Source of the DNA: Prunus persica
Lineage: Eukaryota > Streptophyta > Magnoliopsida > Rosales > Rosaceae
Length of the DNA stretch: 64,000 nt
Assembly: GCF_000346465.2 (NCBI RefSeq)
Contig: NC_034014.1
Span: forward strand, 16,197,505-16,261,504
Direction of reading: 5' to 3'
The notes under the pieces are model-generated. The model was not told where the DNA came from and did no database searches. It worked only from the letters and a program-made list of their open reading frames with translations. The translations under genes were made by a program, and so were the position numbers. Position 1 is the first letter of the stretch. Each line of letters starts with the position of its first letter. Below are positions 1 to 64,000 of the stretch, in pieces.

Positions 1-128
1 AAGAAATATAGATTACAAGAGGAAGCCAAACTACAATAATATCATAGAAAAGGAAAACAACAAGCATATCAGCATCAGATAGGAATTTGGAACCAGAGCC
101 ACTTCACTCTTGAGACACAGGCATTCAT

Positions 129-2459
129 TTAAATGGCACTGAAAAAAGAACTTGGACTGGGAGGGGTTGGGATGTCCACGGTCCCTTCCAGCATCAGCAG
201 AACTTTCTTCATAGAGGGACGGAGCGATGGCTCATCCTGGATGCACCAAAGTCCCACTTTAATCATCCTTTCAAATTGCCTTCTCTCTATCTCTTCATCA
301 CCCGCTAATTTGCCAAGTTCACCCTTCTCAAAACAATGGGAGGCCAATTCATCCAAAATAGCCTCCTCCTCAGGAAGACTCCAATCCACGTTCCTTCGAC
401 AACATATGATCTCCAACAGCACAATTCCGAAGCTGTAAACATCTGCTTTAACCGTTATCGGCATTTTCCTATGCCACTCCGGTGCAACGTACCCCTTGGT
501 TCCTCTGATTCCAGTAGTGGTTCTAGTTTGGTCTGCCTTAAGCAGCTTTGCCAATCCAAAGTCGGAGATTTTCGGGCACATGAACTCATCTAGTAGTATA
601 TTTTGAGGCTTTATGTCACAATGGATGATCTGTGTATCACACTCTTCATGGAGATAAAGAAACCCCCGCGCTATGTTACGAGCAATGCCCATTCTTTCTT
701 CCCAAAATGGTTGCCTTTCACGGGTGAAGAGCACATCTGCAAGTGAGCCGTTGCTCATGTACTCATACACCAAAAGCTTTTTAGCTCCGTCAAGGCAATA
801 CCCAAGTAAACGGACTAGATTCTTGTGATGGGTTCTCCCAATAACTCTGATCTCAGTCTGAAATTCTGTTTCCCCTTCAGCTGCAACTTTCTCTAGTCTT
901 TTGACAGCAACTGGTTTTTGGCTACCCAAAATCAGCCCTTTATAAACTGTTGACGAGGCTCCTCTACCAAGCTCTTCCTTGAAATTATTAGTCATCTTTT
1001 CTAGCTCTTCATAAGCATATCGTCGCAGTGCCACACTCTCATTCAATTCAAGGTCACCATTCACAGCTCTCATTCTTTTATATGCCCAGACATTGTGTTT
1101 CCACAACACAATCACGGAAATCACCAACAAAATGGATCCAAAAGCAGTAAATGAAAGACCAATAATCAGGATGTCAGTTCTACCTTTTTTCTTGCTTCCT
1201 GGTTGAACAATTCTAGGTTCTGTACCTGGTTTTGTAGGTACACCTACCTTGATGAGAGCTATGTTTGAAGTTCCGATGTCTCTTCTACCATATCTCAAAG
1301 GAAGCCTCTGCTTTCTGCAGTTTGTACCGTCAAAAAGCGCAGCTTCACAGTTACAATCCTCCAGACAGCCTTGTATGCAAGCGTCTTTGTCAGATAATCT
1401 CGAACTCATATACGAAACATCTTCCCATGTTGTGCTTTCCAGCTCTTCCATGGTGTAAGTGAAATTCTCATTCCTGTTTTTGCACGCATCCGCAACAAAA
1501 TTCCTCTCGCACCCGGATGTCTGATTTCCCTGGCTGACAGATTCGAATCCCGGAAGACATCTACAGTCAGCCTGTAGATCAATTGAGACACAATAGCTAT
1601 TCAATCCGCATAGGCCTTTAGGGACACACTCATCCTTGGAAGACTCCCACTCAACTAACCAAGTTGCACTCTTTTTCAAATCATGTGAATACAAACGAAA
1701 TATCCCACCTACATCAATTCTCATAAGATAAAGTTTTCCTTCATCAGTAGGAAGACCTCCATCTGTTATATTCCGAATATTCGAACCATTCCTGTTGAGC
1801 AAGTAGAGATGGCCATCAGCACCAAAATTAAGTGTCACATTCTCTCCCTCACCATCAGTGAAAGATGAATAAAAAGAATAAACACTGGTGTCTGGAGTAT
1901 CTACAGGGTATTGAACAAGGTTTCCATCATTTTGCATTTTGAGACGGAAAATCCCCGTTGAGTGATCAGCTTCTGATTTCGCAGAGAAAAGTTCGTCTCC
2001 TGATAAAAGGCGTTGACTGGGCAAAAGGGTGTCGGTTGGATGATCAAAGCTCTGCCATACTATTTCCCGACCAGAATTGTACAGTACGAAATTACCCGAA
2101 TCAAGCATGGAAGCATAAGAAGCAGGGCCAGAAGATTTTGCCAAGTAATTTTGGCCTTCTGCTGTTGGCAAGGCAAGGCCGTCACTTGTGAAGAGCAAGG
2201 TGGCATTGTTGGAGACTGGTGGATCATCTCGATTCGCAGTCCACACGACCGTCTCTTCGGGAATTCCAGCAAGAAATATCCCAACAGCATAGCCATTGCC
2301 TTGCCTGTAAAATCCAAAGGCATATAGACCAGAACGTGACAGCCATGTGGAGTTGGTGGTTGGTGTTAATGAAGAGCCCCGGCTTATATTCGACTGCATC
2401 TGTTGTGCTTCAGCAGCAACAAATGCCAAGGCAAGAAGAAGGCATGCCATGCAAGCCAT
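129..2459 (-). CDS. G-type lectin S-receptor-like Ser/Thr kinase (RLK1/LecRK class), copy 1
   Basis: This is an intronless 776-residue receptor kinase predicted to sit in the plasma membrane, bind an unknown ligand outside and phosphorylate targets inside. Residues 1-18 form a signal peptide. A bulb-type (B-) lectin region follows, with the WQSFDHPTDT signature near residue 134. A Cys-rich EGF-like segment (near 276-305) and a PAN-like segment (LEDCNC near 365) come next. A membrane helix lies near 431-452 and a kinase domain near 490-765. The kinase has the ATP-binding Lys (K520), HCD with the catalytic Asp (D615) and SDFGLAK. HCD rather than HRD places it among non-RD kinases, often linked to immunity. 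The glycine loop reads GRGASS, so the third Gly of GxGxxG is Ser. Length and domain order match the family. The start is the first Met before the signal peptide. Confidence 0.95.
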   Translation of the reverse strand: MACMACLLLALAFVAAEAQQMQSNISRGSSLTPTTNSTWLSRSGLYAFGFYRQGNGYAVGIFLAGIPEETVVWTANRDDPPVSNNATLLFTSDGLALPTAEGQNYLAKSSGPASYASMLDSGNFVLYNSGREIVWQSFDHPTDTLLPSQRLLSGDELFSAKSEADHSTGIFRLKMQNDGNLVQYPVDTPDTSVYSFYSSFTDGEGENVTLNFGADGHLYLLNRNGSNIRNITDGGLPTDEGKLYLMRIDVGGIFRLYSHDLKKSATWLVEWESSKDECVPKGLCGLNSYCVSIDLQADCRCLPGFESVSQGNQTSGCERNFVADACKNRNENFTYTMEELESTTWEDVSYMSSRLSDKDACIQGCLEDCNCEAALFDGTNCRKQRLPLRYGRRDIGTSNIALIKVGVPTKPGTEPRIVQPGSKKKGRTDILIIGLSFTAFGSILLVISVIVLWKHNVWAYKRMRAVNGDLELNESVALRRYAYEELEKMTNNFKEELGRGASSTVYKGLILGSQKPVAVKRLEKVAAEGETEFQTEIRVIGRTHHKNLVRLLGYCLDGAKKLLVYEYMSNGSLADVLFTRERQPFWEERMGIARNIARGFLYLHEECDTQIIHCDIKPQNILLDEFMCPKISDFGLAKLLKADQTRTTTGIRGTKGYVAPEWHRKMPITVKADVYSFGIVLLEIICCRRNVDWSLPEEEAILDELASHCFEKGELGKLAGDEEIERRQFERMIKVGLWCIQDEPSLRPSMKKVLLMLEGTVDIPTPPSPSSFFSAI

Positions 2460-3094
2460 CGAAAAATGATCTCAGTGTAACTTGTCTTCCTCTTCCTTTG
2501 TTTTTTTTTCCTTCTGCAGCACTCCAGAAAATTGGTTCCAATGCAGTATGAAGTTCTAATTCTGAATTTCTGTTTAATTTAAGGTGGATTGTGTAAATGA
2601 ATTCTTACGTGTTTCTTCTCTCTCTGTGGAGTAGTTTTCCACCCATATGTAATTCACTTTACCATAAGAAGATTCAAAGGAGAGATACAATAAGTCCTAG
2701 TCCGGTCGAATGCGTTGACGGAGACTTTTGGGTCCATGTAATTAACTAGACACAGACTGAGACTTCGTTGTCAACATGAATTTTCAGAACCGATATTATG
2801 ATCTGAAGAATTAATTTTATAATTAAGTCAGCAAATTGACATCACTTACGTGTCCAAAAGATGCACCAAATTTTCCATTAAATTTTTTGTTCAAATTCTT
2901 TATTGACTTTATCGTCAGATTGTTTAACTTTCTCCTAAATTTGTCGCTAATGGTAGGTCCCAGAATTTGTGAACTTGACTTTGTAGACTTTTCCAATCTG
3001 ATGTAAGGAAAACTAGTCAAGTCGTTTTCTTCTTTATGGACAATGAATCGGTCCAAATCAAACCATTCAGGTGCATTTTTCTTCTTTCATTTTA
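2460..3094. other. 5' flank of lectin kinase copy 1
   Basis: AT-rich upstream region of the minus-strand kinase gene, running up to a Mutator-like element at 3095. No further coding sequence is supported. The short reading frame at 2823-3056 resembles nothing I know. Confidence 0.5.
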
Positions 3095-3274
3095 GGGTTT
3101 TTTACGGTTTGCCCCCTGAATTATTTGTATATTCTCAATTTAACTCCTTAACAAATTTTTCGATAAATTAAAGACTTCAATTGTTTTTAAATCGCCAATT
3201 GAGGACCTTTTTAACAATTTTTTGTCAAAATTAAGGATAAATTCGTCATTTAAAATAATTAGCATTTAAAATAA

Positions 3275-3613
3275 GAGATATTTAGTGATATACCCATTTC
3301 CAGTACTAATATTATAAATAAACCCTACACAATTGAATTTCTATAAACAAACCCAAAAAATGACAGCTGGCCTTATTGAATTTAATATTAATTATTAAAT
3401 TACTTTGATGCCCTATTAAGTGTTTTGGATATTTTTATGAGATTTTGGAGTTGGACTTGTTTTAAGAAATTGATGGCAGTTTTGTAATTTATAAGAAGTT
3501 AAAAGCTTTTTTGTTATGTTGTAAATGGGTTTTGGGTGTGTTTCTAAAGTCCATTTCATATGGGGTATTTTTATAATTTGGGCCTCCATATTGGGTATAA
3601 TAGTGAATCTCCC
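3275..3613. mobile_element. MITE nested in the MULE
   Basis: A 339-bp insertion flanked by a perfect 9-bp duplication, TTAAAATAA (3266-3274 and 3614-3622). Its ends are inverted: GAGATATTTAGTGATATACC on the left against GGGAGATTCACTATTATACC on the reverse complement of the right, with weaker similarity further in. The 9-bp duplication suggests a Mutator-type MITE. It has no coding capacity. Confidence 0.7.
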
Positions 3614-3730
3614 TTAAAATAATCGACTCAACCTCGACCTCCCCCTTCCCTTCCCCATCCTTCCCCTTCTGTCTCCCCCCTCTTCCTCGCCTTCCCCTCC
3701 TTCCTCTTCCATCTTCCCCACCCTCCACCT

Positions 3731-4003
3731 TTGATCTCTCTGTCCTTACACTCCCCTTCCCCCGCTCCCAATACCAGACCCAGCCGCCCAAATCTCTCCA
3801 CTCCACTCCCCGAATTCGGTGGCTTCTATCCAATTCATGGAGAACCCAAAAACCGACGAGGTCTCAAGATTAGGCTAAACCCAATTGAAAACGAGCCTTA
3901 TGCTTTGGATGATGGGTCTATGGAGGCTGGGTTTGAAAATCAAGAAAAGCCAGCATCTTTCGCAAGCCAGCATAAAGAAAATCCATTTTTCCTCTATTGT
4001 TAA
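3731..4003 (+). other. unidentified gene-like fragment inside the MULE
   Basis: A 90-codon frame beginning MISLSLHSPSPAP and containing EFGGFYPIHGEPK and LNPIENEPYALDDG. Its composition is protein-like, C-rich then acidic, unlike the surrounding AT-rich element. Because it lies between MULE inverted repeats it may be part of a captured plant gene (Pack-MULE). I do not recognise the parent, and expression is doubtful. Confidence 0.3.
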
Positions 4004-4380
4004 CCTTTGTGTTGGGATTAGACAAGCCAAGAAAGGATTAGATCCGGAATCTCCATTGCTTTAGGATTCGAGAGCAACCATAAAGCAGCCACGACCTCTT
4101 CCCTTCTTAGTCTCTCTTCGACACAACGCAGCCCCAGCCCTCGACGTCGTCGCATAACACCACTTCTAATTTGGATTAATCTTAATTTTCAGCAAAATTA
4201 CGAATTTGGCCTTAATCTAACGGAAAAGTGGATGGTGTTCTTAAGAATCTGACAGTAGGCCCTCAATAGGTGGTTTTAAAATAATTGCAGTTCTTAATTT
4301 ACCAAAAAACTTATTTAGGGCATAAATTAACAATATAAAAATAGTTTGGGGGGTAAAACTCCAGAAAACCCTTGGTTTTA

Positions 4381-5400
4381 ATACCCTACTACGTAATTTT
4401 CACGGAAGAAGATAAGCAAAGGCATCATCAAAAAAGAAACTTTACAATCTCATTCAACATGGCTATTGACCAGTTTAGACCAGTTTAGCCTTTAGAAGTC
4501 CTTGCTTTGTACTGATGGCTTCTAGTTCCAAAACCATCTCATACGTTATACTAATGGAACCTGCTACTCAAACATTCCTAGAGTCCCTTCTTTTAACCCA
4601 AAAAAAAAAAAAATACATACATTCCTTGAGTCATTATGAATAACAAATCAGTAGCAGCGTGACCATATTACAGACATGCCTCAGCATTTAGTTTAAAATA
4701 ATCTAAACTAGATGGTTTCCATACAATTCTTGTACAAGAAGAATGTTATCGTTTTTTCACACCAGTTCCAACTTTTTTTTTCCCCCCCAAAATGAAAGGG
4801 AGCTAAAGAGGACCAATAAGAACAAATCCAATGTACTAAATTTATATTAACTAAGGTGGGGAACGTAAGAATGTGCCTTACCTGTTGAGAAAAAGTACAA
4901 TCACAAAAAGTTAGGAGAGACTTTCTGGATCAGTATTACCGAGGGAAGACCCAGAATAGACTGATGATGAGCAAACGTGCCCGATCTTTAAGTTTTTTCA
5001 GAAGGAATGATGATGCAAAACCTAGATTTTATCATTTGAGGAGGAAACTTAAGTTTCCAAATATTATAGAAATAAGAGGCTAAGTGCACTGCATTCATGC
5101 TTGTTTACGAGACGAAGGAAAAGATAGAACATTTGTTACAAGGGGGAAGAAATATAAGTAGTTCTATGAACACAATTCATTATTCATATAATGTAATGTA
5201 CTCGTTGTGGTATAAGTGTATTAAAAGATGCATTTATAAACAAGTAGTCATTTGTGTGTAGACAGCGCAAATAATGACAGTTTTGAAGTACCTGGAACAT
5301 CAACAAGACAATTTCCAATAAACACAAGCGACTCAGTTAGCTGCTACAGTACAATCAAGCTTCACGTCTCATTCAAGGATCAAATTCATCTCTCACTCTA
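4381..5400. other. intergenic, 3' flank of the UPF0235 gene
   Basis: About 1 kb of AT-rich sequence with short A runs. No reading frame, repeat or RNA that I can support. Confidence 0.4.
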
Positions 5401-7199
<1,799 letters not shown>

Positions 7200-7543
7200 T
7201 TTTTTGTTTTTTGTTTTTGTTTTTGTTTTTCCTCTCTCTCTTCCCGCTTCAGAAGCAAGACTTCATCGGCAGGGTTGGTCTCAGGGTTCTTGTTTGGAGA
7301 GTTAAAGGCCCACTAAAAACTTTTGACATTTAAGGCCCATTAATAACTTTGGAGACATATATGAGGAATTTTTTGGTGCCCATTTATGAACAAATGGAGG
7401 AGTATTTTTAGAATTTGTGATGGTTTTTGGGTAGCATTTGATCTCGATTGATTAGTATTACAAATTTGACCTTCGGACACAAATATGGGGAAATGATCAA
7501 AAAGTCCTTAAAATACAAGATGCTTCTAAACCCGTCCTGCATG
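7200..7543. other. upstream region of the UPF0235 gene
   Basis: Probable 5' UTR and promoter of the minus-strand UPF0235 gene, including a (GTTTTT)n-like tract at 7202-7230. No TATA element could be placed with confidence. Confidence 0.4.
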
Positions 7544-7659
7544 CTTCCTGTTGGAATTTTAAAAGGTTTTAAAAATTTAACCGTTTTATTTATTTAATTA
7601 TTTTGGTTGTTTTATTTTATTTATTGTGGGGGTTATAAATATTTAATATTTAGGTTTTA

Positions 7660-7931
7660 TGTAATGACCCAAACCTAAAATTCATATTTAATTAGTAATT
7701 TATTATGCGGAAAGACAATTTTGCCTTTGGAATAAATTATGAACGAAAAGTTGACTTTTTGACCGAAAAGGAATTTGACAATTCCACATACACCGTTGCG
7801 TAGAGCACGACGAAATGAGTTCATAGACATAAAGTGAGCTCGAATCGGAGTTTTAACGAAGAAAATGCGATTAAATATCACGAGGGGCAAAATGGTAATT
7901 AGAAAAATCAGATTTTTTTTATATAACCTCA

Positions 7932-8001
<70 letters not shown>

Positions 8002-10260
8002 GCGACTTTCCCCCCCTCCCCGACAGTTTTTTTTTCTTCGATCGCCGTCGCCGCCACAGACCACCACCGGCCACGAGACCGGTCTTGTTCGAACCGTCAT
8101 CTCCTCCTCTCCTCGTTCCACCTGGTTTCCGTCGCCGTCAGCCACTCCAGCCGCCAGAAACTGCAGAAAATCGAGCGGTGTGACCGGAATTTCACGGCCG
8201 TCGTTCTCTCTCATTTCTCAACCAAATCGGACGAGCCAGGTATGAATTTTGACCCTCTCGAGCTGTTCTAGCTGCCTGTTGGGTAGGAATTAATCGGTTC
8301 TCAGTGTAGATAATGAATTTTTGAATTGGAAATTCGGCCGGTTTACGGCCTCCTTGTTTGGCCACTTCCGGTCAGTTTTCGGGGTTGGTCCAAGAACAAA
8401 AGTGGTTCCAAATATGGTGTTATACCTAGGGTAGGAGTTTGGAGCCTTGGTTTTGAGATTTTCCGGCGATGCGTAATCGCTTTGGACACCCATCGCTGCC
8501 GGCGCGTGCGGCGGTGCGTGGGCGAGGGTGGTGCAGTGACACTGTGTCTTGATACGATCCTTAGGTCGTCATGAGCGCATAGGAATTCGCGGATCTCAAT
8601 TTGGATACCGTTTGAGCCTCGAACGGATTTTCCATATTGTGCGATTATCGGGTTCAATACTGTTGAGCCGTTGGATCGTAATCAATTTTAGATATGTTAT
8701 TCTAGATAATTTTAGAAACGTGTAGGATTCGACGGATTGTGAATCGGAGTCCCAGATACTCCGAAATTGCGAACCCTAGGGCTAGGGTTTAGAAATTATG
8801 CGATTACAGGATTGTGATCGATCCGACCGTCCGATTGACACCAATACCCTCGGGACATGTGTCCTAAATATATTGGACCTTCTAGCGGCATCCGGATCAT
8901 ATTGTGAGGTCATGGACCCGTGGAGTTCCGGATTGACTTTTTGGACTTTAGCGCTATTTGAGTCCTAAGATACCGCTAAACTACCCCACGTGGAAGGAAA
9001 GCTGTTATGGCATAGGGATCACTTTAAATTGACGCACGTACTTTTAGGAGCCGGGTGTAGGGTTTTTAATTTAATACTATATTGTATTAATAGAATATTA
9101 TGGTCATTGAATCAGGCACCCGGGCACCAGTTGACCCGTAGGAGGGACCTTCAAGAGGTCCAGCGAGCTCGGACTATCAGTAAGTGGACTCTTTGTTTTA
9201 ATAAATGAATTTAAGCAGTTTAGTTTCAGTTATAAGTTGTTTTATTCTGTTAAATATTTTATGTTGCACGCTGCCGAGTGAAATCTCCTTTAAAGAATAT
9301 AGGAACAGATATTCTCGTTCATTATCAGATAAATGGAAGCAGAATTTTAAAGGTTATAGAAAGTTAATTATTCATAAGATTTTCTTCAGAAACTTTATAT
9401 TTTCTTAAACCACCTTGTACCCAGATATTAAATGTTGCCTTCGGATTATATTTGTTGCCTTCGGTTTAGTCAGCATGCTTGACAGTTGCCCCACGATTTC
9501 CTTGGTACTCGAACTCATGTGGAGCGAGTAATGCGGATAAAGGTGGACTACGGTCCCCTGAATCCTGCGAGTTGCGGCTCGGACTGACTTCGTGTCACTG
9601 AGACCTGCGAGTATGTGTCACCCATGGTGATATAAGGAATTGACGGATATAAAGAATTGACGGAAATAAGGGTACACCTAGGTGATAGTTTAAACTGTTT
9701 TCAAATGTATATAATTATATACATGCATTGGTTTCAGAAATAAAGAAAATAAGCTAGTTTGTATAACTGTTTTTACAGTGGGGTTAGTATGTTCTTATAC
9801 TATTTTCTCAACTTTGTTTTTGGGTCCACTCACCCTTATTGTTGTTTTGCGCCCCCAGGCAGTAGACGTGCACAGGAATCCACCACCGGGCCACTTCCCA
9901 TCTTCCGCGCCTTTCTTCTCATGTAGGATTTTGTTTGTAAACGGATTCACTCATTTGTAAATTCTTAGTAGTTGCTCTGATGTTTTGCCCTAGACTGAGA
10001 TTTGAACTGTTGGAATGTATATATACGTATGCTGGCAGTTGGTTGTATATATGTATACTTGTTTGGCAGGTGAAAATATTTTGGTATTGAGCCAATTACA
10101 AGGGAAACTCTGCCGATTTTTCAGTAGAAGTCAACCTTGTTATTTTATCATGTTTTGTGTTGAGGGGCAAATAGGTCATTTGTGCCCGACATTCGCAGGT
10201 GTCGAACACGCACAGGGTCTTGTTCGGATTCCAAAGCGGAATTTGGATCGGGTCCTGTCA
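7660..10260 (+). mobile_element. large solo LTR, family A, copy 1
   Basis: This 2,601-bp unit begins TGTAATGACCC and ends GGGTCCTGTCA. It is flanked by a perfect 5-bp duplication TTTTA (7655-7659 and 10261-10265). The same sequence recurs at 11082, 49137, 52955 (minus) and 58623 (minus). No gag or pol region lies beside any copy, so all are solo LTRs. It carries a (TC)n tract (7934-7998), a GC-rich block near 8490-8560 and short frames that are not genes. An LTR this long suggests a Ty3/gypsy family, but this is inference. Confidence 0.88.
7934..7998. repeat. (TC)n microsatellite
   Basis: About 65 bp of uninterrupted CT dinucleotides inside solo LTR copy 1. Other family A copies have shorter pyrimidine tracts at the same place. 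Confidence 0.95.
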
Positions 10261-10342
10261 TTTTATTTTTGGTTGGTGAATGCCTTAATTTTTTGATTGG
10301 TGAACTTTTATGGTTAGTGAAGGTTACATATTTTTGGATGCC

Positions 10343-10351
10343 TATAAAAGG
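10343..10351 (+). promoter_or_regulatory. TATA box of the outer solo LTR
   Basis: TATAAAAGG followed by a C/T- and CA-rich stretch, as expected at the U3/R border of a plant LTR. It belongs to the LTR at 7549-10798. Confidence 0.5.
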
Positions 10352-10803
10352 CCACTCCTCCTTCACATTTGAAATACACACAATAACACACAATACATTA
10401 ACATTCTAATTCTCTCATTGTCTACTTTTACATATATTCTCTACTTTATATTATTATTATTTTGGGCAATGGTTATGTGACTTGGATGCCTATATCTGTC
10501 TGTGAACGTGCTCATAGCGGATCTTGAGTTTGTGTACAAGGGATCGTATCTTGGAGTCTTGTAGACCGTCAGTACCTGCACGTAGGGAGGCTACAAAGGC
10601 TTTAGGACAGTGTCTTGCTTCACCGTACCAAACTCACATTTTTACTTATTATTTATTTTCCTTTTACTTACCTATTATTTTGTTTTCTTCAATTTCATTA
10701 TACCTTCAAAGCTTTCCAATTTGTTTATATGTTATTTATAATATAAATATTTTGTATTTGGCTTTACTAAAAGAGGAAAACTATTATTTTTTATAACACT
10801 TCC

Positions 10804-11076
10804 AAATAAAAAGACTTGCAAGTCTTGCTCCTTTCACTCCACCAAAGATAAGGCATTTTTGTAGTGTGTATATGAAATTGCTTATTTATTTGTGTGCATG
10901 TGATGTGTAAGTGGTATGCATGTGATGTGACGCGCATATAATATGTAAATAGAACTGTCGGAAGGGAAACAATATTGTATATAAGGGAGAAATCCCCAAA
11001 GTGAGAGCATTAGGATACCAAAAAATAAATAAATAAATCAGTGGTAGCGCAGCATGGAAGAGAAATTGGCAAGATG
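10804..11076. other. spacer between LTR insertions
   Basis: AT-rich single-copy-looking sequence between two LTR insertions, with no reading frame or RNA that I can support. Confidence 0.4.
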
Positions 11077-11081
11077 GGGAA

Positions 11082-13567
11082 TGTAATAACTCAAACTTTA
11101 ATTAATATTTAACTATTAAACTATTAAGAGGAAATGACACTTTTGCCCTTAGAATATTCTAGTAAAGGAAAAGTTGACTTTTTGCCTGAGAAAGAATTTG
11201 CCTATTCTACTTGCATCGTTGCGTAGAGCGCGACGAAACGAGTCCGTAGACACGAAGTGGACTCGAATCGAAGTTGTAACGAAAAAAATACGGTCAAAAT
11301 ACTTAGAAGGGCAAAACGGTAATTTTGAAATCAGAATTTAAAAAAAAAAAATCTGACTCTCTCTCTCTTCCCTCACTCTTCTTCCTCATACCACAGCCCG
11401 CGCTGCCCACCCTCCCCCGCGTTTTTTTTTTCTCTAACCCGTCACCTTCAAACCTCCATAACCACCGCCACACTCCACTCCAACCGACGGGACCGGACCC
11501 AATCGAACCACCGCCGCTTCCTCTTCCTTTCCCGACCGGTCCCTGCCCTTGGAACCGCTGTTTTTCGCCGAAAAAATCTCGGAATCGCGCCGGAGTTGAC
11601 AGAACTTTCAAGCTTTTGTTCTCCTTCATCCGGCCACCAAATCGGACGAGTGAGGTATGGTTTTCTAGCTATTTTCCATGCTCTAGCTGCTGGTTGGGTA
11701 GGATTCCAGAAATTCCAAGCATAGATCGTTCGATTTTCCAATCTAGGTTTCAGCTGATTTTGAAAGTGTGATTCCGGCCATTTCCGGCCACTTTTTGGGA
11801 TAGGTCCAAGAACAAAAGTGGTTCCAAAATGGGTGTTTTACCTAAGTTAGGAGTTTGGGCCGGCGGTTTGGAGTTTCTGACCGCCAGGAATTTCTCAAGC
11901 CACCCACGCGTTGCCGCGCATGTGGCGGCGCGTGGGCAGTTTGGTGGGGACCACACTCAGTCCTAAAATGATCCTTGTGTTGTCACGAGCGCGTAGGAAT
12001 TTGCGAATCTTAATTTGGATAATGTTTGAACCCTGAACGGATTTCGCATCTTGTGTGATTTCCGGGTTCAATGGGTTTGAACCTTTGTTCGTGTGTTTGT
12101 GACCAAACCAACTGTCCGTTTGAGACCAAACTGTTGGGACTTGTGTCCTAGGTTTAACGGAATGTTAATGTGGGCATAGGAGTAACTTTAATTGGATGCA
12201 CGCACTTCTAGGAGTTGGGGGTTAGGGTTTTATTTAAATATTTATATAGAGCAATTTTATTAATATATATTATTATGATAATTGAATCAGGCACCCGGGC
12301 ACCAGTTGACCCGCAGGAGGGACCTTCAAGAAGTCCAGCGAGCTCGGACCAGTTGTGAGTGGACTTTTCTTTTATAAATGATTTTATGCCAATGAGTTTC
12401 ATTATTTGATCTTGAATAAGTTTTATTGATTATGATTTTCCTAGCATGATTTGTTGAAGTTAAATATCTTTATTTATATGCTGCCTAGTTGAAAATGCTA
12501 AAAAGATATGAAAAGTAAAGATTGAGATATATATCAGATAAAATGGCAGCAGAGTTCTAGATTTAACAAAAATTCAGTTATTCATCAGACCTTTCAGAAA
12601 TTTTATATTTTCTTAAGCCACCTTAGGGACCCAGTTATAGAAACAGGTTGCCTTCGGTCTATGTTGCCTTCAGATATGACGATGTCCAGGGACATCCAGG
12701 TTGCCTTCAGTTCTGTCAGCACGCTTGACATCTGCCTCATGAGTTTCGAGGACGCCCGGACCGTGGGAGCCAGGAATGCGGATCAGGCTAACTACGGTCC
12801 CCTGAATCCTGCCAGTTTGCGGCTCGGGTTGACTTTGTGTCACCGAGACCTACCAGGGAAATTGACGAATTATCAGGAATTGACGGATATCAGGAATTGA
12901 CAGAATTTAAGGGGTACACCTAGGTGGTAGTTTTAAACTGATTTCAGTGCTTTTAAGAGTTTAAAAATGATATGAGTATGCTTGACATATACTTATATAT
13001 ATATATATATGTATATGAGTGCATTGATTTCAGTATTTATATGATTAAAAGAATGAATTAGTTTTGTATAACTGTTTTTATAGTGGGGTTAGTATGTCCT
13101 TATGCTATTTTTCTTAAAACTTTGTTTTTGGGTCCACTTACCTTTTAAATGTTTTGCGCCCCCAGGCCGTAGACGTGCATCTGAAAGCCACCACAGGGCA
13201 GTTTCCGCTTCTTGCATCTCGTAAGCTTAGTGTAGGGTCCTTGACCCTCCAAATGTTGTTCTTATAAATTAACCTGTATAGATGCTCTGATATTGCCCCT
13301 GGGCTCAAACTTTACTGTTGATTGTATATATTTGCATGTTGGAAGTTGGGTTGTATATATATGCTTGTCTTGACAGGTGAAATTTTTGGGATTGGACAAA
13401 TTACAGGGGAGACTCTGCCGAATTTTCGGTAAAAGTCAAGGCTAAAATGAAATTAAGTTTGTAACCAGAAGGGCAACCAGGTCATTTGTGCTCGGCACTT
13501 GCCAGGTGTCGATCACGAACAGGGTTCAGCTTGGATTCCAAAGGAGAATTTGGGTCGGATTTTGTCA
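11082..13567 (+). mobile_element. large solo LTR, family A, copy 2 (diverged)
   Basis: It starts TGTAATAACTC and ends GGATTTTGTCA, and is alignable throughout with copy 1 (for example CACCCGGGCACCAGTTGACC and the TTGCGCCCCCAGGC block). It is clearly older or from another subfamily. Flanks are GGGAA (11077-11081) and GGAAA (13568-13572), a 5-bp duplication with one mismatch. Its length is 2,486 bp and it has no internal domain. Confidence 0.82.
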
Positions 13568-14272
13568 GGAAAGAGATATCGACATTGGAGTCAATACAAC
13601 ATAAGTGAAACCCTAAATTTTCAAGCTGTGGGGGATCTCATTTCTTTTTTTTTTCTTTTTTTTTTTGGGTCAAATAACTTGGGGTGTACTTGGGCAGTGG
13701 AGTTATGAGTTTTGTGGTTCAAGAAACGTTACAAAATTAACCACTCTCTTGTATTTTGTGTGTATCGCTCACGTATCTAGCCATTTCCCTTGCACACCCC
13801 CTTCGCTCACATATTGTACGTACCTAAGCATATGCCAAATATCCACGTATATAACCCTGTGTATCAAACCCTAGTATCCATGCTTCATAGGTGGTAACAA
13901 TAATTTTTTGAAAGAATAGTAGAGTGTGACTTAAAGCTTCTCTTTGATTATTTTCTTCTTAAATGTGATATTCTTTAGTGAATGCCAATTACATGAGGGA
14001 CACATTGTGACACGCAAATGTTTCTCCTTTATTTTAGTCTCTTCTAGCCTTTCTTGATTGATTGATAAGTCTTCCCCCCCGTCTTCGTAACACCCACCCA
14101 CCCCATGCTCCAAAGTAATTCTTCTGCTTTTCATTTTATGACCATATGCATATTCTTTACCGGCAAGTCTTCCTATAGAATTTTATACGCCATTTAGACT
14201 TCAAATTACATAACTTATTCCCGTGGACTATAAAGTCTTCCTTTTCTATTCCCTCAAAGACTCCCATGCGTT

Positions 14273-14834
14273 GGTTTTTTTTATTTTTTGGAACGAAAGG
14301 AATGAAACTTCATTTCCAAAACAAAGATACAAAATACAAGGGAGCCCAATAACAACAAAAAAAAAAAAAAACAGGGGCTCAAACATAACAAAACAAAGCC
14401 CAATCTAAAATATCAAAATAGGAGGTCCAAAACAACAAAAACCCACAAAATATATAAACCCTAACACCTAATCCTAAACAAAACAAGCTGTCGCCACCAC
14501 CAGAAAAGCTGTTGATGCCACAAGAAGAGCAAGGTCCATGGGAACCAAGAGAGGAGATCTGAAGAGTGTGGATTTGGGGGAGCAAGCCACCAAGCATCAT
14601 ACTCAAGCGATCTATCAAGTAGTAGTAAAAAATGACCATAGATAAACAGAGCCTACAAGCACAAATCCAAGTCTTAGATCTGAGAAAGGCGCAAACCAAG
14701 TAAATTTTAGGGATAGAGGTCATTTGGGTTTGAGATTTGATGGGAGGAGAGACATGGGTAGATGGAGTTGTGGAGAGGTGAGAGGAAAGGGAGATGAGGG
14801 AGAAGTGATGGGCCAAAGGGAGAGGAATTTCAAA
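14273..14834 (-). mobile_element. possible 5'-truncated non-LTR retroposon
   Basis: Read on the minus strand this stretch ends in the LINE-like tail AATGAAGTTTCATTCCTTTC followed by an A-rich run (T-rich on the plus strand, 14275-14289). Similar words flank it: CTCCCATGCG at 14261-14270 and TCTCATGCATG at 14835-14845, a possible imperfect target duplication. A 153-codon minus-strand frame (14379-14840) has no domain I recognise, and no reverse transcriptase motif is visible. Confidence 0.4.
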
Positions 14835-15517
14835 TCTCATGCATGCCTTTCTTGGTTAGACCATCAAATTTCTAACAAGTCTTTATGTTAGAACATGAAG
14901 CGGTACATGATATGAACTCATAGAAATCATTACGTTCATGCATTGTAGAAAATTGAGAAACCAAGTGTACGTGAAAAAGTGAGAAATGTGAAAATTTCCG
15001 CAAAGAGAAAACTTGTCATCTGCCAACTACTAATCAATCAACACCAATCTCCTGCCCATTATTAATTGGCCCAACACGAGCATGGCTTGACTCCTTAAAA
15101 ATTAAGGAACAACTCCTCCTAAAAACAAATGGGGTTTTGACATTTGTCAAATTTCCTTTAACCACCAAAACTTCTAGCCCATAGTCTAATATCAATTGTT
15201 CAGAACTCATGGGTAGAACTTGCCCTAGAAAACCAACTTATAAGGGAAGGATTCTCATGAGCTTTTAAACTACTCTAGTATATGCTATTTTTGTAATGTG
15301 GGATCTTGAGTCCTAACAAACAATTCTATGCAATTCAAATTCAACGGCACCCAACAATTATCCAGCAGAGAACCAAAATGCTTGACAAACTAGATTGAGA
15401 ACATTTTGGAAACCTTGGCTTAGTAATTAGGTATCGTCCATTCTGGTTAGAGATGATGACCAAAGCTAACCAATGGCGGAGGCACGTAGGGACCAGAGGG
15501 GTCCCATGCCCTTTCTC

Positions 15518-15518
<1 letters not shown>

Positions 15519-15550
<32 letters not shown>
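15519..15550. repeat. (TC)n microsatellite
   Basis: A pure CT tract of about 32 bp followed by a T-rich run. Confidence 0.9.
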
Positions 15551-15552
<2 letters not shown>

Positions 15553-16226
15553 CCATTTCACTTTCCTTTTTTTTTTTTTCTCTCTTTCTCTCTCTTTGTA
15601 AATGATTTAATGTTCTGTTTATGAATTGAATTGAATATTGAAAGAGGGTACAAGGGTTTTATATATACAACAATTAGAACTTGATGTGTAAAATATGTAA
15701 TTTAAATGCTTATTTCTTGATTTTTACTTTAGGGGATATTGGTTCTTAAAAATTATACACGAGAACTTTGCAGTGTTTATGCTCTCATTCCCTTCAGTTT
15801 TATATTTTGCAATAGGCCCCCTCTAACATAGGGTGGCAACGGGCCGGGTAGGGGTTGGGTATGACAATACCATCCCCGCCCCCGCTTCCCATCACTGGCC
15901 CCATTCCCAGTTAAGAATTTTTGGGGAATCCTCATCCTCGTCCCTGTCAGAAGGATATCCCCCATCCCCACCCCAAATCCCCAATTCTTGAGCTGAGATC
16001 AACACAACCAAATCATACTCCAAACCCCAATTTTCCAAAGTGGTAATTAGGAAAAAAAAGAAGAAGAAGGTAAACAAACACAGGAACAAAAGAGAGAAGA
16101 GAAGTGAACATTGCAACTCATTCAATATATAGACATCTAAATCCAATGACAACAGAGGGTGAGTATATATTTCTTTTTTGTACTATTAATTAGTTGAATT
16201 GATGAACTCACAAATAACAACTAATT

Positions 16227-16460
16227 TGTTGGCGTGACTTGTGGATATTGACTTACTTTCCTTACACACCAAGAATTCCTATTATAATTGTAATTGATTT
16301 ACTTTAATTCCTGATTTCCTACTGTAAATGGATTTAGGAATTTATTATTTACTTGCCCATTCAGGTTTTGTTGTATTATAAATATGACCTCCTACAAGAA
16401 GAAGAATACACAGAAAATTCCCACAAACAAATATTCTCTCATAGTTCTCATATTTTAGCA
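16227..16460 (+). repeat. 5' LTR of the Copia element
   Basis: A 234-bp LTR from TGTTGGCGTG to ATTTTAGCA, with a TATA-like TATAAATAT at 16377-16385. Confidence 0.95.
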
Positions 16461-16472
16461 TGGTATCAGAGC
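16461..16472 (+). other. Copia primer-binding site (initiator tRNA-Met)
   Basis: TGGTATCAGAGC directly abuts the 5' LTR. This is the standard plant retrotransposon primer-binding site matching the 3' end of initiator Met tRNA. Confidence 0.9.
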
Positions 16473-16520
16473 GGCGATCTTGGGATTGTTGACTCTAGTT
16501 TCTAAACCCTAGCCGCCACC

Positions 16521-19500
16521 ATGGGGGAGGATGACTCTTCTAATCCTCATGGCGGTAGCACCACTACTTCCTCCTCTCCTTCTCAACCAACCATAGCCGA
16601 GTTGAGTGCCCAAGTGGCTCAACTAATGCAGATGCAGACTCAGACCTCGAAATTGATCCTAAATCAGGATCCTACAAAGACGACCCCGACCTCGACTCAG
16701 ACGACGACCCCAACCTCGAATCAGACGACGACCTTGAACCCGAATCAGACAACGATTCCGACGACAATTACCTATGAAGCTTCCGCTGCACAGATTGGCA
16801 TAAAGTTGGATGGCACCAACTATGCCCTATGGTCCCAAGTTGTAGAGTTGTATATCTTCAGCAAAGACAAATTGGGATATATTAATGGCGATCTTCCACA
16901 ACCTCCTTCGACCGCTCCAACGTTTCCTCGCTGGCGCACCGAGAACTCTATTGTGAAGGGATGACTCATCAATTCTCTGGAGCAGAGCTTGATTGGCAAT
17001 TTCATTCGTTTTTCGACAGCAAAAGCAGTGTGATGCAATTGCCACAACTTACTATGATGGCACTGACACCTCTCAGGTTTATGATCTGAAACGACGAGTC
17101 TCTCGTATGCGACAAGCTGGTGGCTCCATTAAAACCTATTACAATACTCTTCAAAGCTTATGGAGAGAAATTGATTTTCGTCGTCCAAATATGATGGAGT
17201 ATGAAAGTGATATCAAGCGCTATAATGATATTTTGCAGGAAGATCGAGTTTACATATTTTTGGATGGCCTTGATGATCGTCTTGATAAGGTCCGAAGTGA
17301 TGTTCTTGACATGACTCCATTCCCTACTGTTGACCAAGCTTATGCCTATGTTCGCCGTGATGATAGGTTCATCCGATCGAGCCACTGGTGCTGGCTTAGC
17401 AGCCAAGAGTGCACCTCGATCATGTCCCCCTACTCGTGTCGGACAGCCCCATAATTCCTCTACTGCGGCCCACCTTCAGATCCAGTCATATGCTACTGCT
17501 GCTGGTGCGCCATTTCCTAAAACCATCCCACCTTCCCGTCCCAAGGCTCCGACTGATGGAAGTGGTTGCACGCACTGTGGCAACCTCAAACATACCCGTG
17601 ACACCTGTTTTAAGCTAAATGGTTATCCTAATTGGTGGGAGAACCTCCGCGCTGGCAAGCTCAGAGAAACTGCTAGTAATTCCGGCCGTGCTGCTCTTGT
17701 CTCTACCGAACCCCCATTAGCCTTGTTCCCGCAGGTAAATCCTATTAATAGTCCCGCGCTTCCGGATGTCTTAGGTAACTGTGGTTATGCATTTCATACT
17801 TCTGATCTACAAGATACTACTGGTTGGATAATTGATTCTGGCGCCACTGATCATATGACCTTTGATCCGAATGATTTTTTGCACACCACTACACCCCACC
17901 GCACAAGTATTGCCAATGCAAATGGAGTTACCTATCCTGTGACAGGGGCCGGCACTGTTGCCCTTTCACCTTCTCTATCCCTTTCTAATACACTACTCGT
18001 TCCATCTTTGTCCAATAAATTAATGTCCGTGAGTCAGGCAACTGAACAACTAAATTGTTGTGCACTAATTTATCCCAATTTTTGTTTACTACAGGATATT
18101 CTCACCAAGGAGATCATTGGGTGTGGTACTAAAAGATAGGGGCTGTACTATGTGGATGACTTCAGTATGGGACGTGCCAATAGTGTGAAGCATCCGTCTG
18201 ATGACAAGCACCGACAAATTTAGCTCTAGCACCGACGTTTGGGGCATCCATCTTTTGGTTATATGAGACACTTATTGCCCGAGTTGTTTTCTGTATTTAA
18301 GGACTCATATTTTATATGTGACACTTGCATTCTAGCAAAGAGTCATAGAGCATCCTATCCTTTAAGTATGAATAAAAGTACTATTCCTTTTGCTTTAATT
18401 CATTCTGATGTTTGGGGACCCTCACCTATTTCTACTCATTCCGATATTCGTTGGTTTGTCACATTCATAGATAATTATACACAGATGACATGGCTTTATT
18501 TGATGAAAAATAAGAATGAAGTGTTTTCCCTGTTCCAATCCTTTCACAAACAGATGGAAACACAGTTCAATGCTCGAATACAGATTCTTCGCTCTGACAA
18601 CAGTGGAGAATTTGTTAATCATGATTTTCAGACTTACTTCCAGACACATGGCATTATTCATGAGACAACTTGCCCCCAGACACCACAACAAAATGGTGTT
18701 GCCGAACGGAAGAATCGTCATCTCCTTGAAACAGCCCGTGCTCTTATCATTGGTGGCCATGTTTCTCGTCATCACTGGGATGATGTTGTCGTCACTGTTG
18801 TCCATCTTATCAACTGCATGCCATCTGGGGTCTTGAACTTCAAAACTCCATTACAAGTGCTCGCGCAACACGGGCCTCTGCCCTCTGTTTTGGTGCTTAC
18901 GCCTCGCATTTTTGGCTGTGTGGCCTTCGTTCATCTCCACAAAAATCAACAAAGCAAACTTAATCCATGTGCGCTTCGTTGTGTTTTTTTGGGTTATGTC
19001 ACTCATCAGAAAGGCTACTGATGTTATCACCCTCCTACCCGGCGAACCTATGTCACTTTGGATGTCACCTTTCTGGAATCAGATATGTTCTTCTATGACC
19101 CAGCATCCAATTCTACTCTTCAGGGGGAGATACCGAGTGAAGAGCTCAATTGGAGTAGCTTGGAAAATGAGGATATTCATCTATGCACGAAGATTGCTCT
19201 TGCCCAAGAAACAATAACAATCGATCGTCCCGAGTCTGGCACGTGCGAATGCTCTCTGCCAAACAACGATCGATCGCCTAACCCTTGCGAAGATGTTTTT
19301 GATTCGAGTCATACTCTTCCACACAACTGAGAACAACAAGATGAAGACCCCCCTCTCATTCAATAGTACCAACGGACCAATCTCCTGAGAATATCTTTGA
19401 GGTAAATACTCCTACTAGACTTGTGCATTTAGAGGATAAAACTATTGGATATCAATTACCTTTCAGGCAAAATCGTGGGAAGCCACCAAACCGTTATTCA

Positions 19501-21141
19501 CCTGATATTGGCAAGACATCCAAGTATCCAATTGCAAATCATGTATCCACTGAGAAGCTGTCTGAACCACTCAAGGCTTTTGTGCATCAGTTGTCTGCTA
19601 TCCATATTCCAACCAAGGTCTCTGAAGCATTGAAAGATCCTAAGTGGGTCCAAGCTATAAAAGAGGAGATGAAAGCTCTTGAGAAAAATCAGACTTGGAC
19701 ATTGGAGACTATACCACGAGGAAAAAAGACTATCGGATGTAGATGGGTGTTTACTATAAAACATAATGCAGATGGATCTATCGACCGATACAAGGCAAGA
19801 CTTGTGGCAAAAGGGTACACACAGACCTATGGTATAGACTATGAAGAAACTTTTGTACCAGTTGCAAAATTAAACACAGTCAGAGTCTTATTGTCCCTTG
19901 CAGCTAATTTGGATTGGCCACTACACCAGTTTGATGTAAAGAATGCTTTTTTACATGGCGAACTCACGGAGGAGGTGTACATGGACATTCCTCCTGGATA
20001 TAATACTACTCAAACCGGAACAGTTTGCAGGTTACGAAAAGTATTGTATGGATTGAAACAGTCACCACGTGCATGGTTTGGACGGTTCACCATGGCAATG
20101 AAGAACAATGGTTTCAAATAGTGCAACTCAGATCATACTCTGTTCTTGAAACATCGGAAAGGGAAGGTAACAGCATTAATAATCTATTTTGATGATATGA
20201 TTATTACTGGGAATGATAAACAGGAAATATCACAGCTACAAGACTATTTGGCTACTGAGTTTGAGATGAAGGATCTAGGTAGACTCAAGTATTTCTTGGG
20301 AATTGAGGTGGCTCGATCGCAGCAAGGCATATTTCTCTCTCAAAGGAAATATGTCTTGGACTTGTTGACGGACATAGGAATGCTAGATTGTAAACCTACG
20401 GACACTCCTATTGTTTAGAATCATCATCTTGGAGAATATCCGGATCAAGTTCCAACTAACAAAGAAAGATACCAAAGGTTAGTAGGAAGATTGATCTATT
20501 TGTCACAAACTCGACCAGACATTGCTTATGCGGTGAGCGTTGTCAGTCAATTTATGCACTCTCCAAGTGAAGACCACATGAATGCAGTTCTTCGGATACT
20601 TAGACATTTGAAGTCTGCACCTGGAAAAGGACTTATGTTCTCAAAGCATGGTCATCTAAATATTGATGGTTATTCAGATGCAGATTGGGCAGGTAATGTA
20701 ACATATAGAAAATCCACATCGGGTTACTTCACATTCGTAGGAGGTAATTTGGTGACATGGAGGAGCAAGAAACAGAATGTAGTAGCTTTATCCAGTGCAG
20801 AAGCCGAGTTCAAAGGCATGACTAAAGGGATTTGTGAACTTCTTTGGTTAAGAAAGTTGCTTACTGAACTTGGGTATAAACCTACATCCACAATGAATCT
20901 CTTTTGTGACAACAAGGCTGCTATAGCCATTGCACATAATCCGATTCAACATGATCGTACTAAACATATTGAGGTGGATCGACACTTCATCAAACAGAAG
21001 CTTGAGGCTAAAGTGTTTCAGTTTCCTTTTGTGAAATCCGAGGATCAATTGGCGGATATTTTGACAAAGGCAATTTCCAATAAAGCATTCCACAATTCAC
21101 TGGATCAGTTGTGCATTGGCGACATCTATGCACCAACGTGA
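16521..21141 (+). pseudogene. Copia gag-pol polyprotein, broken
   Basis: Gag starts at 16521 (MGEDDSSNPHGG). A CCHC zinc knuckle (CTHCGNLKHTRDTC) lies near 17567, the protease (WIIDSGATDHM) near 17826, and integrase from 18239 with IHSDVWGP, LRSDNSGE and NGVAERKNRH supplying its D, D and E. Reverse transcriptase spans about 19640-20420 (FDVKNAFLHGE, then YFDDM), and RNase H follows to 21141 (DGYSDADWAG, VALSSAEAE, LADILTKAI). It cannot make one protein: there are nonsense codons near 16962, 18137, 18220, 19019, 19328, 20119 and 20416, and frame changes near 17030, 17370 and 19380. Several stops look like CAG to TAG or TGG to TAG changes. Confidence 0.95.
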
Positions 21142-21148
21142 GGGGGAG
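21140..21148 (+). other. Copia polypurine tract
   Basis: GAGGGGGAG immediately precedes the 3' LTR, the normal site for plus-strand priming. Confidence 0.85.
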
Positions 21149-21382
21149 TGTTGGCGTGACTTGTGGATATTGACTTACTTTCCTTACACACCAAGAATTC
21201 CTATTTTAATTGTAATTGATTTACTTTAATTCCTGATTTCCTACTGTAAATGGATTTAGGAATTTATTATTTACTTGCCCATTCAGGTTTTGTTGTATTA
21301 TAAATATGACCTCCTACAAGGAGAAGAATACACAGAAAATTCCCACAAACAAATATTCTCTCATAGTTCTTATATTTTAGCA
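21149..21382 (+). repeat. 3' LTR of the Copia element
   Basis: A 234-bp copy of the 5' LTR with three substitutions by eye. Confidence 0.95.
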
Positions 21383-21799
21383 ATTAACTTCTATATAGCC
21401 AAAATTACTAATTCTTTTCTAAGCTGAAACATGAGGGTTTGTGGCTCTATCAGATTCAACCAAAAAGCAAAGGTAAAAGATGACGAAGTTTGTGAGTGAT
21501 AGACAGAGAGAGAAGAAGTAGAGATAAGAAGAGGTGAGGAGAGGAGGGGGTTTCTTTTTTATTTATAAATTTTGAATAATGTTTATATTATATTATATAT
21601 GTATTAATTTAAAATTATTCTTATAAATATCGAGCCAGGTTCGGGGATGGGATGGTAGGAATGCTAATACCATCCCCGCCCCACACCCAGCGGGGATTTT
21701 TAAGATTTAGGGATCCCCGTACCTGATCCCCGTGTTTCCCTGAAATTTCCCCGTATTAGGGTCAGAGACCCGGCCCGACGGGGATTTTTGCCATCCCTA

Positions 21800-22991
21800 T
21801 TCTAACATCAATTCTTAGCTCTGCCACTGAAGCTAACTAAGGTGATACCTCCAGCTATTACTAAGAGGAACAACAAAAATAATACTCATGCAGTCTGACT
21901 TTCATATGTTGTTGTTGTTGTTTTTTTTTTTCCTAATTAAAATAATATAATAAGGAGGATTTCTAGTACAATCAATCAACATATCCTTTTAGGGATCGTT
22001 TTGTACGGCGGACTATCATGGACTGGACTAAATTATGGGACTGTCTTGGATTGGTTTGGTTTGTCCTAAGCTGAATAACACTTGTACTCCATTTGATGTA
22101 TGTTTGATTGGACTAGGACTAGATTATTTTTAAATATATATTTTTCTTAAAAGTAAGTTTTTTTAAAAAATATATTGTTTTTGGGGCATGTGGATTTTTT
22201 TTTAATTTTCTTATAAAACTTTTCCTCTCTATGCATCTCTTTCTTTTTCTTCCTCCTGCGCACAACCCTCCTACTATGGGCTCTTCCTTCCTCTACTTCT
22301 CCTCTTATTCTCACTCCTTTTTTTATCAGTGCATGTGAAGCCCAAATTGCTTTCACTTGGTTCATTGCCCGTTTACCAAGCGTGGGACATTCCACACTTA
22401 TATAGACTAATCTCTTTCTCTGTTCTACCAATGTGGGGCAAATGTGTCTTAGATTTCATTCAAACTTCCAACAATAATTACTACCAAAACAATTCTCTAA
22501 AATGAGGAAATTACTGAAACCAAATGGGTAATGAGTGGAGAGGTCCATGATCTTTTAAGCAATTGATGCAATTTGATCTTCAATTTAGCATACTCTCAAC
22601 ATCGCCTTACATTATTGATTGTATCAAATCATTTATTGGGATAGCACTAGTTTGCTATTCCTGATCAATGACGTTTCGACACGCGTGACAAAACTTCCAC
22701 ATAACATTATATTATTTATCGAGCATAGCAAAATAGTGATACTAAGTTTCACTACTGCAAGTAGGGACTTCTACATTTATGCATTTGGAGGAAATTTCCA
22801 CGGTAGGACCCAGTTGCCGTAAATGACAAGACAACGCGTAAGTCAAGTCTAACTGATCAGCAGGGACGAAAATAGATTACTCAAATATTTATTTTTCTAT
22901 TCTTGTTTTGTTTAATTGGCCTGGCATTGGAATGCGAAAACAAAGACTTGCTTAATCTTTGAGAGGTTCTCTCTCTCCCCCTCTCACATAG
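21800..22991 (+). repeat. segmental duplication copy A: promoter of lectin kinase copy 2
   Basis: Co-linear with 61193-62325 at high identity (for example the shared stretch around 22323-22640 against 61293-61605, and 22660-22990 against 61930-62250). Copy A has about 0.4 kb not in copy B (roughly 21895-22312, T-rich with a hAT-like AGGGATCGTTTTGTACGG). Copy B has about 0.33 kb not in A. The region includes the 5' flank of the kinase gene at 22992. Short pyrimidine tracts precede the start codon, and no clear TATA box is seen. Confidence 0.8.
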
Positions 22992-25412
22992 ATGGCTTAT
23001 GTACCGGCAGCTCTGCTCTTACTCTCTGCTTTAATTGTCTTGATCAATGATAATATTATTGTAAAGGCTGCGAGAAATGAGTCCCATGTCATCAAATTGG
23101 GTTCCTCTCTATCCCCGGATTCTAACCTGAGTTCATGGCTCTCACCTTCTGGCCGGTTTGCCTTTGGTTTCTATCGACAAGGCAGCGGCTTCACTGTTGG
23201 GATATGGCTTGTTAATGACCTTAATCAGACTGAGCAAAGCATAGTCGTCTGGACTGCACGGCGAGATGATCCGCTTGTCTCCTCCAACTCTACGCTACGG
23301 CTAACGGGAGACGGTCTGCTTCTTCAAACTGAGCAAGGTGAACAAGTACCCATTGCCAGTAATTTTTCAACAACAGCAAGTTCAGCTGCTATGCTTGATT
23401 ATGGAAACTTTGTAGTCTATGATAATCGTTCTAAGGTTATCTGGCAGAGCTTTGATTCCCCAACTGATACCATACTGGGGGGTCAAAATCTGACTGCTGG
23501 CACATATTTGGTATCTAGTGTGTCTGCATCCAACCACTTTAGCGGACGATTTTCGCTGCAGATGCAGAGTGATGGAAACCTCGTTTCTTACCCGGTAAAT
23601 ATCTCCAACACTCCCGAAAATGCTTATTGGTCTTCCGGCACTGTTGGTTCCGCGCAACTGCTCAGTCTGAACGCATCAGGTTTTCTCGTTTTGATTCCTG
23701 AAACTGCACATCCCTTGGCCACTGGCTCATACCATGCCCATGATGACGGAACTATTATCCACCGTGCAACGCTGGATGCCGATGGGATTTTCAGATTGTA
23801 CTTGCACAATTACTCTGTGATGAGCCCCAGCTCAAGGGTGTCGATTGTTTGGTCCAATTTGCATAACCAGTGTGAAGTCAAAGGTTTCTGTGGCTTAAAC
23901 AGGTATTGTGCAGTCCTGGAAAAGACGAACAAAACTGAGTGTCAATGTTATCCCGGTTTTGTAATCAACCCCGTTGATATGTTTCCAGGCTGCTATCAGA
24001 ATGCTAGTGACGATGGCTGCACTGGCAATGAAGACCCACGGCTGCGGTACAAGGTAGCTTCTGTCCACAATATATCATGGCCCATTGACCATCCTTATTC
24101 AGTGGTGCCATTGAAGAACCCGCAAGTTTGTAGCGACTCTTGCCTGGAAGACTGTAGTTGTAAGGCAGCGCTATATACTAATGGCAATTGCAACAAATAC
24201 AAGCTACCACTTAGATCTGGTATAAGAAGCCCAGATACAACAGGATTCATCAAGGTAGATGCAACACACAATCTGCAGTTTCACAATCCAATGGCTACCA
24301 GAAATTCGACATTGGTGAAATACGAAACCAAGAATAGTCATGGCTTGATTGTAATTCTTGCTGTGAGTCTGGGTTCCATTGCATGCGTATGTTTTTCCTT
24401 TGCAGTCTCCAGTTTCATCATATACATGCACCGACTTCAGAGGTACAAGAAGCTGTTGGATCATACCAAAGTGGGATTGGCTGAAGAATTGTTCAGTTTA
24501 CAATCGTTTTCTTACACAGAGCTTGAAAACGCAACTCATGGCTTCAAGGAAGAGTTAGGAAGGGGCACTTTTGGAGCTGTTTACAAAGGAACTCTGTCAA
24601 CTAGCAACAAAATTGTTGCTGTTAAAAGGCTCGAGAAAGTTGTGGAAGAAGGAGTGAGGGAATTCAAAGCTGAAATCACTACTATTGGACGAACTCATCA
24701 CAGAAACTTGGTTCAGTTGCTTGGTTTCTGTATCGAAGGCTCCCAAAAGCTTCTTGTATATGAATACATGAGCAGTGGCTCGCTTGCACATCTTCTTTTT
24801 AATAAGGCCGCGACCGTGCGCCCTTCCTGGAGAGAAAGGGTAGGAATTGTGTTGGATGTGGCTAAAGGGGTGCTCTATTTACACGAAGAGTGCGGTGTGC
24901 ATATTATACACTGCAATTTGAAACCCCAAAACATACTTCTGGATCACTCTTGGACTGCCAAGATCTCCGATTTCGGTTTGGCGAGGCTGTTAGTGCCAAA
25001 CGATCAAACAAAAATAGCTGCCGGAGTCGAACAGAGAAGCGGTTACTTGGCACCTGAATGGCAGAAGAACGCCCTGATATCAGTAAAATCAGACATCTAT
25101 AGTTTTGGTATTGTGCTTTTGGAGACTGTATGCTGCAGAAAAAACATAGAGTTAAAAGTTTCAGTTCCAGATGAGATGATTCTTTCTAGTTGGGCATATA
25201 AATGCTTTAAGGCCGGAAAATTATACGAGCTTGTAGAAGATGACGAACAAAATGTGGATTTGAAGACACTAGAAAGAATGGTAAAAGTGGGGCTGTGGTG
25301 TGTTCAGGACGACCCAGCTCTGCGTCCCCTCATGAAGAACGTAATCTTGATGTTGGAAGGGACAACGGATATACCAGTCCCTCCATCTCCAGAGCTTCCC
25401 CAAGCCTGTTGA
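22992..25412 (+). CDS. G-type lectin S-receptor-like kinase copy 2, predicted pseudokinase
   Basis: An intronless 806-residue protein with a signal peptide (about 1-26), a B-lectin region with WQSFDSPTDT near residue 151, EGF-like cysteines from about 294 (CEVKGFCGLNRYC), a PAN-like segment near 380 (CLEDCSC), a membrane helix near 451-478 and a kinase-like domain near 515-795. The glycine loop (GRGTFGAVYKG), the ATP-site Lys (K545) and DFG are intact. The catalytic loop reads HCNLKPQN, with Asn642 where the catalytic Asp should be, and the activation segment reads GVEQRSGYLAPEW rather than the usual GTRGYLAPEW. The open frame shows no decay, so it may be kept as a signalling scaffold or decoy. 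That role is inference. Confidence 0.94.
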   Translation: MAYVPAALLLLSALIVLINDNIIVKAARNESHVIKLGSSLSPDSNLSSWLSPSGRFAFGFYRQGSGFTVGIWLVNDLNQTEQSIVVWTARRDDPLVSSNSTLRLTGDGLLLQTEQGEQVPIASNFSTTASSAAMLDYGNFVVYDNRSKVIWQSFDSPTDTILGGQNLTAGTYLVSSVSASNHFSGRFSLQMQSDGNLVSYPVNISNTPENAYWSSGTVGSAQLLSLNASGFLVLIPETAHPLATGSYHAHDDGTIIHRATLDADGIFRLYLHNYSVMSPSSRVSIVWSNLHNQCEVKGFCGLNRYCAVLEKTNKTECQCYPGFVINPVDMFPGCYQNASDDGCTGNEDPRLRYKVASVHNISWPIDHPYSVVPLKNPQVCSDSCLEDCSCKAALYTNGNCNKYKLPLRSGIRSPDTTGFIKVDATHNLQFHNPMATRNSTLVKYETKNSHGLIVILAVSLGSIACVCFSFAVSSFIIYMHRLQRYKKLLDHTKVGLAEELFSLQSFSYTELENATHGFKEELGRGTFGAVYKGTLSTSNKIVAVKRLEKVVEEGVREFKAEITTIGRTHHRNLVQLLGFCIEGSQKLLVYEYMSSGSLAHLLFNKAATVRPSWRERVGIVLDVAKGVLYLHEECGVHIIHCNLKPQNILLDHSWTAKISDFGLARLLVPNDQTKIAAGVEQRSGYLAPEWQKNALISVKSDIYSFGIVLLETVCCRKNIELKVSVPDEMILSSWAYKCFKAGKLYELVEDDEQNVDLKTLERMVKVGLWCVQDDPALRPLMKNVILMLEGTTDIPVPPSPELPQAC

Positions 25413-25747
25413 CTGTTGATTTATCTTTGTTTTAAGCATTGAAGTAATGTATATGCATATTTGTCAAGGGAATCAAATAATCTTGATTTGATATATGGAT
25501 ATAGCTAGACTCATTCATATTTTAATTTGGTGTAGCTTGGAAAATCTCTAGATTTCTTTCTTTCTTTTTAATTTTCTGCTGTTTGTATCATGTCAAATAA
25601 AACGTTTCTAGACTTTAATTGATTATAATTTTAATGTTAAGTAGATCCAAACTTAAGAGCATTCACAATGGTGGTTTTCAAATTGGGTCTCTATCCACCA
25701 CTTTGTAGAGGGAAATCTTTGGGGATCTAAAAGCTTTTTAAAGTAAC
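25413..25747. other. 3' flank of lectin kinase copy 2
   Basis: AT-rich 3' untranslated and intergenic sequence with no further gene seen. Confidence 0.4.
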
Positions 25748-25909
25748 TAAGGGCCCGTCTGATAACGTTTTCGGAGAATGTTTTCTGAGAATATTTTCGG
25801 AGAATGTTTTCTGAGAATATTTTCAAAGAATGAAAAAAAAACATGCATTTTCAGGAAATAAAAATACGTCTGATAGATTAATTACAAAACATCTTTAAAA
25901 AAAAAGAAG

Positions 25910-27111
25910 GGTAATGCTAAAGAGACTATCTATTTGTACCATATTTGTGTACTAAATGATGTGGCTATTTAGTTGGCAATGCCACATCATTAAGTGAGTT
26001 TTTAATATTTTTAATATTTTTTTTATATTTTTTTACCTTTCACTTTAAAGACTCATTTAAATCATATTATAATCATATTAAAATTATAAATAAAATTAAA
26101 AAAAAAAAAAAAAAAATCTCCGCTCTCTTCTCCTACCTCCTACCTAGCCAACCCTCTCTCCCTACTCAACCCCACCTTTCAGCCACCCCTCTCCCGTCGC
26201 CCATCCTTCCCTCAGCCTCTCTCTTTATCATCATCATCAGCATCACCAATCTACAATCAACAATGGCAGTTCAAGCTCAATACCCTTCAAATATCCTCTT
26301 TCTAAACAGGTTTGCATTCTCTCCTCTGCTTCCTTGGTTTTGGATTTTTATCAGCAAACCGTATCTGCAATCTATATATCTTTCTTATCTAATTAATCCC
26401 TGCTTGGGTTTCCACTGATTCTGCAGAAACTCACAAGAAGGGCATGATTATTCCTTACAAGCACAGCCAGGAGGATATCTTGATCAATCCCACATGCTAT
26501 TCAACAATGGAGGAGGAGGTGAGTCTCTTCATATCTTTTGATTACCCAATTCTGCTTTTGGGCTATAAACACCAATTCAATCAATAAAAGATTGGTTTTT
26601 TTGAATTTGGTTTTGATTGATTTGATCACAGCAGTCAATAATACTATCAATCAGCGCAAAAGAGGAAGAGAAACTTCAGCTGCCACTGAAATCTCACCTT
26701 CAATCCTTCCTTTCTCTCTGCAACAACAATCCCAACCTCCTCCTCCTCAGCTCATCGACCTCTCCCAACTTTACAGCAACAACCACGACCACAACAATCC
26801 CAATGTGGTCTCCACGGGCCTCCGTTTATCCTTTGGATGGTTGAGGGTAGGTACATGTACAAGAGTATGGCTGAGGGAAGGATGGGTGACGGGAGAGGGG
26901 TGGCTGAAAGGTGGGGTTGAGTAGGGAGAGAGGGTTGGCTGGGTAGGAGGTAGGAGAAGAGAGTAAAGATTTTTTTAATGATTTAAATGAGTCTTTAAAG
27001 TGAAAGGTAAAAAAATAAAAACTCACTTAATGATGTGGCATAACCAACTCAACAGCCACATCAGTTGGTACACAAATATGGTACAAATAGATGGTCTCCC
27101 TAGTATTACCC
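25910..27111 (+). mobile_element. Pack-MULE carrying a BOI-type E3 ligase fragment
   Basis: A 1,202-bp element with long inverted repeats (over 100 bp). The left starts GGGTAATGCTAAAGAGAC and the reverse complement of the right starts GGGTAATACTAGGGAGAC; both continue through ATTTGTACCATATTTGTG. It is flanked by a perfect 9-bp duplication AAAAAAGAA (25901-25909 and 27112-27120), the Mutator signature. Between the repeats is a captured plant gene fragment and no transposase. Confidence 0.92.
26263..26839 (+). pseudogene. captured 5' part of a BOI-related E3 ubiquitin ligase gene
   Basis: Three exon segments with their introns are retained: 26263-26309, 26427-26518 and about 26632-26839, with GT-AG junctions that keep the frame. 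The product begins MAVQAQYPSNILFLNR, continues NSQEGHDYSLQ, then NNTINQRKRGRE and STGLRLSFG, and is the N-terminal part of BOI/BRG-type RING E3 ligases by family knowledge. The fragment stops before the coiled coil and the C-terminal RING, so no ligase activity is possible. After LSFG the sequence runs into the right inverted repeat. Introns show that capture was from genomic DNA and not from mRNA. Confidence 0.85.
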
Positions 27112-27596
27112 AAAAAAGAATAATAAAAACGTGTCTAGTAGTACAAGTTGATAATAATAATAATATGTGAGTTATTTTTCCAGTATATTTTTGCTAATTT
27201 ATGTTCTAAAAAATATTTTTAAAAATGTATAATTTGACAAATAAAAAATTAGGTTTGGTGGCAGTGGCAAAGTTAGTAGCGGTTGCGGTGATGATGGTCT
27301 GGTAGTCGTGGCCGTGGTGAGTTTGATTTTCGTTTATGTTTTGGTTTGATTTTCGTTTCGTTTTTGTTTTGCTGGGTAGAGTTATGAGGTTGTGCGTTTC
27401 TGTTTATGTTTTAGGCGTTTGTTTCTTGTGAGAATGAAAACATATTTGTTCTGTTTTTCCGAAGTACACGTGTTGTTCTCATTTTATGAAAACATTCTCC
27501 GTGTTTTCTGTTTTAGTCCACCGAACGGATTCTTGGTTTGTTTTTGTTCTCTGAAAATGAAAACGGGCACTGAAAACTTAAAGGAACAGCCCCTAA

Positions 27597-29240
27597 TTTA
27601 TTTTGGTGACAATTATGGGTGGTCAACGACGCTCTTAACCAAATTAGTCACAATTATTTGTCTAATGATTTAAATATAATAAATTTTGTTGTAGCTGACA
27701 CATGAATAGTAATAATGTAATAAAATATAAGAGGATAATCTTTCCCACAATAAAATATTTACAATGATATTTTAATAAAAATATATGGATGGAATCTTTC
27801 TCACTAACCAAGGCTCTTTTCCCTTCCCTCTATATAATTAGTAATAGTTACTCTAAATAATAAATATTATAATAAAAAATGTGAGAGCATGCATGTGCAT
27901 CTGAAGATGCGTCCAAACCAACCCCTCTTTTTCTTTCTTTTGTATTTTTTATTCTCCCCATTTCTCATCTCTCCCAAAGACTTCATTTTTTTTTATTTTT
28001 TTCCCATCTTCTTCCTTCCGTCACTTTCCATTCATTATCTCTTTGACAGCCACGTTGAAGCCCAACCAACAACGACGTCAACACCGTCAGTCTGAACTGT
28101 CATGTGTTCAAACGATGTTGGCCTAGATCCTGTTGTCTTTGTCTTTGGTTTAGTGTTTGAAGAACATTTGTTTGTTTCCTACATATGTAGCTAGACTATG
28201 TCTGGAATTTTTCTTTTGGTTTCTTGTTCTTAAGTTTCTTGGTTTGAATTATTTGGTTAAAAGTTTCAACTCTTATGGAAGGATGATATATATATATATA
28301 TATATAATATGGGTCTGGACTTAGATTTTTTCAGCTTTGATTGTGATTTCAGCAAAGAATTGGGTGATGGGTATTTTGGTTTGAGTGTTGTAATATGATT
28401 TTCGGTAAGGGATTTGGTTTTCGGTAAGGGATCTAGATTTCAGTTAAAAAATTTTAAAAAAAAGAATTGGAAATTATTATAATTGTGAAAAATATAATAC
28501 ACAAATATAACACAAATATAACACAAATAATAATGGAAAGGATTTCTTTAAAAAAAAAAAAAAGATAATGAAATGATGTTGAACAACGCAGTCAAATAAA
28601 ATAAAATAAAATAAATATAAATATAGTTTGATTAGACATGATGTGGGGCCCACTTTGGAGCAATTTGATGGTCAACACAATTTGTTACAAAATGGTATTT
28701 TTAATCATGAGAAAACCCAATAGTTACGGCCACAAAAGTCACGAGTTCAAAACTTGTAACTGCACTGTTACTAATTGCCTTGGTCACGAATATTCGTGGC
28801 TAATACTGCCAAAAGTCATGAAGCAAAAAGTGACTGCTTCGTGTTTTTTTTGTAGTGTAATGGCTATACATTAGGGTTGCTAAATTTCGGGCTCTAATTT
28901 TCTCTTATGTGCCCTTTAATTCTAATTACTAACTCAAATTTTTTAAAGTCTAGGACTTTAATTAGGTAGAGAATCCTGAGGTACGCCTCATTTTCTCATT
29001 CTTATGCTAAAGTCTCTTTAGACTTATTCATTAGGGACAAGGAGAAGGTAGAATGGAGCCACCAGGGGCAGCTGCCCTGACCCCACTAAATTTTTTGCCA
29101 TAAAGAAAAGTCATATTTTAAAAAGAAAAAGCCTTTTACTTTTTTCGAAAAATTAACATTTATCCGAGGCTCTTGTAGTTGAAATGATTAATAACTTAAT
29201 AATAGTTATCTGTGCATCCGAAATTCTGTGTTTGAATCTA
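27597..29240. other. intergenic, upstream of lectin kinase copy 3
   Basis: About 1.6 kb of AT-rich sequence with a (TA)n run near 28288-28307, a repeated GGTTTTCGGTAAGGGAT word near 28398-28431, and a CACTA-like end (TTTTTTTGTAGTG, up to about 28857) with no matching left end. No host gene is supported. Confidence 0.4.
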
Positions 29241-29355
29241 CATACAAAGTAACTTTAATTATAATCTATTCTTGAAACATAAAGATCATACAAAGTAACT
29301 TTGATCATAATCTATTCTTGAAACATAAAGATGGGAAGGTAATTTCTACTATAAA
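29241..29355 (+). mobile_element. Copia reverse transcriptase relic with 46-bp tandem duplication
   Basis: Two 46-bp units (29241-29286 and 29287-29332) begin CATACAAAGTAACTTT. Read in frame the second gives SNFDHNLFLKHKDGKV, close to the reverse transcriptase segment SDHTLFLKHRKGKV of the Copia element at about 20128-20169. It is a small old fragment just upstream of lectin kinase copy 3. Confidence 0.6.
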
Positions 29356-29579
29356 ATCTTTACTTCGACATTATACAGATAAATGATAAAGCAATATATT
29401 CTGTGTCATGGTAAAGATTAGGATTGCGTGGGTTCTATCATCAGCAATGATTTCATTTGTGGTTGACTCAACAAGAAGACTTGCTCAGTCAACACACCTT
29501 AAAACCACCGTATTTCTCTCTCATGCCCTATCAATTCAAATTAAGGAGTGAAAATAATCCCAGATTTTCATATCTGAGT

Positions 29580-32024
29580 ATGGCTTCCAGTATTCGGATT
29601 GTTGCCTTTCTCCTTTCTGTATTTTCTCTAGGAGGTGAAGGAGCTCGACAAAATAATTCTACCCAACTAATAAGCCCAGGCTCTTCACTTTCTCCCATAA
29701 GTAGCCCAAGCTCATGGCTTTCTCCTTCTGGCCATTTTGCATTTGGGTTTTATAAAAAAGGAGCAGGATTTGCAATCGGAATTTGGCTGGTGGGAACAGA
29801 CAAGCAAACAATTGTCTGGACAGAAAATCGCGACGATCTCCCAGTCACCTCAAATGCAATTCTGCGGTTAACAAGTGACGGCAAGCTTGTTCTAAGTGAT
29901 AGAGAACGACAAAAGAACCTCATCGTCACTACAGGTACTAATTCACCAACGGACTCTGCAGCTTCCTCTGCCTCCATGCTCGACTCTGGAAATTTTGTTC
30001 TGTATAACGGAAGACGCGATGTCATCTGGGAGAGCTTTAATCATCCTACTGATACGATCCTTGGAGGTCAGATTCTGCCTGTTGGGGGTTCACTCATCTC
30101 CAGTCTTTCGGAAAATGACCACTCAACAGGACGGTTCCACCTCAACATGCAGGCTGATGGAAACCTGGTTCTATACTCGGCAAACAGCGAAAACTCGTCT
30201 GCAGATGCCTATTGGAGCTCTGGAACCTATCTCCAACGTCAGCTTCAACTTTATCTTAACGCTACAGGTCGTCTAGTTCTCATCAACAGCACTAGTTGGG
30301 AAGAATCCTATGTTTTAGATTATGATGAATCGTCCAAAACCAACTACAAAAACGGTACCATATATCGTGCGACGCTTGACGTAGATGGAAATTTTCGGTT
30401 GTATTCTCATGAATCTGATGTGAGTACTGGAAAATTCCAGCCATCCCTTATTCTGTGGCAAGCACTGGATGATCCTTGCGATGTTAAAGGCTTCTGTGGC
30501 CTTAACAGCTACTGCACATTTTATGACAATCAACCAAACTGTCTTTGCCTTCCTGGAACAGATTACGCTGACTCCGACCGAAGGATCGTCGGTTGCTTGA
30601 GAAACTATACTAAAGTAGAGTGTAATGATGGGAAAGAAAATACATCAAGTTATCACATGATCACCATGGAGAATATGGTATTGGAAGATATAGTTTACTA
30701 TGAAGCACGAATGCCGACCGTGAAAGAATGCAGCAGGTCTTGTCTGGAAGACTGCAACTGCGGGGCAGCTGTGTTCTACAGTGGGAGTAATGTTTGTGCC
30801 AAACAAAACTTACCACTCAGATATGTCCGAAGGGATCCCAAGGAGTCCAGCACAGCTGTCTTCAAGATCGGCAACATAATAAGTGGTTCCATTGGCAACA
30901 ACCACAACAATACTAATCCAGCCATCCCGCTGAATCCAAATACCACGGTCGTTACTACCACAGACAAGAAGTTGATAAAGCAAATTCTTGTTTTAACTTT
31001 AGCTCTCATCCTATTCTCCTGTGCGGCCCTTGCAGTTTCTGGATTTTACATTTCCAAAATCCGACTTCTGCGGTACAAAAGGCTGACGGAGATTAATGGT
31101 GATTTGGGGTTGGCTGATGAGGAACTTACTTTGAGAGCTTTTTCATACAATGAGCTGAGAAGAGCGACCAATGGGTTCAAAGAAGAATTGGGAAAGGGCT
31201 CGTTTGGAGCAGTTTACAAAGGGGCTTTAAACAAAGGAAAAAAAATCATTGCAGTGAAAAGATTAGAGAAGCTAGTCGAAGAAGGTGAGAGGGAGTTTCG
31301 TGCGGAGATGCAAGCAATCGGAAGAACTCACCACAAGAACTTAGTTCGATTGCTTGGTTACTCTGCCGAGGACTCAAAAAGACTCCTCGTGTATGAATAT
31401 ATGAGCAATGGCTCCCTTGCAGATCTCCTTTTCAGGAATGAATGGAAACCTACTTGGAGTGAAAGAGTGACAATTGCACTCGATGTCGCAAGAGGTCTCC
31501 TCTATCTACATGAAGAGTGTAAGGCCCCTATCATCCATTGCGACATAAAGCCTCAAAACATTCTGATGGATGAATTCTGGAATGCTAAAATCTCTGACTT
31601 TGGACTTGCAAAATTGTTGATGCCGGATCAAACGAGGACTTTCACAGGGGTCAGAGGCACAAGAGGGTACTTGGCACCAGAATGGCAAAAGAACACTCCA
31701 ATCTCAGTGAAGGCAGATGTTTATAGTTACGGAATAGTGCTTCTCGAAATTGTATGTTGCAGGCGGAACATGGACGTCAATGTTAGAGCAGAGGAGATAA
31801 TTCTATCTACTTGGGTCTACAAGTGCTTTGTTGGTAGAGAGCTGCATAAGCTCGTGGGTGGTCAAGAGGTCGATAAAAAGACGTTGGAGAACATGGTTAA
31901 GGTGGGACTATGGTGTATACAAGATGAACCAGCTCTGCGTCCTTCAATGAAGTCTGTTGTGTTGATGTTACAAGGTATTACTGATATAGCTATTCCTCCA
32001 TGTCCAACTGCTACCTCCATGTAA
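29580..32024 (+). CDS. G-type lectin S-receptor-like Ser/Thr kinase (RLK1/LecRK class), copy 3
   Basis: An intronless 814-residue receptor kinase. The frame is open from 29457, but the Met at 29580 starts a proper signal peptide (MASSIRIVAFLLSVFSLGG), whereas the 41 residues upstream are not signal-like, so I chose 29580. The order is a B-lectin region with WESFNHPTDT near residue 150, an EGF-like segment near 299 (CDVKGFCGLNSYC), a PAN-like segment near 383, a Pro/Asn/Thr-rich linker, a membrane helix near 470-492 and a kinase domain near 525-805. The glycine loop (GKGSFGAVYKG), K560, HCD with D655 and SDFGLAK are all intact, so it should be an active non-RD kinase. A CACTA element begins about 460 bp past its stop. 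Confidence 0.95.
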   Translation: MASSIRIVAFLLSVFSLGGEGARQNNSTQLISPGSSLSPISSPSSWLSPSGHFAFGFYKKGAGFAIGIWLVGTDKQTIVWTENRDDLPVTSNAILRLTSDGKLVLSDRERQKNLIVTTGTNSPTDSAASSASMLDSGNFVLYNGRRDVIWESFNHPTDTILGGQILPVGGSLISSLSENDHSTGRFHLNMQADGNLVLYSANSENSSADAYWSSGTYLQRQLQLYLNATGRLVLINSTSWEESYVLDYDESSKTNYKNGTIYRATLDVDGNFRLYSHESDVSTGKFQPSLILWQALDDPCDVKGFCGLNSYCTFYDNQPNCLCLPGTDYADSDRRIVGCLRNYTKVECNDGKENTSSYHMITMENMVLEDIVYYEARMPTVKECSRSCLEDCNCGAAVFYSGSNVCAKQNLPLRYVRRDPKESSTAVFKIGNIISGSIGNNHNNTNPAIPLNPNTTVVTTTDKKLIKQILVLTLALILFSCAALAVSGFYISKIRLLRYKRLTEINGDLGLADEELTLRAFSYNELRRATNGFKEELGKGSFGAVYKGALNKGKKIIAVKRLEKLVEEGEREFRAEMQAIGRTHHKNLVRLLGYSAEDSKRLLVYEYMSNGSLADLLFRNEWKPTWSERVTIALDVARGLLYLHEECKAPIIHCDIKPQNILMDEFWNAKISDFGLAKLLMPDQTRTFTGVRGTRGYLAPEWQKNTPISVKADVYSYGIVLLEIVCCRRNMDVNVRAEEIILSTWVYKCFVGRELHKLVGGQEVDKKTLENMVKVGLWCIQDEPALRPSMKSVVLMLQGITDIAIPPCPTATSM

Positions 32025-32479
32025 CTATTAGCCTGTGAGGAAATGCCTTTCTTCTTATATGCAGTTTGTTAAAAGAATAAGCAAGATTGCTAAGGGTATG
32101 GTACCTATACTGGTCACATTGTTGTACTAAAGTATCTAGAATCAAAGACTCCTTGAATCAAGAGTCTTTTTGAGTAAATGATTGGGTAAATGATTGGGTA
32201 ATCAAAGACTCCTTGAATCAACTGCTACCTCTCATGGGTAAATGATTATTCTCATCAATATGGTTCATTGTATAAATTTAATTCAAGCATATTTTCTATA
32301 TCTAATTTGGGTAACTCTAATGCAGTTCTCTGCATTTTTAACTATCTTAGCCATTTAATTAATGCAATGGCTTAGTCTCTCCACATCAAGACAACTTACT
32401 TCTATATCAAAACTCAAAAATCTCCCTTCATCTGCACCCTCTTTCCTCTCGTACAATGATTACACAAAATTTTATTTCA
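32025..32479. other. 3' flank of lectin kinase copy 3
   Basis: AT-rich 3' region with the words GACTCCTTGAATCA and GGTAAATGATT repeated between 32148 and 32250. No gene is seen. Confidence 0.4.
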
Positions 32480-32482
32480 AGA

Positions 32483-34080
32483 CACTACTACAAAAAAGCA
32501 AAAAGACGACGGTAAATCACCGTCGTGTATTCGGTTTTTCAATGGTCGTGGAATCCACCGTCATCTTTTCCCTCATAAACCACGACGCTAAATCACCGTC
32601 GTTGTTAAAATATACAACGTCATCAACAAATACAAAACGACGTCTTTGTACTGCAAAAAGATCTAAAAAAGCAGTCGAGGATGAGAATAGACGACCAACT
32701 CTCTAAAAAAACCGTCGTTAAAAAGAAAAAATATGACACATATTAAGAGAACAAGGCCGCAAGATAGACATACAACGACGAAAATAAAAATACGACGCCG
32801 TTAAATATCATTTTCACGACAATAAAAAATTTGACGTCTTTAAATACATTAGAAGACGACGTTATTGATGCCTACTACGTCGCATATATAAAAACAGCCG
32901 TCGTAAAATTAATTTTCCACTTCGATTTTTCGATAAAAGATGACGTGGAAATAGTTGTCAGTGTCATTATTTACGACGTATGTATTTATAGAGTAGACGT
33001 TGAAAAACGAAACAACGTCGGTTACAAATATATGAGAGTCGTATTACAAAATTTATACGTCATATTTTCAGAAACAAACAACGACGATAAATATTAGACG
33101 TTGTTAAATAAAACAACGTCGGAAAACAATAAAAACAGACGTGTTTAGTCTGCTAAAGTTCTAGAAAATAGTCGAGGATGAGAATAGACGACCAACTCAA
33201 AAAAATCACCGTCGTTAAAAAGGAAAAATATGACACATGTTAAAAGAACAAGGCCGCAAGATATACATACAACGACGACAACTAAAATACTACGCCGTTA
33301 AATATAATTTACACGACAAGAAAAAATATGACGTCTTTAAATACATGAGAAGACGATGTTATTGAAATATACTACGTCTCTTATTTACAAATAACCGTCG
33401 TGAAATAAATTTTCCACTTCGATTTTTCTAAAAAAGATGACGTGGAAATAGTTGTCAGTGTCATTATTTACGACGTATGTATTTATACAGTTGACGTTGA
33501 AATGCGAAACAACGTCGGTGGCATTTATATAGTCGACGTTGTATTTATATCTATCATCATTACTCACGACGCACTTAATAATATAGACGACGTTGAACTT
33601 CTAAACAACGTCGGTTCCAAATAAATGAGAGCCGTATTACAGAACATATAGACGGCGTTGATTATGATGAGAGCCGTATTACAAATAACGTCGTTTAATT
33701 GTTATTAGACGGCGGTTATAATGAATTTCCGTCGGAATTCATTTCGTTCCTCTTCGTTTATAAAAGAACTTGCGACGTGGAAAATGTATGATGACGTCGT
33801 ATTTTTTAACGTTCAGATTATATATCTCGTTTTTTAGACGTCGGTATTATGGGATTGGAGTCGTGTTATTTTGAATTACATGGCGGTTCTTAATCCTTCC
33901 CCGACGTGATATCCTGAATAATTGCTTCACAATAGCGTCGTGGTTCTTCATTGTTACGTTGCTTTAAGACGTCGGTAAATATGCTGAATAACTGGTTCAC
34001 AATAACGTCGTGTTTTATTTGAACGTAGAAAGTGAAGAAATCACATTACAATATATTACAAAATTAATGTCATACACTGC
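32483..34080. repeat. CACTA left subterminal repeat region
   Basis: Dense short repeats around ACGACG, CGTCGT and their variants, with a larger internal duplication: the block around 32675-33060 recurs around 33172-33590 (both contain GTCGAGGATGAGAATAGACG and AACAAGGCCGCAAGAT). No coding sequence is supported here. Confidence 0.85.
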
Positions 34081-34094
34081 CAATTACATAAGCA

Positions 34095-37000
34095 TCATTC
34101 AATCCATATATCTTCACACCCATCTCGAATATTTTGACCGCCTAACTCACCCACCAGTTCATCAAATGTGTCAACATTTGGCATCCCTCTAGTAAATGGC
34201 TCACACTCAATTATCACATCACCTAAGACTTCATCACCAATAACATCATTATATTCTCTATTAGGCATTGATAACACTACCGACCAACCACGATGCATCG
34301 GGTCGTCAACAAAAAATATTTGTTTGACTTGAGAAGCCAAAACAAATTGGTCATTCCTATGTCCAATTTTACTCAAATCTACAAGGGTAAATCCAAGTTC
34401 GTCGACTACAAGACCAGAACTATCTATCCAATCACACCTAAAGACTGGGATTGTAAACTTTTGGTAGTCAAGGTCCCAAATTTCTTGAATGACACCATAG
34501 AAACCCATATTTGAGAGAATTGGGTTTTTATCCTTGGCACTAGCAACTTGCATGGTATGTGCAAGTAAATAAACTCCACTATTTTGAGTTGTCCGCACAT
34601 CATCTTGTGCCTTGATATTGAATTTAATACCTTTAATAAGATAGCTCCTATATAATGGCACTGACATGTTTGGACCAGCTGCTAGCCACCTTAAATTTTC
34701 TGATACGCCATGATTGTCTTCCTCAAGTTCACTTTGAACCTGCAAATTAATCATATCTTAATTCAATCTAACATATAAATAAGAAGAAAATTAAAAGAGA
34801 AATATGTTATTCAACAACATATACCTTGAAGCGTAGCCATTGAATGAAAGTGCTATTGTGCTTATCCTGCAGCCACTTTGTTCTCTTTCTAAATTTTGGA
34901 TAAGCAATCTTGATGTGGATCATATGTTGCCTACATGACACGAAAAATTCAAGCATTACGGTCCCAAATATAGAAGATAAACATAAGAAATAATTTAAAA
35001 TGGAAACTTAAAGAATAAAGCTCATACGTACTCGATATAAGGTAGGACTTCCTCCGTATTCTCCAAGACATATAGATGTGCTTGATTCAACAGGTCCTGA
35101 TCAACTACGCTCACTGTGCAACCTGATAATGGCTTTGAAAGTCCCATCTTTTGGCTTGAAGGCACTCCAACTGTACTAACATCAGATAAATGCTGAGTAC
35201 AAAACTCTACCGCTTCTTCAGCTATATACCGCTCAGCAATGCAACCTTCGGGATGAGTACGATTATGAACATACCCCTTCAGCATTTTCATATATCTTTC
35301 AAACGGATACATCCACCTAAAATATACTGGCCCACATAGACGAACTTCTCTGACAAGATGTACTACTAGATGAACCATGATATCAAAGAATGAAGGGGGA
35401 AAGTACTTCTCAAGCAAACACAGAGTAACTACTACATCTTCTTCCAACTTATCTAGCTTGGAAACATCAACAGTCTTTGCACATATAGCATTGAAGAAGA
35501 AGCACAAACGAGTTATTGCATACCTTGCAGGCTTCTCCAAAACAGAACGAATTGCCACAGGGAGCAATTGTTGCATTAAGGTATGACAATCATGTGATTT
35601 AAGGCCAAGAAGTCTTGAATCTTGTAAAGATACAAGATTTTTAATATTTGAAGAATAACCTTCAGGGACCTTCATACCATAGAAAGAATTGCAAACCTCT
35701 CTCTTCTCTGCTCTTGACAAATTCCAAGGCCCAGGAGGCAAACGAGTACGTCTTTCTCCATACTCGGGTTGCAAATCAGTTTTGACCCCCATGTTCAATA
35801 AATCTAATCGAGCAGCAATCCCATCTTTATTTTTTCCAGGGATCTCCAGCAATGTACCAATGATACTATCGCAAACATTCTTCTCAATGTGCATAACATC
35901 TAGGGCATGCCTCACAGGAAGGTATTTCCAATACTCGAGATCAAAGAATATTGATTTCTTCTTCCAACAAACTCTGTCACCATTTTCAACCATATGCAGC
36001 ACTTCTTCTCCGGTTAATGGCTCGGGAGGTATGCCATATTCAGGTTTCCCATTAAAAGCTGCACGTTGCCTCCTATATGGATGATTGATTGGTAACCATT
36101 TTCTATGCCCAATGTAACAAATTTTGTGGCCATTTTTCAACCTGTGACTAGGTGTATCATCGCCGCATATTGGACAAGCTTTATATCCTTTAACAACACA
36201 ACCAGATAAGTTTCCATAGGCGGGGAAATCATTAATTGTCCACATTAATGCAGCTCTGAGTGTAAAGTATTCTCCATTATGTGCATCATACACTCCTCTA
36301 ATCCCAACCCACAAGGATTTTAAATCATCAATCAAAGGCTCCAAGTAGACGTCTATATCATTTCCGGGTTGTTTAGGACCGGAAATCAATAAGGTTAACA
36401 TCATGAACTTTCGTTTCATGCACAGCCATGAAGGGAGATTATATGTAACTAAGATAACCGGCCAACAACTATATCTGCTACTTAGAGAACTGTGGGGATT
36501 GAATCCATCAGATGAAAGAGCCAATCTCAAGTTTCTCGGCTCATTACCAAACTCAGGCCATTTATCATCAAGAAGTTTTCAAGACGGGGAATCCGCCGGA
36601 TGAGACATCTGACCATCAATTGATTTTCTAGCAGCATGCCACCAAGTCAAACTCTTAGCTGTCTCATGTGATTGAAACATCCTTTTAAACCTTGGAATTG
36701 GGGGAAAATACCACACCACCTTCGCTGGCACACCCTCTTTCAAGATTGAATCTTTGCCTTCCTTCCACCTTGAGATACCACAAGTAGGACAATTAGTTGA
36801 ATCCTCATACTCCTTCCTATACAAGATGCAATCATTGGGGCATGCGTGCATTTTCTCATAACTCAGCCCCAATGCACACAAAGTCTTTTTAGCCTCATAC
36901 ATGGAGGTTGGTATTGTATTTCCTTCTGGAAGCAGATCGCCTTGAAGTATCAATAATTCTGTAAAACAGACATCACTCATCCCATGTTTTGCCTTCAAAT

Positions 37001-37454
37001 TATACAACTTCACTAATGCCGATAACTTCGTGTACTTTCTACAACCAGGGTGCACTGGTTGATCTCCATCCCCAATCACATTAGCAAACTCATACGGATC
37101 GGAACCAAAATCACCAAAATCATTATCATCCATATCAATTTCTTCAGACACAAAACTGTACCTACTATGGCCATCATCTTCTTCAACATTTCTACTAGCA
37201 TTAGTAGTTGCTTCCCAAGGTTCTCCGTGAAATGTCCAATTCTTATAGCTTTGGTCAATTCCATTAAAATATAAGTGATCCCTTATAATTCCAACCCCAA
37301 ACAACTTCAAATTAACACATTTAACACATGGACAACGGATATGTGTTGTAGTTAGAAGATTTTCTACAGCAAAGTTCAAAAATGCTTCCACCCCAAATTC
37401 ATATGCCTTCGATCTTCTATCCGAGTGCATCCATGACTTATCCATCTCCGACAC
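34095..37454 (-). pseudogene. CACTA TNP2-type transposase with one in-frame stop
   Basis: The exons are 37454-35032, 34930-34825 and 34739-34095, with GT-AG introns and closing phases (2423, 106 and 645 bp), equal to 1,058 codons including the stop. The N-terminus matches the transposase-associated domain (DKSWMHSDRRSKAYEFGV, then CPCVKC). The Transposase_21 core follows (WWHAARKS, RLALSSDGFNPH, PGNDIDVYLEPLIDDLKSLW, ALDVMHIEKNV), then DUF4218 (MVHLVVHLVREV) and DUF4216 (VFRCDWIDSSG) at the C-terminus. A TGA at 36579-36581 (codon 292) interrupts SPS-stop-KLLDDKWPEF, where relatives have Trp. The rest is open, so a single TGG to TGA change probably inactivated it. This protein would cut and join the element's ends. 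Confidence 0.92.
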
Positions 37455-37654
37455 TATAACCTATTATCTATAATAAAGTGAAAATACAGGCAATGACCAT
37501 CACTATAGCAGATTATACAATGATCTAATCGCAAGTAATACACAACAGAGACGACTGGTTTTAAACAAAAACAGACGTACTTGGCATATATAGACGACGG
37601 ATTTTCAACAGACGTCGTCTATTATAAGTAATACAAACGACGGTTTATGAAAAA

Positions 37655-38028
37655 ACCGTCGTGTATAAGTAATACAACGACGGTAGTTTAAAAAAACCGT
37701 CGTGTAATCGTCGTCGTATGCCCTAAAATTCGTCGTGTCTCAGTTTATTTTCAAGAACACAAAACCCATTAAGAACACAACATATATATGAAACCAAGCA
37801 AGAAACCAACATATACATGAAACCAAGCATGAAAACAATAAACCGTCGTGTATAAGTAATACAACGACGGTAGTTTAAAAAAACCGTCGTGTAATCGTCG
37901 TCGTATGCCCTAAAATTCGTCGTGTCTCAGTTTATTTTCAAGAACACAAAACCCATTAAGAACACAACATATATATGAAACCAAGCAAGAAACCAACATA
38001 TACATGAAACCAAGCATGAAAACAATAA
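37655..38028. repeat. 187-bp tandem duplication in the CACTA element
   Basis: The unit 37655-37841 recurs directly at 37842-38028. Each copy holds ACCGTCGTGTATAAGTAATA and the ACGACGG words, and they look identical by eye. It lies upstream of the transposase start, in the probable promoter side. Confidence 0.85.
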
Positions 38029-39614
38029 ATCCATTCCCAATTCAACATAACATAGGGTGATTAAAAGATACGACAAAATTAAATCCATTCCCAATTCAAC
38101 ATAACAGATAATGTAATCCATGAACCCATTAAACAGAAAATCCATGAACCCATACCTATAAGCACATTATTAACAGATCGCAAAGCATACACATAAAACC
38201 CTTTAACAAAACAACCTAATATCATTCAATGAATTTACAAGGGGAAGATAGGGTTTGTACTTACAGGTTGGACGAGCTCACAGATTCGACGGAGCCTGGA
38301 GAGTGCAACTTTTAATTAGAGCAGAAGTGAGAGAGCGAAATGTTATGTCGCGCGAAATCTGAAAATTTTAGGTTTCAGGGTTCGAAGTATAAGAATAAGA
38401 GCCAAATCTAAAAAAATTTAGGTCGCGCGAAAATTTTTAGAGCTCGCGCGTTTTAAAACGTCGAAAGAAAAACCAAGGCGAAAGTTCTACAAGTACCGAC
38501 GTAAATTTAATATTCCACGACGGAAACTTCATTTTTCGGATTAAGAACGTAAGGCCGTTCATTTTGAAGCTTCATTTTTCGGATTAATTTTAAATTAATT
38601 TTGAATTTTTTATATAACGACGACTGAAAAACCACGTCGGTGTTAAGAAATTAAAGACGTTGTAAATTATATAAACCGACTTACATATTAAAATGACGTC
38701 GTTTAAAGCGTAAACCATGTCGTATGTTTTTCTGTACGACGTAAAATATGTATTCCACGACGCAACCACCGTCGTTAAAAATTAATACCCTAAACCCCTA
38801 AAACTAAATTATACAATTTAAAAAATTAAGTTTAAAAAAGGTTTTATGGTTTTAAAGCCTAACATATACCCTAGACTACCCAAAAATTATACTTTAAAAA
38901 TAAACCCCAATAAATAACAACCCTAATCTCTAAACCCTAGACTCTAAACCCTAAACCATAAAACTAGAAGTGATTTTATGACTCATCAAAACAATTTTGT
39001 TTTGGATGGTCATTTTAAATTTTTGTTATTCAAAATGAATTTTTTCAAGGTTTATGTGGAAGAAAATATATCAATGACTTCATAGGAGTTGACTTTTCAA
39101 TTTTCTGATTTATTTTAAATTTATTTTGAATATTTTGATATAAAAATAATAAAATATTCTTACCACAACAACAAACCACGTCGGTGTTAATAAATTGTAG
39201 ACGTTGTAAATTGTAATAGACTACTAAGTCGTTAAAATGACGTCGTTAAAATGAGAAACCATGGCGGCTATTTAACTATACGACGTAAAATATATATTCC
39301 ACGACTTAACCGCTGTCGTTACATAAACGTCGTCGATGATACCCTGAACCCTTAAGAAATTGAAGATGTTGTAAACCATAAACGACTCAATTGTTCAAAG
39401 AACGTCGTCTAACTATATTTTTACATCGTATTTGTTTAAAACACGAAACAACAAAATACGACGGTTTTTGACTTTATTAGGTCGTTGGAAAAGTATTACA
39501 CGTCGGTTAAGCAATTTGTATGTTTGTTTTTTTTTTAATTTAAGAAAACCTCAACAAATTTTTACATTACATATTATAGAGAAAATTTGTACATTATACA
39601 TAAATATCAAGTGT
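38029..39614. repeat. CACTA central non-coding region between the two genes
   Basis: It holds the probable promoter and leader of the transposase gene (38230-38420, with repeated CGCGCGAAA words near 38350-38460) and then ACGACG-type motif repeats. No coding sequence is seen. Confidence 0.6.
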
Positions 39615-42600
39615 TCAATAATTGCCCTGTTTAATAATTTGGAAAACAAACTCTGCCCATTCATTCCGGACTTCATCAATGGCTTCTTGGGGGTATGAAG
39701 CTTCCTGGTTTCCCTTGGCATACTGCATAAACAATGACTATTAGGGTTTATAAATAAAAAGAAATTCAATCACGGACGACGATATTTTTCATAACCGACG
39801 TAGTATATCCATTCAACGACGTTAATTTTACATGACCGTCGTTGATAATACAAAAAACGACGTGAAATGTATGAAGGTAATTTCTTCTTACCTTATTCTC
39901 AAACCCCAAGGAAGGATCCATGATGATATCCCTCATGAAGCGCATCACATAATACCCGCATTCGACATTGCTGGGTTGCTTTGGTGTGCCTGAGAGAGTT
40001 TTCCAAATTACATTTTTACGTCCTGCTCGGGCTATGTGGGTATTATATATTTTTAAAGCACTGTTCACGATGTTTTTCGCCTCTTCGTCGACCACACGAT
40101 GACCTGGCAGAGGATCCAGAAAATAGACGGTCTCCTTCTTTGCTCACCGTCTGTCTTCTGAAGTCGAGCTGCTACCAGTCGTGATCTTTCAGTTATTGTG
40201 CCAGAGTTGGCACTAACTGTAGCAGGGTCGATAAAGCCAACCATGCTGCACATATTGGCTTGTTTCAAAACATCGTGTAAGTACCTAAATATATAAAATA
40301 ATATAAACAAGTCAGCACAAACAAACACGACGGTTATGTATAAAAAAACGACGTATTATAATATTTCACACGACGTACTGAAATAGATGAGGACGTTATA
40401 ATATATTTATCACGACGGTAGTTAGTTAAGACGACGTGGTTAGTTAGTTAAGACGACGCAATATATAAACCAACGAGGTATTATTTTAGAAGTACAAACC
40501 TCACATATACAGCCAATACAGTAGCTCCAATTTCTTCCATGCCTGCAAATTGTGTAATATCTTCAGGCAGGAGGAAGGTATCGCGCTCACCACCAAACAC
40601 GTCCTTATCAATTGTAAATTGGAGTGTCTTATCCTCAGGCAGGAGTGTCGTTTCCACAAAACGACAAAGGGTTTTTAAAGAAGATGGCACCTCCATATTT
40701 GAATAAGCACCAACTTCAATAACCTGTTGAAAGAAATAAAAAAAATGACGTGGTAATTCAATAAAGACGACGGTTTAAGGAATAAAACGTCGTCTTAAAC
40801 CATTTAAACGACGGTGCAAAAACCGTCGTTTAAATATTTTATTACGTCTTAAAAAAAGTCCGCCGTCTAAGTTTTAAACAAACGACGGATTAAATAAAAA
40901 TATCGACGTCTGAAATTTTGAAAAACAAATAAAAAAGGCAAAGTTATGTGAACATACCTTGTCGTCATGCTTTTCTTCATCTTCTTTCTCCTTTTCTTCT
41001 TCCTTCTCTTCATCTCTTTTTTCTTCTTCCTTCTCTTCATCTGGCTGATGTTTCCCCATTTTGGCAGTATCATCCTCCAAATGTAGGGATCTCACATCAC
41101 CTCCAGAGCAGCTAGCTTTGTCAGACATTGGATTTTTGGGGCTTTGGCTAATTCTTGGTTTAAGCATGCTTGGATCAAAATTGGGAATTAATTGGGAAAG
41201 CTGACTCAGGAAATGCTCCCTCTCAGCCTCTACCAATTGTTTTGTCCTAGCCTCCATCCTTAAGGCCTCTTCCCTTGCCTTAGCCTCCATCTTTTTAGTC
41301 TCTTCTTGAAGGAGAACTCTTAAACTGTCCTTCAAACGGTCGTCAAAGCTCACCCTCTGTGGTTTGGGCAAATTGAAATATTGCCTTGGGGAAACACTAG
41401 CACCAACTCCCCTCACTCTGCCTGGATGCTCGGGGCCCAAAGCCATGGTCAGCACATCATTGCTGCCATCTACTCTGACTTTGCCTTCCGAGACTTGTTT
41501 CTGCAATTCATCCTAAAAAAAGATAAACAAAAAAACACACGACGGTTATTTATGTACAAACGACGTATTATATAATTTCACACGACGCAATAACGTATAA
41601 ACCGACGTTATTATAACTTATCACGACGGTAGTTATACCGACGTGGTTATTTATTTAAAACGACGAAATGAATAAACAACCGACGTCTTATGCTATAATT
41701 AAAGATAACAGAGTAGTGATTCCTATTTAGACCGTTAACGACGTTTTTAAAAAATTTTCGACGTGGTAATATCATTAAAACGACGCGAAAATGAACCACC
41801 GACGTCTTATGCTATAATTACAGAAAATTAGTAGTGATTCCTATTTAGACCTTTAACGACGTTTTTAAAAACTTTTCGACGTGGTAATATCATTCACACG
41901 ACGAAAAATATAACATACGACGTAATAAGAATAATTCACAGTTTAATAAAAATTTAAAACAGAGTGATAGTAGGCTTACAATTAATTTTGCTTTCTCTGC
42001 CACCTTTGGATCAGGGATGTTACCATGTTTGTCCTGTCTAGCTCTCTTCCATAAGGTAGATCGATCAATTTCTACCCCAGGCATGGTTTCCTCCAATTGA
42101 TCCTCCAATCCAGCATATCCTTTTCGAGACAATCGATGATTGTACTCGAGTTTCTCCCTAATCTGTGCATGTTGAGAATGCACAGACTCAAAATCTTTGG
42201 ATAGCCTTGAAGCTACAAAGGCATCCCATTGTGCTTTCTCTATGAATTTATATGTTTCAGGGGGTTGGCTTAATTTCTCCCTGTCATTGGTGTATGGAAG
42301 GATATAATGCCTCGTTAGTGTAGACTTGAAATCCTTCCATTTCTTGGAAGCAGAAGCTAAAACAGAGGTCTTGCCCCCTTGGCCTACGACAAAAGCCATG
42401 TCAACTGCTTTCCAAATCTGCTCCTTTATATCCTTGGGGATTTGGGACCATTTCTTGTCCACAAGTGGGATCCTGGAGCGTGCCAACACACCAATATACG
42501 ACTGCATCTCAATATGTGCTTGGCCAACACCTTTCCCCCTTTTATTGTACTCAACAATTGGCCTCAGTTTCTGAAGCTTTCTCTTCACAACACGAGGCAT

Positions 42601-42801
42601 TGTGCTCATATCTCGACCAGTCTTTGAATCATCAGAGATTGTTGTCTGGCTGGTTGGTTCTGTCTCAGCAGATGATGAAGCAAACTTCATCTTCTTCGAA
42701 GACTTCATCTCCTTCGAAGACTTGTCTTGAGGAGCTACCATTCCAAGCTTCTTGGAGCCAGAATCCTTAGTTTGTTGTTGAGAAACCATTTTAACAGACA
42801 A
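39615..42801 (-). pseudogene. CACTA Transposase_24 / Ulp1-like (C48) protease gene, broken
   Basis: The exons are 42801-41980, 41512-40958, 40723-40500, 40284-39892 and 39722-39615, all GT-AG. The first two exons carry the Transposase_24 (Ptta/En/Spm) region, with the family-type RKLQKLRPIVEY, and a long charged helix rich in EEK repeats. Exons 3-5 carry a Ulp1-type Cys protease region ending in ECGYYVMRFMRDI, whose Cys is the nucleophile, then YAKGNQEASYPQ at the C-terminus. In exon 4, near 40131-40147, the segment that normally holds the His-Trp motif is missing and the frame shifts (KTDGEQ runs directly into TVYFLDPLPG in another frame). The catalytic His is lost, so protease activity is not expected. 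Confidence 0.85.
41640..41910. repeat. direct repeat within a CACTA intron
   Basis: Two near-identical copies of about 120 bp (from about 41683 and 41803), each with CGACGTCTTATGCTATAATT and GTAGTGATTCCTATTTAGAC, lie in the intron between exons 1 and 2 of the Transposase_24/Ulp1 gene. Confidence 0.8.
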
Positions 42802-45800
42802 AACTGCAAGTGAAAATATTTCAGGAAAACATTAAGAACACAAACGACGGTATTAAAAAAATACGACGTATGATATGATTTTAGACGACGCAATGAAATA
42901 ATCTCAGACGTAATAAATGTTTAAAACCATTATTTATATAACGTCGTGGTATATATGTTCACACGACGTCAATAGTAATACACCGTCGTGGTAAACTATT
43001 AATTATATAACGTCGTGGTATTTATGTTCATACGACGTCAATAGTAATACACCGTCGTGGTATTAACATTCACACGACGTAAAACAATAAGATATTTTGT
43101 CGTCTATATTAGATACCAACCCTAGTTTCTTTTTCTTTATATTTTATCAAATAAGGGAAAAACAAAAACCATTGTTCAAACAAGCATATAAAAAAAGACT
43201 ATTATTATAAAAAAAGACTATTATTTTAAAAACAACTTTGTCAATTTTCAGACGACGCTAGAACAACTGACGAACCGTCGTGGTCTACCGTCGTCTTATT
43301 TAGTTGAGGTAGTTGTCTTCAAAGTTGGAAACTTTCCCTCTTAAGAAGTAAAATGATTTTGGCCAGAAAAAAGGTAAAAAGATTTTTCAAACAAAAAACG
43401 TATGAGCATGCAAAACCGTAACCAAAATAGTGAAAATGAAAGCTTACCTTTTGCGTGCAATGAAAGCAAGAGGAAGATGATCGATGTTTAAGTTCAGAGA
43501 CGACGAAGAAGACGAGAGGAAGACGATGAGAAACTCTGACAATGCTCTGACAAGGAAAAAAGACGAAAAGGTTTCTCTGGGAGATTGAAATTTTTAATCG
43601 GGTTTGGAAACAGTGCATGTGTAAGTCGAAAAGTTGCTTACATATAAAACCATTTCAAAAAAAATAATACGGCGGTTACATTTAACTACGTCGTTTTTAA
43701 CTAACACGACGCAATATTTTTCGTTCGACGTGGAATCATTTCATTTAACGTCGTTAGGTTTAATATAACCGACGTGGATTTTAATTTTTAAATTATGAAT
43801 AGAATATTTTTTTCCCGTGACCTTTCAGTTTATTTTTCAATTACAGTGCGTTATAAATAGAGTTTTTTTTCCGGAGGAAATTTAAAACGAAGGAAATTAA
43901 TATTCTGCAATATGTAAAGTTTCTTTTTTGGATGACAGATTTAAATAAAATAAGAATACAAAAACAACGAATGTGTAAGTCAAGTAGACGAAAAGTTGCT
44001 TACATATAAAACCATTTCAAAAAAATAATACGGCGGTTACATATAACTACGACGTATAAATTACAAAATACGACGGTACATTTAACTTCGGACGTGGTAA
44101 ATAAATACGACAGTAGTTTGTAGGTACCGTCGTAGTAAACTCAAAAATTAAAGTACATAAGTAATAACTCGCGTCATGGTAGATTATTTAACACGTCGTT
44201 TTTATTAATTTACCGACGTGGATTTCTGTAATATACGTCGATAATACCGACGTTGATTTTACAATTTAAACGACGGTTTTTTTGTAAGGACCGCCGTTGG
44301 TTTTAAAAATTTATTCTATAAATTTGTCGCTTTCATTCATTTTCGGTTTACATTTAAGGTTCCAAGTTCTTCCTCTCTCAGTCTCTCATGTCTCAAAGAC
44401 AATAATTTGGATGTCTTTCTCAAAGAGAAATTGAGCTTACTCGCATCAAATATATGTCCACAAGAAGAAGCTTGTCAACTAGCCTTCTCACTTCCTTGAT
44501 CAAGCCTGATAGGACACTTAGTGCTTCTGAATACTCCTTGCTTTCCATCAAAAGAGATGCAAGCCTGGCCTCCACTCGCTGTCGAAGGAAAGTTCGCTTC
44601 TCAGGGAAATCTGAAGATCAGATGTGCCTGATCCTCTGCTTGATTTTCTTACCTAAGAAGATCCGTCGGATTTGTGATAGCCTCTTCCTTTATCCGTAGA
44701 GCTTCAGAAGAAGAAGATGGGTTTCAAGAATGCGATAAAGAATAGAAATGGCTTCAGATGGCCTCTAAAGCATGAGCAATTGAATCAGTAGTTTCTGGGA
44801 GATATGATGAAGACATTGTCAATGCTTTGAACTATACAAGTCCTGCAGAAAGATAAAGGACCAAACTGTTAAAGAAACTGAAACAACGGCGGTTTTCTGT
44901 TCTACCGTCGTCTTTTCTCGTCGTCTATATTAAGGTAAGATGGCGGTAGATTTATAATTACCGACGTAGATTATTTTGTTAAACGTCGTTAAGTGTACTA
45001 CAACCGACGTGGATTTTATTTTTAAATTATAAATAGAGTTTTTTTTCCAGAATTCTTTCAGTTTTAGTTTTCAATTACAAAGCGTGATAAATAGATTTTT
45101 CTTTCCCGAGGAAATTTAAAATGAGGGAAATTAATGTTCTAGAATTTGTAAACTAACACGACGCAATATTACTAACCCGAGGAAATTATAAATAGATTTT
45201 GCTTTCCTGAAGAAATTTTAAATTAATTCAGTTTGAAACAAAACGACGGTTTTTTGTTATGCCGTCGTTTTTAACTAACACGACAGATTTAAATAAAATA
45301 AGAATATAAAAACAACGACTGTTTTTTTACTACTGTCGTCGTTTTTCATCGTCTTAAGTAAGACTAAGACGACATAATATATTTGTTGAGCGACGTTGAT
45401 TTGTTTTTAAACGTCGTTAGGTATAATATAACCGTCGTTGAAAATTGTCTCTCTGATTGCAAATTTGCAACGACGTTGATCAACTTCCAAAAAATTGTCC
45501 CTCTGATTGCAAATCTGTGTCATCTGTTAAGATTATTTTGTATTTTAAAGTCGTGGATTTGTTTGTAATTATACGGCGTCTTATACGAAAACCTCGTCGT
45601 GTTATTTTATGAGTAAAAACGACGGCTTTTATTGAAATCGTCGTCTTTACTTTCTACGTCGGTCTATTCATAACTTCTGCCGTTCTTTGTTTGCTTTGAT
45701 TTTACACTGCGGAAATCTGTTTCAAATAGACGTCGGTTGTTTAATTAGGTACGTCGTTGTTTTTGAACAGCCATTTGAATCTCCATTTTTTAGTTGTCTA

Positions 45801-45913
45801 AGGTGCTATTACACGACGGTGTTTTTAGAACCGTCGTCTTTTTAAAAACCACGACGGTTTTCACTTAGACCGTCGTTGTTTTCTGGTCGTCTTTTTCACT
45901 TTTTGTAGTAGTG
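42802..45913. repeat. CACTA right subterminal repeat region
   Basis: ACGACG / CGTCGT motif repeats with larger duplications: 42936-43030 (GTAATACACCGTCGTGGTA repeated), 43625-43690 against 43980-44050 (AAAAGTTGCTTACATATAAA), and 43740-43915 against 44995-45150. A motif-poor island lies at about 44320-44880. Confidence 0.8.
44320..44880 (+). other. motif-free island in the CACTA right arm, possible captured sequence
   Basis: About 560 bp without the ACGACG words that fill the rest of the arm. It holds an 81-codon plus-strand frame (44454-44699, MSTRRSLSTSLLTS and later RCRRKVRFSGK). Its composition resembles host exon sequence. I do not recognise a parent gene. Confidence 0.35.
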
Positions 45914-45916
45914 AGA

Positions 45917-47250
45917 CGTTAACTGGGTTTGAATTTGATTCAATGAAGCCAGTCCCGAAACCAATTTATAGTTTGATAAGCCTGTATTTCTCATTATGAG
46001 ATCAAAATAATTATCTTCAGTTTTCTATACACTTGAAGACCATGTAAGCATATTCTTGTTTCTATTACTACTTTCTTCCCCTCCGTGAATGGGAGTCTTG
46101 TGGGATTTACATGAGGGGCTAGGGATGGCTATATTTTAATCAATAACACCACGCCACATCGGCTGATTACATTGTTAGGAACCTTCATCATTGCTGAGCT
46201 GGCATAGTCAGTTTGTTAATTGATTAGTTAAGAAATTAGTTTCTAACCGAATTGGTTAATGAGAGCTTCACAGCCATATTAGGCAATTATTGTATCAAGA
46301 ATGAGTTGTAGAGAATATTGTACTGTTTCGATAATTCAATAAAGAATCCTTGTTACTCTGTGTAATTCTAGGGTTAAGGTTGAAAGGGGTTTAACACACA
46401 TAATCATATGTGACAGCTGTTAAAAGTTTAATATAGTTCTATTAGTAACTTTCTCTCCGAGGAGGGGCCTTGTGTTTGATTAGGTAGTTGGTAAGGCAAA
46501 GCTAACTAACGCAATTAGGAAGATCAACCACACTAACTGAGACACATCCCATACTCCTACCGAAGGGAGTAGTGGGAAATTCTCCGCCATGTGGAGGTAG
46601 AAGAGGCAACGAAAGCATCGGCTTTCTTTGTTCTAGCAACGGCGGTAAAAAAGAGAATGCAAGCATTATCTGAATGATCAGGCTTAAAGCTATAGGTGGC
46701 TAGTATAGTCCACTTGCTACTAAAGTTATTTGCAAATTGACACATTATCTACCATATGATGTGGTACAGTCCTCTAGTCTTTCTCCAATGAGTTTTAACA
46801 CCCAGACACACGTTCCCCCAACCCAAAAAGGAGTCATTCATTGGTATTTGAGTCTTTCTCTAGTCTTCATTGATTGATTGGTAAAAGTCTTCTTCAAGTC
46901 TTATAAACACCCACTTTTGTCCCACTCCTCAGAACAAAGGAGGAGGACATGTATTTTCCTTTTTAATTTATGAGCATATGTATTTCCCTTCCTCTCTTGT
47001 CTTTCTTTTCATAGTTTAGTGATTCTACATATATCTGTTTCATTCTCTCTCGTCAATCTTGGTTTTTTGGATCTCCCTTGCTTGTGTAACCCAGATCCGT
47101 ACCGTTTGTGCTTGGTCTCATGATATGATGAAGAACTAGCTGAAACTGAAAAATCACACTGGTTTTTGTTTAGCAAGTTAATATTTCGAGTGAAATATTA
47201 AATAATTGGAGAGGGGGGGAGAGAGAATATATATATATATATATATATAT
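45917..47250. other. intergenic between the CACTA element and the PPR Pack-MULE
   Basis: The stretch around 46180-46400 resembles the tail of an LTR (TTCAATAAAGAATCCTTGTT with TCTGTGTAATTCTAGG), but no ends or duplication were found. A minus-strand frame at 46557-46745 looks protein-like (DACFVASS-type Ser-rich tail) but is unidentified. No intact host gene is seen. Confidence 0.35.
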
Positions 47251-47507
47251 GGGGACGGATCCGTGGCAATGTAATGGTTGAGATTTAATGGTTGAGATTA
47301 AATAGGACATGACAAATAATTTTAATGTTTTAAATAAACAATCATTAATTTTATTTTCTCTCTCATAAAAATAAAATAAAATAAATTTCTCTCTCCTACC
47401 TTTTTTCTTGGAAACGTAATCTCTTTTCTTGGTAGTATCCTTTTTTACTTGGTACATACCTCTCTCTCTTTCCTAGGATTAGAAAAAAAAACCTCCATAT
47501 TTTTTCC

Positions 47508-47619
<112 letters not shown>

Positions 47620-47803
47620 ACTGCAAACCAACCATATGAATTCTCTACTCCATTTTTATTCCATTTTCATTTTCCTTAAAACTAATACGTTTTGTTTTGT
47701 TATTTATGATTATATTGATATGACCTGAAATCTTAATTGTTCGGTTTGTTTTCTTAAAGAATTTCAGGTTTCACAAATAGAGAAAATAAAATATTTTTTA
47801 GAG

Positions 47804-47992
47804 ATGCAGTGCAAAAAGTTTATGCCGAACAATATAACCTTTATTGGTGTTTTGTCTGCTTGTAACCATTGTGGTCTGGTAGAGGAAGGGAAAAGATGGT
47901 TTAAAGGAATGGAGGGCTTTGGGCTTATCCCCCAAATTGAGCAATATGGTTGGATGGTTGATCTTTTGGAAAGGGCAGGATGCTTGGAGGAG
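47804..47992 (+). pseudogene. captured pentatricopeptide repeat (PPR) fragment
   Basis: An open stretch reading NNITFIGVLSACNHCGLVEE, then MVDLLERAGCLEEV, is the hallmark of the C-terminal PPR and E-motif region of plant PLS-class PPR proteins (organelle RNA editing factors). Only about 63 codons remain. After GCLEEV the sequence enters the right inverted repeat, so a functional RNA-binding protein is not possible. Confidence 0.85.
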
Positions 47993-48329
47993 GTTTGCAG
48001 TTACCGGAGAGAGAGATGGAAAAAAGATGGAGGTTTTTTTTTTCTGATCCAAGAAAAAAGAGAGAGAGAGAGGTGTATACCAAGTAAAAAAGGATACTAC
48101 CAAGTAAAGAGATTACGTTTCCAAGAAAAAAAGGATGAGAGAGAAAATTATTTTATTTTATTTTTATAAGAGAGAAAATAAAATTAATGATTGTTTATTT
48201 AAAATATTAAAACTATTTGTCATGTCAGATTTAATCTCAACCATTAAAAGTGGAGTAATCTAATGACCAAAAAATTGTGTTAAAACTTGTGTAAAAAATG
48301 TGGTGCTACGGATCTGCATCTATATATAT

Positions 48330-48890
48330 AGAGAAACTTGAATGCACAAGAATTGTACTGTGGTAGCAAAAACGCTACTGCCACAAAAACACTCGATTAT
48401 ATGGCAACTGCATCTCCACAACGACAAGTATTGCATTGGGATTCAATCTAAAAACTTTTAGACTCATTTTCCATGTATGTAACTCACAAACTTTCATTTC
48501 CATTATCCCCTGAGCTTGTAAAATGTGCATGTCTTCTCAGCACTGTCTTTGTCTTCTTTAACTAAACAAATACTATTTTATTACTTGTCAAAGTGTGGAA
48601 GCTCATAGGAAAGTTATGAGAATGTTAAAGTCAAGGTTTTGAATTAAATTACTATTTAACTACTATAATTCTCTAGAGGGTTCAAGTCGAGGACTGAAAA
48701 TCCTAACTAGAAATAGATGCACAATTTTATAATCCGTTGTTGCATGTTGCATCGTTTGGATGTTGAATAGGAATTTCATAAAATACTACTCTCGGAGCAT
48801 TTTTTTGATGAACTCTTTCTCTTGTTTTTTGTTTTATTTTTCTTCCTGAAGTATACAATAATGCACATGGGATGGGAAAAGAATAAGGAC
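48330..48890. other. intergenic, no gene seen
   Basis: AT-rich sequence of about 560 bp with no supported feature. Confidence 0.4.
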
Positions 48891-48893
48891 TTA

Positions 48894-49136
48894 GGCTCCG
48901 TTTGGTTCATGAAATGAATTTGAGGGGAAATCATTTCCCGTGTCATTCCCCAAGGAATGGAAATGGAAGATTCCTTTCCCACGTTTAGTAATGCTAGGAA
49001 AGTAACCGGGAAATATCACTTTATATCCTTTCCCATGTTTGTTTTGAGTAGAAATGGAAAACAAAGTTCGTATAAAATTTTAATTATACCCATATTAAAT
49101 CAAATAAAAAAAGAATGCATTTAATGATATATTGTA
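48894..49136 (+). mobile_element. left half of a Harbinger-like MITE
   Basis: It starts GGCTCCGTTTGGTTCATG after TTA (48891-48893), the 3-bp duplication of PIF/Harbinger elements. It ends abruptly at TTGTA, where a solo LTR starts. The missing half lies at 58380-58622 in inverted orientation. Confidence 0.75.
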
Positions 49137-51640
49137 TGTAATGACCCAAATTCATATTTAATTAGTAAATTATTATGCGGAAAGACAATTTTGCCCTTTG
49201 ACTCACTTATGAACTCAAAGTTGACTTTTTGACCGAAAAGGAATTTGACAATTCCACATACACCGTTGCGTAGAGCACGACGACACGAGTTCATAGACAC
49301 GAAGTAAGCTCAAATCGGAGTTTAACGACGAAACTACGATTAAAATATCACGAGGGGCAAAATGGTAAATTGGAAAATCAGATTTTATAAAACCTGTTCC
49401 TCTCTCTCTCTCTCTCTTCAGTTCTCTCTCCTCTCTCTCTCCTCCCTCCCGTTGCGCCAGCCACCCTCCTCCCTTCCGATTGAGACAGCGGCCACCACAG
49501 GGCACGCCGATCTCCGGCGTTGGTACCAATAGCTCCACCACACCCTCGCCGTCACGACCTGACCCGTCGCCGCCCCTGCACCGACCGGAGCTCGCCGGGA
49601 TCAGGCGAAAACCGATCGGTTTTCAGTCGAAACTTCAAGCTCCTCGATCTCCTTCGTTTCTCAACCAAATCGTTCGAGTAAGGTATGGTTTCTCAGCTAT
49701 TTTTCATGCTCTAACTGATGGTTGGCTGGGTTTTGATCGATTTTAGCTGTAGATCACTCGATTTTCGAAGTGAAAATCGGCCGAACTTCGGCCTCCGTGA
49801 TCGGCCGTTTCCGGCCACTTTTTGGGGTTAGTCCAAGAACAAAAGTGGTTCCAAATACGGTGTTATACCTAGGATAGGAGTTTGGAGCCTTGGTTTTGAG
49901 ATTTTCCGGCGATGCGTAATCGCTTTGGTTCTGATGCGATCCTTAGGTCGTCACGAGCGCATAAGAATTCGCGGATCTCAATTTGGATACCGTTTGAGCC
50001 TCGAACGGATTTTCCTTATTATGCGATTATCGGGTTCAATACTGTTGAGCCGTTGGATCGTAATCAATTTTAGATATGTTGTTCCAGATAATTTTAGAAA
50101 CGTGTAGGATTCGACGGATTGTGAATCGGAGTCCCGGATACTCCGAAAACGCGAACCCTAGGGCTATGGTTTAGAAATTGTGCGATTACACGATCGTAAT
50201 TAATCCGACCGTCCGATTGACACCAATACCCTCGGGACATGTGTCCTAAATATATTGGACCTTCTAGCGGCATCCGGATCATATTGTACCCGTGGGGTTC
50301 CGGATTGACTTTTTGGACTTTAGCGCTTTTTGAGTCCCAAGATACCACTAAACTATCCCACGTGGAAGGAAAGCTGTTATGGGCATAGGGATCACTTTAA
50401 ATTGACGCACGTACTTTTAGGAGCCGGGGGTAGGGTTTTTAATTTAATACTATATTGTATTAATAGAATATTATGGTCATTGAATCAGGCACCCGGGCAC
50501 CAGTTGACCCGCAGGAGGGACCTTCAAGAGGTCCAGCGAGCTCAGACTACCAGTGAGTGGACTCTTTGTTTTAATAAATGAATTTAAGCAGTTTAGTTTC
50601 AGTTATCAGCTGTTTTATTCTGTAAAATATTTTATGTTGCATGCTGCCGAGTGAAAGTTCCTTTAAAGCATATAGGACAAGATATTCTCGTTAATTATCA
50701 GATAAATAGCAGCAGAATTTTAAAGGTTACATAAAGTTAATTATTCAACAGATTTCCTTCAGAAACTTTATATTTTCTTAAATCACCTTGTACCCAGATA
50801 TTAAATGTTGCCTTCGGATTATATTTGTTGCCTTCGATTTAGTCAGCATGCTTGACAGTTGCCCCACGAGTTCCTTGGTACTGGAACTCGTGTGGAGCGA
50901 GTAATGCGGATAAAGGTGGACTACGGTTCCCTGAATCCTGCGAGTTGCGGCTCGGACTGACTTCGTGTCACTGAGACCTGCGAGTATGTGTCACCCATGG
51001 TGATGCAAGGAATTGACAGATATAAGGATTTGACGGAAATAGGGGTGCACCTAGGTGATAGGTTTCAACTGTTTTCAAATGTATAGTTATATACATGCAT
51101 TGATTTCAGAAATAAAGAAAATAAGCTAGTTTGTATAACTGTTTTTACAGTGGGGTTAGTATGTTCATATAGTATTTTCTAAACTTTGTTTTTGGGTCCA
51201 CTCACCCTTCTTGTTGTTTTGCGCCCCCAGGCAGTAGACGTGCACAGGAATCCACCCCCGGGCCCACTTCCCCATCTTCCGCGCCCTTCTCTGATGTAGG
51301 ATTTGTATTTTGTACACAGATTCACTCTTTTGGTAAATTCTTAGTAGTCGCTCTGATGTTTTGCCCTAGACTGAGCTTTGATCTCTTGTGATGTGTATAT
51401 ATATGTATGCTGGCAGTTGGTTGTATATATATATACTTGTTTTGACAGGTGTAAGATTTTGGTATTGAGCCAGATACAAGGGAAACTCTGCCGGTTTTTC
51501 TGTAGAAGTCAACCTTGTTATTTTTATCATGTATTGTATAGAAGGGCAAATAGGACATTTGTCCCCGACATTCGCCAGGTGTCGGACACACACAGGGTCT
51601 GGCTCGGATTCCAAAGTGGAATTTGGATCGGGTCCTGTCA
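49137..51640 (+). mobile_element. large solo LTR, family A, copy 3 (recombinant)
   Basis: A 2,504-bp LTR from TGTAATGACCC to GGGTCCTGTCA. Its flanks do not match each other: TTGTA at 49132-49136 and ATAGG at 51641-51645. It is near identical to the minus-strand copy at 58623-61187, apart from a 61-bp GC-rich deletion at about 49927. The mismatched flanks pair with those of that other copy, showing that the two LTRs exchanged ends. Confidence 0.9.
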
Positions 51641-51641
51641 A

Positions 51642-51785
51642 TAGGGATGGCAAAAATCTTCGTCGGGCTGGGTCTCCAGCCCTAACGGTGGGAAATTTTA
51701 GGGCAAAACGGGGATTGGGTACAGGGATCCCCAAATCTCGATAATTATAAGATTAATTTTAAATTAATACATATATAATATAGAG
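51642..51785 (-). mobile_element. displaced hAT right end
   Basis: It starts TAGGGATGGCAAAAATC and is collinear with the reverse complement of the hAT right end at 21799 down to about 21590 (GATTAATTTTAAATTAATAC shared with small changes). Its normal flank (CTCTAACATC) is not next to it but at 61193, beyond the other LTR. Confidence 0.8.
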
Positions 51786-51989
51786 AGCTTTAGTTTTGAA
51801 ACACAATATAGTTTACTAATTTGGAAGATGGGAATACAATTTCATCTAATTAGCATAAGGCCGAAGACCAAAATGCAGTATATAATTTTACAAAAACATC
51901 ATTAAAAAATATCAAAATTACACACAATGTCACTCCTTCTAAGGCAAGCATACTATGCCATATATCCATATCCGGCCACCACTGCCATA

Positions 51990-52130
51990 TATCCGTATCC
52001 GGCCACCAATTCCGTTACCCTTTATTCACCTTTAAAAAAAAAGATATTGTGTCATTGAAGGGACTCGAACCTTGATCCTCAAAGGAGGAAGGCTCACTCA
52101 CAAACCACTACACCAAACTTGATTTTGTAA
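51990..52130 (-). mobile_element. possible tRNA-derived SINE with pol III boxes
   Basis: On the minus strand an A-box-like TGGTGTAGTGG (52115-52105) is followed 33 bp later by a perfect B box GGTTCGAGTCC (52071-52061), then a T-rich end. The spacing fits a pol III promoter. No tRNA cloverleaf could be drawn, so a SINE or tRNA relic is more likely than a tRNA gene. Confidence 0.4.
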
Positions 52131-52199
52131 TATTTATTCAGTTATACAATATTTATATAAACAATCAACGGTTTAAAAAACAATCATTTCAATACATAT

Positions 52200-52500
52200 T
52201 CACACAAAAATTGCAAATAAAAACAGAAACTGCAACAAAAATACAATGTAGATATCAATTATGTTTTAAAAAAACAAAAACAAAAAAAAAAACAAAAACA
52301 GCTACAAAAATAAAAATTAATTTTATTGAAGCGAAATGGAGGAACCAAGATGAAAGTACTAAAATGGAAATTATGATGCAGAAATGGAAACTTCAATGCA
52401 TAAACAGAAACTGCAATGCATAAACAAAAAATGCAACATAACTGCAATGCATAAATGGAAACTGCAGTACAAAAATGGAAACGGCAATGCTAAGTTTGGG
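52200..52500. repeat. minisatellite, unit about 18-20 bp
   Basis: Imperfect tandem copies of AACTGCAATGCATAAAC(AG), with A-rich interruptions. The same word recurs as single copies near 52725 and 52885. Confidence 0.7.
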
Positions 52501-55500
52501 AAAAATGACTCAACTCTAAAGTTAAACAAAACGAAACTATATATTTTTATTTATTCAATACATGTTGGTAAAATACTCTGTTTCTGGCAATGCCGTTTCC
52601 AAAACTCAAATTTTGAGTTCCCTTGCTCTGGCCCTCCCAATTCCTTATCTGTGTAGCCTCTACTCTTCAAATTGGTGAGGTTGAAGGCTATGGAAAGAGC
52701 AAAAATCTAATTGTATTTAAATGAAAACTGCAATGCAGTTCCGAAAGTCCAATTTTGAATTCCCTTGCTCTTAGGTAGTTCTACTCTTCTCTTGCCCACC
52801 CAATTCCTCATCTGGGTAGCCTATACTCTTCAAATTGGTGAGGTTGAAGACCAAGAAAAGAGCAAAAATACAATTGTGATTACAAAAATGCAATGCAGTT
52901 TCCAAAACTACAATGCAGAACCTATATAAAATTTCACTAAACTAAAGCTTAAATTGACAGGACCCGACCCAAATTCCACTTTGGAATTCGAGCCGAACCT
53001 TGTGCGTGTCCGACACTTGACGGATGCGGGGCATAAATGACCTATTTGCCCTTCCATTCAAATACAGTTTATCTCAAATTTGACTTATGCCGAAAATTCA
53101 GTAGAGTCTCCCCTGTAAATTGAACATTTCCCAAAATTTTCACATGTAAAACAAGCATAAATATACATACATATAACCCAACTGCCAGCATGCTTTAAAT
53201 TATATCCAAGAAAACAACAGTATATCATTCTGCCCCCAGGGCTTCATAATTCAAGTAAATCATTCTATCACATGGAACTGATTCTAACTTTTAGAACAAC
53301 ATGAACACAATAACATATTCAAAAAAAATGTAGCTGAACCATTTCTCAATCCTTTTTGCCTCGCGGCTGTACCTAGTAATTCTAGGCTGCCTACGTACCC
53401 TCAACTAGGGATCAAGTCACACGTAGTTCTTCTATTCCTGTTCCAAGCTTCTTGGCATTACTCACATGGCAATAACTATATTTAAATAAAGGAATAAAAG
53501 CATTTAGATTCAAGTAATCACTCTTGGAAAGCCATAACTATTAATTCCTCGTGACACCATTGGTGACACGTCCTTCCCTGTAATTCTCGCTGGACTCAGG
53601 AGACATCTGGTCAACCTGATCCGCAATTCTCGCTCCCACGATCCGGATATCTCTAAGACTCGTGGGGCAAAGTATGCTAGAAATACTTGAGTTATTTAAT
53701 ACCATATCCAATACAAAAAAGATAAAGGCAAACAACTTAAATAAAATAAAATAAGATAAATTAAAACAAAACGGATTAAAATAAGATAAAATAAAATAAA
53801 CAAGCTCCGAATACTCTTGTATCAAACTCATGTAAGGTTCATAAATAATTATGTATATATATATATCCGTCTTTCTCTTGTGACATAAATATCTTGATTA
53901 AGAAAATGATAGTAACTGTATGAAGTTCCTCAATTTTACTTTAAAAAAAGCGTTTTAAAGCTTAAATTCTCTCCACTAGGCGTACCCCCATTTTTGATCC
54001 ATCAATTCCTTTAATACCATCAATTCCATCCTCGTAGATCTCGGAAACATAAAGTTAACCGATCCGCATTCCTCGCAGGTCTCGGAGATACCACTTCAAT
54101 CCAAGCCGCATTCCTCGCACCACACAGTTCAGGCGTTTCCGAAACTCGTGGGGCATTATCAAAATAACCAAACTATTTCAAAGTAACTTGGGGGCACCCT
54201 CGTGATGAGTTTGAAAACCATAACCTGGCTTTTATATCAACTTTCAATAAACTTGTTCTCAACTAAACTTAAAATATATATACATTTGTATGCCACAATC
54301 TGATGAAAGCCAAGTGCTATGAGTCATCTTTTTCAACTATTGAATATACATATATTAAACACTTAGCTAGTATGTTAGCCATGTCGATCTTTGATTAACA
54401 TATCGTTCAAATATTATATTAATAATCTTACAACATAATTAACCATATGAATATATAAGCATGTGATAAATCAACATATAATTAAATGCTCAACCTAAAT
54501 TCACATAAAATAAAGAAGGGTAAACTACAGTAAACTCCCCAACCTATAGGGCATTTACGAGTCCATACCCGATTTTGGGGACATTTATGAGTACATACTC
54601 AACGTCGCGGAAAACCTACAATTTGCCCCCCTCCGTTAGCGAGACCCATCAGGAAATCTGTTAAACGCTGACGTGGCGAATGTGGGTTCTATTTTTTAAT
54701 GAGGTGGACTTACAGGTGGACAAATAAATAATAAAAAAATTTATACATGTTAAAAATAAATTTTAAATCATATTAAAATCATTAAAAAATGAAAAGAAAA
54801 AAAAAATCTCCTCTCTTCTCCTACATAGCCAACCCTCTCTCCCACCCGACTCAACCCTACCTCTCAGCCACCCCCCTTTCGTCGCCCACCTCCAAACCCA
54901 ACTCTCTCTCTCTCTCTCTCTCTCTTCTTCTCCCTCCCAACCCACCCCAACTTCTCCAGAAAGCTCATCATTCTTCTCCTCAAATTTAAACCCATTTTAC
55001 AACAACATTAGGAAATACAAATTGTGAAGAAACTTGGAAAAGAAGAATATTGGTAAAGTACTGTGATAGGTTGATTTCCAAATTACCACATTTGAAACAA
55101 GATTAATTTTTGCAGATAATTCCTCTTGATTAATTATCAGTTTCTGGGTAAACTGATAAACCCAAAAACAAGATTAATTTTTGGAACAAAATGATAAAGT
55201 TCAAAGAAACATAAACCTAAAAAAGAACATTGCCTAAAAAGGCATATCCTTCACCAATAACAAACAACTATCAGAACACAAAAAACGCAGATAATTCCTC
55301 AAATTTAAACTCATTTTGCAAATCCTAATATTGTTCTAGCTCCGGTGAGATCTGAAGAACGATGACGAGCTCACGAGGTCTTGAGAACATTCCCCATGGC
55401 GTGTTGCAAAGACCCAACCACCTGGGTTTTGTAGATCAGCCTCATTCATTCTCGACAAGCAGGACCAAGAATGAAATGACGCTGCATCGGCCTTGAAACC

Positions 55501-55540
55501 CTACTCCCTCACTCTCTCCCCGCCACTGCAGTCCTCATCC

Positions 55541-55862
55541 ATGGCCGACCCCTCGCAAAGCCCTAACCCTAAGATCTCGGCCTACTACCAAACCCGGGCG
55601 GCACACCACGGCATCATCACGAGCGACTGGCTGGCCCAGGCTCAAGCTGCCCTCTGCCAAAACCCCAACGAACAAGGTCCAATCGTCGGCAAGGTTGAAG
55701 CCAGACCCGATTCTGCTTCCGGCAAGCCCTTCAGCGTCATCGAGGAGTTCAATAACTAGAGAAAGCAGCCCGATTTGGCCGAGGCTGTGGCAGCGATTCG
55801 GGCATTGGAGTCTGTGATTCGGTCTAGTAAGGCCACCACGATGACGGAGCTCGAAATTGAGC
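55541..55862 (+). pseudogene. captured N-terminal fragment of translation initiation factor eIF2B alpha
   Basis: It begins MADPSQSPNPKISAYYQ and continues HGIITSDWLAQAQAA, FSVIEEFNN and, after a stop, RKQPDLAEAVAAIRALESVI and KATTMTELEIE. This is the N-terminal helical region of plant eIF2B alpha, a subunit of the guanine nucleotide exchange factor for eIF2. A TAG at 55757-55759 sits where the family has Trp (TGG) in NNWRKQP. The similarity ends at ELEIE, then the frame runs into a GA microsatellite and the right inverted repeat. About 107 of some 370 codons are present. Confidence 0.88.
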
Positions 55863-55895
55863 CTGGGGAAGTTCCTTCATGTTCTTGCATTCTTT

Positions 55896-55899
<4 letters not shown>

Positions 55900-55937
<38 letters not shown>
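55900..55937. repeat. (AG)n microsatellite
   Basis: About 38 bp of AG repeats between the captured fragment and the right arm of the Pack-MULE. Confidence 0.9.
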
Positions 55938-55941
<4 letters not shown>

Positions 55942-57677
55942 TTTTTCTTTTTCTTTTGATTTTAAATGAAAATTAATTATTTAATATAATTTTACTTGTT
56001 TTGTATAATTGTTTATTAGTTTTTTGTCCACGTGGAATCCCACGGTAATTAAAAAATGGGTCCCACAAATGCCACATAGGCAGATAACGGATTTTCTGAC
56101 GATCTCGCTAACGGATGGGGCAAATTGTAGGTTTTCCGCGACGTTGAGTATGTACTCATAAATGTCCCTAAAATCGGGCATGGACTTGTAAATGACCCTA
56201 TAGGTTGGGGGGTTTACTGTAGTTTACCCAATAAAGAAATTAAGACCATAAATAAACTAATTGAACACTCTCATGCACATTAACTTTCTAAAAGCTTAAA
56301 CATATTCTATGGAGCTCATCCTCATTATTTAATGCAAAGTCCTGGCACTGGGCTCCTAGAAGTGCGTGCATTGAATTGAAGGTCATTCTCAAGCCTATGT
56401 AAGCTTTTCCACTTATTGGAATGATCTAGAAATGCCTCGGGACTCAAAAGCTATAAGTTCCAAAAAGTCAACCAGGGACCCCGTGGGGTCCACAACCTAA
56501 AATTTTTTGATCCGAGAGTTGCCAGAGGTTCTAACATGCCTAGGACATATGTCCCAAGAGTCTGGTCTCGATCGGACGGTCGGACTACTCACGATCGCAC
56601 GATCTGACGGTTACTGTAGACCCAGCCCTAGCGTTGGCCTTTTCGGAGTATCCGGGACTCCGATTTCACGATCCATTGAATTCTACACAATTCTGGAATT
56701 ACATAGATCAACATATAAGAAATTGACTGCGATCCAACGGTTCAAACGTATCGAACTGAGAAATTGCACAATATGCGAGATCCGTTCGGGGTACAAACAT
56801 TGTCCGAATTGAGATCTGTGAATTCCTACGCGCTCGTGACAGCATAAGGATAATTTTAGAACAAAATTTCGGACCGTCACCCTGTCCACGTGCCAGCAAC
56901 GCGTGGGTGTCTAGATAAATTTCTGTGGCCGGAAAACTTCAAGGTTGAAGGCCAAGCTTCCTATCCTAGGTAAAACACCCTATTTGGAACCACTTTTGTT
57001 CTTGGGCCTAGCCCAAGAAGTGGCCGGAATCGAAGGCCGAAACTGGCCAAAATTTTAATCGCTTAATCAACCAATTAAACGCAAAAATTTCTCAAATATA
57101 ACACAACCAGCAGCTAGAACACGTTGAAAGTATAGAAAATCATACTAAATTCGAAAGATTTGGTGGCCGGAGGCGTTCGAACGAGTTCCCGAAAGTTTAC
57201 TAAAAAAACTGCCCAACACCGCTTGTTACATGGCTGATTCCAGTGACCACATCGGCGGATCAAGACTGGGACCAGTCGAAAATCAAAGAGGGAAGTGAGG
57301 TGATTCTAATGGGACCAGTGCCGCCAAGAAGGGAGGTGTGTGGTGGCGGTGGTGGAGGAGAGAAGTTGGTTGGTCATGAAGCTTCTGAGGAGGGGGAGAA
57401 AATCTGGGTTTTAAAACTAAACTTTGGAATATTTACGGTTATGCCACGGAACTTCTTTTGATCGTAACTTCTTCGTTACAACTCCGTTTTGAGCCCACTA
57501 TGTGTCTACGGACTCATCTCGACGTGCTCTATGCATTAGTATAATTGAAATTTCCAAAATACTTTCCGGTCAAAAAGTCAATTTTTTCCCTAATAATTTA
57601 TTCTAGGGGCAAAATTGTATTTTTCTCTAATAATTTAATAATTAAAAATTAATTAAGGACCGGGTTGTTACATAAAT

Positions 57678-58376
57678 GGCATTACAAAATATCATATGAT
57701 AGTGATGGCATCAACCATTTCCAAATCAAGACAAATGTACAGTAAGTGAGTTTTATAATAAGAAGTTGCAGCTAAATTAGATCATTACCTGACATACATG
57801 CATACATATATTTGATCACAAACTCTCACATTCCAAAGAACCCTAAGATTAAAGTCATACTTTCACTTTAGAATTTTGAAAACTAAATTAAATTAAAATT
57901 CGAGATGGGATGTTACAACATACATGAATTCGATGGTCCAACAGAAGTATCTATGATTACAGTTCATATTAGACAACTTTCTATTCTTCCCTTATGAAAA
58001 GAAATGCTGCAGCAATAGGAAGCAGCTCCATAAACTAAGAAACAAGTCAATATTTACCTACATACTATAAGAGTACAGACTAATGAATAAAAAGTATTTT
58101 GAAAAGCAGAATACCTCTCTGGCAATACCCCATACTTTTTTCATATATAGAACTCAAGGTGTAATGAATTTGCAGCTGCAACCGCAAGATCATATCCAAA
58201 TAACTACAAACAAACACAAAAAACCTAAATTACTAACAAAAAGCAATATGCAGTAACAAAAAGAAAACTAATTTATTAAGCTGCATTAGAGGTTATAGAG
58301 ATGTAAAAACTATATCTGAAGACTAACATTTAGCATATTCAAATGTTTGAAAGTAAATCACAACATTGGCTTAAAC
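57678..58376. other. intergenic, no gene seen
   Basis: About 700 bp of AT-rich sequence lying inside the inverted block. Nothing recognisable. Confidence 0.4.
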
Positions 58377-58379
58377 TAA

Positions 58380-58622
58380 GGCCCCGTTTGATTCATGGTA
58401 AAGGAGACTTGGGAATGGGAAATCAATTGCTTTCCCATGTTTGGTAAGTCTAGGTAAGGGAAATCGTTGCCTAGCTCATGGAAAAGTAGGGGGGAAAGTG
58501 AAGTCATCCACCCAACTTGGGTTTTGTTTTCCCTCCTCATGGGAAAGTTTGGGAAAATAAGCTAACATTAAATACATATTTTTTATGACAATTTTATCCC
58601 CATTAACAATTTAGAATTACAA
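58380..58622 (-). mobile_element. right half of a Harbinger-like MITE, inverted
   Basis: It starts GGCCCCGTTTGATTCATG after TAA (58377-58379), the reverse complement of the TTA beside the left half at 48894. It ends at TACAA, the reverse complement of TTGTA at 49132-49136. Reversed and joined to 48894-49136 it gives a normal MITE of about 0.48 kb with inverted ends. Confidence 0.75.
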
Positions 58623-61187
58623 TGACAGGACCCGATCCAAATTCCACTTTGAAATCTGAGCCAGACCCTGTGTGTGTCCGACACCTGGCGAATGTCGGGC
58701 ACAAATGTCCTATTTGCCCTTCTATACAATACATGATAAAAATAACAAGGTTGACTTCTACCGAAAAACCGGCAGAGTTTCCCTTGTATCTGGCTCAATA
58801 CCAAAATCTTACACCTGTCAAAACAAGTATATATATATACAACCAACTGCCAGCATACATATATATACACATCCCAAGAGATCAAAGCTCAGTCTAGGGC
58901 AAAACATCAGAGCGACTACTAAGAATTTACAAAAGAGTGAATCTGTGTACAAAATACAAATCCTACATCAAAGAAAGGCGCGGAAGATGGGAAGTAGCCG
59001 GTGGTGGATTCCTGTGCACGTCTACTGCCTGGGGGCGCAAAACAATAAGAAGGGTGAGTGGACCCAAAAACAAAGTTTAGAAAATACTATATGAACATAC
59101 TAACCCCACTATAAAAACAGTTATACAAACTAGCTTATTTTCTTTATTTCTGAAATCAATGCATGTATATAACTATACATTTGAAAACAGTTGAAAACTA
59201 TCACCTAGGTGCACCCCTATTTCCGTCAAATCCTTATATCCGTCAATTCCTTGCATCACCATGGGTGACACATACTCGCAGGTCTCAGTGACACGAAGTC
59301 AGTCCGAGCCGCAACTCGCAGGATTCAGGGAACCGTAGTCCACCTTTATCTGCATTACTCGCTCCACACGAGTTCCAGTACCAAGGAACTCGTGGGGCAA
59401 CGGTCAAGCATGCTGACTAAATCGAAGGCAACAAATATAATCCGAAGGCAACATTTAATATCTGGGTACAAGGTGATTTAAGAAAATATAAAGTTTCTGA
59501 AGGAAATCTGTTGAATAATTAACTTTATGTAACCTTTAAAATTCTGCTGCCATTTATCTGATAATTAACGAGAATATCTTGTCCTTTATGCTTTAAAGGA
59601 ACTTTCACTCGGCAGCATGCAACATAAAATATTTTACAGAATAAAACAGCTGATAACTGAAACTAAACTGCTTAAATTCATTTATTAAAACAAAGAGTCC
59701 ACTCACTGGTAGTTTGAGCTCGCTGGACCTCTTGAAGGTCCCTCCTGCGGGTCAACTGGTGCCCGGGTGCCTGATTCAATGACCATAATATTCTATTAAT
59801 ACAATATAGTATTAAATTAAAAACCCTACCCCCGGCTCCTAAAAGTACGTGCGTCAATTTAAAGTGATCCCTATGCCCATAACAGCTTTCCTTCCACGTG
59901 GGATAGTTTAGTGGTATCTTGGGACTCAAAAAGCGCTAAAGTCCAAAAAGTCAATCCGGAACCCCACGGGTACAATATGATCCGGATGCCGCTAGAAGGT
60001 CCAATATATTTAGGACACATGTCCCGAGGGTATTGGTGTCAATCGGACGGTCAGATTAATTACGATCGTGTAATCGCATAATTTCTAAACCCTAGCCCTA
60101 GGGTTCGCGTTTTCGGAGTATCCGGGACTCCGATTCACAATCCGTCGAATCCTACACGTTTCTAAAATTATCTGGAACAACATATCTAAAATTGATTACG
60201 ATCCAACGTCTCAACAGTATTGAACCCTATAATCGCATAATAAGGAAAATTCGTTCGAGGCTCAAACGGTATCCAAATTGAGATCCGCAAATTCCTATGC
60301 GCTCGTGACGACCTAAGGATCGCATCAGAACACAGTGTCACGGCACCACACTCGTCCACGCGCCGCCGCACGCGCCGGCAGCGATGGGTGTCCAAAGCGA
60401 TTACGCATCGCCGGAAAATCTCAAAACCAAGGCTCCAAACTCCTATCCTAGGTATAACACCATATTTGGAACCACTTTTGTTCTTGGACCAACCCCAAAA
60501 AGTGGCCGGAAACGGCCGATCACGGAGGCCGCTGTTCGGCCGATTTTCACTTCGAAAATTGAGTGATCTACAGCTAAAATCGATCAAAACCCAGCCAACC
60601 ATCAGTTAGAGCATAAAAAATAGCTGAGAAACCATACCTTACTCGAACGATTTGGTTGAGAAACGAAGGAGATCGAGGAGCTTGAAGTTTCGACTGAAAA
60701 CCGGTCGGTTTTCGCCTGATCCCGGCGAGCTCCGGTCGGTGCAGGGGCGGCGACGGGTCAGGTCGTGACGGCGAGGGTGTGGCGGAGCTATTGGTACCAA
60801 CGCCGGAGATCGGCGTGCCCTGTGGTGGCCGCTGTCTCAATCGGAAGGGAGGAGGGTGGCTGGCGCGACGGGAGGGAGGAGAGAGAGAGGAGAGAGAACT
60901 GAAGAGAGAGAGAGAGGAACAGGTTTTATAAAATCTGATTTTCCAATTTACCATTTTGCCCCTGGTGATATTTTAATCGTATTTCCGTCGTTAAAACTCC
61001 GATTTGAGCTTACTTCGTGTCTATGAACTCGTGTCGTCGTGCTCTACGCAACGGTGTATGTGGAATTGTCAAATTCCTTTTCGGTCAAAAAGTCAACTTT
61101 GAGTTCATAAGTGAGTCAAAGGGCAAAATTGTCTTTCCGCATAATAATTTACTAATTAAATATGAATTTTAGGTTTGGGTCATTACA
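58623..61187 (-). mobile_element. large solo LTR, family A, copy 5 (recombinant)
   Basis: A 2,565-bp LTR in reverse orientation, from TGACAGGACCC to GGGTCATTACA on the plus strand. Its flanks do not match each other: TACAA (58618-58622) and CCTAC (61188-61192). Reverse-complemented they pair with the flanks of copy 3 (TTGTA, and GTAGG against ATAGG). It is near identical to copy 3 and retains the 61-bp GC-rich segment that copy 3 lacks. Confidence 0.9.
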
Positions 61188-61192
61188 CCTAC

Positions 61193-62245
61193 TCTAACAT
61201 CAATTCCTGACTTTGTCAGTGAAGCTAACTAAGGTGATACCCCCTCCAGCTACTAAGAGGAGCAACAAAAATAATACTCATGCAGTCCTTTTTTATCAAT
61301 GCATGTGAAGCCCAAATTGCTTCCACTTGGCCCATTGTCCATTTACCAAGCATGGGACATTCCACACTTATATGGACCAATCTCTCTCTATTCTACCAAT
61401 GTGGGACAAAGGTGTCTTGGATTTCATTCAAACTTCCAACAATAGTTACTACCAAAACAATTCTCTAAAATGAGGAAATTACCAAAAGCGAATGGGTAAT
61501 GAGTGGAGAGGTCTATGATCTTTTAAGCACTTGATGCAATTTGATCTTCAATTCAGCATACTCTCAACATCGCCTTACATTATTGACTGTATCAAATCAT
61601 TTATTGGGCATCAAAATTTCCTCTACCTCCTCTCTAATTAGAGAGAAAAACATGTATGGAGTTGTTCATACCACGCGGTAATGCCGAGTGATATAATATC
61701 ATCAATCAAATATTGAAATTCTATCATACAATCTTGATACCAATTAAACTGGAACTTGATACCAAACAATCCTTTCCTTACATTTGAAAGATATATACTC
61801 TTTGAAAAATGGCCACCATATGGTCTTTCTTAGCTGAAAGATGGATACCTTTTAGTTGAGAGTAGTGTCCACCATTTGGGCTGTGTATCTTTTTTTACAT
61901 CAAGTTCTATTTGGAGAAAAGACTTTCATGAAATGGGAATAGCATTAGTTTGCTATTATCCCGACTAATGACATTTTGACACGCATGACAACACTTTCAC
62001 ATGACATTATATTATTGGTAAGTATAGCAAAATAGTGATATCACAATTAAATTTGACTGCTGCAAGTACGGACTACTACATTTATTCATTTGGAGGAAAT
62101 TTCCACGGTGTGACCCAGTTGCTCTCACTAATTGCCGTAAATGACAAGACAACATGTAAGTCAAGTCTAACTGATCAGCAGGGACGAAAATAGTTAAATT
62201 GGCCTGGCATTGTAATGCGAAAACGAAGAGTTAAATCTTTGTGAG

Positions 62246-62325
<80 letters not shown>
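61193..62325 (+). repeat. segmental duplication copy B: promoter of lectin kinase copy 4
   Basis: Co-linear with 21801-22991, starting TCTAACATCAATTC in both. It lacks the 0.4-kb insert of copy A and has about 330 bp (roughly 61611-61940) absent from A. A long (TC)n tract (62250-62312) lies just before the start codon, expanded from a short tract in copy A. Confidence 0.8.
62250..62312. repeat. (TC)n microsatellite next to a start codon
   Basis: About 63 bp of CT repeats then (CA)n, ending 4-13 bp before the ATG of lectin kinase copy 4. Confidence 0.95.
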
Positions 62326-62328
<3 letters not shown>

Positions 62329-62346
62329 GCTTATGTACCAGCAGTT

Positions 62347-63978
62347 TGCTAAAATATGAAAACTATGAGAGAATATTTGTTTGTGGGAATTTTCTGTGTA
62401 TTCTTCTCCTTGTAGGAGGTCATATTTATAATACAACGAAACCTAAATAGGCAAGTAAATAATAAATTCCTAAATCTATTTGCAGTAGGAAATCAGAAAT
62501 TAAAGTAAATCCATTACAATTATAATAGGAATTCTTGGTGTGTAAGGAAAGTAAGTCAATATCCACAAGTCACGCCAACACTCCCCCTCAGTTGGTGCAT
62601 AGATGTCGCCAATGCCCAACTGATCTAGTGAATTGTGGAATGCTTTACTGGAAATCGCCTTTGTCAAAATATCCGCCAATTGATCCTCGGATTTCACAAA
62701 ATGCGCAATCTGGTCCATGTGTCGGGGTCGTTAATCGAGAAGTCATAATCTGTGCAGCGGAAGATGCATAGGATACAGTTGAGTAGGAATTGGGATCGGA
62801 ATATGAGCCTGAATCGAGGCCGGAGTCAGAGTTGAAATCGGGATCAGGGTCTGAATCAGAGCCAAATTCGAGGTTGGGGTCATCATCGGAGTGGGGGTCG
62901 GGGTCGTCTTCGGAGTCGGGGTCGGGGTCGGGGTCGGGGTCATCAAAAAGGGATCCTGATTCTGGATCGGGTTCGGGGTCAAAGTCTGCATCTGTAGGAG
63001 CGGAGCCATCTGGGCACTCAACTCAATGATGGTTGGTGGAGAATGAGAGAATGAGTCGGTGGTGCTACCTCCATGAGGGTTGAAAAAATCATCAACCCCC
63101 ATAACACTAAATAAAATAATCTCTATTACAATAGGACAAAATATAATTGGTAAGTAACCAAAATTCTAATGAAATAAGGAACCAAAATTCTAACTAAGGA
63201 CTCGCCAACACTTCCCCTCAAGTTGGGCAAAGATATTTCGCACGCTCAACTTGACAAGCGAGTCACAGAACACCATACTTGAGAAGTAACAATTGTAGAG
63301 AAGATCTTTTAGTCAACCACGAGTGAAACAAGTGACAAACTAAAACAAAGTTCACAGCGGAAACACAAGAGCAAACCCTAAAAAATAGGGCACATAGCAA
63401 AACACAGAAATCTTGTGGGCACGGCTGTAGATAAGGCAGAACACCGAAACCCCATGAGCACGGCAGTAGAGACAATGGCAACAATAAATTCTTCCATAGA
63501 AACTTTAGCTAATTCACTCATACACAACTTCTCTTCAATCCTCCTCTCCCCTTGAAGAGAAGGGGTCGTCGGAGTCAAGAAATAAGCAACATCTTCATGG
63601 AAATACGTCAAGGTAATTGGGATAGGTCAATAAACATATCCCTTTCACTTCCCCTCCCCCCCCCTCTCAAGGGGGGAGAAGAGCACTTAAATTTCAAGAA
63701 GAACACAAGCACAGGTCTCTAGATCGAACCTGGCTCTGATACCATGCTAAAATATGAAAACTATGAGAGAATATTTGTTTGTGGGAATTTTCTGTGTATT
63801 CTTCTCCTTGTAGGAGGTCATATTTATAATACAACGAAACCTAAATAGGCAAGTAAATAATAAATTCCTAAATCTATTTGCAGTAGGAAATCAGAAATTA
63901 AAGTAAATCAATTACAATTATAATAGGAATTCTTGGTGTGTAAGGAAAGTAAGTCAATATCCACAAGTCACGCCAACA
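62347..63978 (-). mobile_element. non-autonomous, chimeric Copia element, young
   Basis: LTRs of 234 bp at 62347-62580 and 63745-63978 differ at one position by eye. A perfect 5-bp duplication CAGTT (62342-62346 and 63979-63983) flanks it. On the minus strand it has a primer-binding site (TGGTATCAGAGC, 63744-63733), a gag start (63102-62743, MGVDDFFNPHGGST then Pro/Thr repeats), and only the RNase H tail (LADILTKAIS, about 62680) before the polypurine tract. Most of pol is missing. The LTRs and gag start match the family at 16227-21382. It must rely on enzymes from relatives. Confidence 0.93.
63110..63732 (-). other. foreign leader segment in the young Copia element
   Basis: Between the primer-binding site and gag lies about 0.6 kb absent from the related element at 16227, where gag starts 48 bp after the primer site. 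It contains, on the minus strand, a polypurine-like GAGGGGAAG directly followed by TGTTGGCGAGTCC (about 63223-63200), which looks like the 3' junction of a different Copia element, so the leader seems to be acquired. Confidence 0.6.
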
Positions 63979-64000
63979 CAGTTGTGTTCTTACTCTGTGC

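Follow-up and report, generated by a model that had tools for sequence, protein, structure and literature searches.

Exchanged target duplications at two inverted solo LTRs bounding a probable 7-kb inversion in peach

Exchanged target duplications in known inversions

Target duplications exchanged by ectopic recombination have already been described, and the transposon Galileo induced the inversions 2j, 2q7 and 2z3 in Drosophila buzzatii (PMC2775673). The peach locus presented here resembles inversion 2z3 in that element copies in opposite orientation lie at the breakpoints, their duplications are exchanged, each unoccupied site holds one target copy, and the junctions show neither deletion nor duplication (PMC2775673). 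Galileo differs in being a DNA transposon whose chimeric copies place the exchange within 141 bp, and for which non-inverted chromosomes were sequenced (PMC2775673), whereas the peach locus involves plant solo LTRs, spans only 7 kb, gives no chimera signal and has its unoccupied sites represented by relatives and a paralog. Mismatched duplications on plant LTR elements are also found in the chimeric centromeric retrotransposons of maize CEN10, where they were read as inter-element recombination, but the available text of that study holds no reciprocal-flank pair around a flipped segment (PMC4806543). Recombination between LTRs of different elements has moreover been treated in general, in terms that are not decisive for our locus (PMC2672092).

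For peach, probably the same species as studied here, a structural-variant map with 156 inversions and a 1.67-Mb flat-fruit inversion have been described, the latter being far larger than ours and lying elsewhere on chromosome 6 (27.96-29.63 Mb of that assembly); the available text mentions neither our locus nor exchanged LTR duplications (PMC7784018). Among titles and abstract openings we found no description of the locus, which is weak evidence, as subscription papers and supplements lay mostly outside the scope of the search. Our starting point was a sequence-only reading of a stretch of 64,000 nucleotides (the window), according to which an inversion by crossover between two inverted solo LTRs, c3 and c5, was proved by their swapped duplications. 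The features of the locus are collected in Table 1.

Table 1. Features of the inversion locus and of its empty-site paralog (window coordinates; a dot marks features given no strand)
Feature	Position	Strand	Remarks
Empty-site paralog	21589..21895	+	hAT-like end joined straight to flank; single CCTAT
Host element T (unclassified, multicopy), left part	48773..48893	+	start approximate; ends TTA; host of the MITE insertion
PIF/Harbinger-like MITE, left half	48894..49136	+	ends with target copy TTGTA (49132-49136)
Solo LTR c3	49137..51640	+	2504 bp; Ty3/Gypsy-like; flanks TTGTA / ATAGG
Longest perfect c3/c5 identity	50207..50544	+	338 bp; partner 59715-60052; plausible, unproven crossover site
Inverted segment (relative to inferred older order)	51641..58622	.	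6982 bp; true breakpoints somewhere inside c3 and c5
ATAGG, target copy of second LTR insertion	51641..51645	+	letters identical to empty paralog
hAT-like terminal sequence (TAGGGATGGC...) and adjoining kinase-upstream DNA	51642..51782	.	matches 21589-21799 in two pieces
Host element T, right part	51786..52954	.	start approximate; one duplication copy of the inner LTR lies here
Inner, older solo LTR of the c3/c5 family	52955..57672	-	own duplication TAAAT intact at both flanks; split by MULE-like element
Host element T, middle part	57673..58379	.	ends with TAA beside MITE
PIF/Harbinger-like MITE, right half	58380..58622	-	ends with TACAA (58618-58622), complement of TTGTA
Solo LTR c5	58623..61187	-	2565 bp; c3 family; flanks in own direction GTAGG / TTGTA
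CCTAC, second target copy of second insertion	61188..61192	+	one base changed; CCTAT in paralog
Upstream region of receptor-kinase gene	61193..62325	+	ATG at 62326; matches 21796-22985 in pieces

Junctions of the two solo LTRs and the older order

Coordinates, orientation, LTR ends and flanks of c3 and c5 were found to be as first claimed. The two copies are inverted relative to each other and 98.4% identical, and all four LTR edges are exact. Hereby, c3 reads TTGTA/TGTAATGACC...CCTGTCA/ATAGG, and c5, in its own direction, reads GTAGG/TGTAATGACC...CCTGTCA/TTGTA (slashes mark the junctions). The two flanks of one and the same copy agree at 1/5 bases, both in c3 and in c5; the cross-matches between the copies reach 5/5 and 4/5. 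For random 5-mers drawn from the window, the chance rate of 5/5 plus at least 4/5 is 2.5e-5 (200,000 draws). The TG...CA ends and 5-bp duplications fit solo LTRs, and as a control the other solo LTRs of the family match their own flanks at no fewer than four bases in 15/15 cases (12 at 5/5, 3 at 4/5). These 15 copies, 12 fetched and 3 from the window, were chosen by likeness to c3 and are therefore not a random sample; one of those at 4/5, L078, has an uncertain 5' end placed from a weak motif, and L070, L071 and L075 were dropped, as one of their flanks is internal element sequence. In full-length relatives the LTR is followed by a primer-binding-like ACTTGGTATCAGAGC (L070, L071) and preceded by a polypurine-like GGGGGTAGGT (L070, L075). 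The internal coding region of L089 encodes zf-CCHC, RVP_2 and RVT_1, and in full-length relatives the protease directly precedes the reverse transcriptase; from this order of protease and reverse transcriptase we take the family to be Ty3/Gypsy-like.

The MITE was indeed found split into two real and complementary halves with TTA (48891-48893) and TAA (58377-58379) on the outside, as had been proposed. In the older order, its terminal inverted repeats GGCTCCGTTTGG... and ...ATCAAACGGGGCC have TTA on both outer sides, and similar TTA/TAA flanks occur, judged by eye, in many but not all of its relatives; from these ends and the 3-bp duplication alone we presume it to be PIF/Harbinger-like. Of 43 relatives with both halves, 37 show exactly 5 bp between them, which is TTGTA in 32 of the 37, while the exact gap is absent in the remaining 6/43. 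Both halves with a single TTGTA constitute the restored MITE. The element T that hosts it is restored as well. Among the matches listed, the left part of T has seven non-self matches (at query 522-641), and an adjacent match for the other side exists in only two of these seven copies. In these two (L084, L085), the sequence on the 48893 side runs into the reverse-complemented sequence from 58376 downwards, with 9 extra bp at the MITE site that are absent from the window. The inner LTR retains TAAAT on both sides, and therefore the segment moved as one block.

At the other end of the segment, the proposed hAT right end at 51642 proved to be a real family border: when the best 40 of 56 candidates were scored, 27 of 39 non-self alignments had precisely this base as their start; the terminal motif is one that we take to be of hAT type. 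Its displaced flank was correctly located at 61193, although the sequence given for it, CTCTAACATC, was slightly off: the window has CCTAC at 61188-61192, followed by TCTAACATC from 61193. In the paralog of Table 1, the 51641 side continues straight into what is now the flank at 61193, CCTAT occurring a single time, and 21796-22985 lies upstream of a paralogous kinase ORF (22992-25412). At the four LTR edges, the two restored sites can be aligned across with nothing lost, deleted or duplicated. A second hAT-like end and an 8-bp duplication were looked for in the inverted segment and not found, apart from a 9-base near match to the end at 54828, within the nested MULE-like element, and the hAT-like element is either truncated or an incomplete hAT. 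Near the kinase paralog, a blast search within the window found no paralogous counterpart of the DNA immediately to the left of 48771.

MITE relatives, the empty paralog and the copies of T strongly support that 51641-58622 is inverted relative to the older order, as claimed. We propose that two Ty3/Gypsy-like elements, both from one small lineage, would have entered this DNA in opposite orientation and some 7 kb from each other, one into the MITE at the target TTGTA, the other at the edge of the hAT-like element upstream of the receptor-kinase gene at the target CCTAT. Both elements would then have been reduced to solo LTRs, and homologous recombination between the inverted 2.5-kb LTRs would have flipped the intervening DNA, so that each LTR carries one flank from each insertion. 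Judged from one assembly, with the older order taken from relatives and paralogs, recombination between the two inverted solo LTRs very probably flipped 51641-58622. The exchanged duplications, the restored MITE and host element and the empty paralog are shown, but to call the whole proved goes too far in two respects. A crossover inside the LTRs is what we infer, along with its timing relative to solo LTR formation, and the inversion is only probably present in the plant, beyond the assembly, as a misjoin may occur at inverted repeats of 98.4% identity.

Alternative origins and the crossover point

In such a misjoin, the 7-kb segment would have been joined the wrong way round between the near-identical inverted LTRs while the plant itself is uninverted, and exactly the observed flank pattern would result. 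We consider this unlikely, as the window has zero N gaps and about 44 events distinguish c3 from c5 along their 2.5 kb, the longest identical run of 338 bp being shorter than a typical Sanger read. A misjoin is less favored still if the window represents peach v2.0, which was assembled from Sanger reads of a doubled haploid (PMC5346207). Reference misassembly of such elements nevertheless has a precedent in maize, where re-sequencing of a centromere corrected reference misassemblies at five elements whose duplications did not match and at five solo LTRs (PMC4806543), and 10 inversions separate the newer 'Lovell 2D' assembly from v2.0, their positions relative to our locus not being given in the available text (PMC13269891).

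To locate the crossover, a base-by-base comparison of c3 and c5 had been suggested; it was run here by polarising their differences against 16 other LTR copies, by comparison in 150-bp steps and by FastTree analysis of segments (L078 was excluded from every tree but the last), and no switch point emerged. Each copy is the closest relative of the other (98.4%, 41 substitutions at 2496 sites, compared to at most 91.2% identity to the 16 other copies), and the trees group them together with a local support of 1.0 for the whole LTR, 1.0, 0.996 and 0.99 for the thirds and 0.946 for the last 400 bp. At 27 of the 41 substituted sites one state is missing from all 16 other copies; at the other 14 both states are found there. 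In 4 of 17 steps (starts 900, 1350, 1950 and 2100) c3 or c5 is at least as similar to another copy as the two are to each other, the step at 2100 containing a cluster of c3 changes. A consistent switch of affinity was seen neither in the trees nor in the steps against the 16 other copies, so that neither a chimera nor a crossover point is demonstrated; with one state private at 27/41 sites and the pair grouping in each third, the crossover is not localised. Gene conversion is a possible cause of the similarity, and no clear edge of a conversion tract was seen at either LTR end in the 150-bp steps and trees. High identity alone is not unusual, because sister copies at 97-99% occur on different chromosomes within this family. 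What is unusual is how near the two sites lie to each other, yet this is partly a matter of ascertainment, since an inversion by recombination needs a close and similar pair.

The same flank pattern would arise without a crossover if LTR ends of the copies at the MITE site had attacked the hAT-edge site in a hybrid-element or reversed-ends insertion, yielding inversion and second duplication in one step. It has been argued that this model predicts two identical, non-chimeric copies (PMC2775673). That c3 and c5 are mutually closest overall and in the tree of each third is what the model expects, and in the c3 stretch 49640-50140 only c5, among the matches scored, fits closely on both sides of a mosaic border, which C2:9916592 spans at 79%. 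However, the model was described for cut-and-paste transposons, LTR integrase acts on free cDNA ends, and we know of no case of reversed-ends insertion for this enzyme; the internal region is, moreover, missing from both copies, so that extra steps are needed. We thus regard this origin as very improbable. Equally doubtful is the version in which c3 and c5 stem from a single element that used its outward LTR ends to attack a site some 7 kb distant, LTR integrase inverting the DNA with its own 5-bp duplication in a reversed-ends retrotransposon transposition. It would be compatible with the lack of a visible chimera and with the mosaic of c3 and c5, for which the matches scored gave no close full-length counterpart elsewhere.

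An accidental crosswise match of flanks altered independently by deletion or mutation is refuted for practical purposes by the MITE relatives and the empty paralog: some solo LTRs do lose their duplications by illegitimate recombination, and short AT-rich duplications are alike enough that both cross-matches reach at least 4/5 in 8 of 136 pairs of 17 LTRs, but among these eight only c3/c5 has mismatched own flanks, and MITE, host element and paralog restore the two junctions with little reliance on the 5-bp motifs.

Meaning for the locus

Recombination between the two solo LTRs would be of a known kind, mobile DNA rearranging chromosomes, and the locus is a clear and well-documented small plant inversion. 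As the duplications, the split MITE, the split host element and the empty paralog agree, a single genome suffices to reconstruct the arrangement that preceded the event. The c3/c5 pair, with 98.4% identity and a perfect run of 338 bp, appears from its sequence to be a good substrate for recombination. The start codon of a lectin-type receptor-kinase gene lies 1.1 kb downstream of the inversion's end, and the event may thus have altered the promoter neighbourhood of this gene. Inverted repeats of 98% identity only 7 kb apart could undergo another flip, so that recurrence of the inversion can be tested at this locus.

Flanks and divergence of two inverted solo LTRs

The two inverted LTR copies c3 and c5 are complete, and since neither is adjoined by an internal region, they are solo LTRs. 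Their flanks are as the sequence-only reading had claimed and match only crosswise (own-flank match 1/5 in each copy; cross-flank matches 5/5 and 4/5). As a control, 15 family copies were picked by similarity to c3 and cut from the genome (227,527,450 bases in 192 contigs, one assembly); L070, L071 and L075 were left out because one flank is internal. Among the 12 retained copies, the own duplication matches 5/5 in ten and 4/5 in two (L074 and L078, the latter match resting on an uncertain 5' end). Together with three further solo LTRs in the window, all 15 other solo copies thus have an own duplication of at least 4/5. When all 17 LTRs are compared, both cross matches reach at least 4/5 in 8 of 136 pairs; hereof c3/c5 is the sole crosswise-only pair, every copy in the remaining seven also matching itself.

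Pairwise alignment of c3 and c5 gives 41 substitutions over 2496 ungapped sites (25 transitions, 16 transversions; K80 0.0166) and six gaps, c3 lacking stretches of 7 and 61 bp that are present in c5. This divergence of 1.66% reflects the age of the common source, not that of the inversion. Near the LTR 3' end of c3, six c3 substitutions, five of them to C, fall within 35 bp (51257-51291), which is either a local mutation cluster or sequence error.

Features of the window, with strand and duplications
Feature	Position	Strand	Description
c3	49137-51640	+	complete LTR-like copy, TG...CA ends; flanks TTGTA/ATAGG
c5	58623-61187	-	complete LTR-like copy, TG...CA ends; own-direction flanks GTAGG/TTGTA
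Solo LTR	7660-10260		own duplication TTTTA, 5/5
Solo LTR	11082-13567		own duplication GGGAA/GGAAA, 4/5
Old solo LTR in segment	52955-57672		own duplication TAAAT, 5/5
MULE-like element	54518-56229		nested in old solo LTR; ~80-bp terminal inverted repeats, perfect 9-bp duplication AATAAAGAA
Long open frame	132-2471	-	B_lectin and kinase domains
Long open frame	22992-25409 (kinase ORF 22992-25412)	+	B_lectin and kinase domains
Long open frame	29451-32021	+	B_lectin and kinase domains
Fourth B_lectin/kinase gene	start 62326		remaining frame right of window end (L088:432-2894)
LTR-flanked insertion in fourth kinase gene	62347-63978		1632 bp; 5-bp duplication CAGTT

Three records of the older order

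The first record is the split MITE. Genome searches used each half with the 5-bp duplication trimmed off (48894-49131, and 58380-58617 in reverse complement; best 40 candidates each), and 60 loci were cut out; two of these represent the window itself and two have no pair, and merging duplicates among the remainder left 43 distinct two-half elements. In 37 of these relatives, drawn from the best 40 candidates per half, the halves are joined across exactly 5 bp (TTGTA in 32, TTATA in 3, TAGTA and TCGTA in one each); in the other six, the aligned half ends are off by small shifts or missing ends. Judged by these relatives, the window halves, with TTA at both outer edges, are complementary parts of one MITE kind, broken at TTGTA.

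The second record is an empty paralogous site. The right-hand flank of c5 corresponds to the region upstream of a receptor-kinase gene; a paralog of this flank occurs, in pieces, upstream of the second kinase frame. In the paralog, positions 21589-21895 hold the hAT-like end found today at 51642 and the flank found today at 61193 in one contiguous stretch, with one CCTAT and no LTR, which upholds the claim that the two were parted. The aligned pieces are 85% and 96% identical to the separated window parts; the paralog holds about 70 bp extra within the hAT-like part, absent from the copy at 51642. The single CCTAT suggests that CCTAT (c3 side) is the old state and CCTAC (c5 side) the changed copy.

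As a third record, 48773-48893 and reverse-complemented 58376-57673 are parts of one multicopy element, host to the MITE. Two of the seven non-self genomic matches to its left end (C1:14522484 and C6:8828294) adjoin other-side matches and, when aligned, cross the junction with 9 bp extra; for the other five, no adjacent other-side match was found among 40 candidates scored. Within the segment, the old solo LTR keeps its duplication at both edges and the nested MULE-like element keeps its own, so the segment was flipped as one block. By eye, the inner sequence of the MULE-like element resembles a captured gene fragment.

The LTR family and the insertion in the fourth kinase gene

In family relatives the LTR is followed by ACTTGGTATCAGAGC, a beginning that resembles a primer-binding site, or is preceded by GGGGGTAGGT. 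A full-length relative on contig C3 (L087 and L075) has TAAAA at both outer edges, and the domain order in a piece of its internal region (zf-CCHC, RVP_2, RVT_1) fits Ty3/Gypsy. At G000:C4:7943968-7952871, two family LTRs 99.8% alike are each followed by primer-binding-site-like sequence; therefore this array probably goes on as LTR-internal-LTR-internal. Positions 49640-50140 of c3 are an LTR mosaic common to c3 and c5. Among the best 40 of 1997 candidates, c5 is the only match at 98% to both mosaic parts; others reach 89-96% over the first 289 bp and 72-83% over the remainder, and C2:9916592 covers the entire query at 79%.

The insertion in the fourth kinase gene has direct terminal repeats of about 234 bp (TG...CA, 234/235 bases alike); lying 21 bp past the first base of the ATG, it splits the first seven codons from the remainder of the frame.

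Mechanism and alternatives

An assembly misjoin at c3/c5 could mimic an inversion, and in maize misassemblies of a comparable sort have been documented and corrected (PMC4806543). The window, however, contains no N, and c3 and c5 differ by about 44 events over 2.5 kb with identical runs of at most 338 bp, so that phasing Sanger reads across both LTRs would be feasible in principle, which makes a misjoin less likely without removing the possibility. Following the reasoning in the Galileo study (PMC2775673), exchanged duplications alone would also be compatible with a hybrid element having inserted in place of a crossover; for an LTR element this is very unlikely.

Of the proposed inversion by LTR crossover, the inversion is very likely real; the crossover point cannot be localised from this genome: comparison with 16 other copies revealed no consistent switch across the 41 substitutions. 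At 27 of these sites one state is missing from all 16 other copies; c3 and c5 cluster together in every segment tree; and in 150-bp steps another copy is equally close or closer in 4/17, with an inconsistent pattern. By these three approaches, no chimerism of c3 or c5 is demonstrable. Their longest run of perfect identity (338 bp; 50207-50544 versus 59715-60052) is a plausible, though unproven, crossover place.

In conclusion, the inversion of segment 51641-58622 is very likely real. Its mechanism is of a known kind, and the simplest account is recombination between the inverted repeats c3 and c5, which would turn the segment between them.
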